Assembly: GCA_024404115.1 (NCBI GenBank)
Contig: JAKSQM010000003.1
Coordinates: 62,001 to 126,000 of the forward strand
Origin: Clostridia bacterium
GTDB lineage: Bacteria; Bacillota; Clostridia; Oscillospirales; Acutalibacteraceae
DNA length: 64,000 nt
Direction: 5' to 3'
In this document: positions 1 to 64,000 of the stretch, piece by piece
Numbering within the stretch: the first letter of the stretch is position 1
How the letters are laid out: the number at the start of each line of letters is the position of its first letter
The notes under the pieces: model-generated
Seen by the model: only the letters and a program-made list of their open reading frames with translations
Database searches by the model: none
Told to the model about the DNA's origin: nothing
Position numbers and translations under genes: made by a program

Positions 1-1458
1 ATTAAGAAGATATTTTTTAATTGTTTCATCCAGTTTTTCTTTTGGAAGCTCAATGCCTGCCCACAAAGGCAGAAAAGAAACAGGCGAAACAATCTTTACA
101 AATTCATTTGTTTCTGGCAGAACATCATAAAAAATTCCGTCCTCTTCGCACCATAAATTTTCAATGATTTTTTGCGAAAGTTTCTGTGCTTTTTCTTCCC
201 ACATTTTTGCTTTATTTTCATCACCGCAAATCCTGTTAAGCTCTGCGGCGCAGTGAAGCTGATGAAGCACATATGCGTTCATATCGCAGGCATAAGTTGT
301 GCCGTTGTCAAATCGGGGAGAGTCATCCTGCCCCGTTTCAAGTCCGTGAGGGCAGCTGATAAGTCCCTTTTCGCACCCACGGGAATTGAGCCACCAATCG
401 TTATTCTTTTCAATGGCAGCGAGCATTTTCTTAATAAAATCAGCGTCATTATCCACCTTAGCTATCCTCATTGTTGCCCAGCCAACAAGCGCAGGCTGTG
501 AATAGTGGGGACGCTCCCATGTTGAGCACATAAACTGCGGAAATTTGCCGTCGGCACGCTGAAACTCTGCAATCTGCAAAAGAAATTCCTTTGCAAGTGA
601 AAGCGAAAATTTCTCATATGCAAGATTCTGAAAACAGGTGTCCCACAAAAAGTGAGTGGGGTATGAGCCTCGACTTGGAAAAGATGAAATGTGTTTGTTA
701 AGCTTGCCTGGAGCTTTTGCAAGATTTGCCGTCAAACCGTAAGCGGCTTTTGCAACAATTTTTTCTTCCAACTCTGATTTAATTTCAAGGTCAAAATCTT
801 CGAAGCATTGAAGATAAAATTCCCTGCATTTTTCTTTTGCTTTAGAAAAATTTTCTGGAGAATTTTTTATTTTTTCTTTTGCATTTTTTCTGTCGATTTC
901 TAAAGCTTTAACTGAAAAAGTGAATGCGATTTTTCTACTTTCTGCATTGGCAAAAATATTATTTTCTTCAACAAAAAATTTTCCGCAAACGGCTTTTAAA
1001 TAAATATAAAAAGGAACTGTTTCGTCGGGATCTCTGTCGTCTGTGTTAAAAGAATATCCGCAGATTTCAATTTCTTTTTCGTTGTGATTTTCAATCCAGC
1101 ACGAATGAAGCTTTTCAGATTTTTCTGAAAATAATTTTACTGAATCGAGATTTTCTGAGGCGAAATATATTGTGTCTGTGTCAGTAAAGGTCAGCTGTGC
1201 ATTCTGCTCCTTTTCACCAAAAAATATTGAAAAAGCAGATGAAAGATTTTTGTTTTGCTTCAAATTAAAATCAATAAAGTTATCCCACAATATTCTTGAA
1301 GAACGGTTGTAGTGAAGCCACAAGCTTCCTGCACCTTTTTTATTTTCAGAAACCTCAATACCGATGTTGGAACACCATGGGCTGAAAGTTTTTTGCATAG
1401 AAGAAAAATCGTTGATTGAACTGAATTTTTCTATTAAATTTTCTTTATTTAAAATCAT
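1..1458 (-). CDS. GH63/MGH1-like glycoside hydrolase, 3' part beyond the window
   Basis: An uninterrupted reading frame starts at the ATG ending at 1458 and is still open at base 1, so at least 486 residues are present and the C-terminus lies outside. The N-terminal 200 residues look like a beta-rich cap. After that come an FLWDTCFQ motif, a GWATMRI helix and a PHGLETGQDDSPRF segment. These are typical of the (alpha/alpha)6-barrel glucosidase/trehalase group (GH63, MGH1-like), where the Asp in DDSPR is normally catalytic. No signal peptide is seen, so it probably acts in the cytoplasm on an imported oligosaccharide. Its ATG overlaps the TGA of the upstream hydrolase gene as ATGA, so the two are likely translationally coupled. 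The family call is fairly secure; the substrate is unknown. Confidence 0.8.
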   Translation of the reverse strand, partial: MILNKENLIEKFSSINDFSSMQKTFSPWCSNIGIEVSENKKGAGSLWLHYNRSSRILWDNFIDFNLKQNKNLSSAFSIFFGEKEQNAQLTFTDTDTIYFASENLDSVKLFSEKSEKLHSCWIENHNEKEIEICGYSFNTDDRDPDETVPFYIYLKAVCGKFFVEENNIFANAESRKIAFTFSVKALEIDRKNAKEKIKNSPENFSKAKEKCREFYLQCFEDFDLEIKSELEEKIVAKAAYGLTANLAKAPGKLNKHISSFPSRGSYPTHFLWDTCFQNLAYEKFSLSLAKEFLLQIAEFQRADGKFPQFMCSTWERPHYSQPALVGWATMRIAKVDNDADFIKKMLAAIEKNNDWWLNSRGCEKGLISCPHGLETGQDDSPRFDNGTTYACDMNAYVLHQLHCAAELNRICGDENKAKMWEEKAQKLSQKIIENLWCEEDGIFYDVLPETNEFVKIVSPVSFLPLWAGIELPKEKLDETIKKYLLN

Positions 1459-3644
1459 TTTATAATAAGCTCTCTTTCACCGATTTTGCTTTCAAATGAA
1501 ACAAGAACGGTCTGTGTCTTTTCGTCATAAATGCACTGTGTCTTTTCACCGTCAATTGTGGCTTCGTTGACGCTGAACGGAACTTTAAGTCTGATATTTG
1601 CATTAAGGGGGCTTGCACCACGAAGCTTAACAGTGATTTCTTTGCCGTTTTCTTTCAGCTCATAAACTCTTGCAGATGTGCCGATAACGCACAGCTTTTC
1701 ATTCTTGATTTTATCAAGGTCAAGGAGCATACATTTATCGTTTTCGTGAAGTGTAACCTTTTCTGTCAACGCAAAATCTGGTGTAAACATATCAACAAAA
1801 TTGCCCTCAAATGTGAGCGGTTCGTCGTTTACACTTTCGTCCATAACAGCGGCAATAATGTAGTTGCCACGCTCAATTGAAAGGTAGTTTTTGTATTCGG
1901 GAACAATGCCTTTTTCTTTAAGAACAGTGCATACAAATTCACGAAGCTTCTCTGCATTTTCTTTTGAATAACTGAAAATGCAGGGGTTAATATCCCACAC
2001 GGCGGCAATGCCTTTTCCGCAGGTGAAAATTTCTTTTTCATTCTTTGGCTCAATGCCCAGCATATTGAAAAGATGCTCCGCAGGATTTTTGTATTTGCCT
2101 GTCCACCAAGAGTCAATGCTGTTGTAGGGGTCCTCACCGTTGCCGATATAAATAAGTGTGCCACCCTGCTTAACCCACTCTGCCAGAGAGTTATTGATGT
2201 CGGGATAATCTGGCTTCATAAATTCGTAGCTGAGAACGAGAACAGAATAATCGTCAAGATAGCCTGCATAACGGCGTGCGTTATCAAGAAGCACAGGGCG
2301 AACAGGAACGCCGTATTTCAGCATGGGAAGTGCCAGTGAATAGAACCCAGGGAATGCAGAAGCAGACATATATTTGAGCATAAGCTCCTTGTCAACATTC
2401 TCATCTTTAAACAGTTCATTTTTAAATCTTTCAACAACTGCAGGGTCATCACGAAGCACCGTGCCTGTTTCACGCTTTGCCTCTTCTGAGAATAAGTGGT
2501 CGGGATATTCTCTCTGATAAAGCTGGCAGTCGCCCATCAGCACGCCGATTTTAAGTCCCTTTTCTTCGCAGTTTTCAATTGTGCCAAGTGTGTTGAATGT
2601 GTTGTTAAGAATTGTTGCATATTCCTCTGGAATTGTGATTCCATCGGGTGAATTTTTGGGGTAGGTGTTTGTAAAAACACGGTTAGGCCACGGACAGATT
2701 TCATATGTATTTATACGGGGATGAAGCAGTGAAGCTGCAACTGTGCAGAAATAATTTTTGCGGTAATCGTTCCAGTCAAAAATGGGGTTATCCTCAATTG
2801 GGTCGTGGAGGAACCACATCTTTCTGCCTGTGCCCTTAACAAGCTCCTGCATAACACCGTATTCAAGATATGCTGTTTCAAATGTGCGCTCTTTAAATTC
2901 GCCGTTAAACCAGTTCTTTTCTCTTGCTGTGCCTGTCCATACCTGCGCAATGCAGCCGTCAACGCAGGGAATGTCAGAAAGCTTGCCCTCGGGACTTACA
3001 ATCTTCCACTGGGTGTAGTTAAGAACTGAGTGGGTGGGAATATAAAATCTGATTGCCTTGTTGTATTTTCTTAAAGCATATTCCTTAATGCCAGAGCTTA
3101 CTCTGTCAATTGTTCTTGTGTAAAGATATGCTTTAAGGCGGGAGCATTTGTATTTTGCATCTGCACTTTCGTGAGGGGGAGTCCAATCCTTGCCATAATA
3201 GATTCTGAATTCTCTTTTGAATGCCTCTGAATAGCCAGCTCTGTCCCAAAATTCTGGCTCTTCAACATGGATAGCCTCAACACCTGCGTCAACAATCACT
3301 TTCAGCTTGTTTGTGATGTAGTCGGCAAACGAAACTGTAGGCACCATATAGGGGCAATCCTTGCCGTGGGCAATGATGTTGCCGTCCCTGTCTGTCTGTG
3401 CCTCGTCCCAGTGGTTGATGCCGTCATATCTGCCATAAAGATAGTCAGAATAAGAGCCCCATGAAATGCCTGTCATAAAATGAATAACATAGCCCTGCTC
3501 TCTGTATTCTTTGATTCTTTCGGGTGCGGTGTCGTTAAGTCCGTAAACCATAACAAAATCGCACTGACTGTCGATTTTATCAAACCATCTTGCGCTTGCC
3601 TGATAGCCTGTGCGCTCTTCATTTTTATTTCTGATAAATGCCAT
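1455..3644 (-). CDS. Large intracellular TIM-barrel glycoside hydrolase with GATase-like middle domain
   Basis: The protein has 729 residues if the ATG at 3644 is used. A TTG eight codons upstream (3668) also keeps the frame open but has no ribosome binding site, whereas AAAGG lies about 12 bases before the ATG. The first 350 residues read as a TIM barrel, with the acidic run VEEPEFWD (about residues 127-134) at a beta-strand end as expected for clan-A catalytic acids. Residues 430-560 resemble the glutamine-amidotransferase-like domain found after the barrel in GH42-type enzymes (VLVLSYEFMKP, GGTLIYIGNGED). A beta-rich C-terminus follows. No signal peptide is visible. It is first in an operon with the GH63-like gene. 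I cannot assign a GH family number. Confidence 0.7.
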   Translation of the reverse strand: MAFIRNKNEERTGYQASARWFDKIDSQCDFVMVYGLNDTAPERIKEYREQGYVIHFMTGISWGSYSDYLYGRYDGINHWDEAQTDRDGNIIAHGKDCPYMVPTVSFADYITNKLKVIVDAGVEAIHVEEPEFWDRAGYSEAFKREFRIYYGKDWTPPHESADAKYKCSRLKAYLYTRTIDRVSSGIKEYALRKYNKAIRFYIPTHSVLNYTQWKIVSPEGKLSDIPCVDGCIAQVWTGTAREKNWFNGEFKERTFETAYLEYGVMQELVKGTGRKMWFLHDPIEDNPIFDWNDYRKNYFCTVAASLLHPRINTYEICPWPNRVFTNTYPKNSPDGITIPEEYATILNNTFNTLGTIENCEEKGLKIGVLMGDCQLYQREYPDHLFSEEAKRETGTVLRDDPAVVERFKNELFKDENVDKELMLKYMSASAFPGFYSLALPMLKYGVPVRPVLLDNARRYAGYLDDYSVLVLSYEFMKPDYPDINNSLAEWVKQGGTLIYIGNGEDPYNSIDSWWTGKYKNPAEHLFNMLGIEPKNEKEIFTCGKGIAAVWDINPCIFSYSKENAEKLREFVCTVLKEKGIVPEYKNYLSIERGNYIIAAVMDESVNDEPLTFEGNFVDMFTPDFALTEKVTLHENDKCMLLDLDKIKNEKLCVIGTSARVYELKENGKEITVKLRGASPLNANIRLKVPFSVNEATIDGEKTQCIYDEKTQTVLVSFESKIGERELIIK

Positions 3645-3690
3645 AGTATCACTCTGCCTTTTGGTCAATTTTTGTTTTTGTTTTGCTTAC

Positions 3691-3720
3691 AGTATAATAC
3701 TTTAAACAGTCAAAAGTCAA
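3691..3720 (-). promoter_or_regulatory. Sigma-A promoter of the leftward hydrolase pair
   Basis: On the minus strand a TTGACT -35 box (3715-3720) and a TATACT -10 box (3691-3696) are separated by 18 bp, about 45 bp upstream of the ATG at 3644. Confidence 0.75.
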
Positions 3721-3907
3721 TGAACTTTTAAAATGACTATATATTTTTTATTTTTGCATTTATAGAATTTAGTATATTTGCACAAATTGCCGTCAATTTA
3801 TTTGTTGAAATGACATCTACCGATAAATTAGCGAATATAAAAATATAGACAAATTTTTACTTTATCTTAATTTTTTAGATTTATTTTGACTTATTGCTGC
3901 CACTGTA

Positions 3908-3936
3908 TTGCAAATTTTAAAGAAAAAATTTATAAT
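3908..3936 (+). promoter_or_regulatory. Sigma-A promoter of the rightward carbohydrate operon
   Basis: TTGCAA (3908-3913) and TATAAT (3931-3936) are spaced by 17 bp, about 44 bp before the first ATG of the operon. The intergenic stretch 3669-3979 otherwise holds only AT-rich sequence and the divergent promoter; I see no operator palindrome. Confidence 0.8.
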
Positions 3937-3979
3937 TATAATGATTTAAACTATTTACTATCAAAAAGGAGAAAAAATT

Positions 3980-4972
3980 ATGGTTATAGTTAAAGCAATA
4001 CTTTCAAATTTTATGGCATTCCTTATGGCGTTTGTCATGACAATCTTCCCCTATGCAGGACTTGAAAAGCCTGTTATCAACACAAAAAAAGACGATTGCA
4101 AGCTGCTTGTTGAGATGATTTCAGATACACATCTTGAGCAGAATGAAATTGTTCGCCCTTGGTTCCTTAAAAAAGGCCTTAAAAACCTTGCAAAAGCAAA
4201 GGTTGATGTTGACGCTGTTGTTGTTGCAGGCGACCTTACAAACTATGCTGACGAACCCTCACTTGCAGACTATTTTAAAATCATCAAAGAATACAGCCCT
4301 GCACCTGTTGTTTCTGTTGCAGGTAACCACGATATTAACCACGCTGGCGACAGAAATAAAACTGACATCACAAGAGAGCAGGCAAAAGAAAACTTCATTA
4401 AATACAATAATGAATACATGGGCACAAACCACGAAGATAACTATTACTCAACCGAGATTAAGGGATATAAATTCATCGTTCTTGGCGATATAGTTTATAA
4501 CGGCGGTAACTGGGATTCAATGACAATGGGCGACGAGCAGATTGCTTTCCTTGACAGCGAGCTTGCCTCTGCCAACGGCGAGCCTGTTTTCGTTTGCTGC
4601 CACTGGCCTATGGACGATATGAACGGTCAGAGCACAATCTGGCCCGACAGCGGAATTTTACTTGACAGAAACCCCATCAAAGATATTCTTGAAAAATACG
4701 ATAATGTTTTCTATGTAAGCGGTCATATGCACGCTGGCATCAAGAGCAATGCTGTTGACGAAAAATACGGACTTGCAAGCGTTGAAAAAGTAAACGGCGT
4801 TACATACATCAGCCTGCCCACTTACGGTATCGTTAACATTTTCGGCAATCCCTTCTCATGCAACGGTATGCAGTTAGAGGTTTATGATGATGAAGTTATT
4901 ATCAGACCCAGAAACTTTGTTACAAACAAGTGGTTCACAAATTCTGTTTATCACATTGATTTAACAAAATAA
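3980..4972 (+). CDS. Secreted or membrane-anchored calcineurin-like phosphoesterase
   Basis: This 330-residue protein starts with a hydrophobic segment (residues 5-27) that could be a signal peptide or membrane anchor. It carries the full set of calcineurin-like metal ligands: SDTH (48-51), GDLT (84-87), GNHD (115-118), CHWP (207-210) and GHMH (248-251). The family hydrolyses phosphomonoesters or diesters with two metal ions; the substrate here is unknown. AAAAAGGAG lies just before the ATG. It is the first gene of a long operon with sugar transport and hydrolase genes, so a role in freeing phosphate from sugar phosphates or surface polymers is possible, but that is inference. Confidence 0.85.
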   Translation: MVIVKAILSNFMAFLMAFVMTIFPYAGLEKPVINTKKDDCKLLVEMISDTHLEQNEIVRPWFLKKGLKNLAKAKVDVDAVVVAGDLTNYADEPSLADYFKIIKEYSPAPVVSVAGNHDINHAGDRNKTDITREQAKENFIKYNNEYMGTNHEDNYYSTEIKGYKFIVLGDIVYNGGNWDSMTMGDEQIAFLDSELASANGEPVFVCCHWPMDDMNGQSTIWPDSGILLDRNPIKDILEKYDNVFYVSGHMHAGIKSNAVDEKYGLASVEKVNGVTYISLPTYGIVNIFGNPFSCNGMQLEVYDDEVIIRPRNFVTNKWFTNSVYHIDLTK

Positions 4973-4997
4973 TCACTCACTTTAAGGAGGAATAAGA

Positions 4998-5888
4998 ATG
5001 GCAACCTGCCCCAAATGCGATTATAAGTTAAAAATAACTGATATTTCGCAGTATTGCCCCAAGTGCAAGGTTAATATGCGCTTCTTTGGCTTTGAAGAGA
5101 ATTTCTACAGAGAAGCCAAAATCGCAGAGCTTTCACAGGCGGGTATTCTTTGTAAAGTCAGACGACTTAAAACAGCTTTTATCGGCTCAAAGCTGACTAT
5201 TGCAAGGCTCATAGTTATGCTTCTGCCAGCGGTGGCATTGTTGCTTCCCTCTGGCAGCGCACAGGTAGCCTTGCCCTATAAAGTAACAGATATTCCTTTC
5301 AGCATCCTCGGTATTGTGAACCTTTTCACCTCAGGCGATTTAGGTTACATATCATCTATGACAGCCTCACCCTTTGCAGGGGCAGAGTTCAAAAAGCTCC
5401 AGCTTGCCATTTTTGCACTTTTGGCAGTGGCATTTTTGGCAGTGGTAGTTTTTCTTACATCTCTGCTTTGCTTTATCAGCGTTAAAAATATGCAAAAAAT
5501 CACATCTGTTGTGGCTGCCCTTGGCATTGTCGGCGCAGTTGTTTCAATGATTATTACTTCATCATTTGTTTTAGCTGTTAAGAATTCTGCAATCGTCAGC
5601 GGCAAAAACGGATTTGGAATGTTGGCAGTTATTGCAATGTTCGGCGTTGTTCTTGCAATCAATCTTATTCTCAGTATAAAGGGCATTAAGGTTGAATATG
5701 ACGAGGGTATGCTTGAAAGAGCAGAAATCTATAAAAAGGTTAAAGCAGGCGAGGTTTCAATTGATGACCTGCCCCAGCCCGTTGTTGAAACGGCTGCCAC
5801 AAGGGCAATTGATGAAGAAATCGCCAAAGAAGAGAAAGCGTATAAAGAGAAGCATATGGCAGGAGGTGAGAGCGATGACCAAGGCTAA
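4998..5888 (+). CDS. Zinc-ribbon multi-pass membrane protein, function unknown
   Basis: The protein has 296 residues. It begins with a zinc ribbon (CPKC at 4-7, CPKC at 20-23) and then about four hydrophobic segments between residues 70 and 230, with a charged, probably cytoplasmic tail. A perfect TAAGGAGG precedes the ATG. Its last 14 bases overlap the start of the next gene, so the two proteins are probably made together and may act together. Such zinc-ribbon membrane proteins are common in Clostridia, mostly without assigned function. I do not recognise a specific family. Confidence 0.75.
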   Translation: MATCPKCDYKLKITDISQYCPKCKVNMRFFGFEENFYREAKIAELSQAGILCKVRRLKTAFIGSKLTIARLIVMLLPAVALLLPSGSAQVALPYKVTDIPFSILGIVNLFTSGDLGYISSMTASPFAGAEFKKLQLAIFALLAVAFLAVVVFLTSLLCFISVKNMQKITSVVAALGIVGAVVSMIITSSFVLAVKNSAIVSGKNGFGMLAVIAMFGVVLAINLILSIKGIKVEYDEGMLERAEIYKKVKAGEVSIDDLPQPVVETAATRAIDEEIAKEEKAYKEKHMAGGESDDQG

Positions 5889-7257
5889 GAAAAAGGCTGA
5901 TAAAGTAACCGTTATAACGGTTATAGTTGTTGTTTTCCTTGTTCTTGTTTTTATTGCAGGATTCATCTGGGGACTTAACAATGTTCTTGCTATGGAGGGC
6001 ACAATGCCGCCAAGCGAAAATGTTGAAAGCCTTTCACCTGCTCCCGAAACAAAAGAGGATGCCGTGAAATATCTTGAGCTTTGCCTTAACAAGGCACTTG
6101 AAGAGAAGCCATATTTTGAAAGCCATTCTGAATATGACATTGATAAAGACACTTTAGAAACAGACGGCTCTTCTCAGCTTAAAGATACACTTCTTTACAC
6201 AAGCGATGCTTTCACAGATTATCTTAACGATAACGCACCGAAAGCACAGGCAGACTATTTCAAAGGCTTTGACGCTCTTTTAAGAAAGCCTCACATTTCA
6301 GCATCTGATATTGAGGATTTCAACTGCGATTACATTTTTTATAAATGTGAATCCTGCGGTGAAGAGAGCGACGAACCTCTCGCAAAATGCGATGCCTGCG
6401 GTAACGAAAATCCCTATAACTTAAAATACCGTGATGAATACACAATCAGCTTCACACTTAAAAACAGTGATGATGTTCTTAAAAATAACTTCGAGCCTAA
6501 AGAGGGCAAAGAAGCACTTGCCTTAATGGGTGAGGATGTTAAAAACACTGTTGATGTTGAAAATCTTAAAATTGATTATGAGCTTCTCACAGTTACATTT
6601 AAGGTGAACAGACTTACAGATGAAATTCACAATCTTCAGTTCAGCCGTGAAATGAATGTTAAGGCAGACGCTTCATTCAAGGGCGATTTTGAAAAGGCTG
6701 GCAAGTTCAGTTCAACATTCAAAATGACAAAGGATGATTATTTCGATTTCACATGGCCGTCAGTTGTTCTTTCGGATAAAAAGAAAACTGTTGAGCCTAA
6801 AAAGAGCGATAACCTCCTTGCAACACTTACCTGTGATGACCCGCTTAAATATGATGTTAAGTGGGAAAGCTCAGACGAAAATATTCTCACCATTGATGAT
6901 GAGGGATATTTCAAGGCAGGCGACGAAGCAGGCGAAGCAACTGTTACCGCTTCGTTTGATTTTGGCGGCAAAACATATTCAGATACCTGCAAGGTGCTTG
7001 TAAGATACTCTGTTGAATCAATTAAAGTTTCAGATAAAAAGATGGATATGAAGCAGGGCGAAACAAAGAAATTAACAGTTGATGTTTCACCTAAAAAAGC
7101 AACTATTAAGACGGTTAAATGGTATTCGCAGGATGAATCAATTGCAACAGTTGATGAAAACGGCGTTGTTACCGCAGTTAAAAAGGGCACGGTTAATGTT
7201 TATGCCCTTTCAGATGATGAATTTTATAAATCTACTTGTGAGGTGAGAGTTAAATGA
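5875..7257 (+). CDS. Membrane-anchored protein with internal zinc ribbon and two Big_2 Ig-like domains
   Basis: The start at 5875 (AGGAGG nine bases upstream) gives 460 residues; the frame is open further upstream, but that part only shadows the preceding gene. A single hydrophobic segment (about residues 10-35) anchors the protein. Residues 150-180 hold a second zinc ribbon (CESCG ... CDACGNEN). The C-terminal 170 residues contain two bacterial Ig-like Big_2 repeats with the usual pattern of VxxSSDENILTIDDEG and SQDESIATVDENGVVTA. Big_2 domains are usually extracellular, so the zinc ribbon would lie outside the cell, which is unusual. It overlaps the upstream zinc-ribbon gene by 14 bp and the symporter gene by 4 bp. 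Confidence 0.8.
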   Translation: MTKAKKKADKVTVITVIVVVFLVLVFIAGFIWGLNNVLAMEGTMPPSENVESLSPAPETKEDAVKYLELCLNKALEEKPYFESHSEYDIDKDTLETDGSSQLKDTLLYTSDAFTDYLNDNAPKAQADYFKGFDALLRKPHISASDIEDFNCDYIFYKCESCGEESDEPLAKCDACGNENPYNLKYRDEYTISFTLKNSDDVLKNNFEPKEGKEALALMGEDVKNTVDVENLKIDYELLTVTFKVNRLTDEIHNLQFSREMNVKADASFKGDFEKAGKFSSTFKMTKDDYFDFTWPSVVLSDKKKTVEPKKSDNLLATLTCDDPLKYDVKWESSDENILTIDDEGYFKAGDEAGEATVTASFDFGGKTYSDTCKVLVRYSVESIKVSDKKMDMKQGETKKLTVDVSPKKATIKTVKWYSQDESIATVDENGVVTAVKKGTVNVYALSDDEFYKSTCEVRVK

Positions 7258-8861
7258 GCGAAAAACCAAAGACAAAGAATTTTGCCGAAAAGGTCTTCGG
7301 TTCAGAAGAAAACTCTGCCGCAAGTCTTGGCGAAAAAAAGCTGAATAAATACAGTAATATTGCTGTTAAAATGTTCCACACCAGCGTTCTTTCCACAAAA
7401 GAAATGATGCTCCCTGCCGTTGGTCAGTTTGCCACAAAAATGACTTGGAGTATCGGACTTTACAGAACGCTCTATTTCGTAAATGTTCTTAAAATTGACA
7501 TGGTTTATGTTACAGCCATTCTTGCACTTATCAGCATTTACGATGTTCTCAATAACCCTCTTATGGGTGCGGTTTATGATAAAACCCGTACCCGTTGGGG
7601 CAAATCAAGACCCTACATCATGTTCACCGCCGTTCCCTATTTCCTCAGCACGGCAATGCTGTATTCGGGTGCTATGTTCCTTGGCGATTCTTCGGGCAAT
7701 GACCCTAAAAAGATAGTTTTCGTTTTCGTCATGCTGTTTGTGCAGGAAACGTTCTCCACTATCTACACAATCCCCAGAGATAACCTTGTAACACTTCAGA
7801 GCGCCAACCCCAAAGACAGAATCACTGTCGGCCTCCTTGTTGAGTATATCGGCGAGCTTGGCTCACAGCTGATTTATGTAATTTTCCCGCCCCTTATGGA
7901 GCTCAATAACAAAGGTTACATTGACTTTGACCTTTCAACACTTTATATGGTGCTTGCAACTGTCAGCGCAATTATCGGCTGCACAAGTAACATCGCAATG
8001 GCAATCGGCTGCCGTGAAAGAATTGTTCTTCAGCCAAAACCTGCACCTGTTTCAAAGTCAATTTTCTACGTTCTCAAAAACAAATATGCACTTCGCAACT
8101 TCATTGCAGATTTCTCTGTAAGCTGGTGGAGCGATGGCGGATATTCATGGGACGTTGTTACCCAGCAGGAAATTTTTGGCGGTTCAATTCCCTCATTCAT
8201 TGCATACCTGCCAAACAATGTTTTCAACACCCTCAGCGTTGCATTTATTCCTTCATTCCAGAAGCTGTTTAAGAATAACAACAAGCGTGCTGTTGTTGCC
8301 CTCAGAATATGGGATATTTTCAGCGTTGTAGGTATGGTTGCATTAGGCTGGAACCTTGTTGATAACAAGTGGGCAATTATCGCAGTTTATGCTATTTTCT
8401 ATGGCTTGAACGGACTTAACAACGGCCCTGCAAATGTATTTGAAGCAGAGCTTAGAAGAGAAATCAACGACTATACAGAATATGTTACAGGCGAGCGTCC
8501 TGACGGTACAGTTAATATCCTTACCGACCTCATTAAAAAGGTAACTCAGCCTATCAACGCTGTTCTTACAATCGTTCTCTTCAAGTGGTCTGGTTATGAT
8601 GCCACAATTCCAATGCTGCCGTGGTCGCAGGGGAGTAAGCTAATCTACCAAAAGGTATTTTTCCTGTTCACGGGTGTCAGCATTATTCCCAACATTATCC
8701 GAATGATTCCTTATATCTTCTATGACCTTGAGGGCGAGAAGAGAGAAAGAATGTATATTGCACTTAATGAGCGCAGAGCTCTTGTTGCAAAAGAACAGGA
8801 AAACGAACAGATGAACGAAATGATTGACGAAATGTCAGAAATGCTGGAAAGTGAGCAGTGA
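7254..8861 (+). CDS. GPH-family (MelB-like) cation:sugar symporter
   Basis: This 535-residue polytopic protein belongs to the glycoside-pentoside-hexuronide:cation symporter branch of the major facilitator superfamily. The signature is the DKTRTRWGKSRPYI loop after the second helix, with an Asn-Pro-Leu-Met segment before it. The protein is longer than typical MelB (about 470) because of N-terminal (about 40 residues) and C-terminal (about 45 residues) charged cytoplasmic extensions. Its ATG overlaps the stop of the preceding gene. Since no ABC or PTS transporter gene is present nearby, this is probably the import route for the glycoside handled by the operon. Confidence 0.88.
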   Translation: MSEKPKTKNFAEKVFGSEENSAASLGEKKLNKYSNIAVKMFHTSVLSTKEMMLPAVGQFATKMTWSIGLYRTLYFVNVLKIDMVYVTAILALISIYDVLNNPLMGAVYDKTRTRWGKSRPYIMFTAVPYFLSTAMLYSGAMFLGDSSGNDPKKIVFVFVMLFVQETFSTIYTIPRDNLVTLQSANPKDRITVGLLVEYIGELGSQLIYVIFPPLMELNNKGYIDFDLSTLYMVLATVSAIIGCTSNIAMAIGCRERIVLQPKPAPVSKSIFYVLKNKYALRNFIADFSVSWWSDGGYSWDVVTQQEIFGGSIPSFIAYLPNNVFNTLSVAFIPSFQKLFKNNNKRAVVALRIWDIFSVVGMVALGWNLVDNKWAIIAVYAIFYGLNGLNNGPANVFEAELRREINDYTEYVTGERPDGTVNILTDLIKKVTQPINAVLTIVLFKWSGYDATIPMLPWSQGSKLIYQKVFFLFTGVSIIPNIIRMIPYIFYDLEGEKRERMYIALNERRALVAKEQENEQMNEMIDEMSEMLESEQ

Positions 8862-8864
8862 TTT

Positions 8865-10088
8865 ATGGAAAATTTTCTTAAAGAACAGATAAAATACGGA
8901 CTTAAATATTTGCCCAAAAATCTTGTAAAATCATTTTTCATTCCAAGCTCCAATAACGAAACAGAAGCCTTTCGCAAGAAAGGCTTTATCTGCGGAGTGT
9001 GCCATCCAAATGAAAATTATGAGCAGATTAAGGGCGCAAACATCGGCTGGGTAAGGTTTGATATTCCTTTCCCCTTTGATAAAGACGGAAACATAAGCAC
9101 ACACTATCTTTCTTTTAAAGAAAGAGCCTTGGGTTATGAACAGAACGGCATAAAGGTTATGGCTGTAACACCTTACCCCAATAGCTATATTGAGGGCGGT
9201 GCAGATATCCGAAATGCCGAGGGCAAAGAAAAAGTAAAAGAAATTACAACATTTCTTATTAAAGATTTGCAGGGCATTGTTTCAGGATTTCAGATAACCA
9301 ACGAAATGGGTATGCCCCACTTCACACTTCCTCTTAATATGACCGAGGCGGCAGAGTTTATCGCTGTTCAGCTTGAAGCGGTTTATCCCCACAAGGGCGA
9401 TATAATCGTTGGCTATAACTCCGCAGGCCCGCAGGCAGATTTGCACTGCAAGCTGTTGCCATATGTTAAATATTGCGACTATGTGGGTATTGATATTTAT
9501 CTCGGCTGCTTTGATTCATTCCCAGGCTTTATGTGCCTTTTTGATGCACTTATCCGCTATGTGTGGGCAATGACTAAAAAGCCTGTTATTATTCAGGAGT
9601 TTGGCTATATGAGCGGCGGCAAGCCAAAAACTAAAAAAGAAAAAATTGATATTCTCGCTTCCTACGGTGTTGGAAGCGAAAAAGAAGCAAAAGAAAAAAT
9701 TGCTTCTTTGGTTGAGAAGCTTCCTCAAAGCCTTAAAGAGCACACCAAAAAGGTTTGCGAAAATAACGAAAGCAGATACTTTAATCTGATTTTTAAAAGT
9801 GATATTACAAATCATTTTTACAGAGAAATGCCACGGATTACAAAAATCCCCGGCTACGACCACACACCAGAGGGTCAGGCAAAATTTTATAAAGATATTT
9901 TTGCAAGATTTTATAAAAAGAAATGCGTTGCAGGTGCAATAATTTATTGCTATTCAGATGCTGACCATTGCTACATCTGCGGTCAGGATGATTGCCCCAT
10001 TGAAACACGCTGGGGGCTTGTAACAAGAGATGGCGAGCCAAAGCCCTCTTACTATGCCGTTAAAGAGGCACTTGCAAAAATAAAATAA
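8865..10088 (+). CDS. Clan-A TIM-barrel glycoside hydrolase, cytoplasmic
   Basis: The protein has 407 residues and no signal peptide. Two glutamates sit where clan-A retaining enzymes have their acid/base and nucleophile: ITNEMGMPHF (Glu147) after strand 4 and VIIQEFGYMS (Glu245) after strand 7. VRFDIPFPFD and VGIDIYLG mark other barrel strands. I cannot place it in a numbered GH family; GH5-, GH39- or GH42-like enzymes are possible. It starts three bases after the symporter stop, consistent with acting on the imported sugar. The ribosome binding site is weak, so translation may depend on coupling to the upstream gene. Confidence 0.72.
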   Translation: MENFLKEQIKYGLKYLPKNLVKSFFIPSSNNETEAFRKKGFICGVCHPNENYEQIKGANIGWVRFDIPFPFDKDGNISTHYLSFKERALGYEQNGIKVMAVTPYPNSYIEGGADIRNAEGKEKVKEITTFLIKDLQGIVSGFQITNEMGMPHFTLPLNMTEAAEFIAVQLEAVYPHKGDIIVGYNSAGPQADLHCKLLPYVKYCDYVGIDIYLGCFDSFPGFMCLFDALIRYVWAMTKKPVIIQEFGYMSGGKPKTKKEKIDILASYGVGSEKEAKEKIASLVEKLPQSLKEHTKKVCENNESRYFNLIFKSDITNHFYREMPRITKIPGYDHTPEGQAKFYKDIFARFYKKKCVAGAIIYCYSDADHCYICGQDDCPIETRWGLVTRDGEPKPSYYAVKEALAKIK

Positions 10089-10100
10089 TCGGAGCAGATT

Positions 10101-11123
10101 ATGTCAGAGCTTGAAAATAATTTATATTTAAAAAAAGAACTTCGTTTTAAAAACGGTAAATTCAGAATTTTGTGCCTTTCAGATTTTCACGGTGTCGCAA
10201 ATTTTGACCGCCGTTTAACAAGGGATTTGTCTGCACTTCTTGACGCTTCAAAGCCAGACCTTGTGCTTTTGCTTGGTGATATTGTGTGGCGTGATGCGGC
10301 AGAATCTGTTGAAAGCATAACCGCTTTTTTAAAAGAGGTTATCCCTTGCATTGAGGATAGAAAAATCCCGTGGGCACACGTTTTTGGCGGTCATGATGAT
10401 GAAAAGGGCATATCAAACGAGGTTCAGCAAAAAATCTATGAGCAGTTCGAGTATTGTCTTTCAAAAAGAGGACCCGAAGATGTAAGCGGTGTTGGCAATT
10501 TTGTTTTGCCCGTAAGAAGCACGGACGGCGAAAAAATCGTCTATAATGTGTGGGGGCTTGACTCTCACGATGGTGCAGGGGACTTTGCCGATGAATTTGG
10601 TTTGCAGAAAGACAGATGGTGGCTTTTCCTCCCCGATAATTTTTCACTTGATTCTCATTACGATACTTTCCGTTTTGACCAGCTTATGTGGTATTGGAAC
10701 TCTTCAAAAGAGTTAGAAGAGCATGAGGGACAAAAAATTCCTGCTCTTATGGTCAGCCATATGCCTTTGCCTGAATACATTCTCCTTTATAAGAATGTTG
10801 CACAGACAGTTTACCGTGGCAGCAGGCGTGAGCATTGCGGATGCAATATGATAAATTCGGGTTTGTTTTCAACCATCGTTCAAAGGGGCGATGTTAAAAC
10901 ATTCATCTGCGGTCATGACCATATTAACGATTATGAGGGCACATATTGCGGCGTTAAAATGGCATATGATGCAGGTCTTAATTATGACGGATATTGTGAT
11001 GATGACCTCCGTGGCGGCAGAATAGTTGATGTTGACGAAGCCGACCCGTGGAATGTAAAAACATATATGATTTATTCAGCCGATTGTGTTGAAAATTACC
11101 CTGGTGAAGAGGAGCGTCTTTAA
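10101..11123 (+). CDS. DCR2-like calcineurin phosphoesterase with GGHDD variant motif
   Basis: The protein has 340 residues and no signal peptide. The calcineurin-like motifs are SDFH (27-30), GDIVW (59-63), SHMPLPEY and GHDH near residue 273. The motif usually written GNHD is GGHDD here (96-100). The Asn that normally ligates a metal is replaced by Gly, so catalysis may be altered. The HxPLPEY segment and the downstream D-LRGGR motif fit the purple-acid-phosphatase-like DCR2/Siz1 group. It is clearly a paralogue of the product at 14025. GGAG lies six bases before the ATG. Confidence 0.82.
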   Translation: MSELENNLYLKKELRFKNGKFRILCLSDFHGVANFDRRLTRDLSALLDASKPDLVLLLGDIVWRDAAESVESITAFLKEVIPCIEDRKIPWAHVFGGHDDEKGISNEVQQKIYEQFEYCLSKRGPEDVSGVGNFVLPVRSTDGEKIVYNVWGLDSHDGAGDFADEFGLQKDRWWLFLPDNFSLDSHYDTFRFDQLMWYWNSSKELEEHEGQKIPALMVSHMPLPEYILLYKNVAQTVYRGSRREHCGCNMINSGLFSTIVQRGDVKTFICGHDHINDYEGTYCGVKMAYDAGLNYDGYCDDDLRGGRIVDVDEADPWNVKTYMIYSADCVENYPGEEERL

Positions 11124-11124
11124 T

Positions 11125-12000
11125 ATGTCAAATGTATTTTTTGATGCAGTAATGAACGAAACTGACCCCATGTATGACGCTGTAATTATGGATGAAAACA
11201 GCGTTCAGAGATGGAAAAATCCCGTCAGCCACAATGCAAATAATGGTCATTCAACAACAAAGCTTTTTGTGGCTACAGCAATAGGTATCCTTTGCGACAG
11301 AGGACTGATGTCCGTTGATGATAAAGCAACAAAATTTTTCACAAAAGAAGAGATGGGCGATACCCTTGATGAACGCTGGAACAATGTAACTGTCAAAGAT
11401 ATTCTTCGCCACAAAACTGGTATGGAAAATATCCCCTACGGTGTTGACGAAGACAGCGATATTGAAAAAATCGGCAGTGATTTTTTGAAGTATGTTTTCT
11501 CTATAAAAATTGAGCAGAAAACAGGCGAGTTTTATAAATATTCAGATGCCGCATATTATCTTCTTGGCAGAATAATCAGCAAGGTTAGCGGCATGAATGC
11601 AATAATTTTTATGCGTGAAAATATTTTTAAACCTCTTTCATTTGCACAGTGGGCAATGGCAACCTGCCCCGAGGGTTATCCCATTTGCGGTGGCGGATTT
11701 TTTTCCCGTTCAGAAGATTCTGCAAAATTAGGTCTTGCATATGCCTGCGAAGGGGTTTATAATGGCAAAAAAATCATTTCACGTGAGTGGATTGAAAATG
11801 CCAAAAAAGAGGACTTTGCCTGCACCCAGTTCAGAGATACAGGTATCTTCCTCAAAACAGGCGCAAGAGGGCAGTGCATTGCTTTCTCTCCCGAAAAAAG
11901 AGTTGCCGCCGCATGGCACGGCTGTTCCGCCCTGGACGATAACGGCAAGAGAAATGACAGACTTTTAAGCGCATTTGACAGCTATCTTAAATCAATCTGA
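11125..12000 (+). CDS. Beta-lactamase-fold serine hydrolase
   Basis: With the ATG at 11125 (one base after the stop of the preceding gene, GAGGAG upstream) the protein has 291 residues. The class C beta-lactamase/esterase fold is shown by an STTK tetrad (Ser43-Lys46) and YSD (139-141), the equivalent of the YxN motif. The shorter length and the sugar operon suggest an esterase that removes acyl groups from sugars, or a peptidase, rather than antibiotic resistance; this is inference. No signal peptide is seen. An in-frame upstream ATG at 11086 lies inside the previous gene and lacks a ribosome binding site. Confidence 0.78.
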   Translation: MSNVFFDAVMNETDPMYDAVIMDENSVQRWKNPVSHNANNGHSTTKLFVATAIGILCDRGLMSVDDKATKFFTKEEMGDTLDERWNNVTVKDILRHKTGMENIPYGVDEDSDIEKIGSDFLKYVFSIKIEQKTGEFYKYSDAAYYLLGRIISKVSGMNAIIFMRENIFKPLSFAQWAMATCPEGYPICGGGFFSRSEDSAKLGLAYACEGVYNGKKIISREWIENAKKEDFACTQFRDTGIFLKTGARGQCIAFSPEKRVAAAWHGCSALDDNGKRNDRLLSAFDSYLKSI

Positions 12001-12037
12001 TTTAAAAATATAAACAAACAGAAAGAGGTATTTTTTT

Positions 12038-12817
12038 ATGAAAAAACCAATTATGGGTATCCAGCTTTATACCCTTCGTGATTACATCAAAACAGCAGAG
12101 GATTTTGACAAGACTCTTGAAAGACTTGAAAAAATGGGCGTTACAGATGTTCAGATTTCAGCTATCGGTGATATTCCTGCTGAAGTACAGAAAGAAATTC
12201 TTGACAAGCACAATATGAAAGTTTGCGTAACTCACAAGAGCTTTGACAGAATGAACGAAGACCTTGAGGGTCTTATTAAAGAGCATAAAATCATTGATTG
12301 TGATGCTCTCGGCTTAGGCTCTTGCCCGGGTGAAAACCGTGAAAATTCAAAGAGAGTTCAGGAGTTTATTGATAAAGCAACAGAAATCGGCAAGGTTCTT
12401 AAAGAGAATGGTATGACATTCAACTATCATAACCACGCTTTTGAGTTCTTCAAGCTTGGCGATAAGGCATGCACACTTATGGATATGCTTATTGAAAACA
12501 CAGATAAGGATACATTCCATTTCATCCCCGATGTTGCATGGATTCACTATGGCGACAATGACCCTGTTGAGATTCTCAAGAGAATGAAAGGCAGAGTTAA
12601 GGTTCTTCATTTTAAGGATTATATTATTGACGAAAACGGCTACCGTAAGTTCGTTTCACTTGGCAAAGGTCTTGTTGACCTTAAAGCTTGCTACGATATA
12701 GCCTGCGAGCTTGAAATTCCATACATTATGTTTGAGCAGGATATTGACTGGGTAGATGACGACCCATTTAAGGCTTGTGAAGAGTCATGGGCATTTATGC
12801 AGTCCCTTGAGAAATAA
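12038..12817 (+). CDS. Sugar phosphate isomerase/epimerase (AP endonuclease 2-like TIM barrel)
   Basis: This 259-residue protein has the xylose-isomerase-like TIM barrel fold of the IolE/IolH and hydroxypyruvate isomerase group. Recognisable strands include IMGIQLYTLRD at the N-terminus, FNYHNHAFEF, FIPDVAWIHYGD and VLHFKDYI; the His and Glu/Asp residues in these motifs normally bind the divalent metal. GTYPIMFEQD-type sequence (IMFEQDIDWV) near the end supplies the last ligand. It is followed 13 bp later by a Gfo/Idh oxidoreductase, a pairing typical of 3-keto-sugar or inositol-type pathways. Confidence 0.85.
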   Translation: MKKPIMGIQLYTLRDYIKTAEDFDKTLERLEKMGVTDVQISAIGDIPAEVQKEILDKHNMKVCVTHKSFDRMNEDLEGLIKEHKIIDCDALGLGSCPGENRENSKRVQEFIDKATEIGKVLKENGMTFNYHNHAFEFFKLGDKACTLMDMLIENTDKDTFHFIPDVAWIHYGDNDPVEILKRMKGRVKVLHFKDYIIDENGYRKFVSLGKGLVDLKACYDIACELEIPYIMFEQDIDWVDDDPFKACEESWAFMQSLEK

Positions 12818-12830
12818 GTGAGGTATAATT

Positions 12831-14012
12831 ATGAGCGACAAAAAAGTTAAACTTGGTATAATCGGCATAGGTAATCAGGGCGGTAACTACCTTAAAAGCT
12901 ACGCTAACGGCAATCTGCCCGAAATAGAAATCACCTGCGTTGCAGATATTGATGAGCGCAGATTTGAAAATGCCCGTGAAAAAGTTCCAGGAGTTGTATG
13001 CTTCAAAACAGCAGACGAGCTTATTGCCAGCGGACTTTGCGAGGCAGTTGTTATTGCAACACCTCATTATTATCATCCACCAATGGTTATTGACGCTCTC
13101 AAGGGCGGACTTCATGCCCTCAGCGAAAAGCCTGCTGGCGTTTACACAAAGCAGGTAAGAGAGGCAATTGCCGCATCTGAAAACAGCGATAAAACATACG
13201 CAATGATGTTCAATCAGCGCACAAACTGCATTTACAGAAAGGTGCGTGAGCTTGTTCAGTGCGGTGAATACGGTGAAATGCGCCGTGTCAGCTGGATTAT
13301 CACAGACTGGTTCCGCACACAGGCATATTATGATTCAGGTTCATGGCGTGCAACATGGGCAGGCGAAGGCGGCGGAGTTATGCTCAATCAGTGCCCCCAT
13401 CAGCTTGACTTATGGCAGTGGATTTGCGGTATGCCCAATAAGGTAAGAGCCGTATGCCACGAGGGCAAATGGCACAATATCGAGGTTGAGGATGACGTTA
13501 CAATTTATGTTGAATATCCCAACGGAGCAACAGGCACATTCATCACCTCAACAGGCGATTTCCCCGGTGCTAACCGCCTTGAAATCACAATGGATAAGGC
13601 AAAAATTCTTTGCGAATATGACCTTATTGAAAAGAGATTTGTTATTAAAGTATTTGAGCTTGAAAAAGGTCTTACAGAGTTTTCTGAAACAGCCGAGGGC
13701 GGATTTGACAAGCCCGTTGGCAAGTGGACAGAAATTGAAACAGATGGCAAAAATAATCAGCACGAGGGCGTTCTCAATGCCTTTGCCGCTCACATTTTAA
13801 GGGGCGAGCCTCTTGTTGCCGAGGGTCCAGAGGGCATCAACGGACTTACAATTTCAAACGCAGCTTTCCTTTCAAGCTGGCTTAAAAAGGATATTGAAAT
13901 TCCCTTTGATGAGGATCTTTATTATGAGATGCTTCAGGAAAAAATCAAAAATTCAAAGTTTGAAAAGGTTGTTCGTGAGCAGACTCAGCAGGATATGAGC
14001 TCAACATTCTGA
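12831..14012 (+). CDS. Gfo/Idh/MocA-family NAD(P)-dependent oxidoreductase
   Basis: The protein has 393 residues. A Rossmann nucleotide-binding loop (GIIGIGNQGGN, residues 9-19) opens the sequence, and the family's EKP motif (99-101) follows the fifth strand. The C-terminal alpha/beta domain contains the GGGVMLNQCPHQLDLWQW segment with the conserved His that usually assists catalysis. These enzymes oxidise or reduce sugar hydroxyls, often at C3. Position next to the isomerase suggests joint processing of the same sugar, possibly via a 3-keto intermediate. Confidence 0.9.
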   Translation: MSDKKVKLGIIGIGNQGGNYLKSYANGNLPEIEITCVADIDERRFENAREKVPGVVCFKTADELIASGLCEAVVIATPHYYHPPMVIDALKGGLHALSEKPAGVYTKQVREAIAASENSDKTYAMMFNQRTNCIYRKVRELVQCGEYGEMRRVSWIITDWFRTQAYYDSGSWRATWAGEGGGVMLNQCPHQLDLWQWICGMPNKVRAVCHEGKWHNIEVEDDVTIYVEYPNGATGTFITSTGDFPGANRLEITMDKAKILCEYDLIEKRFVIKVFELEKGLTEFSETAEGGFDKPVGKWTEIETDGKNNQHEGVLNAFAAHILRGEPLVAEGPEGINGLTISNAAFLSSWLKKDIEIPFDEDLYYEMLQEKIKNSKFEKVVREQTQQDMSSTF

Positions 14013-14024
14013 TAAGAGGTTTTT

Positions 14025-15065
14025 ATGAAAAAGCAAACTTTGCGCTTTAATGAAAACGGCAAGTTCAGAATCCTTATGGTTTCTGACTTCCACCTTGGAA
14101 AAAATAATAAGCTTAAAGAGGATTATAACTATAAGGTTGTTAAAGGCCTTGATGCTCTCATTGCAGAAACAAACCCCGATTTTGTTTTTATCGGCGGCGA
14201 CCAGTGCATTGATGCCGCAACCAAAGCCGAGGCAAAAGAAAAGTTTGAGGCTATTTTAGAGCCTGTAATTTCAAGAAATCTCCCGTGGTCTGCCGTTTTT
14301 GGTAATCACGATAGAGAAATGGGTCTTGATATTTCAGATGAAGAGCAGGTTTATGAATCCATAAGCGGCTGCCTTAATGAAAATTGTCATGAAGATATTG
14401 ACGGTGTGGGAAATTATTGCATACCAATTTTCTCTTCAAAAGGGGAGGGCACTGCCTTTAATATTTTCGCTCTTGATTCTCACAGAGAAGTTGTGGATTT
14501 AATCGAAAAATTCTCTCTTGATAAAAATACAAAATTTGTTTTGCCAGAGCATTTTAATGAGGGCGAAAAGGGTGCAATGCCAACCTTTGAGCAGGTGATG
14601 TGGTATTACAACACCTCAAAAAAGGCGGAGCAAAAAGAGGGCAAAAAAATCCCTGCGGTTATGTTTATGCACATTCCTCTGCCCGAGTTTGTCCATATTG
14701 CAAGGAATCCCGAGCAGTGCGGTGCAATCGGCTCAAAAAGAGAAACACTCGGCTGTAGTGAAGTGAATTTCGGCCTTTTTGCCGCCTGCCTGCAAAGGGG
14801 CGATGTAAAGGGCATTTTCTTCGGTCATGAGCATCTTTGCGATTTGCAGGGTGAATACTGCGGAATAACTATGGCGCAGGATGCGGCTTTAGGCTACAAT
14901 ATGTCCTGCCATGATGATTTGCGTGGCGGCAGAGTTATTGACCTTTTTGAGGATGGCTCAATCCACACCCACACAGTGAAGCTTATTGATTTGTTAGGTG
15001 TTGATGCTATGCGCCGACCCGATTATTTTGAGGGCGGATGCAAGTATTACATCAGAAAGCTGTGA
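14025..15065 (+). CDS. DCR2-like calcineurin phosphoesterase, paralogue of the gene at 10101
   Basis: The protein has 346 residues. Motifs are SDFH (20-23), GGDQ (57-60), GNHDRE (93-98), HIPLPEF, GHEH and D-LRGGR. It aligns along its length with the 10101 product but keeps the standard GNHD that the other has lost. No signal peptide is present. The distance to the oxidoreductase gene is 12 bp. A pair of paralogues within one operon suggests either two substrates or one active and one altered subunit. Confidence 0.85.
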   Translation: MKKQTLRFNENGKFRILMVSDFHLGKNNKLKEDYNYKVVKGLDALIAETNPDFVFIGGDQCIDAATKAEAKEKFEAILEPVISRNLPWSAVFGNHDREMGLDISDEEQVYESISGCLNENCHEDIDGVGNYCIPIFSSKGEGTAFNIFALDSHREVVDLIEKFSLDKNTKFVLPEHFNEGEKGAMPTFEQVMWYYNTSKKAEQKEGKKIPAVMFMHIPLPEFVHIARNPEQCGAIGSKRETLGCSEVNFGLFAACLQRGDVKGIFFGHEHLCDLQGEYCGITMAQDAALGYNMSCHDDLRGGRVIDLFEDGSIHTHTVKLIDLLGVDAMRRPDYFEGGCKYYIRKL

Positions 15066-15073
15066 GGTGCAAA

Positions 15074-15334
15074 ATGAATAAAAACAGAACAACATTGTTT
15101 TTGCAGGCCGATGAAATCGACCACCTCACCATAAGATATACAGATTTTCACGAACCTCTTCAAAGAGAAAAGGCAATTGAAATGATATTTTTCTATACTA
15201 ATTGCTACAAAGAGGTTGCAGAAAAAATATCTTTATGGAAAAAGAGTGAACTTCAAAACCTTTCAGATAATGAGCTTTATGAAACTCTCGTTATAATCAG
15301 AAAAGTATTATTGAATTCAGCCTTTAGAATATAA
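15074..15334 (+). CDS. Small hypothetical protein, last gene of the carbohydrate operon
   Basis: The ATG at 15074, preceded by GAGGTG, gives 86 residues. The protein is soluble, helical and charged (TDFHEPLQREKAIEM, ELQNLSDNELYETL). I recognise no family. It lies eight bases after the phosphoesterase stop and right before a rho-independent terminator, so it ends the operon. Confidence 0.6.
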   Translation: MNKNRTTLFLQADEIDHLTIRYTDFHEPLQREKAIEMIFFYTNCYKEVAEKISLWKKSELQNLSDNELYETLVIIRKVLLNSAFRI

Positions 15335-15341
15335 AATTTTT

Positions 15342-15375
15342 CCGCACAGCTCACTGCGAACTGTGCGGATTTTTG
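15342..15375 (+). terminator. Rho-independent terminator of the carbohydrate operon
   Basis: An 8-bp perfect stem CCGCACAG/CTGTGCGG (15342-15349 with 15361-15368) with an 11-base loop is followed by ATTTTTGC. Confidence 0.88.
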
Positions 15376-15388
15376 CATATCTATCAAC

Positions 15389-15417
15389 TTGATTTTTTTC
15401 TCTTATTATGATATAGT
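15389..15417 (+). promoter_or_regulatory. Sigma-A promoter of the apiosidase-like gene
   Basis: TTGATT (15389-15394) and TATAGT (15412-15417) are 17 bp apart, 29 bp before the ATG. The 5' leader is therefore very short. Confidence 0.75.
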
Positions 15418-15445
15418 TTTTTGTGGACTTTCGGGAGGTTTTGGT

Positions 15446-17428
15446 ATGACAAAATTTGTTTCATTTTTTCTCTCAATTTTAATTATGCTCAATTCAGGCT
15501 TTATTCAAAGCGGTAAGGCTGTGCAGAGCTTTTTTGACTCTTTCGGTGTGCCATATTGCTTTGTTGGCAGAGCAGTAGCAAACATCATCCGTGATGCTGA
15601 AAGCAAAAAGGACGATTACCCCGAAGAGGCAACTTATAAGAAAAAAGTTATCCTCGATGATACAGACGAAAACTTTGCAAAAACAGCTGAAACAACAATA
15701 AATACTGAAAACTGGCTTGCAAATGAGCTGACCTTTGAAAGCGAAAAATTGTATGCCGACCCGTTCAATGATGTGGATGTTGACTTGATTCTTGTTGGCA
15801 ACGGTGTTAAATTAACTATCCCTGCTTTCTGGGATGGGGGCAACACATGGAAAGTTCGTTTTGCCTGCCCGTCAGAGGGTCAGTGGCTTTATGAAACCAC
15901 CTGCACAGATAAAGAAAACACTTCTCTTAACGGCAGAGCTGGCAAGGTTATCTGCTCGCAGTATAGCGGCGAATACGATGTTTACCGCCACGGATTTGTT
16001 ACCACCTCCTACGGCAAAAAATATATGACATATGATGACGGCACACCGTTCTTTTATCTTGGAGATACTCACTGGAGCCTTGGTGATGAAACCGTTGATA
16101 TGGTAAAAACCATAAGTGCAAAAAGGGCAGAGCAGGGCTTCACTGTTATGCAAAGTGAGCCTATCGGTGCAACATTCGATTTTGCAAACGGCATAACGGA
16201 GCAGGATATTGACGGACTTCGTGTTTATGATGAAAAATTCAAAGCTATTGCAGAGAAAGGTCTGACCCATGCAAACGCAGAGTTTTTCTTCCCTGCATAT
16301 ATGAGCAATCTCATTGACAATATGGGCGGCTTTTCAAGTGAAACTGTCAGCGGTCAAAAGGACGGCAAAACTGTTACCGCTCCGCTTCTTTCAGATAATG
16401 TGAAGCATTACCTCGAAAAAATCTCACGCTACTGGGTTGCACGCTACAGTGCGTACCCCGTTATGTGGACTTTGGGGCAGGAGGTTGACAGGGATTTTTA
16501 CAGCAGGGACGATAATCACCCTCTGTGGAATTTCCTCAATAACCCCTATAAGCTTGTTGCAGATTATATTTATAAATATGACGCTTATTCTCACCCCTTA
16601 ACCGCTCATCAGGAAAATTCGGGTGGAGTTACCGCCTATGGTAAGAGCAAGAGCGAAAATCTTAAAAAATATGCAGATACTGAGCCGTCCCTTTTCCGTG
16701 ATTCCAGTGCGCATAACTGGTACGGTGCGCAGTGGTCGCCCTCACTTAAAGAAAACAGCAATCAGAAAAGAGAAAAAGATTACTGGTATAATTCGCAGGG
16801 CAAACCCGTTATAAATTATGAGGGAAGATATTGCTATCTCTGGACTAAAAATTTCGGCTCAAGAATGCAGGGTTGGGCATCTTACCTTAGCGGAATGTTC
16901 GGCTACGGCTGGGGTGCGCATGATACTTGGAGCTACCTCAATACATATGACGAAGAAAACGACACATCTGACGGCATTGACACAATCACATCAGAAGAGA
17001 AAATCAATGCCACATGGCAGGACGCTCTTGAATACGAAAGCTCATATCAGATGGGATATATGAAAGAGTTTTTCTCTTCAATGAATTGGTGGGAGCTTGT
17101 TCCCCGATTTAACAACATTCTTTATTTCGACCGTGATGTTGATGTTTATGCCTATGCGGCAAGCAACAGCGATAATTCACAGATGGTCATTTATTTCTAT
17201 AATTTCAGTGATAATTCAGTGGGTCAGAGGCCAAACGGCAACGATTTCACAGGCAGGCTCACAGGCAGAATCGGCAGCCTCGAGCCATCAACAGTTTATC
17301 ACTATAAATGGTTCAATCCTCTCACAGGGGAGTATTCACAGGAAAGCACATTCACTTCAACCCCGTTTGGTACATATGAAATAGGGCAGAAACAGAGCTG
17401 TGATATGGTTTTCTATATGTATAAATAG
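15446..17428 (+). CDS. Secreted GH140-type (apiosidase-like, DUF5060/DUF4038) glycoside hydrolase
   Basis: With the ATG at 15446 (GGGAGG nine bases upstream) the protein has 660 residues and an N-terminal signal-like segment (FVSFFLSILIMLNSGF). Residues 70-170 resemble the DUF5060 beta-sandwich. The catalytic barrel of the DUF4038/GH140 type follows, with the typical opening HGFVTTSYGKKYMTYDDGTPFFYLGDTHW. WTLGQEVDRDF and INYEGRYCY provide candidate catalytic acids. The last 90 residues resemble the putative collagen-binding C-terminal domain common in this family. Known GH140 members cleave apiose from rhamnogalacturonan II, but DUF4038 proteins vary, so the substrate is not certain. No LPXTG-like tail is seen. 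Confidence 0.85.
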   Translation: MTKFVSFFLSILIMLNSGFIQSGKAVQSFFDSFGVPYCFVGRAVANIIRDAESKKDDYPEEATYKKKVILDDTDENFAKTAETTINTENWLANELTFESEKLYADPFNDVDVDLILVGNGVKLTIPAFWDGGNTWKVRFACPSEGQWLYETTCTDKENTSLNGRAGKVICSQYSGEYDVYRHGFVTTSYGKKYMTYDDGTPFFYLGDTHWSLGDETVDMVKTISAKRAEQGFTVMQSEPIGATFDFANGITEQDIDGLRVYDEKFKAIAEKGLTHANAEFFFPAYMSNLIDNMGGFSSETVSGQKDGKTVTAPLLSDNVKHYLEKISRYWVARYSAYPVMWTLGQEVDRDFYSRDDNHPLWNFLNNPYKLVADYIYKYDAYSHPLTAHQENSGGVTAYGKSKSENLKKYADTEPSLFRDSSAHNWYGAQWSPSLKENSNQKREKDYWYNSQGKPVINYEGRYCYLWTKNFGSRMQGWASYLSGMFGYGWGAHDTWSYLNTYDEENDTSDGIDTITSEEKINATWQDALEYESSYQMGYMKEFFSSMNWWELVPRFNNILYFDRDVDVYAYAASNSDNSQMVIYFYNFSDNSVGQRPNGNDFTGRLTGRIGSLEPSTVYHYKWFNPLTGEYSQESTFTSTPFGTYEIGQKQSCDMVFYMYK

Positions 17429-17441
17429 GCGGAGGTTACTT

Positions 17442-18461
17442 ATGGCACAGTCAAAACGAATTGAAAAGTGGGATATTCTGAAATTCTTCTTAATTTTCCT
17501 TGTGGTGTTAGGTCATATTATTCAGAATTTCACAGATGAATCAGGCTGGATGAACGGCTTGTTTTTCTGGATGTACACATTCCATATGCCCGTGTTTATT
17601 TTTGTTTCGGGTCTTTTCAGCAAACATACAGTGAACGAAAAAAAGTATAACAAAGTAATTCTTTTCCTCTTCCTGTTCTTTATTTCAAAAATAATTCTTT
17701 TCTTCTCACGCATAATTGCATACGGCACACCGAGCATTTCACTTTTTACTGTCGGCGACCTGCCGTGGTATATGCTTGCAATGTTTTTCTTCCTTTTGAT
17801 TACAATTGCACTTAAAAATTTTGACCCAAAATATATTTTACCGCTGATTATTCTTATATCTTGCGTTGCAGGTTATGACAGCAATGTTGGCGACACTCTT
17901 GCAATAATGAGAGTTATTGTTTTCTATCCGTTCTTCTATGCAGGCTATTGCCTTGACCCGCAAAAGGTTGCAGATTTTTCTGAGAAGAAATGGGTAAAAA
18001 TTGCATCAGCTGTTATCCTTGTTGTTTTCACAGTTCTTGTGTTTGCAAAGGGCAGATTCTTCCATCAGTTCAAGCCTCTTATTACTGGCAGAAGAGCGTT
18101 CGTTTCCCTCGGCAAATACGAAAAAGCAGGCGGCGCATTAAGGCTTCTTTATTACATAATCGTTACCCTCGTTGGCGGCTCAGTTGTTTGCCTTACACCC
18201 AATAAGCTCACCGACCGCAAGATTATTTCAACCTTTGGCACACGCTCACTTCAGGTTTATATGCTTCACTATGTGTTCATTCATTTTGTTGATGGCAGAC
18301 TTTCAAATGTTGTTTCTCACATTCCCGAAGAGGTGTGGTTTGTTCCCTTTGCAATTATCGTTACAGTTATCTGTTCGCTTAAAATATGGGAGCCGATTTT
18401 CAATGTGATTATGAACCCCGAAAAGCCGCTGGCAAAATTAAAAAAGAATAAAAAAGACTAA
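17442..18461 (+). CDS. Acyltransferase family 3 membrane protein
   Basis: The ATG at 17442 follows GGAGG by seven bases and gives 339 residues with about ten membrane segments. The N-terminus KRIEKWDILKFFLIFLVVLGHI and the TFHMPVFIFVSGLFS segment are signatures of the acyltransferase-3 (OatA/WecH-like) family, which moves acetyl or other acyl groups onto extracytoplasmic sugars. It begins 14 bp after the apiosidase-like gene, so it may modify cell-surface glycans; a link to the hydrolase substrate is only suggested by position. Confidence 0.88.
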   Translation: MAQSKRIEKWDILKFFLIFLVVLGHIIQNFTDESGWMNGLFFWMYTFHMPVFIFVSGLFSKHTVNEKKYNKVILFLFLFFISKIILFFSRIIAYGTPSISLFTVGDLPWYMLAMFFFLLITIALKNFDPKYILPLIILISCVAGYDSNVGDTLAIMRVIVFYPFFYAGYCLDPQKVADFSEKKWVKIASAVILVVFTVLVFAKGRFFHQFKPLITGRRAFVSLGKYEKAGGALRLLYYIIVTLVGGSVVCLTPNKLTDRKIISTFGTRSLQVYMLHYVFIHFVDGRLSNVVSHIPEEVWFVPFAIIVTVICSLKIWEPIFNVIMNPEKPLAKLKKNKKD

Positions 18462-18463
18462 AA

Positions 18464-18504
18464 AAATAGCTATGGGAATTTCGGTTCTCATAGCTATTTC
18501 TATA
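18464..18504. terminator. Bidirectional terminator between convergent genes
   Basis: An 11-bp stem AAATAGCTATG/CATAGCTATTT (18464-18474 with 18489-18499), extended by GGAA/TTCT pairs, is flanked by A- and T-rich runs and sits between two converging genes. Confidence 0.85.
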
Positions 18505-18518
18505 TCATTTATTTTGCG

Positions 18519-19646
18519 TTAATCAGAATATACTTCCTTAATCTGTTCAAGGTATCCGTAGCCGTATAAATCGTCTGGCTGCAAATAGCTTGTTTCTGTC
18601 CACTCGTTCCAGCTGTTTACTGTAATAAGCGGAGCTTTCATGTTGCCATCTTCAAGAGATTTGTCTGCAAAATCCTTGATTTTCCGGCAGGCATAGCCGA
18701 ATGCTTCGGGTGTGTTGCCAGTTACAACACCAGGGATGAATTTGTGGAATCGGACATTGTTATCCCAGCCCACAGAAAGATTTGGATAGAACGGAATGTT
18801 GATTTCCTTATCTGTGTTTTCAATGCTTTCTGTGTATTCATCGGTGAGCTTTTTGTAGTCGCCGTCAAAGCGGATGGATGCGCCCCAGTTGTAGCTTGTA
18901 ACAGAGTCAAATCCAAGGTAATCATAAACCTCTTTAAGACCTTTGCCGTAGCAGGGGTCGCTTTCGTCAAGCCAGCCGTATGTTCTTCTGTCCCAGTGAA
19001 CAGCCTGCATATGAAGTCCCTTAAAGCCTGCTGCAACAGTTTTTCTGCGGAATTCCTCAATGCCCTCACGGCATTCTTTAGTTGAGGGGAACGATCTGAT
19101 AAAATTATCAAGGTCAAAAATCATATAAACAGGGCATCCGTCAATTGTGTAATAATTTTCTTTGCTGAAATATTTTTCAATAGTTCTGTCGCAGATTTTT
19201 GAAAAAATCTCAGGTGTAACACTACCTTTCCAGATAACCGTGTCAAGATCGTCAGAGGAGTTGCGCTTATCCCAAAGATGTGTGGCGTTGTGGTTTGCCC
19301 ACATAAGATAAAATTTCATATCCTTGTTGTTTCTTGCCTTGAGGAATCCGTCATTAAGGCAGTTTTCAAGGAACGGTCTGTCATCAAACCAGTACCAGTC
19401 ATAAATGAAAACATTAACGCCGTAATCTGTTGCGCAGTTAATCTGCATTTCCATAATTCGGCTGTCTGCCTCGTTCACATATCCCCATAAGGGCTTTCTC
19501 GGCCAGCGGCATCCCTCATAGCCTTTGTCTGTCATGGCTTTAACTGTCTGCCATTCGCCGTATCCCTCAGGCCAGAAAATGCGGGTTCTGCCCTCATCAC
19601 CTGTGTATGACGGCCAGATAAAAGCTGCTATATCGTATTTATTCAT
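18519..19646 (-). CDS. GH99-like (WbsX-type) endo-glycosidase, cytoplasmic
   Basis: The ATG at 19646, with AGGAAG eight bases upstream, gives 375 residues; a GTG three codons earlier is the other option. The sequence matches the glycosyltransferase WbsX / GH99-like group: AAFIWPSYTGDEG, WGYVNEADSRIMEMQINCATDYGVNVFIYDWYWF, FYLMWANHN and the C-terminal TVNSWNEWTE. Characterised GH99 enzymes are endo-alpha-mannosidases/mannanases, but the WbsX-like branch is poorly characterised. No signal peptide. It is transcribed alone, towards the acyltransferase gene. Confidence 0.85.
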   Translation of the reverse strand: MNKYDIAAFIWPSYTGDEGRTRIFWPEGYGEWQTVKAMTDKGYEGCRWPRKPLWGYVNEADSRIMEMQINCATDYGVNVFIYDWYWFDDRPFLENCLNDGFLKARNNKDMKFYLMWANHNATHLWDKRNSSDDLDTVIWKGSVTPEIFSKICDRTIEKYFSKENYYTIDGCPVYMIFDLDNFIRSFPSTKECREGIEEFRRKTVAAGFKGLHMQAVHWDRRTYGWLDESDPCYGKGLKEVYDYLGFDSVTSYNWGASIRFDGDYKKLTDEYTESIENTDKEINIPFYPNLSVGWDNNVRFHKFIPGVVTGNTPEAFGYACRKIKDFADKSLEDGNMKAPLITVNSWNEWTETSYLQPDDLYGYGYLEQIKEVYSD

Positions 19647-19668
19647 AAAAATCACTTCCTTTAAAATG

Positions 19669-19697
19669 AGTTTATCACATTTTCAAAAAATTTACAA
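19669..19697 (-). promoter_or_regulatory. Probable promoter of the GH99-like gene
   Basis: On the minus strand TTGTAA (19692-19697) and TAAACT (19669-19674) are spaced by 17 bp, 23 bp before the ATG. Both boxes deviate from consensus. Confidence 0.5.
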
Positions 19698-19716
19698 TAA
19701 TTTGACATCACTTTTA

Positions 19717-19745
19717 TTGTAAAGCATAAAACACTGTGATATAAT
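19717..19745 (+). promoter_or_regulatory. Sigma-A promoter of the DUF2752/TM2 pair
   Basis: TTGTAA (19717-19722) and TATAAT (19740-19745) are 17 bp apart; the -10 box is 21 bp before the ATG. Confidence 0.78.
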
Positions 19746-19765
19746 CATACAAAGAGGATTTTTAT

Positions 19766-20119
19766 ATGAAAAAAGCCAATACTTTTAACAAAAATTATTT
19801 CGTTATTCTTGCCGTTGCAGTGGGTTATCCTGCGCTGATTGCGGTGTTTTATCTTTTAAAAGTGCCGTGCCTGTTTCAGCACTTTTTAGGTATTCCATGC
19901 TTTGGCTGCGGAATGACAAGGGCATTGCTTTCAGCCTTGAAGCTTGATTTTGTTTCAGCGTTTAAGCTTCATCCAATGTTCTGGTCGGTGCCGATTCTTT
20001 ATATCTTTCTTTTAAAAAACGGCAGGTTTTTCAGCGAAAAGGCAGATAAAATTATACTTCTGCTTATAGCGTCAGGCTTTTTAATCAATTGGTTTATACA
20101 GATTATTATTAAATTTTAA
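19766..20119 (+). CDS. DUF2752 family membrane protein
   Basis: This 117-residue protein has three hydrophobic segments (14-31, 72-84, 92-115) and the DUF2752 signature CFGCGMTRA (45-53) between the first two. The family is widespread in gut bacteria and its role is unknown; the two Cys could bind metal or form a disulfide. It precedes a TM2-domain gene by 16 bp, a frequent pairing. Confidence 0.88.
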   Translation: MKKANTFNKNYFVILAVAVGYPALIAVFYLLKVPCLFQHFLGIPCFGCGMTRALLSALKLDFVSAFKLHPMFWSVPILYIFLLKNGRFFSEKADKIILLLIASGFLINWFIQIIIKF

Positions 20120-20135
20120 ATATTCGGAGGTCATT

Positions 20136-20552
20136 ATGTATTGTAAAAATTGTGGCAGAGAAATGAATGATTTGCAGGATGTTTGCCTTAATTGCGGCGT
20201 TAAAAAAGGCAATGGAACAAGCTATTGTCAGAATTGTGGAAGCAATATGACACCTGATGCCCGCTTCTGCGCAGAGTGCGGTGCGCCCGTTAAAGTGTCA
20301 ATGTTCACTCAGAGAAGCGTCAATAATGCCAACCCCGATTATCTTAACGGCAACGATAAGGTAACAATGGCTCTCATCTGCTTCTTTTTGGGATTCATCG
20401 GCATTCACAACTTTATGCTTGGCGAAAACAAAAAAGGCATACTTAAAATAATTCTTACCCCTTGCTTCGGCATCGGCTACATCCTTTCACTTATTGATTT
20501 TGTTAAAATCCTCACCGATAAATACGAAATCAATAAAGACAGTGCTGTTTGA
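20136..20552 (+). CDS. Double zinc-ribbon TM2-domain membrane protein
   Basis: Two zinc ribbons open this 138-residue protein (Cys3/6/17/20 and Cys31/34/45/48). A TM2 domain follows, with its two membrane helices joined by the conserved turn GIHNFMLGENKKGILKI (about residues 90-106). TM2 proteins are small membrane proteins of unknown biochemical role. TCGGAGG precedes the ATG. Confidence 0.9.
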   Translation: MYCKNCGREMNDLQDVCLNCGVKKGNGTSYCQNCGSNMTPDARFCAECGAPVKVSMFTQRSVNNANPDYLNGNDKVTMALICFFLGFIGIHNFMLGENKKGILKIILTPCFGIGYILSLIDFVKILTDKYEINKDSAV

Positions 20553-20560
20553 TTCTTTGC

Positions 20561-20590
20561 AACCCCGCCATCTGACGGGGTTATTTTTTA
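20561..20590 (+). terminator. Rho-independent terminator after the TM2 gene
   Basis: AACCCCG/CGGGGTT (20561-20567 with 20576-20582) closes an eight-base loop and runs into ATTTTTT. Confidence 0.9.
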
Positions 20591-20608
20591 TAAGAAAGGT
20601 GGAATTTT

Positions 20609-21130
20609 ATGAAAAAAATAATTTCAATTTTTCTTTGTTTGACGCTCGCTTTGTGTTGCTTTTCAATGAATGTTTCAGCTGCCGAAAATAACGAAAAAAT
20701 CACCCTTTATTTAAAGAGTGATTTAAGCGGTGCAACATATGAAAACTGTGAAAGATTTATAGAAATCAAGTCGGGCAATATCGCCCTTGACACTGTGAAT
20801 CGTGATGACCCCGTTTTTGTTTCATCTTATGTGGGCGATGTGTATCTGGATGAGCTTAAAAGCGGCAGAACATATTATGTTGATTACATTTTTATTGCAA
20901 AGGACGGCACACTCCCCGACGAAATCAACGACAGCAATATAGAGTTTGTCTGTGATAAGGGCTGTGAAGCTTTGTGGTATAGCAAGGCTGTTGGCACTGG
21001 CGCAGACGGCAGCAGAATTGAAGTGCTTCTTGTGAACACAAAGGTTCAGGTGAACGGCAATTTTTTCCAGCGATTATTTGGAAAAATCGCCGACGCCATC
21101 GCCAAAATCCTCGCATGGAGTCCGTATTGA
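20609..21130 (+). CDS. Secreted hypothetical protein
   Basis: This 173-residue protein has a classic signal peptide (KKIISIFLCLTLALCCFSMNVSA) with cleavage expected after residues 23-25. The rest is beta-strand-rich and has an amphipathic C-terminus (FFQRLFGKIADAIAKIL). I recognise no family. AAAGGTGG lies nine bases before the ATG. The terminator just upstream suggests either its own weak promoter or read-through from the TM2 gene. A short gap of 137 bp with a terminator follows. Confidence 0.65.
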   Translation: MKKIISIFLCLTLALCCFSMNVSAAENNEKITLYLKSDLSGATYENCERFIEIKSGNIALDTVNRDDPVFVSSYVGDVYLDELKSGRTYYVDYIFIAKDGTLPDEINDSNIEFVCDKGCEALWYSKAVGTGADGSRIEVLLVNTKVQVNGNFFQRLFGKIADAIAKILAWSPY

Positions 21131-21215
21131 TCAAACTAAATAGCTTGATGTAGCAAAAGGAGCTGTAAAAAACTCATCTCCTTATTTTCACGCATAAACG
21201 CACCCAATATAACGA

Positions 21216-21246
21216 AAACAGGGGTGTGATTGCCCCTGTTTTTTTA
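21216..21246 (+). terminator. Rho-independent terminator
   Basis: AAACAGGGG pairs with CCCCTGTTT around a loop of eight bases, followed by a T run (through 21245). The A run on its left could also let it stop the convergent leftward transcript. Confidence 0.88.
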
Positions 21247-21267
21247 CAGTAAATCAGTTGATTTTGT

Positions 21268-21867
21268 TTAAAGAATTTCAATAATATCAGCCTGATAGCC
21301 CATAAGCTCACCAACGGTTGTAATATGGCATTTTATTGTCATTTTGTTACCCTTTGACAAGTTCATTATTTTTTCTTTTTGGCTATCATCCTTGATATAA
21401 AGCTGCATATCATCCAATAAATAGTCATAGTTGTTTTCGCCTGCATTTATAGAAATGTACTTTCCGCTTGCATCTATTAAATAGAGATAGCCTGTTACTT
21501 CTACGTATTCATCTTTGTGCTTGCTTTGAGCTTTCATAGCGTTATTCTTAAGATCGTCAAAAAGCTCGGTTACATTGTATTTATTGTATGAAATAGCTTT
21601 TGTTGTTTTTTCAGGGGCTTTGGTGCTGCTTTCTTGTGTTGCAGTGTCAGAAGTGTTGTTTGATGAAGTGCTTGAATCTTTACCGACAGAACTTCCTATA
21701 CTAATAACTACTATAACGATGATAACCCAAAACCACCATTTCTTATAGAACTTCTTTTTAGGTTTGGATGCCTTTGATTCTGGACTTGAAGCTTCGAGAA
21801 CTGATGAACCGCATTTTGGGCAAAATTGCGCATTTCCAGCATCGTTGCCGCATTTTGGACAAAACAT
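21268..21867 (-). CDS. Zinc-ribbon membrane protein with OB-like (tRNA_anti-like) domain
   Basis: The ATG at 21867 follows GAGGTGATTTTA and gives 199 residues; the frame extends 27 codons further upstream but without a start signal. Cys3/6/16/19 form a zinc ribbon, residues 44-60 a membrane helix, followed by a Ser/Thr-rich linker. The last 100 residues resemble the OB-fold tRNA_anti-like family (VEVTGYLYLIDASGKYISI; MTIKCHITTVGEL). Its promoter contains an inverted repeat and faces the XRE regulator gene, so regulation by that protein is plausible. Confidence 0.7.
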   Translation of the reverse strand: MFCPKCGNDAGNAQFCPKCGSSVLEASSPESKASKPKKKFYKKWWFWVIIVIVVISIGSSVGKDSSTSSNNTSDTATQESSTKAPEKTTKAISYNKYNVTELFDDLKNNAMKAQSKHKDEYVEVTGYLYLIDASGKYISINAGENNYDYLLDDMQLYIKDDSQKEKIMNLSKGNKMTIKCHITTVGELMGYQADIIEIL

Positions 21868-21898
21868 TAAAATCACCTCATATTTATTTTGTACCAAC

Positions 21899-21927
21899 AG
21901 TTTACCGCATTTTGCAGTAAAAGTCAA
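21899..21927 (-). promoter_or_regulatory. Promoter with embedded inverted repeat (possible XRE operator)
   Basis: On the minus strand TTGACT (21922-21927) and TAAACT (21899-21904) are 17 bp apart. The spacer and -10 are covered by the imperfect palindrome TTTACcGC-ATTTT-GCaGTAAA (21901-21921). This is where a repressor would sit. The XRE gene starts 55 bp away on the opposite strand. Confidence 0.65.
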
Positions 21928-21953
21928 TAGCAAAAATATTGAATACATATAAT
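21925..21953 (+). promoter_or_regulatory. Probable weak promoter of the XRE gene
   Basis: A perfect TATAAT lies at 21948-21953; the -35 position 17 bp upstream (CAATAG, 21925-21930) is poor and overlaps the divergent -35, so an activator or competition between the two promoters is conceivable. Confidence 0.4.
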
Positions 21954-21981
21954 ATCATTATAAAGTCTTATGAGGTATTAT

Positions 21982-22179
21982 ATGTATAGCAGAATTAGAG
22001 ATTTAAGAGAAGATCACGATTTAACGCAGAAAGAGCTTGCCAAGGTGCTTAATTGCTCACAGCAGGTATATAGCAATTATGAGTTAGGGCAAAGGGATAT
22101 TCCAACAGATATTCTTATACATCTTGCGTTGTTTTATAATGTTTCAACTGATTATATACTTGGCTTAAAAGATAAATAA
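21982..22179 (+). CDS. XRE-family helix-turn-helix regulator
   Basis: This 65-residue protein is a single HTH_3 domain: DLTQKELAKVLNCSQQVYSNYELGQRDIPTDIL. ATGAGGT lies six bases before the ATG at 21982; an in-frame ATG at 21970 overlaps that binding site and is less likely. The C-terminal LALFYNVSTDYILG motif is typical of short Clostridial phage-repressor-like regulators. A second, closely related copy is at 49581. The likely target is the divergent gene. Confidence 0.88.
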   Translation: MYSRIRDLREDHDLTQKELAKVLNCSQQVYSNYELGQRDIPTDILIHLALFYNVSTDYILGLKDK

Positions 22180-22181
22180 AG

Positions 22182-22214
22182 AAGAGCTTGCCTTGACGGT
22201 AAGCTCTTTCGTTT
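22182..22214. terminator. Bidirectional terminator shared by the XRE gene and the tRNA transcript
   Basis: AAGAGCTT/AAGCTCTT (22182-22189 with 22201-22208) form an 8-bp stem. T-rich tails follow on both strands (TCGTTTT rightward, CTTTATTTAT leftward). Confidence 0.82.
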
Positions 22215-22291
22215 TGGCCCGCCCGAAGAGGTTCGAACTCCCAGTCGTCAGAATCGGAATCTGATGCATTATCCAATTATGCTACGGGCGG
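22215..22291 (-). tRNA. tRNA-Arg (anticodon CCG), CCA encoded
   Basis: The 77-nt cloverleaf folds fully: acceptor stem CCGCCCG/CGGGCGG, D stem GCAT/ATGC, anticodon stem TCAGA/TCTGA enclosing the loop TTCCGAT (anticodon CCG, reading CGG), and T arm with TTCGAAC. The 3' CCA is encoded (22215-22217 on the opposite strand). The 5' end lies only one base after the stop codon of the DUF805 gene on the same strand, so the tRNA is probably cut out of the mRNA by RNase P. Confidence 0.95.
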
Positions 22292-22292
22292 A

Positions 22293-22670
22293 TTATTTTC
22301 TCTTTTTCTTTGTATCTTTTGTGAATTTGCCGAATCCATTATCTTTCTGCTGTGAATCGCTCATGAAAACAAAGAGCAGTGCGAGAAATCCGAGGATGGG
22401 CACCAGAATCACAAAAACAAATGTGCCTTTAATTCCTGTATCGTGCAGTCGCCTTGTCCATAAAGCAAGGCGGGAGGTGAATGTTACAGCAACATAAGCT
22501 ATGCCGAGGGCGAGAAAAACTATGTCAAAGCTTTTAAGGCAAAAGAATCCTGCAATCAGAGCGCCGAGAATAATAAAATCGGGCAGTGCCGCACGCCAGA
22601 ATTCATCTTTCCCCGTGCGTGATTTAAAATCTCTGTCTTTTTCAAAAGCCTTGAAATACTCTTTAAGCAT
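22293..22670 (-). CDS. DUF805 family membrane protein
   Basis: This 125-residue protein has four hydrophobic segments and the DUF805 features: the N-terminal FKAFEKDRDFKSRTGKDEFWRAAL stretch and ALWTRRLHDTGIKG in the middle. Function is unknown. GGAG lies nine bases before the ATG. It has its own promoter and is followed by the tRNA-Arg gene after one base. Confidence 0.9.
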   Translation of the reverse strand: MLKEYFKAFEKDRDFKSRTGKDEFWRAALPDFIILGALIAGFFCLKSFDIVFLALGIAYVAVTFTSRLALWTRRLHDTGIKGTFVFVILVPILGFLALLFVFMSDSQQKDNGFGKFTKDTKKKRK

Positions 22671-22706
22671 CTTGTTTCTCTCCGAAATTTTTAATGTGCG
22701 TTACAT

Positions 22707-22735
22707 ATAATAACATACTATAGAATGATTTTCAA
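22707..22735 (-). promoter_or_regulatory. Sigma-A promoter of DUF805-tRNA-Arg
   Basis: On the minus strand TTGAAA (22730-22735) and TATTAT (22707-22712) are 17 bp apart. Confidence 0.72.
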
Positions 22736-22744
22736 TAACAAGTG

Positions 22745-22773
22745 TTGAATTTTATTTTTCATCGTGATACAAT
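22745..22773 (+). promoter_or_regulatory. Sigma-A promoter of apgM
   Basis: TTGAAT (22745-22750) and TACAAT (22768-22773) are 17 bp apart, 33 bp before the ATG. Confidence 0.75.
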
Positions 22774-22806
22774 AAATCAAACAATTATCCACGGAGGCAG
22801 ACAGTT

Positions 22807-24021
22807 ATGAAATATGTTGTTGTACTTTATGACGGCATGGCAGATTATCCCATTGATGTGCTGGGCGGCAAAACACCTATGATGGTGGCAAACAAGCCGA
22901 TTTTTGATTCACTTGCTCAAAAGGGCGAGGTTGGACTTGTTCGCACAATCGGTGAGGGTCAGAAGCCTGGCAGTGAAATCGGCAACCTTACAGTTATGGG
23001 CTATGACCCAAAAAAATATTTTACAGGCAGATCACCTCTTGAAGCGGTGAGCATCGGCGTTAAAATGGCAGAGGACGATATTGCTCTGCGCTGCAATATT
23101 GTTACCCTTTCAGATGAAGAAAATTATGACGATAAAACTATGGTCGATTATTCCGCAGGTGATATTTCAAGCGAAGAAGCAGCTGAAATCATCAAAACCG
23201 TGCAGGAAAATTTTGGCGGCGGTGAATTTGATTTTTACAGCGGTGTCAGCTACCGTCATTGCCTTATCCACCACAAGGGCACAACTGATTTAGGCAAAAT
23301 GACACCTCCTCACGATATTTCGGGCAAGGTTGTGGGAAGCTATATTTCAACCTCTCCCAACGCCAAAAAGCTTACCGACTTAATGAGAAAGAGCTACGAT
23401 ATTCTTAAAGACCACCCTGTTAATAAAAAGAGAATTGCCGAGGGTAAACGCCCCGCAAACTCAATCTGGCTTTGGGGCGAGGGCACAAGACCTGAGCTGA
23501 CACCTTTTGAAGAGCTTTACGGCGTTAAGGGTACAGTTATTTCTGCTGTTGATTTGCTTAAAGGCATCGGCATTGCCGCAGGCATGAAAACTCCTGAGGT
23601 TGAGGGCGCAACAGGCTATATTGACACAAACTTTGAGGGCAAGGCAGAGGCTGCTGTGAAAGACCTTAAAGATGACTGCGATTTCGCTTATATCCACATT
23701 GAAGCTCCCGACGAATGCGGACACCGCTTTGAGCCTGATAACAAGGTCAAGGCGATTGAATATATTGATTCAAGGGTTCTTCCCATTGTGCTTAAAGGAC
23801 TTGAAGAAATCGGCGAGGATTACAAGATTATGATTCTTCCCGACCATCCTACACCGCTTTCAACAAAGACCCACGCAGGCGACCCTGTTCCCTATATGAT
23901 TTATCAGAAATCAAAGGAGAAAGACAGCGGTGTTCAGTCAATCAACGAAGAGTCTGCAAAGGCAACAGGAATATATCTCGAAGAGGGATACAACTTGATG
24001 AAGAAATTTATAACAAAATAA
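22807..24021 (+). CDS. apgM: Archaeal-type cofactor-independent phosphoglycerate mutase family
   Basis: The 404 residues match the alkaline-phosphatase-superfamily aPGAM group in length and motifs: VVLYDGMADYP at the N-terminus, GSEIGNLTVMGYDP with the expected nucleophilic Ser/Thr region, HIEAPDECGHR and ILPDHPTP with metal-binding His and Asp. Members interconvert 2- and 3-phosphoglycerate. One bacterial branch was proposed to be an alternative homoserine kinase in species lacking thrB. thrC lies 19 kb away here but not beside it, so the choice is open. CGGAGG lies about nine bases before the ATG. Confidence 0.88.
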   Translation: MKYVVVLYDGMADYPIDVLGGKTPMMVANKPIFDSLAQKGEVGLVRTIGEGQKPGSEIGNLTVMGYDPKKYFTGRSPLEAVSIGVKMAEDDIALRCNIVTLSDEENYDDKTMVDYSAGDISSEEAAEIIKTVQENFGGGEFDFYSGVSYRHCLIHHKGTTDLGKMTPPHDISGKVVGSYISTSPNAKKLTDLMRKSYDILKDHPVNKKRIAEGKRPANSIWLWGEGTRPELTPFEELYGVKGTVISAVDLLKGIGIAAGMKTPEVEGATGYIDTNFEGKAEAAVKDLKDDCDFAYIHIEAPDECGHRFEPDNKVKAIEYIDSRVLPIVLKGLEEIGEDYKIMILPDHPTPLSTKTHAGDPVPYMIYQKSKEKDSGVQSINEESAKATGIYLEEGYNLMKKFITK

Positions 24022-24037
24022 ATGAGGATGTCGCAGT

Positions 24038-24314
24038 CGGCACAGGTTCGCAAGGATACTTTTATTTTTGACGGATTATTTTCCCGAATACTGCATCAAA
24101 GCCACATTCGCATACACCAGTATTGCAAAGTGGCTTTTCTTTGTCTTCGAAAAAATTTTCTCATCAAAAATTGCTTTGCACCTTAAAATGATGAATTTTG
24201 CCCGATTTGTGTTCTTTTGCGACGATGTAATACTGGCGTATTGCGAGGAGCAAAGGGGCGCAAGGCGGGTGAAAGGCGCATTTTAAGGAAAAGTAGCTTT
24301 GTGAATCTGTGCCG
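24038..24314. repeat. 277-bp imperfect inverted-repeat (foldback/MITE-like) element
   Basis: The outer ends are 26-bp inverted repeats with 22 matches (24038-24063 and 24289-24314, beginning CGGCACAG). An inner pair (24107-24128 and 24226-24246) is also inverted, sharing CCAGTATT/AATACTGG within longer matches. An extra local hairpin AAGCCAC/GTGGCTT lies around 24099-24136. The whole stretch can fold on itself. No clear target duplication flanks it. A 72-codon reading frame inside (24068-24286) follows the repeat structure and is not believed to be a gene. It may be a non-autonomous mobile repeat or a structured RNA. Confidence 0.7.
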
Positions 24315-24351
24315 TAAGCGCAGACCGAAAAGTAAAAATAAATAAAATAAA

Positions 24352-24400
24352 AAAGATGGTTTTAAAAGTAAAAGTTACTGTTTAAGACCATCTTTATTTT
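24352..24400. terminator. Bidirectional terminator between apgM and the leftward membrane-protein gene
   Basis: AAAGATGGTTTTAAA (24352-24366) pairs with TTTAAGACCATCTTT (24381-24395), one G-T pair, followed by ATTTTATT; an A-rich run lies on its left side. Confidence 0.85.
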
Positions 24401-24411
24401 ATTGTGAAGTT

Positions 24412-24501
24412 TTATTTAATAATTGGTTTTACTTTTCTAAGAATTTTTTCGCCTTTGCAGTATCTATATACAGCATCAGGCGAGAAAAATCCTTTCTGCA
24501 T
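24412..24501 (-). CDS. Possible 29-residue peptide, low confidence
   Basis: A short frame (ATG at 24501, TAA at 24412) encodes a basic peptide, MQKGFFSPDAVYRYC and onward. It lies just downstream of the membrane-protein gene on the same strand, but the upstream AGAGG is about 15 bases away, too far for a good ribosome binding site. Apart from this and the terminator, nothing is seen in the 220 bp between the repeat element and the next gene. Confidence 0.2.
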   Translation of the reverse strand: MQKGFFSPDAVYRYCKGEKILRKVKPIIK

Positions 24502-24537
24502 CTAAATTCGACAGCCTCTTGGCTACATTGCTTTTAA

Positions 24538-25236
24538 TTATTTAAGAATAATTGCAAGTGCTGTTGCAACAATGCTGATGATAAATGTAATGCCGTATTT
24601 TTCAAGATAGGCTCCGCCATAAAGAATTGCAGAGGGGATGAAAAGCAGAACCTTTGCAACGATATTTGTGTCTGATTTTATCTTCTCGCCGCCGTCAGAA
24701 TTCTTTTTGAATTTAACAGGAGCGGCACCTTTTTTTGCGTTAGCTTTTGCACTCTTTTTCGCTTCTTTTTCAAGTGCTTTGTTCTGTGCACGCTGCTTTT
24801 TAATCTCTTCGTTTCTTGCCTTTTCTTCATCTGTGAGCTTTGAATTATAAAGTCTGCTCCAGTTGTTCATTGCATCCTCAACAAGTGGGAAGATGTTGCA
24901 GAAAAATGAAATTCCAAGATAAAGAAGAACAACATAAACCCAAAAAATCGGCTCACTCATTTTAACGCCTAATTTAAAAAGTCCCATAAATCCTGCACCG
25001 CCAAGGAATACGGCAAGAATAGCATTAACTGCACTGGGGATAAAGCACATAAAGAATGCCTTTGCTTTGTTGTCTGTCAATTCATGCTCAACATGACCGC
25101 AAAGCTCGGTTGGCTCAAGGTATCTGCCGTCCTCAACAAATAATTTAAGGATACCGCAGGTGATATGTTCCCATAATCCTTTAATAACTGTGCCGAAAAT
25201 GGTTGCGTATTTAGAAATAAGATAAAATACTGTCAT
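24538..25236 (-). CDS. Membrane protein with charged cytoplasmic loop, function unknown
   Basis: This 232-residue protein has about four hydrophobic stretches: near the N-terminus, at residues 66-90, 95-120 and 205-230. A Lys/Ala/Glu-rich loop with coiled-coil character (DEEKARNEEIKKQRAQNKAL and after) lies between the third and fourth. I recognise no family. It starts one base after the stop of the TPR gene and is surely co-transcribed with it, suggesting a joint membrane complex. Confidence 0.65.
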   Translation of the reverse strand: MTVFYLISKYATIFGTVIKGLWEHITCGILKLFVEDGRYLEPTELCGHVEHELTDNKAKAFFMCFIPSAVNAILAVFLGGAGFMGLFKLGVKMSEPIFWVYVVLLYLGISFFCNIFPLVEDAMNNWSRLYNSKLTDEEKARNEEIKKQRAQNKALEKEAKKSAKANAKKGAAPVKFKKNSDGGEKIKSDTNIVAKVLLFIPSAILYGGAYLEKYGITFIISIVATALAIILK

Positions 25237-25237
25237 A

Positions 25238-26944
25238 TCAGATATCCCCCTTTCCTGTCATGAAAAGATCTTCAAATGTTGAATCGCCCTTGATAACTGC
25301 CATTACAGAATCTTCAAGCTTTTCGTCAGACTGTTTAAGTGTTTCAATCACAGCGTCATAATCCTCTTCATCACCGCAAAGCTTATAAATAAGTGCGCTG
25401 GTGTTAATTGCTTCAAGTGAGAATGCGCCGCCGTTGTATGATGCGGCATAAGCTGAATCGTATGATTCTTTTGCATATTTCAGTGCGTTGTCCTCATCGC
25501 CTGCAAGGTAATATGCAATAGCTTCCTGTCTTGAAATTTCTGATGACTTGTTAGCTGCGGGAACAGCCTCGCAAATATCGGCAGCTGCAAGGAACTGACC
25601 CTGTCTGCGAAGAATGTTTGCCTTAATTGCAACATTGTCAAATTCGTCTGTGCTGAATTCAGCAACCTTGTCGCAAGCCTCAAGAGCCTTGTCAAACTGC
25701 TCCATTCTGAGGTATGCAAATGCTTTGAAATAATATGCGTCTGAATTTGAGGGGTTCTTTTCAAGAGCCTTGTTTGCAGCGTCAAGAACAGCGTTGTATT
25801 CCTCAACAGAAAGCGCAAATGATGAAACATCCTGATAAAGAAGATAATCATATTTGCCTGCTTCGTCATATGCTTTCTTAACATATCCGAAAAGCTCGTC
25901 AGAGTCCATCTTTACGCCGTAATACTGCTGTGCATAGTAAAGCATGCTGTATTTGAAATATGAAACAATGTCGTTGCCAATGTCGGTGTGTTCAGCTGCA
26001 TATTTATCAACTGCGTTTGTAACATCCTTTGCCATCTTTGAAAGCTCGTCTGCTTTTGCTTCGCCTGAATATGCCGCCTCAAAGAAAGGTGTGTATGCAC
26101 TCTGCAAATCCTGATTCATCTTTGTGTAATCTGCAAAGAATTTTTTAAGGTAATCGTAGCAGCCCTTAACCTGTGCATACTTGGGGCTGTTAAGCTCTTT
26201 TTCACTAAATGAATTTTCAACAAGTGAAAAGAAATTATCAGCATCATCATAAGAAAGAGAGAATGTTTTTGAAAGAATCTCTGCCTGCTTCTTGTCAACC
26301 TTATGACCTGCGTCAAAGAATTTAACGGTTTCAAAATTTGTGCTGATACCCTGAAGGAATGCGTTAAGTCTTTCATTAAGAGTGCCAACTGTTGATGAAA
26401 CATCACCGTAAGCGTCAGAAGCGGCTGAAATTTTGCCGTCTTTCAGAAGCTTGTCTGCTTCGCCGATTGAGCCTGCAATCTTTGAAGTTGCGGTGAACAT
26501 CACAATGCCAAAAACAGCAATGAAAACCATCACAACTGAAAGGATGATGTGGGTTGCGCCGTAATCAACCTTCATATATTTTGAACGGCATTCGTTGCAG
26601 TAAAATTCACTTTTACTGTTGCGGATTTTTTCACCGCAGATAATGCAGTAACCTGGAGGAGTTTCGCCGCTTTCGTCAGCTTTTTCTTCCTCTTCTTCGT
26701 TTTCCTCTGCATCGCTTTCTGCTTCTTCAACAGCTTCAGCAGTTTCTACGGCTTCAACAGCCTCATCTGCTTCTTCTTTTTCAGCTTCTTCTGCCTCTTC
26801 CTCCTCGTCAGCTTCTTCTGCCGAGTTAGAGAAATCAAGGAAATTTTCGTTTGCCATGGGAGCAGATGCGTCCCACTGCCAGTCTTTTGCTTCGGCGGAT
26901 TCTTCAACTTCGCCGTCAGCTAATTTTTTCTCGTCGTCTGCCAA
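25238..26944 (-). CDS. Acidic zinc-ribbon membrane protein with TPR-like repeats
   Basis: The start is a TTG at 26944 with AAGGAGG seven bases upstream; no ATG is nearby. The 568 residues comprise a very acidic, Glu/Ala-rich segment (40-95), a zinc ribbon (CIICG ... CNEC, about 98-118), one membrane helix (about 132-152) and a long helical domain. TPR-like repeats are clearest at residues 385-480 (ALEKNPSNSDAYYFKAFAYLRMEQFDKALEAC). The zinc ribbon and acidic arm would be cytoplasmic and the repeats outside, or the reverse. TPR proteins usually mediate protein contacts. The partner is probably the co-transcribed membrane protein. Confidence 0.72.
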   Translation of the reverse strand: MADDEKKLADGEVEESAEAKDWQWDASAPMANENFLDFSNSAEEADEEEEAEEAEKEEADEAVEAVETAEAVEEAESDAEENEEEEEKADESGETPPGYCIICGEKIRNSKSEFYCNECRSKYMKVDYGATHIILSVVMVFIAVFGIVMFTATSKIAGSIGEADKLLKDGKISAASDAYGDVSSTVGTLNERLNAFLQGISTNFETVKFFDAGHKVDKKQAEILSKTFSLSYDDADNFFSLVENSFSEKELNSPKYAQVKGCYDYLKKFFADYTKMNQDLQSAYTPFFEAAYSGEAKADELSKMAKDVTNAVDKYAAEHTDIGNDIVSYFKYSMLYYAQQYYGVKMDSDELFGYVKKAYDEAGKYDYLLYQDVSSFALSVEEYNAVLDAANKALEKNPSNSDAYYFKAFAYLRMEQFDKALEACDKVAEFSTDEFDNVAIKANILRRQGQFLAAADICEAVPAANKSSEISRQEAIAYYLAGDEDNALKYAKESYDSAYAASYNGGAFSLEAINTSALIYKLCGDEEDYDAVIETLKQSDEKLEDSVMAVIKGDSTFEDLFMTGKGDI

Positions 26945-26973
26945 AGGAATACCTCCTTAACTAAATTCAATCT

Positions 26974-27002
26974 ATTGTATCACAAAAAATTTAACTAATC
27001 AA
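26974..27002 (-). promoter_or_regulatory. Sigma-A promoter of the TPR/membrane-protein pair
   Basis: On the minus strand TTGATT (26997-27002) and TACAAT (26974-26979) are 17 bp apart, 29 bp before the TTG start. Confidence 0.75.
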
Positions 27003-27017
27003 ATAATTATTAAAAAA

Positions 27018-28076
27018 TTAACAGATTATTAAATCTTTTTTTGTGCTTGTCAGGTTAATGCAGCCTGTGTCTGTTACATAAACCATATCTTCAATTCTCA
27101 CACCAAATTCATCGGGGAGATAAATGCCCGGCTCAACAGTAACAATACTGCCAGCTTTAAGTCTGCCCTTAGCTTTTGGTGAAACATTGGGGCTTTCGTG
27201 AATTTCAACGCCAACTCCATGACCTGTTGAATGGCGGAAATATTCGCCGTAGCCTGCCTTTTCAATAACGCTTCTTGCGGCAAGGTCAGCATCCTTCAAA
27301 AGAATGCCAGCCTTTATTTTTTCTATTGCGGCTAACTGCGCTTCAAGCACAACAGAGTAAACCTCTTTCTGCTTTTCAGAAACACTGCCCACTGCAACAG
27401 TTCTTGTCATGTCGCTGTGGTAGCCGTTTACAACTGCGCCGTAATCCATAGTGATAAAGTCGCCGTTTTCGATTATTTTACTGTCTGGCACACCGTGGGG
27501 CATAGATGACTTTTTGCCGCTGACTGCGATTGTTTCAAAAGAGAGTGCCTCTGCTCCGTTTTTGAGCATAAAATAGTCAAGCTCCAGTGAAATATCACGC
27601 TCTGTAATGCCGGGCTTTATAAAGCCTGAAATATGCTCGAATGCACGCTCTGCTATCCCCTGAGCTTTTTTTATTTGCTCTAACTCATATTCTGTCTTGA
27701 TTTCACGGCAGGAAGAAATCATTTTGTCTGTGCCTGCGGTGGTGATTCTCACAGGCTTAAAGATTCTGCGCATTGTGTTAAGCTCGTCAACAGTTATGCA
27801 GGTTTCGCCCATAAGCGAGGTTATGTTAAGCTCCTTGCAAACTGCGGGCAACTGCTCTTTGAGGTTTTTCGATTCCCTCACATCACAGCCTTTAATTTTG
27901 TTCTGTGCCGCTTCAATGTATCTGCTGTCTGTGAAAAAAACAGCGTCATTTTTTGTAACAATAAGTATTCCGAAAGATGAGGGAAAAGCTGTGAAATATC
28001 GCCTGTTTTGTTCAGATAAAATCAGCACACCTTTGCCGTCATTTTTAAGTAATTTCTGAAGCTTTTTTATCATCAT
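27018..28076 (-). CDS. M24 family Xaa-Pro aminopeptidase/dipeptidase
   Basis: The protein has 352 residues, typical for the short Xaa-Pro peptidases. The pita-bread metal ligands are all present: MDYGAVVNGYHSDMTRT (two Asp), HSTGHGVGVEIHESP (His), VEPGIYL (Glu) and VRIEDMVYV (Glu). The N-terminal 120 residues form the creatinase-like domain. It is expected to release residues next to proline in the cytoplasm. Its ATG overlaps the end of the U32 peptidase gene by 4 bp. Confidence 0.92.
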   Translation of the reverse strand: MMIKKLQKLLKNDGKGVLILSEQNRRYFTAFPSSFGILIVTKNDAVFFTDSRYIEAAQNKIKGCDVRESKNLKEQLPAVCKELNITSLMGETCITVDELNTMRRIFKPVRITTAGTDKMISSCREIKTEYELEQIKKAQGIAERAFEHISGFIKPGITERDISLELDYFMLKNGAEALSFETIAVSGKKSSMPHGVPDSKIIENGDFITMDYGAVVNGYHSDMTRTVAVGSVSEKQKEVYSVVLEAQLAAIEKIKAGILLKDADLAARSVIEKAGYGEYFRHSTGHGVGVEIHESPNVSPKAKGRLKAGSIVTVEPGIYLPDEFGVRIEDMVYVTDTGCINLTSTKKDLIIC

Positions 28077-30103
28077 TCAACACCTCTGTAAAGAAGCCCT
28101 CTTGTGAATTCACCAACAGGCTTTTTGCCTTTTTTATAGGCTTCAATAATTTTTGCCGCTTCATCTTTTGTTTCGGTTGTGAAATATAAAAGAATAAAAT
28201 TTGCGTTTTTAATTTCGTTAAGCCTGTCTGCCATATAAACAGGCTTTGAGTTAAGAAGCTCACTGCAGCCCGATACGCAATCAACAGGGAAGCTGATATT
28301 TTTTCTGTCTGTCAGCACACTTTGCTGCTTGCACTGAGCGCAGGTTTTTTTATTTTTAACAGGGCAGTTTCTTGTGAGCATCAACGGCACTCTGCCATAG
28401 GCAAAAATTCCTCGTGGAAGCCTGCCGCCAAGCTCCTTTGCACGGGCGAGGGTCATTTCTGCTGAAAGCAATGCTTTCTCAACACCGAAATCCTCATAAA
28501 ATTTTAATGCGGTTGTGTTAAAAATATTCGAGCCAAATGAAGCTGTAACGCTCATGCCAGCTTTTTTCGCCAGCACCATTCCGTCAAATGTTCCTGCCCA
28601 TGCTTTTTTAATCCCCTTGCTCTTTAACGATAAAAGAGATGAAAGAATTTTTTCGCTGTTTCCAAAAATTCCTCTTGGAATTTCTGCCGAAACATTTGTC
28701 AGATTTTTTATAGAATTTACAGGCAGAATTATTTCATCTATGCCGTCAATATTTTCTGGAATCTGCTCTTCATTTCTGAATCGGCAGATGATTTTTTTGC
28801 TATTTGTATTGTGAGAATTAAACTGAAAACTATATTTGTTTGTTTCTCTTTTTGGGAGAGAAATTATTTTTTCTGTCAGAAGCTCAAGCACACCTCTGCG
28901 CAGCTGATTTATCACAGAAACAGGCACGTTGACTCCATCATCAATTGTGCAGTTTATTTCATTCACATAGTATTGCGTTCCGCCTGTTTTTGAAAGCTGT
29001 TCTTTTGCAGAAGCTTCGTCAAGAGCCTTGTTAAGTGCAGGGCGGGTGATAAATTCACTTTCAATTTCTGCGGTGAAGCCTTCGCAGGTTGCCGTCAGCT
29101 TCACAGGCTTTTCAAGCTTTACAGTGAATACAAAGTCAACTGCCTTTGACGGCTTCTCTTTTTCATAAAGCTTTGAAAGCTCATTTAAAACAGGAGCGGC
29201 AGAAACGACATCTTCTTTGCGCCTTGTGCCAAACATCTCTTTGCCAAGCGTGCCTTTATAATATCCGTCTGTAAATCCCGTGCGTGAAAATACGCTTTTG
29301 AGATTTTCTTTAAGTCTTGCATCCTCTTTGCCGAGTAAAGCCTGATTGCAGGCAGTAACCGCCGCCGCAACATATTCGGGTCGTTTCATTCTGCCCTCAA
29401 TTTTAAATGATGCAATACCCATTTTCGAGAGCTCACGGATTTCATCTGTCAAAGATAAATCTTTTAAGCTAAGGTCGTAGCTTCCGCTGTTGTCTGCACT
29501 GAAAGGCAGTCTGCACGGCTGAGCGCAGGCACCTCTGTTGCCACTTCGTGAGCCTAACATTGCACTGAGATAGCACTGACCCGAAACGCACATGCAAAGT
29601 GCGCCATGAACAAACATTTCCAATTCAATGGGCGAGTTCTTGCAAAGATACTCTATTTCACTTCTGCTCATTTCTCTTGGCAAAACTGCACGGCAAAAGC
29701 CTGCCTCGTGCAGAGCCTTGATGCCGTCAAGAGTCTGCACCGACATCTGAGTTGATGCGTGCATAGCCATTTCTGGTGCAACCTTTTTAACAATGTCAAC
29801 AGCGGCAAAATCCTGCAAAATAAGTGCATCCACACCACTGGTATAGCTGCACTCAATAATCTTAACGGCTGTTGGCAGTTCACTGTCGCCAATAAGAGTA
29901 TTAAGTGTCAGATAAACCTTAACCCCTCTTGAATGGCAGAAATCAACCGTTTCTTTTAAATTTTCGAGCTCAAAATTTTCTGCCGAACGGCGGGCGTTAA
30001 GCTCCTTCACCCCTAAATAAACTGCGTCTGCACCGCATAACACTGCTGCCCGCAGGGCATCGGGTGAACCTGCGGGCGCAAGAATTTCTGTAATATTATT
30101 CAT
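28073..30103 (-). CDS. Peptidase U32 family protein (RlhA/TrhP-like)
   Basis: The ATG at 30103, preceded by AAGG, gives 676 residues; an in-frame ATG seven codons upstream is less well placed. The N-terminal 300 residues carry U32 features: LAPAGSPDALRAAVLCGADAVYLG, ILQDFAAVDIVKK, MFVHGALCMCVSGQCYLSAMLGSRSGNRGACAQPCR (the Fe-S/Cys cluster region). A DUF3656-like middle domain and a C-terminal Cys cluster (CPVKNKKTCAQC) follow. Characterised relatives hydroxylate 23S rRNA (RlhA) or tRNA (TrhP); peptidase activity is doubtful. It overlaps zapA by 8 bp. Confidence 0.9.
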   Translation of the reverse strand: MNNITEILAPAGSPDALRAAVLCGADAVYLGVKELNARRSAENFELENLKETVDFCHSRGVKVYLTLNTLIGDSELPTAVKIIECSYTSGVDALILQDFAAVDIVKKVAPEMAMHASTQMSVQTLDGIKALHEAGFCRAVLPREMSRSEIEYLCKNSPIELEMFVHGALCMCVSGQCYLSAMLGSRSGNRGACAQPCRLPFSADNSGSYDLSLKDLSLTDEIRELSKMGIASFKIEGRMKRPEYVAAAVTACNQALLGKEDARLKENLKSVFSRTGFTDGYYKGTLGKEMFGTRRKEDVVSAAPVLNELSKLYEKEKPSKAVDFVFTVKLEKPVKLTATCEGFTAEIESEFITRPALNKALDEASAKEQLSKTGGTQYYVNEINCTIDDGVNVPVSVINQLRRGVLELLTEKIISLPKRETNKYSFQFNSHNTNSKKIICRFRNEEQIPENIDGIDEIILPVNSIKNLTNVSAEIPRGIFGNSEKILSSLLSLKSKGIKKAWAGTFDGMVLAKKAGMSVTASFGSNIFNTTALKFYEDFGVEKALLSAEMTLARAKELGGRLPRGIFAYGRVPLMLTRNCPVKNKKTCAQCKQQSVLTDRKNISFPVDCVSGCSELLNSKPVYMADRLNEIKNANFILLYFTTETKDEAAKIIEAYKKGKKPVGEFTRGLLYRGVE

Positions 30104-30455
30104 ACTTATACCTTGAAAGCTCATTCTTTAATGAAGCAATTTCTTTGTTAAGGCGTTCAACCTCACGCCTTGCAATTTCAGCCTCTGTTTTCGCTCTTGA
30201 AGCGTCCTCCATATAAGCCTGAATCTCTTTGCGTATGGTCAAGGATTTATCCTCAGCCTTGTGCATTTCATCTGCAAACTGGAGCGATGTGAGTACAGCC
30301 GCCTGAGCTGTTGAAAGCTTGTAGCTCTCTTTCATAATGGAGGTCATAACGCTGTCAACCTCCCCGGCTATATTGCGGAGATATGCAACATCCCCGTCAG
30401 TTGTAAGGTGGTAATCAGCTCCGCCAATGCGAACACGAATTCTGCTAACTTCCAT
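30096..30455 (-). CDS. zapA: Cell division protein ZapA
   Basis: With the ATG at 30455 (GGGAG seven bases upstream) the product has 119 residues. The N-terminus MEVSRIRVRIGGADYHL and the YLRNIAGEVDSVM helix match ZapA, which bundles FtsZ filaments. A C-terminal coiled coil (about residues 60-115) is the usual dimer/tetramer region. Co-transcription with a U32 peptidase gene is common in Firmicutes. Confidence 0.88.
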   Translation of the reverse strand: MEVSRIRVRIGGADYHLTTDGDVAYLRNIAGEVDSVMTSIMKESYKLSTAQAAVLTSLQFADEMHKAEDKSLTIRKEIQAYMEDASRAKTEAEIARREVERLNKEIASLKNELSRYKYE

Positions 30456-30495
30456 CTGAAAACTCCCTTTCATTTCCCATAAAAATATACACATC

Positions 30496-30524
30496 ATTAT
30501 ACAATACTTTTAGAGAATTTAAAA
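30496..30524 (-). promoter_or_regulatory. Possible promoter of the zapA operon
   Basis: On the minus strand a perfect TATAAT lies at 30496-30501; the -35 (TTTTAA, 30519-30524) is poor at 17 bp spacing. Confidence 0.4.
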
Positions 30525-30639
30525 GAGAAAAATGACATTTTTTTATGTTTTTATACAAATTATTTAGCAAATGTGAAATATGCACAAATCACCGCCTTAA
30601 AAACTATCAAATATTTCAAATGATTATTGCTGTTAAATG

Positions 30640-30668
30640 ATGACTTTTTGTGCAAAATATGATATAAT
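30640..30668 (+). promoter_or_regulatory. Extended -10 promoter of the phoH operon
   Basis: TGATATAAT gives an extended -10 (TATAAT at 30663-30668), with ATGACT 17 bp upstream. The leader of about 60 bases contains a small inverted repeat (ATTGTC ... GACAAT). Confidence 0.6.
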
Positions 30669-30732
30669 GCACTTAACAATAGGGTAATTGTCTATTATTT
30701 TGACAATTTTTGTATAAATAACGGAGGCTTGA

Positions 30733-31698
30733 ATGTTTGAGCAGATTATAAATTTTGACCGTATGGAGCAGGCGGTGTCCCTGTTCGGGAGCTTTGATGA
30801 AAACATAAAGCTTATTGAAAATAAATACGGAGTTAATGTTATCAGCCGTGGCTCTGATTTAAAAATCACTGGCGAGGCAGATGATGTTGCAAAGGCATCA
30901 AGGGCTGTCAACGGCCTTATGGTGCTTATAAATAAAGGCGAGCCGCTGAATGAGCAGAATGTCCGCTATGTTCTCTCTCTTGTGGATGAGGGCAGTGAGG
31001 ATAAAATCGGCGGAATGATTAACAATTGCATCTGCATAACCTCAAAGGGCAGACCTGTTAAACCCAAAACACTGGGTCAGGAAAAGTATGTTGAGGCTAT
31101 TAAAAGCGATACAATTGTTTTCGGTATCGGCCCTGCGGGTACAGGCAAAACATACCTTGCAGTTGCCATGGCGGTTAACGCTTTTCGTGCCAAGGAGGTC
31201 AACAGGATAATTCTCACACGCCCTGCAGTTGAGGCAGGGGAGAAGCTGGGATTTTTGCCGGGCGACCTTCAGCAGAAGGTTGACCCTTACCTGCGCCCTC
31301 TTTATGACGCTCTTTTTGATATGCTGGGAGCAGAAAACTTTCAGCGTTATCAGGAAAGGGGAAACATAGAGGTGGCACCCCTTGCCTATATGCGAGGCAG
31401 AACCCTTGATGACAGCTTTATTATCCTTGACGAAGCGCAGAACACAACACCCGAGCAAATGAAGATGTTCTTAACCCGTCTTGGCTTTAATTCAAAGATG
31501 GTCATAACAGGCGATGTTACGCAGATAGACCTGCCCGACGGTAAACGTTCGGGACTTGTTGAAGCGTCAAAAATCCTCAAAGATGTTGAGGATGTTAAAA
31601 CAATCCGCTTCAGCGAAAAAGATGTTGTAAGACACAAACTCGTACAGGACATTATAAAAGCATACGAAAAATTTGAGGAGGTTAAAAGAAGAAAATGA
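30733..31698 (+). CDS. phoH: PhoH family ATPase
   Basis: The product has 321 residues: an N-terminal KH-like segment followed by the PhoH P-loop domain with Walker A GPAGTGKT (133-140) and a Walker B-like FIILDEAQN. PhoH-like proteins are thought to be RNA-binding ATPases/helicases. The gene starts the order phoH-ybeY-dgkA-era-recO, conserved in Firmicutes. CGGAGG lies before the ATG. Confidence 0.93.
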   Translation: MFEQIINFDRMEQAVSLFGSFDENIKLIENKYGVNVISRGSDLKITGEADDVAKASRAVNGLMVLINKGEPLNEQNVRYVLSLVDEGSEDKIGGMINNCICITSKGRPVKPKTLGQEKYVEAIKSDTIVFGIGPAGTGKTYLAVAMAVNAFRAKEVNRIILTRPAVEAGEKLGFLPGDLQQKVDPYLRPLYDALFDMLGAENFQRYQERGNIEVAPLAYMRGRTLDDSFIILDEAQNTTPEQMKMFLTRLGFNSKMVITGDVTQIDLPDGKRSGLVEASKILKDVEDVKTIRFSEKDVVRHKLVQDIIKAYEKFEEVKRRK

Positions 31699-32198
31699 GC
31701 AACAAAATTAAAGTTATCATTTCAGATGACCAGAAAGCAGTAAAGATCCCCACAGGCATAAGACTCTTCATAAGAAGATGCTGCAATGCTGTGCTGGCAA
31801 ACGAGAAGTTTGATGATTCAGCCGAAATCAGCGTAAGATTTGTTGATGATGAAGAAATTCACAAGCTGAATCTTGAATATAGAAATATGGATAAAAGCAC
31901 CGATGTTCTTTCATTCCCTCTTGGTGAGGATGGAGTTTATGACACTAACTATGACACTGGCGCAAAAATGCTTGGCGATATTGTTATTTCAATAGAGCAC
32001 GCTGTTGCGCAGGCAGAGCAGTACGGTCATTCTCTTCAGAGAGAAATCGGATTCCTTACCGTTCATTCAATGCTCCACCTTTTAGGCTATGACCATGAGG
32101 CTGGCGGAATTGAGCAGGTTCGCATGAGAGAAAAGGAAGAGCAGATACTTACTCAGCTTGGTGTTAAGAGAAACAGCAGCTATTATCTTGGTGAATAA
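31695..32198 (+). CDS. ybeY: rRNA maturation endoribonuclease YbeY
   Basis: The product has 167 residues with the zinc-binding signature HSMLHLLGYDH (His124, His128, His134) and the MDKSTDVLSFP motif. YbeY takes part in 16S rRNA 3'-end maturation and ribosome quality control. The ATG overlaps the phoH stop by 4 bp. Confidence 0.95.
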   Translation: MSNKIKVIISDDQKAVKIPTGIRLFIRRCCNAVLANEKFDDSAEISVRFVDDEEIHKLNLEYRNMDKSTDVLSFPLGEDGVYDTNYDTGAKMLGDIVISIEHAVAQAEQYGHSLQREIGFLTVHSMLHLLGYDHEAGGIEQVRMREKEEQILTQLGVKRNSSYYLGE

Positions 32199-32199
32199 T

Positions 32200-32694
32200 A
32201 TGAAAGCTTTTATAAAAGGCTTCGGCTATGCCTTTCAGGGTATATGGAACACAATAATCAATGAGCGTAATCTCCGCTTTCACATAAGCCTTTTTGGCTA
32301 TATGATGTTCTTCCTTTTAAGATACGATTTCTTCAAGGTGAGCAAAACTCAGTTTGCCGTTCTCCTTATGATGTCGGCTCTTATTATGGCAGGGGAGCTT
32401 TTTAATACTGGAATCGAGAATGCGGCAAATGCGGCTACACTTGAAAAAAATCCTTATGTCAAGGCGGCAAAGGATGCGGCAGCTGGCGGAGTGCTTATTG
32501 CGGCAATTTTAGCTGTTATTGTTGGTATTCTTATTATGTTCCAGCCTGATGCTTTCAAGGCACTTTTTGATTATTATATTGCAAATCCACTTTATATAGT
32601 GATACTTGCATTAACACTTGTTCTTGACGGAATTTTTATTCTGGCAGGACCGAAAAAAATACGTAATTTTTTCAGAGGTAAAAAGAATGACTAA
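32200..32694 (+). CDS. dgkA: Diacylglycerol/undecaprenol kinase family membrane protein
   Basis: The ATG at 32200 starts one base after the ybeY stop and gives 164 residues. The DgkA family signature is spread over NERNLRFHI, ELFNTGIENAANAA and AKDAAAGGVLIAA, with three or four membrane helices. Gram-positive members mostly phosphorylate undecaprenol. An extra C-terminal helical pair (about residues 120-160) makes it longer than the usual 120-130 residues. Confidence 0.88.
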   Translation: MKAFIKGFGYAFQGIWNTIINERNLRFHISLFGYMMFFLLRYDFFKVSKTQFAVLLMMSALIMAGELFNTGIENAANAATLEKNPYVKAAKDAAAGGVLIAAILAVIVGILIMFQPDAFKALFDYYIANPLYIVILALTLVLDGIFILAGPKKIRNFFRGKKND

Positions 32695-33580
32695 AACCGC
32701 TTTTATAGCAATTGTAGGCTGCCCCAATGTGGGCAAATCATCAGTTCTTAACAGAATGCTCGGTCAGAAAATTGCAATTGTTTCTGACAAACCGCAGACA
32801 ACACGCACAAGAATCATGGGTGTTCTCACAGAGGATGACACACAGCTTGTTTTTACAGATACACCTGGCTTCCACAAGCCTAAAACAAAGCTTGGCGAAT
32901 TTATGGTTCAGGCTGTTGACGAGAGCATTTCAGGCGTTGACGCAGTGCTTTTTGTAACAGAGCCTGCAGGTGAGCTTCGCCCTGCTGAAAAAGAGCTTAT
33001 TGAAAGATTCAAAAAAGAAAAGCTTCCTGTAATTCTTGCAATCAATAAGGTGGATACTATCCCCGATAAAGAGCAGCTTATGGGCAGAATTATGGAGTTT
33101 TCACAGCTCTATCCCTTTGAAGCAATTGTTCCCATTTCAGCTCTTCGTGGCATCAATATGAATGACCTTGTGGACGAACTGAAAAAACTTGCATTTGAGT
33201 CTGTTTTCTTTTTCCCTGAGGATACACTTACAGACCAGCCCGAAAGAGTTATTGCCGCAGAGATTATAAGAGAAAAGCTTCTTCGAGGACTTGATAAAGA
33301 AATCCCCCACGGTACCGCTGTCAGCATTGAAAAAATGAAAGAAAGAGAAGACAGCGATATTCTTGATATTGACGCAATTATTTATTGTGAAAAAGAAAGC
33401 CATAAGGGAATTATTATCGGCAAAAAAGGAGCTTCACTTAAAAGAATCTCTACAAGAGCAAGGGAAGATATGGAAAAATTCTTCCAGTGCAGGGTTAATC
33501 TTCACACTTGGGTTAAGGTTAAAGAGGATTGGCGAAACCGAGAGGGACTTATTCACAATTTTGGTCTTGACCAGATGTAA
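32687..33580 (+). CDS. era: GTPase Era
   Basis: The ATG at 32687, with AGAGG upstream, gives 297 residues and overlaps dgkA by 8 bp. G motifs are GCPNVGKSS, DTPGFHKPK and NKVD; the C-terminal KH domain has GIIIGKKGASLKRI. Era binds the 3' end of 16S rRNA during 30S assembly. Confidence 0.95.
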   Translation: MTKTAFIAIVGCPNVGKSSVLNRMLGQKIAIVSDKPQTTRTRIMGVLTEDDTQLVFTDTPGFHKPKTKLGEFMVQAVDESISGVDAVLFVTEPAGELRPAEKELIERFKKEKLPVILAINKVDTIPDKEQLMGRIMEFSQLYPFEAIVPISALRGINMNDLVDELKKLAFESVFFFPEDTLTDQPERVIAAEIIREKLLRGLDKEIPHGTAVSIEKMKEREDSDILDIDAIIYCEKESHKGIIIGKKGASLKRISTRAREDMEKFFQCRVNLHTWVKVKEDWRNREGLIHNFGLDQM

Positions 33581-33678
33581 AACTACACAAAATTTTGCCT
33601 TTATTTTTGGATAAACTTTTTGAAATAAAAACGCAAAACTGCAAATAATATTTTTAACAAAATTGCAGAGGTGTTTTT

Positions 33679-33831
33679 ATGGAGGTTAGTAACCTTGCCG
33701 CATGGGATAAATTTGCAAAAAGCGGCAAAATAAATGACTATTTACAATATAAGCATACAGTGCGGGAGAATTTGAAGAATGCGGATGAACACGGAAGGAT
33801 TGATAATAAAGGAGCACAAAACAAGCAGTGA
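33679..33831 (+). CDS. yqzL: YqzL-like small protein
   Basis: A 50-codon frame starts at the ATG at 33679 (GAGGTG upstream). Its core AAWDKFAKSGKINDYLQYK matches the YqzL-like family pattern W-F-TG-I-YL-YK, and the position between era and recO is where this gene sits in Bacillus and many Clostridia. It overlaps the start of recO by 53 bp in another frame, which is a long overlap. The function is unknown. Confidence 0.8.
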   Translation: MEVSNLAAWDKFAKSGKINDYLQYKHTVRENLKNADEHGRIDNKGAQNKQ

Positions 33832-34516
33832 TGACAGGCTTGTTACTGTTCTGACTAAAGACTACGGTGTGCTTCGTGCATTCGTCAGAGGGGCGCAAAA
33901 AATCAAAAGCCGTTCCCAGTGCGGAAGTCAGCTTTTTTCCTATTCCAAAATGTCAATCTACCGTGGCAAGGACGCATATGTTATTGATGAAATTCAGCCT
34001 ATAGAGATTTTCTTTGATTTAAGAAATGATATAGGCAATCTTGCCCTTGCGCAGTATTTTTGTGAGCTTCAGTATGAATTAGCTCCGCAGGAAAGTGATG
34101 CGGAGGAGTTTTTGAAGCTCACCTTAAACAGCCTGCATTTTCTTGCAAAAAATAAGCGTAATCCTTTACAGCTTAAATCAATTATGGAACTGAGAACGCT
34201 TTGCCTTGCAGGCTATATGCCAGACCTTATTGCCTGCACAGAATGTGGAAAGTATGAGGATGACCTTATGTATTTCTGCGTTTATGACGGGCATCTTTAT
34301 TGCAGCTCCTGCACGGCAGATGTACCTTGCGAAGAAATACCTGCGGGTGTTGTTTCTGCAATGAGATTTATCTGCTATTCAGAGAAAGAGAAGCTGTTCT
34401 CATTCACTCTTAATGAAGATAATTTCGCTGTGCTTGCGGATGTATGCGAAAAATATCTTTTAGCGCAGACAAACAGAAAATATAAAACTCTTGATTTTTA
34501 CAAGAGTATTACATAA
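33779..34516 (+). CDS. recO: DNA repair protein RecO
   Basis: The product has 245 residues: an N-terminal OB fold (TEGLIIKEHKTSSDDRLVTVLT) and a C-terminal helical domain with a zinc site (CTEC ... CSSC). RecO loads RecA with RecF/RecR. GGGAG precedes the ATG; the start lies inside yqzL. Confidence 0.92.
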   Translation: MRMNTEGLIIKEHKTSSDDRLVTVLTKDYGVLRAFVRGAQKIKSRSQCGSQLFSYSKMSIYRGKDAYVIDEIQPIEIFFDLRNDIGNLALAQYFCELQYELAPQESDAEEFLKLTLNSLHFLAKNKRNPLQLKSIMELRTLCLAGYMPDLIACTECGKYEDDLMYFCVYDGHLYCSSCTADVPCEEIPAGVVSAMRFICYSEKEKLFSFTLNEDNFAVLADVCEKYLLAQTNRKYKTLDFYKSIT

Positions 34517-34529
34517 AGGAATATTAACT

Positions 34530-36917
34530 ATGACGGAAAACAAACATTATTTATCGCTGGAACTTGATAAAGTTCTTTCAATGCTTGCTTCCCATGTTTC
34601 CTGTGAGGATGCACGGATTATGGCACGGGAGCTGAAGCCTGAATCATCTTTGCCATTGGCGCAGGCAATGCTTGACCAGACTAAAGATGCTCATATGCTT
34701 CTTGCCCGTTTTGGTGGGCCTGCTTTCGGCGGACTTGTAAATGTGAATAATGCCCTTTTCAGAGCAGATGCAGGCAGCCTTTTGACTTTCAGAGAGCTGC
34801 TTGACATTGCTGGTGTGCTTCATGTTATCAGAACAATCGTTCAGTGGCGAAGCACCTGCTCTGGTGTTGAAACCTGCCTTGATTCTCTTTTTAATGCGCT
34901 TCAGCCAAACAGATTCCTTGAGGATTCCATAAGAAACGCAATTATTTCAGAGGAAGAGATGGCAGACACTGCATCAAAAACCCTCGGTGATATAAGAAGA
35001 AAAATTCGTTCACAGGAATCTCACGTCAGAGATCAGTTAAGCAAAATCACAAGAAATCCCAATATTTCAAAATATTTGCAGGATAATATAATCACCATGC
35101 GCAACGGCAGATTTGTTGTGCCTGTTAAGGCGGAGCATCGTGGCGAAATCGCAGGCCTTGTGCATGATACTTCCTCCAGCGGTGCAACTGTTTTTGTTGA
35201 GCCGATGAGCGTTGTTGAGGCAAACAATAAAATTAAGCTCCTTAAAAATCAGGAGGCTGACGAAATTGAGCGCATTGTGGCAGAGCTTTCTGCGTCTGCC
35301 GGCTCATTTGCAAAAAGTATTAAAGACAGCTATGAATGTGCCGTTGAATTAAATCTCATTTTTGGTAAGGCACAGCTTGCCTACGCAATGAAAGCCACAC
35401 CGCCTATCCTTAATAACGAGGGTATAATCGACCTGCGCAGAGCAAGGCATCCTCTTATTGACCCCAAAAAGGTTGTGGCGGTTGATATAAAACTTGGCGG
35501 TGAATTTGACACACTTGTTATTACAGGACCCAACACAGGCGGTAAAACCGTATCTATTAAAACTGTGGGACTTCTTTCCCTTATGGCAATGTGCGGTCTT
35601 ATGCTCCCTGTCAATGACCAGAGCCGAATATCTGTTTTTGACCATGTGCTTGCAGATATTGGCGATGAGCAAAGCATTGAGCAGTCCCTTTCCACATTTT
35701 CATCACATATTAAAAATATAATTGATATACTTTCTGTTGCAGACGGTAAAAGCCTTGTGCTTATAGATGAGCTTGGCGCAGGTACGGACCCAATTGAGGG
35801 TGCGGCACTTGCAATTTCTATTCTTGAACAGCTCCGCAGGCAGGGCGCAAAAATCGCCGCAACCACCCATTATGCCGAGCTTAAAGCATACGCTTTGCAG
35901 ACAGAGGGCGTTATCAACGGCAGCTGTGAGTTTGATGTTACAACCCTCAAGCCTACTTATAAGCTCCTTATCGGTGTCCCTGGCAGGTCAAACGCTTTTG
36001 CAATTTCACAGCGTCTTGGTCTTTCACCGCAGATTGTTGAGAACGCAGGCAGGCTGGTTTCTAAAGAAGACAATATGTTTGAGGATGTTGTTGAGCGACT
36101 TGAAGAGAGCCGAAAAGAAATGGAAAGCGAGCGCAAGGAAGCTGAAAAGCTTAAACTTGAAGCTCAGGCAGAGATTGAAAAAGCAAGGGCAATGAAAGAA
36201 GAGATAAAAACTCTTCGTGATAAAGAAATGGAAAAAGCAAAATCCAATGCCCTTAAAATAACAGAGCAGGCGAAGCGTGAAGCTTATGCAATGCTTGACG
36301 AGCTTGAAAGGCTCAAAAAAGAGCAGGCGAAGCAAAAGGATGCGGCAGAGATGGCTCGCCGTGCAAGGGCGGCTATCAAGCGTGGCGTTTCTGCAATTGA
36401 TGCGGCGGCAGACCCTGTTAATGAATATGCCGATGATGAAGATTATGTTCTACCCCGTCCTTTGCAGGTGGGTGATAATGTGCTCCTTGCAGATATTGGC
36501 GGCGAAGCAAGAGTATCTGCTCTTCCTAATAAACAGGGGCTTGTTGAGGTTCAGATGGGCTCTATTAAAACAAGAGTTAAAATTGAAAATCTTCGCCTTG
36601 TTGAAAAGAAAAAGAAGCAGGAAGTTCCTAAATACCGCAACGGCAGCAAGATGGATTCAAGAGCAACAATGTCAGCTGAAACACGCCTTGATTTAAGAGG
36701 AATGACAGTTGACGAATGTCTTTTAACTCTTGACAGATTTATGGATTCCGCTTTGCGTTCAGGATTAAACGAATTTACAATAATCCACGGCAAAGGCACA
36801 GGCAGACTCAGAGCCGCCGTTAAGGAATACCTTAAAAAAAGCCCTTATGTTAAAACTCAGCGTCTTGGCACCTTTGGCGAGGGCGAAGACGGTGTAAGCA
36901 TAGTAACTTTAAAATAA
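34530..36917 (+). CDS. mutS2: Endonuclease MutS2
   Basis: The ATG at 34530 (AAAGG upstream) gives 795 residues. Order of domains: MutS core helices, ABC-type ATPase with Walker A GPNTGGKT and LIDELGAGTDP, a long coiled coil (about residues 510-630), a KOW-like segment and a C-terminal Smr nuclease domain (LDLRGMTVDEC, IIHGKGTGRLR). MutS2 suppresses recombination and also rescues stalled ribosomes in Bacillus. Confidence 0.95.
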   Translation: MTENKHYLSLELDKVLSMLASHVSCEDARIMARELKPESSLPLAQAMLDQTKDAHMLLARFGGPAFGGLVNVNNALFRADAGSLLTFRELLDIAGVLHVIRTIVQWRSTCSGVETCLDSLFNALQPNRFLEDSIRNAIISEEEMADTASKTLGDIRRKIRSQESHVRDQLSKITRNPNISKYLQDNIITMRNGRFVVPVKAEHRGEIAGLVHDTSSSGATVFVEPMSVVEANNKIKLLKNQEADEIERIVAELSASAGSFAKSIKDSYECAVELNLIFGKAQLAYAMKATPPILNNEGIIDLRRARHPLIDPKKVVAVDIKLGGEFDTLVITGPNTGGKTVSIKTVGLLSLMAMCGLMLPVNDQSRISVFDHVLADIGDEQSIEQSLSTFSSHIKNIIDILSVADGKSLVLIDELGAGTDPIEGAALAISILEQLRRQGAKIAATTHYAELKAYALQTEGVINGSCEFDVTTLKPTYKLLIGVPGRSNAFAISQRLGLSPQIVENAGRLVSKEDNMFEDVVERLEESRKEMESERKEAEKLKLEAQAEIEKARAMKEEIKTLRDKEMEKAKSNALKITEQAKREAYAMLDELERLKKEQAKQKDAAEMARRARAAIKRGVSAIDAAADPVNEYADDEDYVLPRPLQVGDNVLLADIGGEARVSALPNKQGLVEVQMGSIKTRVKIENLRLVEKKKKQEVPKYRNGSKMDSRATMSAETRLDLRGMTVDECLLTLDRFMDSALRSGLNEFTIIHGKGTGRLRAAVKEYLKKSPYVKTQRLGTFGEGEDGVSIVTLK

Positions 36918-36928
36918 CGGAGAAAAAT

Positions 36929-38773
36929 ATGATACCCACAGAAGTAGAAAAAATATTGCTGAAAGTTCAGAAGCCGGGCAGATATGTTGGCGGTGAGCTT
37001 AACAGCGTAATGAAAGACAAAAGCAAAGTCGATTTAAGATATGCTTTTTGCTTTCCCGATACATACGAAATAGGAATGTCCCATCTGGGAATGAAAATTC
37101 TTTATTCTGTTGTGAATAAGCGAGATGACGCATGGTGCGAAAGAGTTTTTGCCCCGTGGGTTGATATGGAAGAGCTGATGAGAGAAAAAAACATCCCTCT
37201 TTATGCCCTTGAAAGCGGCGACCCTGTTAAGGATTTTGATATGGTCGGCTTCACTCTTCAATACGAATTAAGCTATTCCAATGTTATCAATATGCTTGAT
37301 TTAGCAGGCATCCCTCTTTATTCAAAGGATAGAGAATCTCTCACCCCTCTTGTTGTGGCTGGCGGTCCCTGCGTTTGCAACAGCGAGCCTGTTGCAGATT
37401 TTATGGATGTTATTATGCTTGGCGAGGGCGAAGAAACAACAAACGAGCTTCTTGATTTATTGAAGCTTCATAAAAAGAAAGGCTCAACAAAGCATGAGTT
37501 CCTCTGCGATGTTGCAAAACTTGAGGGCTTCTATGTTCCCTCTTTTTATGATGTTGAGTATAACGAGGATAACACTGTCAAGAGCGTAACTCCCAAATAC
37601 ACCGCACCCGAAAAGGCAGTTAAAAGAGTTATCAGCGACCTTGACACTGTTCATTACCCCGAAAGCTTCATTGTTCCCTCAATTGAAATTGTTCATGACA
37701 GGGTAACATCAGAAATTTTCAGAGGATGTATCCGTGGCTGTCGATTCTGTCAGGCAGGATTTATCTACAGACCTATAAGAGAAAAAAGTGCCGATGTTGT
37801 TAATGAGCAGAGCAAGAGCCTTTGCAAAACAACAGGCTATGACGAAATTTCTCTCTGCTCTCTCAGCACCAGCGATTATACAGAAATTGAACCGCTTCTT
37901 GATAAAATGCTCAGCTGGACAGTTGATAAAAAAATCAACGTTGCACTGCCGTCATTGAGAGTTGACAATTTCTCAGAGGAGCTTATGCAGAAGCTCACTG
38001 CCGTGCGCAGAAGCGGTCTGACATTTGCACCCGAAGCTGGCACACAGAGATTGAGAGATGCAATAAACAAAAATGTAACCGAAGACGAGGTTATGGAAAC
38101 TGCACGCAAAGCATTTGCAGGCGGATGGACAGGCGTTAAGCTTTATTTTATGATTGGTCTGCCCACCGAAACACTTGATGATGTTGCAGGCATTGCCGAG
38201 CTTGGTCAAAAGGTTGTCAACGAATTTTATAATAACCCCGATAAGCCAAAGGGCAAGGGTGTAACTGTCAATATCAGTGCATCCTCATTTGTGCCTAAGC
38301 CGTTCACTCCTTTCCAGTGGGAAGCGCAGGACACAATGGAGCAGTTAAGCGAAAAGCAGCAGCACCTTATGGCAAGCGTCAGAACAAAGAAAATAAATAT
38401 CAGCACACATTTAACCCCCACCAGCTTCCTTGAGGGTGTGTTCGCAAGGGGCGACAGAAAACTTTCAAAGGTTATGGAGGTTGCATGGAAAAAGGGCTGC
38501 CGTTTTGACGGATGGGATGACCAGTTCCACTTTGATTTGTGGATGGAAGCATTCAAGGAATGTGGCATTGAGCCAGAATTTTATGCAAACAGAAAGCGTG
38601 ATTTCTCAGAGGTTCTTCCGTGGGATCACCTTGATTACGGTGTAAGCAAAAAGTTCCTTATGAAAGAGAACGAAAAGGCTCACAGAAGTGAAACAACGCA
38701 GAATTGCCGTCAGAAATGTGCAGGCTGCGGAGCAAATAAGCTCAACGGAGGTAAATGCCATGCGATGTGTTAG
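36929..38773 (+). CDS. B12-binding-type radical SAM protein (TIGR03960 family)
   Basis: The 614 residues include a cobalamin-binding-like N-terminal domain, a radical SAM cluster CIRGCRFC (Cys267, Cys271, Cys274) and a Cys-rich tail (CRQKCAGCG). The family is widespread in Clostridia, nearly always next to the DUF2344 protein that follows, and is suspected to modify ribosomal or tRNA-linked targets; no reaction is established. It overlaps the next gene by 14 bp. Confidence 0.9.
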   Translation: MIPTEVEKILLKVQKPGRYVGGELNSVMKDKSKVDLRYAFCFPDTYEIGMSHLGMKILYSVVNKRDDAWCERVFAPWVDMEELMREKNIPLYALESGDPVKDFDMVGFTLQYELSYSNVINMLDLAGIPLYSKDRESLTPLVVAGGPCVCNSEPVADFMDVIMLGEGEETTNELLDLLKLHKKKGSTKHEFLCDVAKLEGFYVPSFYDVEYNEDNTVKSVTPKYTAPEKAVKRVISDLDTVHYPESFIVPSIEIVHDRVTSEIFRGCIRGCRFCQAGFIYRPIREKSADVVNEQSKSLCKTTGYDEISLCSLSTSDYTEIEPLLDKMLSWTVDKKINVALPSLRVDNFSEELMQKLTAVRRSGLTFAPEAGTQRLRDAINKNVTEDEVMETARKAFAGGWTGVKLYFMIGLPTETLDDVAGIAELGQKVVNEFYNNPDKPKGKGVTVNISASSFVPKPFTPFQWEAQDTMEQLSEKQQHLMASVRTKKINISTHLTPTSFLEGVFARGDRKLSKVMEVAWKKGCRFDGWDDQFHFDLWMEAFKECGIEPEFYANRKRDFSEVLPWDHLDYGVSKKFLMKENEKAHRSETTQNCRQKCAGCGANKLNGGKCHAMC

Positions 38774-39437
38774 AATCCGTTTCACTAAAACAGGCAGAAT
38801 GATTTATGTTTCACACCTTGATGTGAACAGAATGATGGCAAGAGCCGTTCGCCGTGCCGAGCTTCCTATGTGGTACACTGAGGGCTTCAACCCTCACCCC
38901 TATATCGCATTTGCATTGCCCCTTTCACTGGGTCAGAGCAGTGAGTGCGAATATATGGATATAAGAATTGAATCTGACACCATGACAGATGAAGAGATAA
39001 AAGAAAAATTCTCTGCCGTTATGCCGGAGGGCGCAGAGATAAAATCTGTTACCGCCCCTGTTTATGACATTAACGAAATCTGCGGTGCAAAATATCAGGT
39101 GAAGCTTATTTTTAATTCAGATGATGAAGCAAAGGCTTTCTGCGAAAAGTCAACTGCACTTTTAGACGGTGGTGAGCTTCTTGCAGAGAAAAAGGGCAAA
39201 AAAGGCAGACGCAAGGTCATGAAGCAGGTAAACCTCATTGAGCAGATTTTTGAAAAAGAGGTTGCTCTTGACGGCAGCGAAGTCTTGATGAATCTCACTG
39301 TTGCGGCTGGTAATACAGTCAACCTTAACCCTGCACTTTTGGTTGAAACACTTTCAAAAGAAACAGGTATCTGCCCCGATTTGCAGTATATTGAAAGAAA
39401 AGACCTTATTATTGCAAACGGCGTCAGCTTCAGGTGA
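38760..39437 (+). CDS. Radical SAM-associated DUF2344 protein (TIGR03936 family)
   Basis: The ATG at 38760 (CGGAGG upstream) gives 225 residues. VRIRFTKTGRMIYVSHLDVNRMMARAVRRAELPMWYTEGFNPHP is the DUF2344 signature. In some species it is fused to the radical SAM protein encoded upstream, so the two surely work together. In many Clostridia rng and rplU follow; here rplS does. Confidence 0.9.
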   Translation: MRCVRIRFTKTGRMIYVSHLDVNRMMARAVRRAELPMWYTEGFNPHPYIAFALPLSLGQSSECEYMDIRIESDTMTDEEIKEKFSAVMPEGAEIKSVTAPVYDINEICGAKYQVKLIFNSDDEAKAFCEKSTALLDGGELLAEKKGKKGRRKVMKQVNLIEQIFEKEVALDGSEVLMNLTVAAGNTVNLNPALLVETLSKETGICPDLQYIERKDLIIANGVSFR

Positions 39438-39465
39438 AATTTGACTGAATATTTTCAAAAAACAC

Positions 39466-39494
39466 TTGCATTATCAATATTGTTATGATATAAT
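39466..39494 (+). promoter_or_regulatory. Sigma-A promoter of rplS
   Basis: TTGCAT (39466-39471) and TATAAT (39489-39494) are 17 bp apart. Confidence 0.82.
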
Positions 39495-39500
39495 TATTCA

Positions 39501-39611
39501 GCATTTGTATCCGCTTGGCTTCAAGTGGGGATTTAATGCCCAACATTAAAGCGGTCGGTCCTCTGCCGAGTATTCGGTATGAACGCCTGAAATTTTCGGG
39601 AGGTCTATAAA
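39501..39611 (+). ncRNA. Structured 5' leader of rplS (L19 leader-like)
   Basis: The 110-base leader between promoter and rplS contains a perfect hairpin TTTAATG-cccaa-CATTAAA, a CCGCTTG/CAAGtGG hairpin and a GGTCGG...CCGAGTATTCGG region. Position and structure fit the L19 leader described in Firmicutes, which is thought to mediate feedback by ribosomal protein L19. A covariance-model match has not been tested. Confidence 0.6.
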
Positions 39612-39959
39612 ATGGACGCACTTAAACTCATTTCTCAGGATTCTCTTAAAGAGAACGTATCTGAGGCAATCAAAGTAGGTAACACCGTTAAGGTACAGGT
39701 TAAGATTCGTGAAGGCGAGAGAGAAAGACTTCAGGCATTTGAAGGCATCGTTATCGCCCGCAAAGGTGCAGGTGTTTCCGAAACATTTACCGTTCGCCGT
39801 GTTTCTTATGGCGTAGGTGTTGAAAGAGTATTCCCTGTTCATTCACCTAACGTTGAGTCAGTTGAACTCATCAGAAGCGGTAAGGTTCGCAGAAGTAAGC
39901 TCTACTATCTGCGCGACAGAGTTGGTAAGGCTGCTAAGGTTAAGCAGAAGATCAACTAA
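39612..39959 (+). CDS. rplS: 50S ribosomal protein L19
   Basis: The 115 residues match bL19: [54 protein letters not shown] and the C-terminal [30 protein letters not shown] precedes the ATG. In this genome it stands alone rather than after rimM-trmD. Confidence 0.97.
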
Positions 39960-39998
39960 TCAAAAAGAGCGTAAGGTACGCCGAAGTCGTACCGGTGG

Positions 39999-40033
39999 GG
40001 GTATGCGGAGCGTAAATCTGCATACCCTTTTTT
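39999..40033 (+). terminator. Rho-independent terminator of rplS
   Basis: GGGTATGC/GCATACCC (39999-40006 with 40020-40027) is followed by TTTTTT. A smaller hairpin GGTACG/CGTACC (39975-39993) precedes it. Confidence 0.88.
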
Positions 40034-40060
40034 CATAAAAGTTAAACGGAGGAATCTGTT

Positions 40061-40681
40061 TTGTATAATTTCAGAAAATCCGAAAGTAATGTAATAAAAT
40101 ATTATCCAGGTGGTCTGACGCAGAAGCAGGCTGAAACCAAGCGCAAGCACTGGTTCCAGACATTTGATGCCGCAGGCTCAGTTGTTATGGCTCTTATTAT
40201 AATTCTGCTGTGCTTCACCTTCCTTTTCAGAGCGGTCAATGTTGTGGGTCGCTCAATGGTGCCAACCCTTAACGATAAGGACTGGCTTCTTGTTTCATCT
40301 TCAAAATCATATGAGCGTGGGGATATTATCATCATCACTCAGCCAAACGATGTGCATGAGCCTCTTGTTAAAAGAGTTATTGCCACTGGCGGCGAAACAA
40401 TTGACATTGATTTTGAAACTCACGAGGTTCGTGTAAACGGCGAACTGCTTGAAGAGGACTACATAAAAGAGCCTACCGCTCTTCATTATGATGTTCAGTT
40501 CCCTTACCATGTTCCAGAGGGATGCGTTTTCGCCATGGGCGATAACAGAAACGATTCTCTTGACAGCCGTTCATCAAGAATAGGACCTATTGACGAAAGA
40601 TACATATTAGGTAAGGCTGTTTACAGAGTATTGCCGTTTAACAACATCCGTAAGTTTGACACATCAGATTTATATAATTGA
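40061..40681 (+). CDS. lepB: Type I signal peptidase, first of two
   Basis: The start is a TTG at 40061 with CGGAGG eight bases upstream; no ATG is nearby. The product has 206 residues, one membrane helix (about 38-56), catalytic Ser65 in GRSMVPTL and Lys104 in VKRVIATGG, and the C-terminal GDNRNDSLDSR box. It removes signal peptides from secreted proteins at the outer membrane face. Confidence 0.93.
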   Translation: MYNFRKSESNVIKYYPGGLTQKQAETKRKHWFQTFDAAGSVVMALIIILLCFTFLFRAVNVVGRSMVPTLNDKDWLLVSSSKSYERGDIIIITQPNDVHEPLVKRVIATGGETIDIDFETHEVRVNGELLEEDYIKEPTALHYDVQFPYHVPEGCVFAMGDNRNDSLDSRSSRIGPIDERYILGKAVYRVLPFNNIRKFDTSDLYN

Positions 40682-40695
40682 TTGAAGGTTTTGCT

Positions 40696-41286
40696 ATGAG
40701 CGAATTAGAAGAAATCAAAATAGAATCAACTGAAGAAAAAAAGGAAGATAAAAAGAAGTCAGAAAAAAGTCTGCCTTTTGGTTATGATGCAGTGGGTGTT
40801 ATCTGCTCCGCTGTTATAGCAATTATGCTCCTTTTCACATTCATTTTCCGCTTCGTGGGTGTTGTTGGTGAATCAATGCAGCCAACACTTTACAATAACG
40901 ATTGGCTTATTGTTTCTGCCGCAAAGCAGCATTATGAATATGGCGATATTGTTATCAGCACTCAGCCCAATATGTTCAACGAACCTATTGTAAAAAGAGT
41001 TATTGCAACAGGTGGGCAGACAGTGAAGATTGACTTCGTAACAGGCGAGGTTTATGTTGACGGCGTTCTTCTTCATGAGGATTACATAGCTGGCAACACT
41101 ACAGATTCTTTAGGCTTCTCTGGCGAGGTTACAGTGCCTGAGGGTAAGCTTTTTGTTATGGGAGATAACCGTGAGCATTCAACAGACAGCCGTTCAGATG
41201 CTATCGGACTTCTTGACGAAAGATATATTATCGGCAAGGCTATTGCAAGAGTTTTCCCCACAGACAGCTTCAAAATTTTTAAATAA
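40696..41286 (+). CDS. lepB: Type I signal peptidase, second of two
   Basis: With the ATG at 40696 (GAAGGT upstream) the product has 196 residues; a TTG six codons before is possible. A Lys/Glu-rich cytoplasmic tail precedes one helix (33-55). Catalytic Ser60 is in GESMQPTL and Lys100 in VKRVIATGG; GDNREHSTDSR follows. Paralogous to the preceding gene and in the same operon. Confidence 0.93.
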   Translation: MSELEEIKIESTEEKKEDKKKSEKSLPFGYDAVGVICSAVIAIMLLFTFIFRFVGVVGESMQPTLYNNDWLIVSAAKQHYEYGDIVISTQPNMFNEPIVKRVIATGGQTVKIDFVTGEVYVDGVLLHEDYIAGNTTDSLGFSGEVTVPEGKLFVMGDNREHSTDSRSDAIGLLDERYIIGKAIARVFPTDSFKIFK

Positions 41287-41295
41287 ACAAATTTC

Positions 41296-41321
41296 AAGGG
41301 AGCTTTTTGCTCCCTTTATTT
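41296..41321 (+). terminator. Rho-independent terminator after the lepB pair
   Basis: AAGGGAGC/GCTCCCTT (41296-41303 with 41309-41316) with a five-base loop and a T-rich tail; only 14 bp before the next ATG, so read-through is likely. Confidence 0.75.
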
Positions 41322-41335
41322 AAAGGATTATAGAT

Positions 41336-42217
41336 ATGGGTACAGATTTTCAGAAACAGACCGTTCAGTGGTTTCCCGGTCATATGGCAAAAACAAGAAG
41401 GCTTATTAAAGAGAGTCTTTCAATGGTTGATGCCGTTACAGAGCTGCTTGATGCAAGAATCCCCCTCAGCAGCAGGAACCCTGAAATTGAGCAGATAACC
41501 GCAGGCAAACCAAGGATTATTCTGCTTAATAAATGCGATGTGGCAGACGAAGCCGCAACAGCTAAATGGATTAAATATTTTGCAGATAACGGCTCTTTTG
41601 CTATCCCTGTTGATTGCAGGTCTGGCAAGGGTCTTAACGCTTATCGCCCACTTGTTAAAGAGGTTCTTAAAGAAAAAATCCGTGCCAACACAGAAAAAGG
41701 CATGGCAGGCAAAGCTTTAAGAGTGATGGTTGTTGGCATCCCAAACACGGGCAAATCATCTTTTATCAACAAAATGGCAGGCAAAAACCGTGCGCAGGTG
41801 GCAGATAAACCAGGTGTAACAAGACATAACCAGTGGTTCAATATCGGCAACGGCATTGAGCTTCTTGACACCCCTGGTGTTTTGTGGCCAAAATTTGATG
41901 ACCCCAAGGTAGGGGACAGGCTTGCATTTATCGGCTCTGTTAAAGACACTATTCTTGACAGTGAAACAATGGCAGTGCGTCTGCTTGAGGTGCTTAAAGG
42001 CGAGTATGCAGACAGACTTTCAGAGCGTTACAAGCTTAAAAATATTGATTTTGAAAATATTGAGAGCTATGAGCTTCTTGAAGCTATCGGCAGAAAAAGG
42101 GGAATGCTCATAAGCGGAGGAGAGATAGACACCGAAAGAGCGTCTGTTATGCTCCTTGATGAATACCGTGCAGGTAAATTAGGCAAAATCACCATGGAAT
42201 TTCCGGGGGATAAATAA
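41336..42217 (+). CDS. rbgA: Ribosome biogenesis GTPase YlqF/RbgA
   Basis: The 293 residues show the circularly permuted order of G motifs: LLNKCD first, then GIPNTGKSS and DTPG. The N-terminus VQWFPGHMAKTRR is typical. RbgA acts in late 50S assembly. The order rbgA-rnhB-yraN is conserved in Firmicutes. Confidence 0.95.
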   Translation: MGTDFQKQTVQWFPGHMAKTRRLIKESLSMVDAVTELLDARIPLSSRNPEIEQITAGKPRIILLNKCDVADEAATAKWIKYFADNGSFAIPVDCRSGKGLNAYRPLVKEVLKEKIRANTEKGMAGKALRVMVVGIPNTGKSSFINKMAGKNRAQVADKPGVTRHNQWFNIGNGIELLDTPGVLWPKFDDPKVGDRLAFIGSVKDTILDSETMAVRLLEVLKGEYADRLSERYKLKNIDFENIESYELLEAIGRKRGMLISGGEIDTERASVMLLDEYRAGKLGKITMEFPGDK

Positions 42218-42844
42218 ATGAAAAAACAGGAAGTTTTTGTTGACTGGCATAAATTTGAAAATGAAGCAAGAGAGATGGGCTATAAAATCATCTGCGGTGT
42301 TGACGAAGCTGGCAGAGGACCCCTTGCAGGTCCCGTTTGTGCTGCCGCTGTTATTCTGCCCCCCAACCATAATATTGAGGGTCTGAACGATTCAAAAAAG
42401 CTCACCGAAAAAAAGCGTGAGGCTCTTTATGATGTTATAAAAAATGAAGCCGTTGCATATTCAATTGCCATGGCAAGCGAGAAAGAGATTGATGAAATCA
42501 ACATTTTGCAGGCAACATACCTTGCAATGAGAAGAGCGGTTTCAACTCTTTCTGTTGAGCCCGATTTTGTGCTGGTTGACGGCAACAGAGATCCCATTTT
42601 AGGCATCGACACAAAAACTGTTGTAAAGGGCGATGCACTTTCTGCGTCAATTGCCGCCGCCTCTGTCCTTGCCAAGGTTACGAGGGATAGATATATGCTT
42701 GAAATCAGCGAAAAATATCCCGAATATCAGTTTCCAAAGCATAAAGGTTATGGCACAAAGCTCCATTATGAAATGCTGGAAAAATACGGCATAAGTGATA
42801 TTCACAGACGAACATTTCTTAAAAAGCTGACAGGTGAAAAATAA
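42218..42844 (+). CDS. rnhB: Ribonuclease HII
   Basis: The 208 residues contain GVDEAGRGPLAGPV with the catalytic DE pair, LNDSKKL and the GYGTKLHYEML motif. It cleaves RNA in RNA-DNA hybrids and single ribonucleotides in DNA. It starts directly after the rbgA stop. Confidence 0.96.
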   Translation: MKKQEVFVDWHKFENEAREMGYKIICGVDEAGRGPLAGPVCAAAVILPPNHNIEGLNDSKKLTEKKREALYDVIKNEAVAYSIAMASEKEIDEINILQATYLAMRRAVSTLSVEPDFVLVDGNRDPILGIDTKTVVKGDALSASIAAASVLAKVTRDRYMLEISEKYPEYQFPKHKGYGTKLHYEMLEKYGISDIHRRTFLKKLTGEK

Positions 42845-43197
42845 TGTATGTCAATAAATCAGGTTTGTGGGGCGAGGTCTTTGCCGCTCGGTATCTGAGA
42901 GATAATTTATACACAATCATCTCTGCAAACTATAAATGCCGAATGGGCGAGATTGATATTATCGCCGAAAAGGATGGCGTTACATCCTTTATTGAGGTTA
43001 AAACAAGAAACGAAAACCCCATTGCAAACCCTGCCGAAAGTGTTGATTTTCAAAAGCAGAGGAAGCTCACCGCCGCCGCACAGGTTTATATGAGAGAAGT
43101 GAAGCAGGAGCTTAACTCCCGATTTGATGTTATTGAAGTAACGCTTGACAGTAAATATAACCTTGTGAAAATAAATCACATAAAAAACGCATTTTAG
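42844..43197 (+). CDS. yraN: YraN/UPF0102 nuclease-fold protein
   Basis: The 117 residues match UPF0102: GLWGEVFAARYL, MGEIDIIAEKDG and FIEVKTRN form an Endonuclease-like core (E-x-D-ExK). Biological role unclear. Starts as TAATG, overlapping the rnhB stop by one base. Confidence 0.92.
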   Translation: MYVNKSGLWGEVFAARYLRDNLYTIISANYKCRMGEIDIIAEKDGVTSFIEVKTRNENPIANPAESVDFQKQRKLTAAAQVYMREVKQELNSRFDVIEVTLDSKYNLVKINHIKNAF

Positions 43198-43199
43198 GC

Positions 43200-43228
43200 T
43201 TTAAATCGGCTTTAAAGTGTGATATTAT
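43200..43228 (+). promoter_or_regulatory. Possible promoter of thrC
   Basis: TGATATTAT (TATTAT at 43223-43228) gives an extended -10 with TTTAAA 17 bp upstream. The 65-base leader shows no clear T-box or riboswitch. Confidence 0.45.
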
Positions 43229-43293
43229 ACAACGGAATTGTCAAAAGACATTTTCCAAGGGAAATAAATTTAATATATTAAAGGAGAATTGAA

Positions 43294-44790
43294 ATGTTGT
43301 ACACAAGTACACGTGATAAGAGCATAAGAGTTGAATCCTCTGTTGCTATTGCTCACGGTATTTCAAAAGAAGGCGGACTCTTTGTTCCTGAAGAGATTCC
43401 GAAAATCGGACTTGACGACATCAGCCGTCTTGTAAATTGCAGTTACATTGAAAGAGCGAAAGAAATTCTTTCTCTTTACCTTACCGATTTCACAGAGGAA
43501 GAGATTGACTATTGTGTTAACGGTGCATATAAAGAGGGCAATTTCAGCAGCCCAAAGGTAGCTCCGCTCCACACACTTAACCCCAATACTGAAATTCTTG
43601 AATTGTGGAAAGGCCCTACATGCGCATTTAAGGATATGGCACTTCAGCTTCTGCCTTATCTTCTCACAACAGCATCCTCAAAAACAGTGCCCGATAAGCA
43701 GATTGTTATTCTTGTTGCCACATCTGGCGATACTGGCAAGGCTGCACTTGAAGGCTTCAAGGATGTTCCCAACACAAAAATTCTTGTTTTCTATCCCAAT
43801 GACGGTGTAAGCCCCATGCAGAAGCTCCAGATGATGACTCAGGAGGGCGAAAATGTTGGCGTTTGCGCTATCGAGGGTAATTTTGACGATGCTCAGAGCG
43901 GAGTTAAAAAGATTTTCACAGATAAGTCCGTTGCAAAGAAGCTTGACGATATGGGCATGATGTTCTCATCTGCCAACTCAATCAACTGGGGCAGACTTGT
44001 TCCTCAGATTGTTTATTATGTTTCAGCTTATTGCGATATGGTTGAAAAGAAAAAGGTTAATCTTGGCGACCCAATCAATATTGTTGTTCCCACAGGTAAC
44101 TTCGGCAATATCCTTGCCGCATATTATGCAAAAGAAATGGGTATTCCTGTTAAGAAGCTTATCTGCGCATCAAACCAGAACGATGTTCTCACAGATTTCC
44201 TTAAAACAGGTATCTACAATAAAAACCGTGATTTCTACACCACAATTTCTCCTTCAATGGATATTCTCATTTCTTCAAACCTTGAAAGACTTCTCTTCCT
44301 TCTCAGCGGAATGGACGACAAGGCTGTCGGCGGTTGGATGAGCGAGCTTTCAGCTGACGGTAAATATCAGGTAAGCGAAGATGTTCTTATAAAGATTAAA
44401 GAGTATTTTGAAGCTGGCAGTTGTGATGATAAAGGCACAAAAGAAACAATCGCAAAAGTGTATGGCGAAACAGGCTATCTTTGCGATACTCATACAGCCG
44501 TTGCAATATCTGTTTATGACGATTATGAGAGCGTAACTGCCGATAACACTCCTGCTGTTATTGCTTCAACAGCTAACCCCTTTAAGTTCAGTGCAAGCGT
44601 TCTTGACGCTGTCCGTCCGGGTATCTGCGAGGGTATGGATGAATTTGATATAGTTCTCGGTCTTCACGCAGAAACAGGCGCAGAGTGTCCTCCTCAGCTT
44701 GAAAATCTTAAAGAAAAAACACCCCGTTTCACATCCGTATGCAAAAAAGAGGATATGGAAAAGGTTGTTTTCGATATGCTTTCAAAATAA
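43294..44790 (+). CDS. thrC: Threonine synthase
   Basis: The 498 residues match the longer threonine synthase class: YTSTRDKSIRVESSVAIAHGISKEGGLFVPE and PTCAFKDMALQ with the PLP lysine Lys113. NSINWGRLVPQIVYY and GNFGNILAAYYAKEMG bind cofactor. It converts O-phosphohomoserine to threonine. It is monocistronic here, without hom or thrB beside it. Confidence 0.95.
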   Translation: MLYTSTRDKSIRVESSVAIAHGISKEGGLFVPEEIPKIGLDDISRLVNCSYIERAKEILSLYLTDFTEEEIDYCVNGAYKEGNFSSPKVAPLHTLNPNTEILELWKGPTCAFKDMALQLLPYLLTTASSKTVPDKQIVILVATSGDTGKAALEGFKDVPNTKILVFYPNDGVSPMQKLQMMTQEGENVGVCAIEGNFDDAQSGVKKIFTDKSVAKKLDDMGMMFSSANSINWGRLVPQIVYYVSAYCDMVEKKKVNLGDPINIVVPTGNFGNILAAYYAKEMGIPVKKLICASNQNDVLTDFLKTGIYNKNRDFYTTISPSMDILISSNLERLLFLLSGMDDKAVGGWMSELSADGKYQVSEDVLIKIKEYFEAGSCDDKGTKETIAKVYGETGYLCDTHTAVAISVYDDYESVTADNTPAVIASTANPFKFSASVLDAVRPGICEGMDEFDIVLGLHAETGAECPPQLENLKEKTPRFTSVCKKEDMEKVVFDMLSK

Positions 44791-44809
44791 GCAATATTAT
44801 ATGTAAAAC

Positions 44810-44842
44810 GGCGTAACGCAGTTTTCGTGTTACGCCTTTTTT
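44810..44842. terminator. Terminator between thrC and the DUF1540 gene
   Basis: GGCGTAAC/GTTACGCC (44810-44817 with 44829-44836) followed by TTTTTT; an A-rich stretch on the left may serve the convergent gene. Confidence 0.88.
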
Positions 44843-44844
44843 AA

Positions 44845-45036
44845 TCAATAAGCGGAGCCGTTATTTTTGCTTCCACAGCCGCCCTTTGAGCATTCAAATG
44901 TTGCACAAAGAGTGTCTGCGCTGTTTTTAGCGTTTGAGGGACCAACCTTGATTTCGCCTGCGCTGCAGCAGCCGTTGCCCTCATTGTAGATACAGTTTGT
45001 AACATCGCACTTAATGTCTTTAATTACATGACGCAT
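44845..45036 (-). CDS. DUF1540 Cys-rich small protein
   Basis: This 63-residue peptide has the spaced Cys pattern of DUF1540 (IKCDVTNCIYNEGNGCCSAGEIKVG, later CATFEC). It likely binds zinc; the role is unknown, with some relatives found in spore-forming Clostridia. GGAGG lies nine bases before the ATG. Confidence 0.88.
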   Translation of the reverse strand: MRHVIKDIKCDVTNCIYNEGNGCCSAGEIKVGPSNAKNSADTLCATFECSKGGCGSKNNGSAY

Positions 45037-45117
45037 AAATGATTTCCTCCGTTATTATATTGGGTTTTGCCCTTTGTTATTTTTAACAGAAAAGCTTTAA
45101 ATATTCGAGGTGATACA

Positions 45118-45810
45118 ATGTCATTATTTGCAATCAGCGATACTCATCTTTCTTTTGGCACAGATAAGCCAATGGATGTTTTTAAAGGATGGGAAAATTA
45201 TGAAGAAAAATTAAAAAATAACTGGGAAGCAATCGTTTCTGACAATGACATTGTTGTTATCCCAGGGGATATTACATGGGGCATGAGCCTTGACGAAGCA
45301 CTTGAAGATTTTAAATTTATTGACCGACTTCCAGGCAAAAAAATCATCCTCAAGGGCAATCACGATTACTGGTGGTCAACCAAAAGAAAGGCAGATATTT
45401 TCTTTCAGAATAACGGCATCACCACAATAGATATTCTCAACAACAACGCCTATAAAGCAGGGGATTTTGCCCTCTGCGGCTCAAGAGGATGGTTCTTTGA
45501 CAGCGCAAAGCAGGCAGACGAAAAAATCATTCTTCGTGAGGCTGGCAGGCTTCGAGCCTCTATTCAGGAGGCTGAAAAAATAGGCGGCGAAAAAATAGCA
45601 TTTCTTCATTATCCGCCAATTGCAGGCGGTCAGGTGTGTGAAGAGATAATGCACGAGCTGGTGGAGGGCGGTGTTACCCGCTGCTATTACGGTCATCTTC
45701 ACGGGCCCGCAATTTCATATTCATTCAACAGTTCAATGTTCGGCATAGAGTTCCGCCTTATTTCGGGCGATTATTTGAACTTTTGCCCCAAATTGATAGA
45801 AAAATTTTGA
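45118..45810 (+). CDS. Calcineurin-like phosphoesterase (small, cytoplasmic)
   Basis: The ATG at 45118 (CGAGGTGAT upstream) gives 230 residues. Motifs: SDTH (7-10), GDITW (50-54), GNHDYWW (79-85), HYPP and GHLHG near the end. The GNHDYWW signature marks a well-spread bacterial subgroup of unknown substrate, distinct from the three phosphoesterases of the sugar operon. Confidence 0.88.
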   Translation: MSLFAISDTHLSFGTDKPMDVFKGWENYEEKLKNNWEAIVSDNDIVVIPGDITWGMSLDEALEDFKFIDRLPGKKIILKGNHDYWWSTKRKADIFFQNNGITTIDILNNNAYKAGDFALCGSRGWFFDSAKQADEKIILREAGRLRASIQEAEKIGGEKIAFLHYPPIAGGQVCEEIMHELVEGGVTRCYYGHLHGPAISYSFNSSMFGIEFRLISGDYLNFCPKLIEKF

Positions 45811-45859
45811 AAAAACTAACATATTTTTTTAATAAAGTATGGAAATATAGAAAAACATC

Positions 45860-45868
45860 TGTTATAAT
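45860..45868 (+). promoter_or_regulatory. Extended -10 promoter of tig
   Basis: TGTTATAAT forms an extended -10 (TATAAT at 45863-45868) 36 bp before the start; the -35 region (TGGAAA) is weak. Confidence 0.65.
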
Positions 45869-45903
45869 GTATTAGTTAAAGAATGTTCACAGGAGGAAAC
45901 ATG

Positions 45904-47274
45904 ATGTTAAAATCAGCAAACAAAACAGAAACCAACACATATACACTTGAGGTTTCAATCAGCGGCGAAGATTTTAAAGCTGCTGTCGTAAAGGCTTATA
46001 ACAAGCAGAAAGGCAAAATTTCTATCCCCGGCTTCCGTAAGGGCAAGGTTCCCATGCAGATGGTTGAGCGTTACTACGGCAAGGGCGTATTTTATGAGGA
46101 TGCTCTTGATATTCTTTATCCCGATGTAGTTGGCGACGCTATCAAAGAATCAGGCATCGAGGCTGTTTCAGCTCCCTATGATGTTGACGTTAAAGAGATT
46201 GGCGATAACGGCGTTGAAATGACAATGAAAGTTACCGTTAAGCCCGAAATCGAAGTTAGCGAGTACAAAGGCCTTAAAGCAGAGAAGGCAGACGTTACTG
46301 TTTCAGCAGCAGACGTTAAAAAAGAGCTTGAAGCTCTTCAGGAAAGAAACGCAAGAATCATCACTGTTGAAGACAGAGCTGTTGTTAAAGACGACATCGC
46401 TGTTATCGACTTTGAAGGTTTTGTTGACGGCGTTGCATTTGAAGGCGGCAAGGGCGAAAACTTTGAGCTTACAATCGGCTCAGGTCAGTTCATCCCCGGC
46501 TTTGAAGATCAGATCATCGGTCATAACGCTGGCGACGAATTTGATGTAAATGTTACGTTCCCCACAGAGTACACTCCCGAGCTTGCAGGCAAAGCAGCTG
46601 TATTCAAAGTAAAGGTAAACGAGATCAAAGCTAAGGAGCTTCCCGAGCTTGATGACGAGTTTGCAAAGGATGTAAGCGATGAGGCTGAAACACTTGCAGC
46701 TCTTAAAAAGAGCATCAAGGCTGACCTCACAAAGAAAAAGAAAGAAGAAGCAGATAAAGACTTTGAGTCAGCTCTTCTTGAGCAGCTTTCAGCTAACGTT
46801 CAGGGCGAAATCCCCGAGGTTATGTATGATAACAAAGTTGAGGATGAAATCAACGCATTCTCACAGCGTCTTGCTGGTCAGGGCATGAGCCTTGATATGT
46901 ATATGCAGTACACTGGCATGAACATGGACGCTCTCAAGGCTTCTCTTCGTGAGAATGCTGAGAAGCAGGTTAAGCTCATGCTCGCAGTTGAAAAGATTGC
47001 AAAGCTCGAAAACATTGAAGCTTCTGAAGAAGAGGTTGAGGCTAAATTTGCAGAGATGGCAGAGATGTATAAGATGGAGCTTGACCAGCTCAAGAGCATC
47101 ATCCCTGTTAACGACCTCAAAACAGATATAATCAACGGCAAGGCAGTTCAGTTCGTTGTTGATAACGCAGTTGCAGTTGCACCTGAAAAGCCTGCAAAGA
47201 AGACTGCTGCAAAGAAAACAGCTAAGAAAGCTGAAGAAAAAGCAGAGGAAAAAGCTGAAGAAGCCGCTGAATAA
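45904..47274 (+). CDS. tig: Trigger factor with Lys/Ala/Glu-rich C-terminal tail
   Basis: Two adjacent ATGs (45901, 45904) follow AGGAGG; the second has the better seven-base spacing and gives 456 residues. The N-terminal ribosome-binding domain has GFRKGKVP; the FKBP-type PPIase domain is at about 150-240; a helical chaperone domain follows. The last 30 residues are a repetitive KKTAAKKTAKKAEEKAEEKAEE tail not found in well-studied trigger factors. Tig shelters nascent chains. The clpP-clpX genes follow, the usual order. Confidence 0.94.
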   Translation: MLKSANKTETNTYTLEVSISGEDFKAAVVKAYNKQKGKISIPGFRKGKVPMQMVERYYGKGVFYEDALDILYPDVVGDAIKESGIEAVSAPYDVDVKEIGDNGVEMTMKVTVKPEIEVSEYKGLKAEKADVTVSAADVKKELEALQERNARIITVEDRAVVKDDIAVIDFEGFVDGVAFEGGKGENFELTIGSGQFIPGFEDQIIGHNAGDEFDVNVTFPTEYTPELAGKAAVFKVKVNEIKAKELPELDDEFAKDVSDEAETLAALKKSIKADLTKKKKEEADKDFESALLEQLSANVQGEIPEVMYDNKVEDEINAFSQRLAGQGMSLDMYMQYTGMNMDALKASLRENAEKQVKLMLAVEKIAKLENIEASEEEVEAKFAEMAEMYKMELDQLKSIIPVNDLKTDIINGKAVQFVVDNAVAVAPEKPAKKTAAKKTAKKAEEKAEEKAEEAAE

Positions 47275-47372
47275 TTTTAACAATTAAAGCCTATAATTAA
47301 ATGGAGTGGATGGGGGTAGGATTATCTGCCGCCATTCATTTCGTTATATGCAGTTAAAAAGGAGGCATATTT

Positions 47373-47954
47373 ATGGCATTAGTACCTTATGTAGTTGAAC
47401 AGACAAACAGAGGAGAACGCTCCTACGACATTTTTTCAAGACTTTTAAGCGACAGAATTATCGTTCTTTCAGATGAAGTTAACGATGCAACAGCAAGCCT
47501 TGTTGTGGCTCAGCTTCTTTTCCTTGAAGGTCAGGACCCCGAAAAGGACATCAGCCTTTATATCAACAGCCCTGGCGGAAGCGTTACCGCAGGTATGGCT
47601 ATTTATGACACAATGCAGTATATTAAGTGCGATGTTTCCACAATTTGCATGGGTATGGCAGCTTCAATGGGCGCATTCCTGCTCTCATCTGGCGCAAAGG
47701 GCAAGAGACTTGCTCTTCCCAACAGTGAAATTATGATACATCAGCCAATGGGCGGTGCAAAGGGTCAGGCAACAGAAATCGAAATCGTTGCAAAGCATAT
47801 CCTCAGAACAAGAGAAAAGCTCAACAAAATCCTTGCAGAAAACACTGGCAAGCCAATTGAGCAGATCGCTCTTGACACTGAAAGAGATAATTACCTCACA
47901 GCACAGGAAGCTATGGAATACGGTCTGGTTGACAAGGTTCTCAAGCACAGATAA
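47373..47954 (+). CDS. clpP: ATP-dependent Clp protease proteolytic subunit
   Basis: The 193 residues contain the full catalytic triad Ser98 (MAASMGAF), His123 (MIHQP) and Asp172 (DTERDNY). ClpP forms a two-ring chamber fed by ClpX and ClpC, both encoded in this window. AAAGGAGG precedes the ATG. No CtsR heptads are seen upstream. Confidence 0.97.
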
Positions 47955-47978
47955 ACCGAAAGGATTTGTATATAGCAG

Positions 47979-49253
47979 ATGAACAGAGACGACGAAAGAA
48001 GAGAAAAAAATATACGCTGCTCATTCTGTCAGAAAACACAGAATCAGGTTGAGAAAATAATCGCAGGCCCTGGCGTTTATATCTGCGATGAATGTATCGA
48101 GCTTTGCCAGAGCATTATTGACGAAGAGAATAATTATTCTCCCTCAACTCGCAAAAAGAAAGCTAAAAAAGAAGAAATCAATCTGCCCACACCTGCTGAA
48201 ATCAAGAGAAATCTTGACGAATATGTTATCGGTCAGGATAGTGCAAAGGTTGCCCTCAGTGTTGCAGTTTATAACCACTATAAGCGTGTTTATAAGGGCA
48301 GCGAAAGCAATGTGGATATTCAGAAGAGTAACATTATGCTTTTAGGTCCCACAGGTGTTGGCAAAACAATGCTTGCGCAGACCCTTGCAAGAACTCTTGA
48401 TGTACCTTTTGCTATTGCAGACGCAACAACACTCACAGAGGCAGGCTATGTTGGCGAGGATGTTGAAAACATTCTTTTAAGGCTTATTCAGGCAGCTGAT
48501 TTTGATATTGAAAAGGCACAGCGTGGCATAATCTATGTTGACGAAATCGACAAGATCGCAAGAAAATCAGAGAACCCCTCAATCACAAGAGATGTAAGCG
48601 GTGAAGGCGTTCAGCAGGCACTTCTTAAAATCCTTGAGGGCACAGTTGCCAATGTTCCTCCACAGGGTGGCAGAAAGCATCCACAGCAGGAGTTTATTCA
48701 GGTTGACACAACAAATATTCTCTTTATCTGCGGCGGTGCTTTTGACGGCATAGAAAAAATTGTTGAGAAGCGCATGGGCGGTTCAGCTCTCGGCTTTGGC
48801 GCAGAGGTTAAGAATAAGTCAGAAATGACAGCCGAAAACCTTATGAGCAAGGTTATTCATCAGGATTTGTCAAAGTTCGGTCTTATCCCTGAGCTTGTGG
48901 GCAGACTTCCTGTTATCACAACATTGAGCCAGCTTACAAAAGAGGATATGGTTCGCATCCTCAAAGAGCCAAAGAATGCGATTATCAAGCAGTATCAGGC
49001 ACTTTTTGATATGGACGGCATCGAGCTTGTTTTTGATGATGACGCACTTGTTGCCATTGCAGAGAAAACGCTTGAAAAGAAAACAGGCGCACGAGGACTC
49101 CGTTCAATTATGGAATCCGTTCTTCTCCCCACAATGTATGCTGCCCCTGGCGACAGCACAATTGAAAAGGTAATTTTCAACCGTGATTGTGTTGAGAATG
49201 GCGCATTGCCCGAAGTTGTCAGAAAAGAAGACAGCGTAAAAAAAGAAGCATAA
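47979..49253 (+). CDS. clpX: Clp protease ATPase subunit ClpX
   Basis: The 424 residues open with the zinc-binding domain (Cys14, Cys17, Cys36, Cys39) and contain Walker A GPTGVGKT (123-130), Walker B VDEIDKIA and the IGF-like ClpP-docking region (LGFGAEV). The start has only a weak ribosome binding site, 24 bp after clpP. Confidence 0.97.
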
Positions 49254-49259
49254 AGATTT

Positions 49260-49289
49260 ACAGCTCCCGTAAAAAGGAGCTGTTTTTGT
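49260..49289 (+). terminator. Rho-independent terminator of clpX
   Basis: ACAGCTCC/GGAGCTGT (49260-49267 with 49276-49283) followed by TTTTG. Confidence 0.85.
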
Positions 49290-49366
49290 GTTTGTACTGA
49301 ATTGTGGCAATCTGTTATTAAATTTCGTACAAATTCGTTTGATTTGTGGCATAAACAGCATGGTGC

Positions 49367-49395
49367 ATCGTAGGGGCGAACTGTGTTCGCCCGCT
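49367..49395. repeat. REP-like palindrome 1
   Basis: ATCGTAGG leads into GGGCGAA-ctgtg-TTCGCCC (49374-49380 with 49386-49392). Part of a cluster of three such elements in the 327-bp gap between clpX and the XRE gene (49254-49580). Confidence 0.7.
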
Positions 49396-49436
49396 TTGCA
49401 TAACAACAATTAAATGAAAAAATTTTATGACATCAC

Positions 49437-49463
49437 ATCGTAGGAGAGTAGCTTGCTGCTCTC
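49437..49463. repeat. REP-like palindrome 2
   Basis: The same ATCGTAGG leader, 70 bp after the first copy, runs into GAGAG-t-AGC-tt-GCT-g-CTCTC (49444-49463). Confidence 0.65.
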
Positions 49464-49491
49464 GAAATCATTTGCACAGCTCTAAAGCCTT

Positions 49492-49526
49492 GTCATTGCG
49501 AGGCTTCGCAGAAGCTGTGGCAATCC
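49492..49526. repeat. REP-like palindrome 3 (ATTGCGAGG...GGCAAT type)
   Basis: ATTGC-gag-GCTTC-gca-GAAGC-tgt-GGCAAT is a near-perfect palindrome of the widespread type GTCATTGCGAGG ... GTGGCAATCC, found repeated in many bacterial chromosomes. Confidence 0.8.
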
Positions 49527-49551
49527 ATTATCATGGTACACAACCACATAA

Positions 49552-49580
49552 AACAAAAACCTCACCGCACATGGTGAGGT
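49552..49580 (-). terminator. Rho-independent terminator of the XRE gene
   Basis: On the minus strand ACCTCACC-atgtgc-GGTGAGGT (49559-49566 with 49573-49580) is followed by TTTTGTTTT, directly after the stop codon. Confidence 0.88.
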
Positions 49581-49793
49581 TTATTTATACCGTTCGGGGT
49601 TGTCCGTTTGCCCTAAAATATAGTCAATGCTCGTGTTGTAAAAATCAGCTAATTTAATAAGAATTGAGGTTGGAATATCGTTTTCGCCAGTTTCATATTT
49701 GGAATAACCTGTCTGGCTCATCCCCAGCATTTTCGCCACTTGCGTCTGGTTCAAATCCATGTCCTCTCTCAAATCCCGAATCCGCCTATACAT
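49581..49793 (-). CDS. XRE-family regulator, autoregulated
   Basis: The ATG at 49793 has AAGGTGG seven bases upstream (a GTG one codon earlier is also open) and gives 70 residues. The HTH is DLNQTQVAKMLGMSQTGYSKYETGENDIPTS, with the C-terminal LADFYNTSIDYILGQ. It is a close paralogue of the regulator at 21982. A perfect palindrome in its own promoter points to self-repression. Confidence 0.9.
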   Translation of the reverse strand: MYRRIRDLREDMDLNQTQVAKMLGMSQTGYSKYETGENDIPTSILIKLADFYNTSIDYILGQTDNPERYK

Positions 49794-49817
49794 CACATCA
49801 CCACCTTGTAATTACTA

Positions 49818-49846
49818 ATTGTAACCTGATACAGGTTAAATGTCAA
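49818..49846 (-). promoter_or_regulatory. Promoter and palindromic operator of the XRE gene
   Basis: On the minus strand TTGACA (49841-49846) and TACAAT (49818-49823) are 17 bp apart. TAACCTG-ata-CAGGTTA (49822-49838), a perfect 7-bp inverted repeat, fills the spacer and touches the -10 box, an ideal repressor position. Confidence 0.85.
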
Positions 49847-49886
49847 ACCAAAAACAGCCAAAAGATTTCTCTTTCGGCTGCTGAAA

Positions 49887-52328
49887 TTATTTCTCCTCAA
49901 AAACGAATTTTTCGTTTTCGTACTTACAAATATATTCCTTGCCTGCGGTTACAGTGCCCTCAAGCATTTTTTCGCTTAACAGATCCTCAATCTGTGATTG
50001 TATCGCTCTGCGCAGGGGGCGCGCGCCATAAACAGGGTCAAATCCCTCGTCTGCAATTTTTTCAACTGCGCTGTCCTCAAAACTGATGTCAATTCCAAGT
50101 CCTGCCGTGCGCTTTTTGAGATTTTCAAGAAGTCGCAGGGCAATTTCTTTTATATCGTCCTTTTTAAGCTGCTCAAAAACGATAATATCGTCAACTCTGT
50201 TAAGAAATTCGGGTCTGAACATCCTTTTAAGCTCGCCCATAACAGCATCGTGAATCTTCATATCGCTGAGTGTGCCGCCGTTGCTGTCGGGGTTGAATCC
50301 AAGTGCGTTTGCACCGCCGCCGCTTATGAGCTTTGCACCCACATTTGATGTCATAATAATTACAGTGTTCTTGAAATCAACCTTTCTGCCCTGTGAATCT
50401 GTCAGAATACCGTCATCAAGAATCTGCAAAAGCATATTGAAAACATCGGGGTGCGCCTTTTCAATTTCATCAAAAAGAATAACGCTGTATGGCTTTCTGC
50501 GCACCTTTTCTGTCAGCTGACCGCCCTCGTCATATCCAACATAACCTGGAGGTGAGCCGACCATTCTTGAAACGGTGTGCTTTTCCATATATTCGCTCAT
50601 GTCAAGGCGGATAAGTGCATTCTCATCACCAAACATTGTGGCGGCAAGTGTTTTGCAAAGCTCCGTTTTACCAACACCCGTTGGGCCAAGGAAAATAAAC
50701 GAGCCTGTAGGTCTGTTGGGGTCTTTAAGTCCCACTCTGCCCCTGCGAATTGCCTTTGAAACAGCGGAAACCGCCTTGTTCTGACCAACAATTCGCTGGT
50801 GCATTTCGTCCTCCATGTGCAGAAGTCTTTCACTTTCTGCCTGCGTCAGCTGAACAACGGGAATGTGTGTCCATTCAGAAACAACGCTTGCAATGTCCTC
50901 GGGTGTAACCTCGCCACGCATTTCGCAGGTCTTTCTGCTCCATTCGCTTTTGGCATTGTCAAGCTTTTTCTGCGCTTCCTTTTCTTCATCACGAAGCTTT
51001 GCCGCAAGCTCATAATTCTGCGAATTAACAGCGGCAGATTTTTCATCACCAATTGCTTTTATCTCATCCTCCAGCTTCTTTATGCTTTCGGGAGGGGTAA
51101 AGGCACGCAGACGAATTTTTGATGCCGCCTCGTCAATAAGGTCAATGGCTTTGTCGGGCAAGTATCTGTCTGCAATATACCTTGCGGAAAGATGAACCGC
51201 CGCCTCAATAGCATCATCAGGGATTTTTACATTGTGGTGTGCTTCGTATTTATCATGAAGTCCTTTGAGAATTTCAATAGCCTCCTCCTGCGACGGCTCG
51301 CCAACAACTATTGGCTGAAAACGCCTTTCAAGAGCGGAGTCTTTCTCGATATTTTTTCTGTATTCTTCAAGGGTTGTTGCGCCGATAACCTGCATTTCAC
51401 CCCTTGCAAGTGATGGCTTTAAGATGTTTGCCGCATCAACTGCGCCCTCTGCCGAGCCAGCACCCATAAGGGTGTGAACCTCGTCAATGAAAAGAATAAC
51501 ATCGCCAGCTTTGATAACCTCGTCAACAGCAGATTTTATTCTTTCCTCAAAATCACCCCTGTATTTTGTGCCTGCCACCATGCTTGTAAGGTCAAGCGAA
51601 ATAATCCGTTTGTCTTTCAGAAGCTCAGGCACCTCGCCCTGTGCAATTTTAAGGGCAAGACCCTCTGCAATTGCGGTTTTACCAACACCAGGCTCACCAA
51701 TAAGGCAGGGATTATTTTTAGTTCTTCGGCTGAGAATCTGAATAACTCTGTTAATTTCAGTCTGCCTGCCGATAACGGGGTCGATTTTGCCGCTTCGTGC
51801 CATTTCGGTTAAATCTCTGCCAAACTGCTCAACTGTGGGTGTGGCAGATTTTTTATTTTGCTTGCTGCTTTCTGCTTTTTCAGAATTTGGTGAAGCAAGA
51901 TTTTTCTGAATTTCGTTAATAAGGTCGTTTGCCGAAACATTAAGCTGATTAAGAATATTCATTGCATAACAGCTTGTGTCCCTTGCAACGGCAATGAGTA
52001 TATGCTCTGTGCCCACGTAAGAATGACCGAGGGAACGGGCAAAGGCAATTGCGCTTTCAATTATGCGCTTGCTTCGTGGAGTAAACTCATTGGGTGAAAG
52101 AACTGTTGGAGTTCCGATACCAACGGTGGATTTTAAAATTCTTTCAACTTCATCGGCTGTTACACCTCTTGTGGTCAGTGCAGTGAAGGCAATGCCCCCA
52201 TCACTGTGAAGAAGACCAACGAGCAGGTGCTCGCTTCCGATGTAGGTATGACCAAGATTCTCTGCCGTTTCAATGGCATCATTAAGGGCAATATTTGCTT
52301 TCTGTGTGAAGCCTGTGAATTTATACAT
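49887..52328 (-). CDS. clpC: ClpC-type AAA+ unfoldase
   Basis: The 813 residues contain the double Clp-N domain ([28 protein letters not shown]), a first AAA+ module with GEPGVGKT, a central M/UVR region and a second AAA+ module with GPTGVGKT. ClpC, with ClpP, degrades proteins marked by McsB arginine phosphorylation. AGGAG lies nine bases before the ATG. Last gene of the CtsR operon. Confidence 0.96.
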
Positions 52329-52369
52329 TCAGCACCACTCCTTTTCGTTATAATTCGGGTTGTTTTATT

Positions 52370-53371
52370 TTAAAGTGCGTTTCTGACCATAGTTGCTCTC
52401 AGCTCATCACGCTGTGCCGCAGTGAGGTCTTTGCCCTCAACAGCGTTTATTGTTGCAGGCTGAACGCTGTATGACAGCTCGTTGAGAGTTTTAAGGTCGA
52501 TTTCAATGATATTTTCTCTTGCGCCAAGCCTTACAAGTGAAGAGAGGGACATAAATTCATCACAGCTTAAAAGTCTTGCATTTTTAAGTATGCCCATTGC
52601 ACGCCATACTTTATCAACCTCTGACGCATTTTCCATAAGAGATTTTGCGGCGGCTCTTTCCTGCGCAACAAGCTGGAGCGTAATTGACTGAAGATTGTCA
52701 AGTGCCTCCTGCTCTGAAATGCCGAGAGTTATCTGATTGCTTAACTGATAAATATCGCCCATTGGTGCAGAGCCCTCACCGTGAGCACCTCTGATAACAA
52801 GACCTAACTTTGAAACAGTTGATGCTAATTTACTCATCTGACCGCATCTTGTAAGTGCAGGCAGGTGAAGCATAACAGATGCTCTCATTGCTGTGCCAAG
52901 GTTGGTTGGGCAGCGGGTGAGAAAACCGATTCTTTCATCAAAAGCGAAGTTTAGCTCCTCTGAAAGCATATTGTCAACTGTGTCTGCAACAGAGTATGCC
53001 TCTTTAAGCGCAAGACCAGACATCATAACCTGCAATCTGATATGATCCTCTTCGCAAAGCATAATGCTGATTGCTTCATCATCTGTGAGCACAAGTGCGC
53101 CGTCCTTCTGCATTGCAAAGTCGGGGCTGATAAGGTGCCTTTCTGCAAGAGAAATTACCTGCGATTTTGAGAATTTGTCCATAGGTGTGTAGCAGAAATT
53201 CCAGCCCTTGCGTGTGAGAAGAATATTTCTCACCTTTTCGCAAACCTCTGTTTTGCCCTCTGCGGTGAGCTTTGCAGGGAACGGATATTCGTCAATATTT
53301 CTTGCCAAGCGGATTCTTGTGCTGAGCACTATATCGCCCTGCTCGCCGCTTTCTATATACCATTTATTCAT
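52370..53371 (-). CDS. mcsB: Protein arginine kinase McsB
   Basis: The 333 residues match the ATP:guanidino phosphotransferase fold of McsB: VLSTRIRLARNIDEYPFP, LTRCPTNLGTAMRASVMLHLPAL and VIRGAHGEGS. McsB phosphorylates Arg residues, marking proteins for ClpCP and inactivating CtsR. It stands between mcsA and clpC as in Bacillus. Confidence 0.95.
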   Translation of the reverse strand: MNKWYIESGEQGDIVLSTRIRLARNIDEYPFPAKLTAEGKTEVCEKVRNILLTRKGWNFCYTPMDKFSKSQVISLAERHLISPDFAMQKDGALVLTDDEAISIMLCEEDHIRLQVMMSGLALKEAYSVADTVDNMLSEELNFAFDERIGFLTRCPTNLGTAMRASVMLHLPALTRCGQMSKLASTVSKLGLVIRGAHGEGSAPMGDIYQLSNQITLGISEQEALDNLQSITLQLVAQERAAAKSLMENASEVDKVWRAMGILKNARLLSCDEFMSLSSLVRLGARENIIEIDLKTLNELSYSVQPATINAVEGKDLTAAQRDELRATMVRNAL

Positions 53372-53389
53372 ATGTCAGCCATCCTTTCC

Positions 53390-53914
53390 TTACTGCTCAC
53401 TTTTATTTTCCTGAATTTTTTTGATTTCATCCCTCAAAACTGCCGCCTGCTCAAATTCCTGCTTTTCAACAGCTTCGTTGAGCTGCGCTTGAAGAGCGGC
53501 AATTTTATCTTCGGTGGTGGCTTCGGGTTCTTTTTCTTCTGACTTAACAGCTGGGGTTATCTGCTTGCCGTTGTGCTGAATTCTGCCGTGAATCCTCTGG
53601 ATGGAGGGGAGCAGCTTATCATAAAATGTTCTGTAGCATTCACTGCAGCCAAGGCGGCCGCTGTGTGCAATATCGCTGAATGTGTTGCCGCATTTGGGGC
53701 ATTTCTGCTGTGCAGGGGAGGCAAGCTTCTGCATTGTGTCGCCTAAAAATCCCCCGAAAAAGTCATCAAGGTTAAGACCGAAGCCAGAGAAAATATCTCC
53801 GTAGCCTAAATGCTGTGCGCACTGTGCGCAAAGATGTGTTTCTGTTGTATCTCCGTTGACTACTCTTTTAACATGTGTTGTAGCCTCATTTTTTCCACAA
53901 TTCTGACAAAGCAT
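53390..53914 (-). CDS. mcsA: McsA, zinc-finger activator of McsB
   Basis: The 174 residues have two pairs of CxxC at the N-terminus (CQNCG, CAQC), another in CPKCG ... CSEC, and a C-terminal UVR motif (LQAQLNEAVEKQEFEQAAVLRDEIK). McsA activates McsB. AAAGGATG precedes the ATG. Confidence 0.94.
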   Translation of the reverse strand: MLCQNCGKNEATTHVKRVVNGDTTETHLCAQCAQHLGYGDIFSGFGLNLDDFFGGFLGDTMQKLASPAQQKCPKCGNTFSDIAHSGRLGCSECYRTFYDKLLPSIQRIHGRIQHNGKQITPAVKSEEKEPEATTEDKIAALQAQLNEAVEKQEFEQAAVLRDEIKKIQENKSEQ

Positions 53915-53934
53915 ATATCGTCATCCTTTCATAT

Positions 53935-54393
53935 TTATTTCTGGCAATTTAAGAGAAGATGTTTGAAAACAGAAGCTCTCACTTCATCTCTCACTGGTGG
54001 GTCAATCATTCTCAATGCGCTGTCGCTTGTTATGGCAAGTGCAATTCTTGAAACTTCATCGCCCAAAAGTTCTCTGTAATTGAGATTTTTGATGTGCGCA
54101 CGGCAGGTGGCTTCATCAACCTGTGAACCGATGCTGTTGATTACGTGCATAAGTGCCGCACCTTTGTCGTAGCTTACCCGCTGAATCCTGATGTATCCGC
54201 CGCCGCCACGCCTGCTCTCTACAATATACCCGTGTTCGGGCGTGAATCTTGACGAAATAACGTAGTTAATCTGACTTGGTACACATCCGATTGATTGAGC
54301 AAACTCGTTTCGCTGAATTTCTGTGAATCCGTCCTGCTCTAACATACTGAGAATCATACGTGCTATTTCATTGCTCATATTCATTTTTCTCAT
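53935..54393 (-). CDS. ctsR: Transcriptional repressor CtsR
   Basis: The 152 residues match CtsR: EIARMILSMLEQDGFTEIQRNEFAQSIGCVPSQINYVISSRFTPEHGYIVESRRGGGGYIRI. The glycine-rich wing (RRGGGGY) is the family's DNA-contact and heat-sensing loop. Three possible ATGs (54393, 54384, 54378) lie close; none has a strong binding site. It heads the operon and its promoter carries two CtsR boxes. Confidence 0.95.
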   Translation of the reverse strand: MRKMNMSNEIARMILSMLEQDGFTEIQRNEFAQSIGCVPSQINYVISSRFTPEHGYIVESRRGGGGYIRIQRVSYDKGAALMHVINSIGSQVDEATCRAHIKNLNYRELLGDEVSRIALAITSDSALRMIDPPVRDEVRASVFKHLLLNCQK

Positions 54394-54401
54394 CTCACTT
54401 C

Positions 54402-54418
54402 TTTGACTTTCTTTGACC
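54402..54418 (-). promoter_or_regulatory. CtsR box downstream of the -10
   Basis: On the minus strand GGTCAAA-GAA-AGTCAAA matches the consensus RGTCAAA-NAN-RGTCAAA exactly. It would overlap the transcription start. Confidence 0.9.
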
Positions 54419-54426
54419 TTGACATA

Positions 54427-54455
54427 ATTATATGACCAAACTCGTTAAAAGTCAA
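54427..54455 (-). promoter_or_regulatory. Sigma-A promoter of ctsR-mcsA-mcsB-clpC
   Basis: On the minus strand TTGACT (54450-54455) and TATAAT (54427-54432) are exactly 17 bp apart. Confidence 0.88.
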
Positions 54456-54474
54456 AAGGTCAAACAAGGTCAAA
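54450..54474 (+). promoter_or_regulatory. CtsR box overlapping the -35
   Basis: GGTCAAA-CAA-GGTCAAA (54458-54474) is a perfect CtsR box, with a third heptad AGTCAAA (54450-54456) reaching into the -35 of the leftward promoter. Confidence 0.9.
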
Positions 54475-54584
54475 AATGATATTTACAATAAATAAATCTT
54501 AAATTAGAGCTTAAATACTTGATTTTTCTCTTTTTTTCTTAATTTTTCACACTTTTTGATTTAAAGAATAAATCACAGGATTAT

Positions 54585-54651
54585 TTTGACCTTCATATTA
54601 TAAATTATGAAACACAGGTTAAAGGTCAAAAAATCAAACCGACTTTTGACC
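54585..54651. promoter_or_regulatory. Second cluster of CtsR-like heptads upstream of the cysteine desulfurase
   Basis: Four more heptads lie here: TTTGACC (54585-54591), GGTTAAA-GGTCAAA head to tail (54617-54630) and TTTGACC (54645-54651). Their spacing does not fit the three-base gap of a CtsR box, so binding is uncertain. The rest of 54419-54707 is AT-rich without a gene. Confidence 0.45.
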
Positions 54652-54707
54652 AATAGTTTCAATTTTTGAGTTATCATTTTCATATATAAATAAATGTGTA
54701 AAAAATA

Positions 54708-54736
54708 TTGCAAGAGAGGTTTATTTGATGTATAAT
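54708..54736 (+). promoter_or_regulatory. Sigma-A promoter of the cysteine desulfurase operon
   Basis: TTGCAA (54708-54713) and TATAAT (54731-54736) are 17 bp apart, with TG just before the -10. Confidence 0.85.
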
Positions 54737-54792
54737 AGGTACTGTATATTTTATTATGGAAGTAGTAACGGCATCGGAGGGAAGTCTGACTA

Positions 54793-55926
54793 ATGGAAGC
54801 CTATCTTGATAACAGTGCAACCACGCCTGTTTGCCCTGAGGCAATAAAAGCAATAAACCAAACCTTAACAGAATGTTGGGGTAATCCATCGTCCCTCCAT
54901 TATGGCGGAATAGAAGCGGCAGATATGGTTGGCGAGGCAAGGCACGCAATCGCCAGAAAGCTTTCCTGTGCAGATGATGAAATCGTTTTCACCTCTGGCG
55001 GAACAGAAGCCAACAACCTTGCAGTTTTCGGTGCCGCCAATGCCTACAGAGCTAAAGGGACAAGAATCATTCTTTCGTCAGTTGAGCATCCAAGTGTAAA
55101 CGAGCCTGCAAGGCAGCTTGAAATGCAGGGGTATGATGTTGTCCGTATCAGATGTGATAAATTCGGCAGACTTGACGAGCGTCAGCTTATGGCAAGCATC
55201 ACACCCTCAACAGCACTTGTGAGCATTATGGCTGTTAATAACGAGGTCGGCACAATTCAGCCTGTTGAAAAAATAAGAATGGCTGTTAAAAAAGCAAATT
55301 CAAGAGCGCTTATTCATTGTGATGCTGTTCAGGCTTTTGGCAAAATGCCGTTGAAGCCATATTCAATGGGCGTTGACCTTATGACAATCAGCTCACATAA
55401 AATCCACGGACCAAAAGGTGTCGGTGCTCTGTTTATTAAAAAAGGAACAAGAATCGTTTCAAGAACATTTGGCGGAGGGCAGGAGCACGGCATAAGACCA
55501 GGCACTGAACCTGTTCCTGCAATTGCAGGCTTCGGTGCGGCGGCAGCGGCTTTACCCGATATAAATTATCAGTTAAAAAAGACAGCGGAGCTTCGTGATT
55601 ATCTTTTGTTCCGTTTAAGGGAGCTTGACGGAGTTGTTATCAATTCCCCGGAGGATGCACTTCCCTATGTTACCAACATTTCTGTTCTGGGCTTCCCCTC
55701 AGAGGTTTTGCTGAATTTCCTTTCAGAAATGAATATTTATGTTTCGGGCGGCTCGGCTTGCTCTAAAGGACACAAAAGCAGAGTACTTGCCTCAATGAAT
55801 CTTGACACACAGCGCATTAACAGTGCATTGAGAATCAGCATTTCAAGATACACAACAAAGGCTGAAATTGATTACCTTATTGAGGGAATTGCTTCAGCGC
55901 AGAAATCAATAATGAGAAGATTATAA
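54793..55926 (+). CDS. Cysteine desulfurase (NifS/IscS-like)
   Basis: The 377 residues begin YLDNSATTPVCPEA. PLP-binding lysine lies in TISSHKIHGPKG and the active Cys in GGSACSKGHKSR. The short active-site loop suits NifS/IscS-type group I enzymes. Position before thiI suggests it hands sulfur to ThiI for 4-thiouridine in tRNA, as NifZ does in Bacillus. GGAGGG lies 11 bases before the ATG. Confidence 0.93.
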   Translation: MEAYLDNSATTPVCPEAIKAINQTLTECWGNPSSLHYGGIEAADMVGEARHAIARKLSCADDEIVFTSGGTEANNLAVFGAANAYRAKGTRIILSSVEHPSVNEPARQLEMQGYDVVRIRCDKFGRLDERQLMASITPSTALVSIMAVNNEVGTIQPVEKIRMAVKKANSRALIHCDAVQAFGKMPLKPYSMGVDLMTISSHKIHGPKGVGALFIKKGTRIVSRTFGGGQEHGIRPGTEPVPAIAGFGAAAAALPDINYQLKKTAELRDYLLFRLRELDGVVINSPEDALPYVTNISVLGFPSEVLLNFLSEMNIYVSGGSACSKGHKSRVLASMNLDTQRINSALRISISRYTTKAEIDYLIEGIASAQKSIMRRL

Positions 55927-55946
55927 TTAGCTGAATGGAGTATAAA

Positions 55947-57125
55947 ATGAAGGAAATAATTCTTATTAAAAACGGTGAGCTTGCTCTTAAAGGTCTTAAC
56001 CGCCGCACGTTTGAAGATATATTAGTTAAAAATATGCGTCATCGTTTAAGAGGTCTTGGCAAATTCAAGTTCACACCGGCTCAGTCAACAATAATGGTTG
56101 AGCCGGAAAATGAAGATGCTGACCTTGACGAAGCTGAAAGCAGACTTTTAAAGGTGTTCGGCATTGCCGCCCTTTCAAGAGCCGCCGCTGTTGAAAAGGA
56201 TATGGATGTTATCCTTGCCAGCGCAGGGGATTACCTTTGCGATCAGCTTATGAGCGCAGAAACATTTAAGGTAGAGGCTAAGAGAGCGGACAAGCATTTC
56301 CCCTTTAAATCTCCTGAAATCTGCGCAGAGGTTGGCGGCAAAATCCTTGAGCAGTTCCCTCACCTCAGGGTTGATGTTCATAACCCCGACATTGTTGTTA
56401 TGGTTGAGGTTCGTGATTATTACACCTACATTCACGGTAATCAGATAAAGGGCGCAGGCGGAATGCCCGTTGGCTCAGCAGGCAGAGCGGCACTTCTTGT
56501 TTCTGGCGGAATCGACAGCCCCGTTGCAGGCTGGATGATGGCAAAACGAGGACTTAACCTTGTTGGTGTTCACTTTGCTTCACCACCATATACAAGCCCC
56601 CGTGCAGAGATGAAAGTTCACACCCTTTGCAAAAAAGTGGCTCAGTATTGCGGTCATATCCCGCTTTATGTTGTTCCCTTTACAAGAATACAGGAAGAAA
56701 TTAAAGAAAAATGCCCCGAAGACCTTTTCACCCTTGTTATGAGAAGATTTATGATGCGCTGCGCTGAAAAGCTTGCTTTAAAAGAGGAATGTGGCGCACT
56801 TATCACAGGCGAAAGCGTTGGACAGGTAGCAAGTCAGACAATGCAGGCAATCGCTTGCACAGATGCAGTGCCCAATATGCCCGTTTTCAGACCGCTTATC
56901 GGTATGGACAAGGACGAGGTTATTGCAATTTCAAGAAAGATAGATACCTTTGAAACATCAATTCTCCCTTATGAGGATTGCTGCACAGTGTTCACCCCCA
57001 AGCACCCAAGAACAAAGCCGAAGCTTTATATGCTTGAAGAGGCTGAGCAGGCACTTGATATTGATGCCCTTGTTCAGGATGCTCTTGATAACACAAAATT
57101 TATTATGATAGATAATTTCAGGTGA
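55947..57125 (+). CDS. thiI: tRNA 4-thiouridine synthase ThiI
   Basis: The ATG at 55947 follows GGAG by six bases (an ATG at 55935 overlaps that site), giving 392 residues. Domains: ferredoxin-like and THUMP (to about 165), then a PP-loop ATPase with SGGIDSPVAGWMMAKRG. No rhodanese domain is present, as usual in Firmicutes, so sulfur must come directly from the desulfurase. Confidence 0.94.
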   Translation: MKEIILIKNGELALKGLNRRTFEDILVKNMRHRLRGLGKFKFTPAQSTIMVEPENEDADLDEAESRLLKVFGIAALSRAAAVEKDMDVILASAGDYLCDQLMSAETFKVEAKRADKHFPFKSPEICAEVGGKILEQFPHLRVDVHNPDIVVMVEVRDYYTYIHGNQIKGAGGMPVGSAGRAALLVSGGIDSPVAGWMMAKRGLNLVGVHFASPPYTSPRAEMKVHTLCKKVAQYCGHIPLYVVPFTRIQEEIKEKCPEDLFTLVMRRFMMRCAEKLALKEECGALITGESVGQVASQTMQAIACTDAVPNMPVFRPLIGMDKDEVIAISRKIDTFETSILPYEDCCTVFTPKHPRTKPKLYMLEEAEQALDIDALVQDALDNTKFIMIDNFR

Positions 57126-58384
57126 GAATTTTGGCAACTTGCGAAATCATCAGTGTTGGCACTGAATTGCTTTTAGGCGATATTCTTAATACAGACGCTC
57201 AGTTTTTATCAACCGAGCTTGCAAAAATGGGCATAGGTGTTGTGTATCAGACAACTGTTGGCGATAACCCCGAAAGGCTTAAAAAAGCTCTTTCAATTGC
57301 CGCAGAGAGAAGCGATATTATCATCACCTCTGGCGGCTTAGGTCCCACGCCCGACGACCTTACAAAAGAAATCTGCTGTGAATTTTTCGACAAAAAGTGC
57401 TTTCTTCACGAAGAAAGTCTTGATAAAATGAAACAGTATTTTGCAAATAAAAATATAGAAATGCCCGAAAGCAATGTGAAGCAGGCAATGCTCCCAGAGG
57501 GCTGCACAGTGTTCCCCAATAATAACGGCACTGCCCCAGGCTGTGCTATGGAAAAGGACGGCAAGCATATTCTTGTTCTCCCTGGCCCTCCAAGAGAACT
57601 GACAGCAATGTATTACGAAAGCGCAGTGCCTTACCTTTCACAATTTTCAGAAAAAACAATTGTTTCTCATCAGATACGTACATTCGGTATCGGCGAAAGT
57701 GCCCTTGCAGAAAAAGTTAAAAAATATCTTGACGGTGAAAATCCCACCGTTGCACCGTATGCAAAAGACGGCGAGGCTCTTTTAAGAGTAACAGCTATGG
57801 CAGATGATGAAGAATCTGCCGAGGAGCTTATGAAGCCGATTATTGAAAAGATTTTTGCAGAAATCGGCGAGTTTGTTTATGGCATTGATATGCCAAATAT
57901 CGAAACAGCCGTTGTAAATTCACTTAAACAAAAAGGAATGGTTGTCGCTACGGCAGAGTCCTGCACAGGCGGACTTGTTTCACAGCGAATCACCTCAGTT
58001 GCAGGCTCATCAGAGGTTTTTCAGTGCGGCATCGTTTCTTATGCAAACAATATAAAGCATCAGATTCTTGGTGTTAATGAGGATGACCTTAAAAATTACG
58101 GAGCCGTAAGCGAGCAGGTTGCTTCGCAGATGGCGCAGGGTGTGCTTCGTTTAAGCGGAGCAGATGTTGCCGTCAGCGTTACAGGCATCGCAGGCCCTGG
58201 CAGTGATGGAACTAACAAGCCTGTTGGCTTGAGTTATATAGGTCTTGCCGCAAAGGACGGAACTTTGTTCGTCAAAAAGCTCTTAACAGGGCATAGCGGT
58301 AAGAATTGCAGAGAATACAACAGATATGTCAATGCTTCAAATGCGTTGAATCTTGTAAGACTTTACCTTGACGGAAAGATATAA
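57122..58384 (+). CDS. cinA: CinA family nicotinamide-nucleotide amidase/damage-inducible protein
   Basis: The 420 residues start with GTG at 57122, overlapping the thiI stop; a TTG at 57131, six bases after AGGTG, would fit the family N-terminus (CEIISVGTELLLGDI) equally well. The N-terminal MoCF-like domain has TSGGLGPTPDDLT; the C-terminal CinA domain has ATAESCTGGLVSQRIT and GIAGPGSDGTNKPVG. The C-domain deamidates nicotinamide mononucleotide. Confidence 0.93.
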   Translation: MRILATCEIISVGTELLLGDILNTDAQFLSTELAKMGIGVVYQTTVGDNPERLKKALSIAAERSDIIITSGGLGPTPDDLTKEICCEFFDKKCFLHEESLDKMKQYFANKNIEMPESNVKQAMLPEGCTVFPNNNGTAPGCAMEKDGKHILVLPGPPRELTAMYYESAVPYLSQFSEKTIVSHQIRTFGIGESALAEKVKKYLDGENPTVAPYAKDGEALLRVTAMADDEESAEELMKPIIEKIFAEIGEFVYGIDMPNIETAVVNSLKQKGMVVATAESCTGGLVSQRITSVAGSSEVFQCGIVSYANNIKHQILGVNEDDLKNYGAVSEQVASQMAQGVLRLSGADVAVSVTGIAGPGSDGTNKPVGLSYIGLAAKDGTLFVKKLLTGHSGKNCREYNRYVNASNALNLVRLYLDGKI

Positions 58385-58411
58385 GACAATACATTTTCAG
58401 GAGAATGAATT

Positions 58412-59863
58412 ATGGACGACAAGTTTAATCCAGAGAAAGACTACAGAAGAAACAGTGTGGATTTATCCAGCTTTGACCTGACACCTTTTAAGGAGCTTTT
58501 TGAGCAGGAGGACGCTGAAAAAGAAGCCGCTGAAAAAGCACGCCTTGAAAAATTAGAAAAGGAAAAGGCAGATAAAGAGGCTATGCTCCGTGCACAGAAA
58601 GAGGCTGAGCTTCGTGAAAAGCAGAAAAAAGAGCGTGAAGCAGCCGAGCGTGAGGCTATCCTTAAAGCCCGCCGTGAAAGAGAAGAGGCTCGCCGTGCCG
58701 CAGAGAAAGAAAAGGCAGCAGCCGAAGCCGCAAGAAGAGCAGAGGAAGCCGCAAAGCATAAGGAGAAAATGGAAGGCAAACAGCCCGAAAAGGCAGCGGA
58801 TAACCAGAGCCTTGATGATTTTTCATCAATCCTTAACCTTAAAGGACTTAAAGGCGATAGTGAAAACAGCATTGAGCCTGTTGAGCTTACAGAGGAATTT
58901 TTCAATTATAAGCCTCCCATGCCCTCACCCAAAAGTGCGTTCCACTCTGCTATCTGCGCAATTCTTATAATTGCAATCCTTGCCGCATCTGGCCTTGCAG
59001 GCTATACATATTTCTTTGCTGGCAGAGATAAAAAAGAGCTTTCAAATACTGAGTATATCGGCACTTCACCAGATTATCAGCCATATAAAAAGCTTGAGGT
59101 TCACTATCCTGCAACAAAGTTCCCGCAGTTTATCAGCGATGACATGAAAGCTGTTTATACTCAGAATAATAACTCTGTTGGCTGGCTTTCAATTGACGAT
59201 ACTCCAATTGATTTCCCAATTGTTCAGTATAAAGACAATGCCCGTTACCTCAACGCCTATAACTTCTATGATAAGGGCGCAAGATACGGCTCACCGTTTA
59301 TGGATTTCAGATGCAACCCCACAGCATTGAGCAAAAACACAGTTATCTATGCTCATCATATGAATAACAAGCTGTTCTTTGGCTCACTTGATAAATACGA
59401 AAATCCCGATTTCTATAAGAATCATCCTTATATCAATTTCCAGACTCTTAGCGGAAATTGCACTTTCAAGGTTTATGCCGCATTCTATGCCACAACAGAA
59501 ACAAATGTTGATGCAGGCTTTGTATTTGACTACTATAATCCCAACATGAATAACGAAAACTTCAAGGGATATATCGAACTTCTTAACCAGTATGCAATTT
59601 ACACAACAGATGCAGGACTTGATTCATCAGATAAGATTATCACACTTTCAACCTGCGCTCATGTTTATGATGACCTGCGCAAGGGCGGAGTTGACACAAG
59701 ATTTGTTGTTGTTGGCAGACTTCTCAGAAATGGCGAAAAAGCATCAAAGGGCAAAGAAAGCGTAACAGAGCATAATGATTATCGCAGACCTCAGCTTTGG
59801 TATGATGTAAATCAGAAGAGCAATCCTTACACTGCTTCCCGTAAGTGGAAGGCAATAATGTAA
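58412..59863 (+). CDS. Class B sortase with long cytoplasmic coiled coil
   Basis: The 483 residues divide into a charged Glu/Ala/Lys/Arg coiled coil (about 32-125), a linker, one membrane helix (178-203) and a class B sortase domain (235-440). Catalytic residues are His315/316 (YAHHMN), Cys415 (LSTCAH) and Arg430 (DTRFVVVGR). The topology places the coiled coil in the cytoplasm and the sortase outside. Usual class B sortases have only a few cytoplasmic residues, so this is odd. AGGAG precedes the ATG. No LPXTG/NPXTN-like substrate is visible nearby. Confidence 0.9.
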   Translation: MDDKFNPEKDYRRNSVDLSSFDLTPFKELFEQEDAEKEAAEKARLEKLEKEKADKEAMLRAQKEAELREKQKKEREAAEREAILKARREREEARRAAEKEKAAAEAARRAEEAAKHKEKMEGKQPEKAADNQSLDDFSSILNLKGLKGDSENSIEPVELTEEFFNYKPPMPSPKSAFHSAICAILIIAILAASGLAGYTYFFAGRDKKELSNTEYIGTSPDYQPYKKLEVHYPATKFPQFISDDMKAVYTQNNNSVGWLSIDDTPIDFPIVQYKDNARYLNAYNFYDKGARYGSPFMDFRCNPTALSKNTVIYAHHMNNKLFFGSLDKYENPDFYKNHPYINFQTLSGNCTFKVYAAFYATTETNVDAGFVFDYYNPNMNNENFKGYIELLNQYAIYTTDAGLDSSDKIITLSTCAHVYDDLRKGGVDTRFVVVGRLLRNGEKASKGKESVTEHNDYRRPQLWYDVNQKSNPYTASRKWKAIM

Positions 59864-59894
59864 CAGACCGAAAAATTCAGAAGGGGGAAGATGG

Positions 59895-61061
59895 ATGGCA
59901 AACAGTTATGAAAACACAAAAATGCCCGAAAAGCCGGAAGTTAAAATAAAACCAGATGCTATTCCCGTTGATGATAAGGGTCAGCCTTTACCCGATCCCA
60001 CAGAAAACCTCAGTAATTATATTGCACCCAAGGGTGTGGAGGAGCTTAAAAAGTCTTACTCCGAAATTGAGGTTGACGAAGATGTAAGAGAAACAATGGA
60101 GCCGCCTCAGAGGGCAAACTTTTTGCGCAAGCATAAGCCAGGCAAAAGGGGATACGATTATTACGGCACACCCTCTGGCAGTATTCCAAACGATAATAAC
60201 GGGCTTAAACCGTCGCCTTTGACAGAGCTTTTTTCAGCGGCAGAGGCACTTGAACCAGAATTTGATGTTAACGATATAAGAGATCACGTGCTTGCAAAGG
60301 AGCCGATACCTGGCAGTGAGTTTAAGGTTGTTGAAACACCGAAGCTTGACCGCACAGATATTAAAGACGATTTAAAGGATAAGTCAGATAAAAAAGAACT
60401 TCAGCGCACCGAGGTTAAAAAAGACCCCAATGCACCGAAATTCCTTGAGCTTTATAAAGAAAGCACCAACACAAAGGTTATTTATCAGTATGATGAGGCT
60501 GAAATGGAGGACGCACCCTCAAAGCCTGCCACTGATACAGAGGAGTTTTTTGCAGAACATTCCCGTGTTGCAAAGGCTAAAAAGAAAAACAGCAAAAAAG
60601 AAGAGAAAAAAGCACTTAAAGCCGCTCTCAAAGCAGAGAAACGCAGGGCAAAGGAGCTCCGCAAGGCTGCTAAAAAGAACGGTAAGAATAATGCTGTTCC
60701 TCTGACCGACCCTAAAGAGATTATGGAGCTTCAGCCTGCAAATGCCCATAAGGCAGAGAATATTTCTGCTGAAGAGATTGCAAAGCGTGCCGCTCTTGAA
60801 GCGGAGAAAAAGCTGATGGCAGAGAAAAAGCAGTTTATCAGCCAGCTAAAAAAAGAAAGACTGGCGGCAGAAAAGGCTGCCGAAGATGCCCGACTTGCAA
60901 GAGAAGAAACTGAAAAGCTTAAAGCCGAGCTTGAAAAGATGAAAGAAGCAGCCGAAAAGGCGCTCGCCCAGAAGCAGGAGGCTGAAGAGGCATTCAGACT
61001 TGCAAGAAAAGAAAATAAGCGTCTTGACGAAGAAATAAAAAGGCAAAAGAAAGAAAATTAA
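59895..61061 (+). CDS. Soluble coiled-coil protein between two sortases, unknown function
   Basis: This 388-residue protein has no signal peptide or membrane helix. The first 220 residues are Pro/Asp/Lys-rich and look disordered. Residues 225-260 are Lys-rich, and 285-385 form a long Glu/Ala/Lys coiled coil (ELEKMKEAAEKALAQKQEAE) resembling the cytoplasmic arm of the upstream sortase. This suggests the two may pair through their coils. No known family is recognised. GGGGG lies about seven bases before the ATG. Confidence 0.65.
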   Translation: MANSYENTKMPEKPEVKIKPDAIPVDDKGQPLPDPTENLSNYIAPKGVEELKKSYSEIEVDEDVRETMEPPQRANFLRKHKPGKRGYDYYGTPSGSIPNDNNGLKPSPLTELFSAAEALEPEFDVNDIRDHVLAKEPIPGSEFKVVETPKLDRTDIKDDLKDKSDKKELQRTEVKKDPNAPKFLELYKESTNTKVIYQYDEAEMEDAPSKPATDTEEFFAEHSRVAKAKKKNSKKEEKKALKAALKAEKRRAKELRKAAKKNGKNNAVPLTDPKEIMELQPANAHKAENISAEEIAKRAALEAEKKLMAEKKQFISQLKKERLAAEKAAEDARLAREETEKLKAELEKMKEAAEKALAQKQEAEEAFRLARKENKRLDEEIKRQKKEN

Positions 61062-61070
61062 GTGATAGCA

Positions 61071-61934
61071 ATGAATGAAAACGAACTTGAAGAAGAATAT
61101 GAATATGAGTACGAAGAAAGTCCAATAGTGGCTTTTTTCAAAAAGCTTGCAATAAGGCTCGCCATTATTGGTGTGGCTGTCAGCATTATTTATATTCTTT
61201 ATGAGGTGGTGTGGGTTCCAAGCCACTTTAAAAAGCTCTCTGAAATGATTGATGATTATAAATATTCAGATGTGCAGGATCAGTATCTTTTGCTTAAAAA
61301 AGAGTTCCCCGATTTTTCGGGCAAATTCACAGTTGCAGGTCTTGAAATGGATTTCCCCGTGGTGCAGAGAAATGACAACAAATTTTATCTCACCCACACA
61401 ATTGACGGCAAGATAGACAAGCACGGTGCACTTTTTGCAGATTGCAGAAACAACCTTAGAAAGCTCAATACCAACACAGTGCTTTACGGTCATAATATGA
61501 AAGACGGCACCCAGTTTGGTATGCTCAATGTTTACAAAACCGCCAGCGGATACAAGGCAGGACCTGTTGTAACTTTCAATACCTTATACAACGATTATAA
61601 ATGGAAAGTTTTCGCCTCGTTCCTCATAAACACAAGACCTGAGGATGACGGCGGCTATGTTTTCAACTACACTAACCCCGAATTTTCAAGCAAAACAGAG
61701 TTTGAGAATTTTTACAGAGAGGTTATGCAGCGTTCTTATATAATCACAGGTGTTGATGTTGAGTACGGAGATAAAATTCTCACAATGTCAACCTGTAGCG
61801 TTCTTTATGATGATTCAAGGCTTGTTGTTATGGCTCGCCTTGTAAGGGACGGCGAAAGTGAAGAAGTTGACCTTTCTGCCGCTCAGGATAATGTAAACCA
61901 GAGATTCCCCAAGGCATTCAACAAAGAAAGATAA
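61071..61934 (+). CDS. Class B sortase, second
   Basis: The ATG at 61071 is preferred over the GTG at 61062 and gives 287 residues. An acidic N-terminus (NELEEEYEYEYEE), one membrane helix (26-48) and a class B sortase domain follow, with His141 (YGHNM), Cys242 (MSTCSV) and Arg250 (DSRLVVMARL). It is distinct from the first sortase in length and in its short cytoplasmic part. Confidence 0.9.
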   Translation: MNENELEEEYEYEYEESPIVAFFKKLAIRLAIIGVAVSIIYILYEVVWVPSHFKKLSEMIDDYKYSDVQDQYLLLKKEFPDFSGKFTVAGLEMDFPVVQRNDNKFYLTHTIDGKIDKHGALFADCRNNLRKLNTNTVLYGHNMKDGTQFGMLNVYKTASGYKAGPVVTFNTLYNDYKWKVFASFLINTRPEDDGGYVFNYTNPEFSSKTEFENFYREVMQRSYIITGVDVEYGDKILTMSTCSVLYDDSRLVVMARLVRDGESEEVDLSAAQDNVNQRFPKAFNKER

Positions 61935-61952
61935 TTTAAAGGAATTTTTATT

Positions 61953-63038
61953 ATGGAAATCAAACTTTTTTCTTTTATTAAAGGCGAAGAAACTGAATAT
62001 CAGCAGTGCAAGGATGCAATTGCAGATTGCGTGAGCATTTTCACAGCAAAAGAGGAGGAGTTTTATAACTTCACTTCACCTAAAAAACTGTTGATTTCAG
62101 GTGCGCAGGCATTGAGAACAGCAGATGCTGTCATTTTTGCAGTTCAGCTTTCTGCATATAACTCAATCAAAAAAACACTCTGCGACGCATTTGAAATTGA
62201 AGCGGAGCGAAACAGTGAACTTATTGAAAAACTTCTGCCCCTTTTAAAAGAGAAAAAAATATCAAAAACCGCTTATGAAAACAACTGCTTTTTCCCAAAA
62301 GAAGCAGAGATTTTCCCTGTGTCTGATTTCAGATGCTGCGGCTTTGGCATAACAGAGGGCGCAAAGAGCATTATTCTTATGCCCCTTGATGATACTAAAA
62401 CAATCGAGGTCGTTTACGGCTCACTTTATAGCTTTATTGCAGGTATGGCAGGGTACGAAAATCCTGCGGATATTTCCATGCTCAAATGTGCAGTTCTTGC
62501 AACAAAGCTTTCAGCAATCCTTAAAAAAGGCAAATCACGCCTTGCTTTTGCGAATCTCGGCTGTGTTCCACTTATTGAAGAGAGCCTTTACCATGCAGAC
62601 AGAGAAAATGCAACAATGTTTGTGGCAGATAAGCCCGAAGAGCGTTTGCCCTCACAGACTATACAGGATTACATAGTTACAGTTGCGCAGAAAACAAGAC
62701 TTGATACAGAGTCAGATTTTGCCTGCGCCGTTTCAAGTGCATTTGCCAGCAACACAGACGGCTCAACATTTATCTACACCGCTGTTGCAGACGAAAAAGA
62801 TACTTTTATTAAAAAGCTCTATGCCAATGATGGCGAGGAGCCGAAGCTTCTCTATTATGCCGCCGTTGAAGATGCTTTTCTTTCAGCTCTTAAAAAGGTT
62901 GACGCCAGCCTTAAACAGAAAAGAAAAGAAGGCAGAAGAGCCGATAAATTCTTCCGCCAGAAAATTGCACTTATTACCGCCGCCGCAATTGCAGGTGCAA
63001 CAGGTATCTGCGCCACAGTGGCAATGCTACTTCAATAA
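61953..63038 (+). CDS. Probable tail-anchored membrane protein, unknown function
   Basis: The 361 residues are soluble-looking up to about 335, then a basic stretch (KQKRKEGRRADKFFRQK) leads into one C-terminal helix (IALITAAAIAGATGICATVAML), typical of a tail anchor with a cytoplasmic body. I recognise no family. Co-transcribed with the sortase genes (18 bp gap), it may regulate or scaffold them. AAAGGA precedes the ATG. Confidence 0.6.
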   Translation: MEIKLFSFIKGEETEYQQCKDAIADCVSIFTAKEEEFYNFTSPKKLLISGAQALRTADAVIFAVQLSAYNSIKKTLCDAFEIEAERNSELIEKLLPLLKEKKISKTAYENNCFFPKEAEIFPVSDFRCCGFGITEGAKSIILMPLDDTKTIEVVYGSLYSFIAGMAGYENPADISMLKCAVLATKLSAILKKGKSRLAFANLGCVPLIEESLYHADRENATMFVADKPEERLPSQTIQDYIVTVAQKTRLDTESDFACAVSSAFASNTDGSTFIYTAVADEKDTFIKKLYANDGEEPKLLYYAAVEDAFLSALKKVDASLKQKRKEGRRADKFFRQKIALITAAAIAGATGICATVAMLLQ

Positions 63039-63064
63039 AACAAAAAGCTGTGCCGAAGCACAGC
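63036..63064 (-). terminator. Terminator of lexA (and possibly of the sortase operon)
   Basis: GCTGTGC-ttcg-GCACAGC (63047-63053 with 63058-63064), a tetraloop hairpin, is followed on the minus strand by TTTTTGTTTTAT. The rightward tail (CGTTTATC) is weaker. Confidence 0.88.
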
Positions 63065-63070
63065 CGTTTA

Positions 63071-63658
63071 TCAATAATATCTCATGCTTGCAACAACCTT
63101 GCCAAGAATAGCAACCTCGTCAACAATTATGGGGTCAAAGGCTTCGTTTTTGGGCTGAAGCCTGAAATGACCGTTTTCCTTATAAAAAGTTTTGACCGTT
63201 GCGCTGTCATCAACCAGAGCAACCACCATGTCGCCGTTTCTTGCAAAGGGAGTTCTTTCCGCTATAATCAGGTCGCCGTCAAGGATACCTGCCTCAATCA
63301 TACTTTCGCCTTTAACATGAAGCGCAAAAAGCTGCTTGTCAGCAGAAACTCTGCCAGTGTAAGGGAAATATCCCTCAATAGCTTCAACCGCAAGGATAGG
63401 CATACCTGCCGTAACTGTTCCTATAATGGGCACCTGAATAATGTTGTCAGCCTGACCGACTATTCTGATTGAGCGTTTAAGAAGCGGATCTCTCATAATA
63501 TATCCCTCACGCTCCAGCACATCAAGGTGAGCCTGAACAGAGGATGTTGATTTAAGACCAACAGCCGCACAGATTTCTCTTACAGACGGGGGAACGCCAT
63601 CACTGCTTCTCTCAACAAGAAAATCGTATATTTTACGCTGCATCTCGTTTATCGCCAT
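63071..63658 (-). CDS. lexA: SOS repressor LexA
   Basis: The ATG at 63658, six bases after AAGGATGA, gives 195 residues. An HTH domain (PPSVREICAAVGLKSTSSVQAHLD) is followed by the Ala84-Gly85 cleavage site and the Ser119/Lys156 catalytic dyad of the self-cleaving peptidase domain (VKGESM; ATVKTF). It represses SOS genes and itself. Confidence 0.95.
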   Translation of the reverse strand: MAINEMQRKIYDFLVERSSDGVPPSVREICAAVGLKSTSSVQAHLDVLEREGYIMRDPLLKRSIRIVGQADNIIQVPIIGTVTAGMPILAVEAIEGYFPYTGRVSADKQLFALHVKGESMIEAGILDGDLIIAERTPFARNGDMVVALVDDSATVKTFYKENGHFRLQPKNEAFDPIIVDEVAILGKVVASMRYY

Positions 63659-63686
63659 GAGATTCATCCTTTCGTAGTTTTTTATT

Positions 63687-63715
63687 ATTATAGCACAAAT
63701 GTTCGGCAAATGCAA
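63687..63715 (-). promoter_or_regulatory. lexA promoter
   Basis: On the minus strand TTGCAT (63710-63715) and TATAAT (63687-63692) are 17 bp apart. Confidence 0.85.
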
Positions 63716-63726
63716 ACATTTGTTTG
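63692..63726. promoter_or_regulatory. Two LexA-box-like sites in the lexA promoter
   Basis: CAAAC-ATTT-GTTTG (63713-63726) is a perfect palindrome over the -35, and CGAAC-ATTT-GTG (minus strand, 63694-63705) lies in the spacer. Both resemble the Firmicute box CGAAC-N4-GTTCG with changes in outer bases. Confidence 0.7.
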
Positions 63727-63767
63727 CCTAATTTTTAAATTTTTTTATTTTTGCGAGGTATTTTATT

Positions 63768-64000
63768 GTGAAAAAATTCATTTCAATCTTACTTTGTATG
63801 ATTTTAGCTGTGTCAGCCTGCGCTTTCACAGCTTTTGCTTCTTTAGGCTCTGCATCTTTTGATGAGGTGCAGGCAGAAAAAGCCGAAAAAAATCCTGAAA
63901 ACGAAGAGAAAGAAGAAGCATTTGTTCCCGACAAAACCGTCAAGGTTTGCGCCAATAAAGGCAATTGGGAGAATGCACCCGAAAATTCACTTGAAGCAAT
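63768..64000 (+). CDS. Secreted GDPD-like protein, 5' part only
   Basis: A GTG start with GAGGT nine bases upstream opens a frame still open at the window end. A lipoprotein-like or cleavable signal (FISILLCMILAVSACAFTAFA) is followed by a Glu/Lys-rich linker. Then comes CANKGNWENAPENSLEA, which resembles the start of glycerophosphodiester phosphodiesterases (AHRG ... APENT). Here NKG stands where HRG is expected, so the first catalytic His seems replaced. Most of the domain is outside the window. Confidence 0.6.
   Translation, partial: MKKFISILLCMILAVSACAFTAFASLGSASFDEVQAEKAEKNPENEEKEEAFVPDKTVKVCANKGNWENAPENSLEA

Follow-up and report, generated by a model that had tools for sequence, protein, structure and literature searches.

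Sortases attach proteins to the cell surface and are commonly regarded as enzymes that work there on their own. CinA, an NAD-recycling enzyme of the cytoplasm, is widespread, and what it does for the cell is still under debate. In the window (the whole 64,000-nucleotide stretch of DNA that was analysed) two different sortase genes, a gene for a soluble protein between them and a gene for a membrane-anchored protein follow directly behind cinA, raising the question of what these five genes might do together. Our answer, to which we give a probability of about one half, is that these genes encode, in separate pieces, a transmembrane module in which CinA inside the cell is joined to class B sortases outside, cinA itself being part of the unit.

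The sortase block behind cinA

The genes in question all lie on the + strand. A probable operon opens with an iscS-type cysteine desulfurase gene (54793..55926), followed by thiI (55935..57125) and then by cinA (57122..58384), which encodes a normal full-length member of the CinA family (NMN amidase / ADP-ribose pyrophosphatase) with its catalytic motifs present. Behind these stand SRT1 (58412..59863), COIL (59895..61061), SRT2 (61062..61934) and TA (61953..63038), the intergenic gaps from cinA downstream measuring 27, 31, 0 and 18 nt. An initial annotation had described the last four genes correctly, as two class B sortases on either side of a soluble protein, with a tail-anchored protein downstream, but overlooked cinA as a member of the unit. 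The order cinA-SRT1-COIL-SRT2-TA is conserved across the genus. That the four genes should stay together in relatives was likewise borne out by the neighbourhood check, which found all of them behind cinA at 14 of 17 genus loci (the window counted; L036, where TA lies at a contig end, excluded). In the family, the order iscS-thiI-cinA-sortase is seen repeatedly.

SRT1 is a type II membrane protein of 483 aa with its transmembrane segment at residues 179-197; SRT2 has 290 aa when read from the GTG at 61062 (an ATG at 61071 is an alternative start) and its transmembrane segment at residues 29-47. Both score above the Pfam Sortase cut-off of 26.6 bits (42.1 for SRT1, 46.9 for SRT2), and for both the best-scoring NCBIfam model is TIGR03064, albeit at 132.3 and 134.9 bits, below its cut-off of 153.75. 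The closest solved structures in a PDB search were class B sortases. The catalytic His-Cys-Arg is intact in each (His315/Cys415/Arg430 in SRT1, His144/Cys245/Arg253 in SRT2), the triad columns being read, here and below, from a single automatic alignment. With SrtB enzymes (TIGR03064; PDB 2oqw, 1ng5, 5jcv) the two thus share the catalytic domain, the triad and a single N-terminal anchor; they differ from them in having a long or split cytoplasmic arm and TIGR03064 scores below cut-off, and in being side-by-side paralogues linked to CinA, to which sortases are fused in relatives. The window genome holds three sortases.

TA as a degenerate CinA paralogue

TA (361 aa) has a single hydrophobic segment, at residues 338-356, and no N-terminal transmembrane segment. 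The earlier description of it as tail-anchored holds in that its one transmembrane segment is at the extreme C terminus, but the identity of the protein had been missed: judged by profile comparison, TA is a degenerate CinA paralogue with a membrane anchor. Profile-profile alignment of TA with CinA gave a probability of 98.7 and an E of 2e-16 (as a one-target comparison), and the two parts matched separately, N part to CinA N domain at a probability of 97.7 and C part to CinA C domain at 95.9. Controls were negative for cross-domain pairs, reversed CinA, IscS, ThiI and both sortases. A search with the TA profile also picked up the CinA encoded in this genome (E 6.8e-9). Other searches were less telling: the Pfam CinA model matched 1 of 23 TA sequences, below cut-off (E 0.0069), and a PDB search with the TA profile placed CinA at E 0.67, with five other entries ahead.

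TA is colinear with the N and C domains of CinA (PDB 4ct8, 6mr3; PMC4246079), from which it differs in its membrane anchor, in showing no match to the KH domain (probability at most 2.6 per cent in whole-protein alignments, 9.3 for the C part alone) and in its motifs. None of the CinA motifs AESCTGG, TGIAGP, GGLGPTxDD and LPGPPxE occurs in any of 27 TA sequences, for which reason we regard TA as a degenerate paralogue and not as a CinA enzyme. It has conserved residues of its own, and was present in 17 of the 17 congeners searched. In some related genera, an outside domain follows at the position of TA's transmembrane segment. TA was also considered as a sortase substrate, and rejected because no sorting motif precedes its membrane segment.

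CinA–sortase fusions in relatives

In related genera a single ORF runs from a complete CinA through a transmembrane helix into a class B sortase; it is from such fusions, some of them with a SpoIID domain as well, that we read the window block as a split form that includes cinA. Pfam MoCF_biosynth, CinA_KH, CinA and Sortase all score above cut-off in L161, L162, L165 and L166, and in L165 the CinA half and the sortase half each have PDB matches. Of the 19 CinA-fused sortases that lack SpoIID, 17 retain the triad; the two exceptions are L172, which reads NDK (a dead sortase), and L174, which is truncated by the contig end. The idea that a sortase of the block is tethered to a cytoplasmic partner, already voiced in the initial annotation, is supported here, since in relatives a sortase is joined covalently to CinA. 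In the sortase tree, which includes the outgroup L060 twice, the CinA-fused sortases and those of the block form one clade (0.958) and the pseudo-sortases another (0.996). No CinA–sortase module appeared among the literature records listed.

Alternatively, the chemistry of CinA might be irrelevant, and its dimerisation would serve only to gather sortases at the membrane as on a scaffold. The retention in the genus of TA, devoid of CinA motifs, is what a scaffold would lead one to expect, but 13 of 21 full-length fused CinAs have all four motifs in their strict patterns, and we consider this alternative possible, though doubtful.

The frequency of linkage bears on a second alternative, namely that an ordinary sortase operon came to lie beside a housekeeping cinA by chance, the fusions being neutral read-throughs and TA a decayed cinA duplicate. 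Among the 108 family genomes with CinA, 33 have CinA open frames of at least 650 aa, a count by frame length of which part was read. These were not selected by TA or long CinA matches, as were L111-L130 and L161-L180, within which the fusion rate is for that reason biased. Linkage extends to other families, being by fusion in L161, L162 and L163 and by adjacency in L253. Another 20 stretches from the family in which CinA is unfused (taken from the upper part of the family CinA search, with frames below 600 aa, G069, G030 and G152 skipped) included only 6 that contained a sortase. A set of 20 stretches from the order consisted of the first 20 matches of the order-wide cinA search, among matches listed to about E 1e-49. 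ORFs were called mechanically, longest first with overlaps removed, which kept cinA in 14 of 20 and 16 of 20 stretches of the two sets and hid some cinA genes as well as the L162 fusion, recovered on recheck. CinA and sortase are often, though not always, linked within the family. Chance neighbourhood gains from the wide occurrence of cinA (213 of 245 genomes of the order sample), from its frequent position behind iscS-thiI outside the family too, and from the 14 of 20 family stretches in which no sortase was found; the fusion-size frames, the persistence of TA with its own conserved residues and the linkage in other families weigh against it, and we judge it unlikely.

SpoIID partners

Nine CinA-TM-sortase loci have an adjoining partner ORF that combines a membrane helix, a dead sortase and a SpoIID domain (SpoIID/LytB, PF08486), with a detectable CinA-like region in three of these nine proteins; at four loci CinA, dead sortase and SpoIID lie within one ORF. 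The His-Cys-Arg triad was found in none of the 13 sortases joined with SpoIID. Among 15 ORFs that lack a sortase half, 13 carry the domain in circularly permuted form when compared with the genome's canonical SpoIID (the exceptions are L111 and L162). The window genome also has the domain, encoded away from the block. SpoIID is not present in the window's block, and a search for a fused form in the window's genus found none; in 4 of 18 genomes a full-length permuted SpoIID is encoded apart, as a dockerin protein.

The SRT1 arm and COIL

The initial annotation gave SRT1 a long cytoplasmic coil. The charged segment is real, spanning residues 20-137 by composition, with a Glu/Lys/Arg/Ala helix at residues 32-125 (58505..58786), but its statistics are those of a single alpha-helix rather than of a heptad coil: 893 of 1000 shuffles gave an equally good heptad pattern, while opposite charges at i,i+4 numbered 29 against a mean of 16.0 (z 4.2). 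Three relatives likewise showed no heptad pattern (0 of 4 members tested, the window included). COIL, a soluble protein with a conserved N-terminal region, was said to end in a similar coil; its residues 288-388 (60756..61058) do show heptads (3 of 1000 shuffles equally good) and a weaker i,i+4 charge excess (z 2.8). The COIL heptad pattern recurred in one of three relatives tested (L035).

COIL probably represents a cytoplasmic arm that has become separate from SRT2, a reading that derives from its position, a short motif and the juxtamembrane sequence, all features picked after inspection. The motif, KVIY at residue 194 (60474..60485), has counterparts of the same type in the cytoplasmic arms of long-arm sortases of other genera. 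Tree support for joining SRT2 with the long-arm sortases is weak. Profile comparison of COIL with long sortase arms gave no match, and homology of COIL to the long arms of other sortases was rejected on this ground; the notion that COIL or the long arms are degenerate CinA was rejected as well, again for want of a match.

Among the 17 genus loci, the SRT1 helix occurs only in the window's subclade, and long coils in both SRT1 and COIL only in the window, L034, L035 and L037, a co-occurrence that perhaps reflects one event. That the SRT1 coil pairs with COIL to control the first sortase from inside, as first proposed, would draw on this co-occurrence and on the COIL heptads, but is improbable given the strong i,i+4 pairing without heptads in SRT1, the congeners that carry COIL without SRT1 (L042) or SRT1 without COIL (L046, L049), and the resemblance of COIL to an arm of SRT2.

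A possible link from CinA to surface anchoring

If the block is a split CinA–sortase module, TA as a pseudo-CinA may dimerise with active CinA. CinA is described as dimeric in Thermus (PMC4246079). Through dimerisation with TA, we propose, active CinA would be held at the membrane. The SRT1 helix, and COIL acting for SRT2, could then bind the TA-CinA platform, and the sortases might be placed or gated according to the state of CinA or by the pyridine nucleotides that it binds (NMN, ADP-ribose). The sortases would anchor surface proteins of the NPxTG type, and a SpoIID-type enzyme, which relatives carry fused or encode nearby, might open the peptidoglycan where these proteins are attached. We infer from this scheme that the state of CinA may control surface anchoring.

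A wider and more tentative version would make CinA and its dead twin the half that senses in the cytoplasm and give the outer half to sortases, dead sortases and (permuted) SpoIID, with active and dead copies paired and the window holding the module cut into genes; NAD turnover, for example NMN from DNA ligase, might in that case control the attachment of surface proteins. Together with the fused proteins of relatives, the block hints that metabolism inside the cell and the building of its surface are connected. CinA+sortase proteins, with active and dead copies adjoining, make a direct link from cytoplasmic NAD metabolism to surface assembly in gut Clostridia testable, and may help to find out what CinA does and how a cell could set, from within, where its sortases sit or how active they are.

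Candidate substrates

A scan of mechanically called ORFs found no sorting-signal tails within the window, in agreement with the initial annotation. Among 1504 such ORFs from the window and other loci (overlapping loci counted more than once) two had a tail resembling a sorting signal, one in L063 and one a doubtful short ORF in L002, neither of them on the window's contig. TIGR03063 and PF00746 gave nothing above cut-off in the substrate search. Three further kinds of candidate were set aside by eye: the C4 match of the srtB_target model, an AMP-binding-enzyme-like ORF; a GDPD-family protein after lexA (L061 1769-3034), which has N and C membrane segments and no P-x-T-G-like motif; and two cohesin-like proteins with a C-terminal transmembrane segment but no P-x-T-G motif. 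The genome scan for sorting signals that the initial annotation had recommended yielded a candidate substrate with an NPKTGD signal, encoded on another contig of the window genome, and four congeners carry NPxTGD homologues of this protein.

Conservation of the sortase block

The four genes of the initial annotation were recovered at the positions it gave, downstream of cinA (57122-58384, + strand) and on the same strand: SRT1 (58412-59863), COIL (59895-61061), SRT2 (61062-61934) and TA (61953-63038), tightly spaced, with iscS, thiI and cinA upstream and lexA opposite. The class B sortase identity of SRT1 and SRT2 also held, both with catalytic residues present, while neither the COIL nor the TA ORF had a Pfam match. 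The 2.43-Mb genome (84 per cent complete) encodes a third sortase on another contig, adjoining a LytR-CpsA-Psr protein (L060, 8004-10278, contig C1); the sortase lies immediately 5' of the latter, whose N-terminal tail is Ser/His-rich.

The 17 related records that carry names are assemblies from metagenomes, attributed to Clostridia, Ruminococcaceae and Oscillospiraceae; ruminant gut is the labelled source of many. TA was detected in 17 of the 17 congeneric genomes searched, plus the own genome. Among 17 genus loci with sufficient context (window included; L036, which begins within the block, omitted), CinA, SRT2 and TA were present in all 17, SRT1 in 16 (missing from L042) and COIL in 15 (missing from L046 and L049; identified in L040, L043 and L044 via an NTNT[RK]-type motif), with SRT1, COIL, SRT2 and TA all together in 14. 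Beyond the block, the gene after lexA encodes a protein of the GDPD family that has a membrane segment at either terminus (L061, 1769-3034, continuing from window position 63768), seen also in L034 and L035 of the window's subclade; in several congeners lacking lexA here, the gene next to TA encodes a secreted protein, dockerin-bearing in L038 (11395-13712), and a further secreted protein often comes after it.

CinA-sortase fusions and loss of the catalytic triad

In other genera of the Acutalibacteraceae the position after iscS-thiI is occupied by single ORFs encoding CinA, a transmembrane segment (TM) and a sortase (L119, L121, L122, L123, L125, L127, L128, L164-L168, L171, L172, L174-L176), and four more ORFs carry SpoIID as well (L126, L169, L170 and L173, the last with no TM at the hydrophobicity threshold used). 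MoCF_biosynth, CinA_KH, CinA and Sortase all exceeded Pfam cut-offs in L161, L162, L165 and L166. Outside the family, the three long CinA frames among the order-sample matches listed were all CinA-TM-sortase fusions (L161, L162, L163), that of L163 having the CinA C domain only. In L162 (another family; 3904-9025) a Pfam Big_9 (Ig) domain stands behind the sortase, and a separate canonical-order SpoIID gene follows. CinA was found in 213 of 245 order-sample genomes and in 108 of 120 family genomes, 33 of those 108 having a CinA frame of at least 650 aa. Where CinA is unfused, a sortase was present in 6 and a TA in 1 of 20 further stretches from the family; beyond the family, one stretch in 20 contained a sortase (L253). 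CinA-sortase linkage is therefore frequent in the family, not universal. In L253 (another family; 177-3636) cinA, a class B sortase and SpoIID are three separate adjoining genes, possibly the ancestral arrangement.

The catalytic His-Cys-Arg triad (counts exclude L162) was retained in 61 of 69 stand-alone sortases and in 17 of 19 CinA-fused sortases without SpoIID (L172 is dead, and L174 runs off its contig); none of the 13 sortase domains sharing an ORF with SpoIID had kept it. In a tree of 102 sequences these dead SpoIID-fused domains formed a single clade (support 0.996), with one additional ORF nested within it (L167, 6112-7047), and the CinA-fused and block sortases formed another (0.958). 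SRT1 and SRT2 were separate genus clades (0.999 each); closest to SRT1 were two short-arm and one long-arm sortase (0.951), long arms being long cytoplasmic segments before the TM, and SRT2 was placed beside mostly long-arm sortases at a node that the tree did not resolve. A SpoIID-bearing partner ORF adjoins the CinA-sortase ORF in nine loci (L121, L122, L123, L125, L128, L165, L166, L171, L176), with a TA-like region detectable in three of the nine (L122, L125, L171). A separate sortase gene lies between iscS and thiI in L126, L169 and L173, three of the four genomes with a CinA-dead sortase-SpoIID ORF; the stretch of the fourth, L170, begins too late to show that gap.

TA as a degenerate CinA

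Profile comparison indicates that TA is a degenerate CinA. A profile of 27 TA sequences matched CinA with probability 98.7 (one-target E-value 2e-16), colinearly across the N and C domains, and single-domain comparisons gave 97.7 (N-N) and 95.9 (C-C). Controls (cross-domain pairs, KH domain, reversed CinA, IscS, ThiI and sortases) reached at most 21.8, that top value falling in the membrane-segment region of both proteins. The TA profile recovered the own-genome CinA (E = 6.8e-9), and at E <= 0.001 it had matches in 65 of 120 genomes of the family, CinA itself accounting for some of these. All 27 TA sequences were without any of the four CinA motifs. Against this identity, single-sequence Pfam scans found CinA in just 1 of 23 TA members, and PDB matches were at noise level (CinA 6mr3, E = 0.67).

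COIL and the sortase arms

With moderate confidence, COIL is read as the detached arm of SRT2. In many long-arm sortases the arm end before the TM resembles FLPWKGDSxxExIRK; COIL ends RR-x-x-x-W-x-x-KKK-like in six genus members (L038, L039, L042, L045, L047, L050), SRT2 starts KKSxxxxxRK-like in many, and, with mechanically called starts, the COIL frame runs into that of SRT2 in 10 of 15 loci (L043 and L044 included). The motif [KR][VI][IVL][YF] occurred in 9 of 21 long arms (500 shuffles: mean 0.56, maximum 4) and in 12 of the 12 COILs labelled at that stage, which count as one observation because the COILs are homologous. There was no profile similarity between COIL and long sortase arms.

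Possible arrangement at the membrane

The homologies, fusions, residue loss or retention and gene order are established at the sequence level. Class B sortases are usually type II membrane proteins; if these are too, the TA anchor and the fusions would put CinA on the cytoplasmic side of the membrane and the sortase on the outer side. CinA and TA might dimerize, the sortase arms might dock, and the state of CinA could control the sortases. Thermus thermophilus CinA is described as an asymmetric dimer (PMC4246079). No CinA-sortase(-SpoIID) module appeared in titles or abstract openings among the open-access matches listed, several of which mention both CinA and sortase (other literature may hold one), nor by title among those on sortase B together with CinA, pseudosortases, scaffoldin/dockerin sortases of Ruminococcus, CinA with membrane, fusion or cell wall, or class B sortases with NPXTG or Clostridium. 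Open-access searches for class B sortases in Ruminococcaceae returned nothing.

Candidate substrate

One own-genome protein has an NPKTGD signal, a TM and a Lys-rich tail; it is secreted and encoded after a recN-like gene (L063, 503-1162, contig C13). Curated sorting-signal models gave no match above cut-off. Any match to this protein was found in 13 of 18 genus genomes, own included: six were weak and without such a tail (L216, L217, L218, L220, L221, L222), two covered the tail only, with NPDTGD (G003, G006), and homologues in four congeners had NPSTGD, NPGTGD, NPSTGD and NPPTGD.

Circularly permuted SpoIID domains

Among the 15 SpoIID ORFs that lack a sortase half, 13 matched the genome's canonical SpoIID as two segments in exchanged order, a circular permutation on which we found nothing in the open-access literature. 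Six were fused to TA (L051, L053, L055, L057, L112, L120) and seven were separate ORFs (L052, L059, L115, L130, L178, L179, L180); the exceptions, colinear with canonical SpoIID, were L111 (TA fusion) and L162 (separate). Twelve of the 13 SpoIID ORFs with a dead sortase were colinear, L169 matching in one short piece only. Full-length permuted SpoIID is encoded away from the block in 4 of 18 genus genomes, own included, the same four in which coils were seen; G005 (L036) is without it, and its coil genes fall past the contig end. All four proteins carry a dockerin; an SH3 domain is present as well, by a Pfam scan of L184, the own-genome protein. These secreted dockerin-SH3-permuted SpoIID proteins (L184, 1498-2853, contig C1; L181-L183) join a domain of the peptidoglycan type to a module for cellulosome docking.
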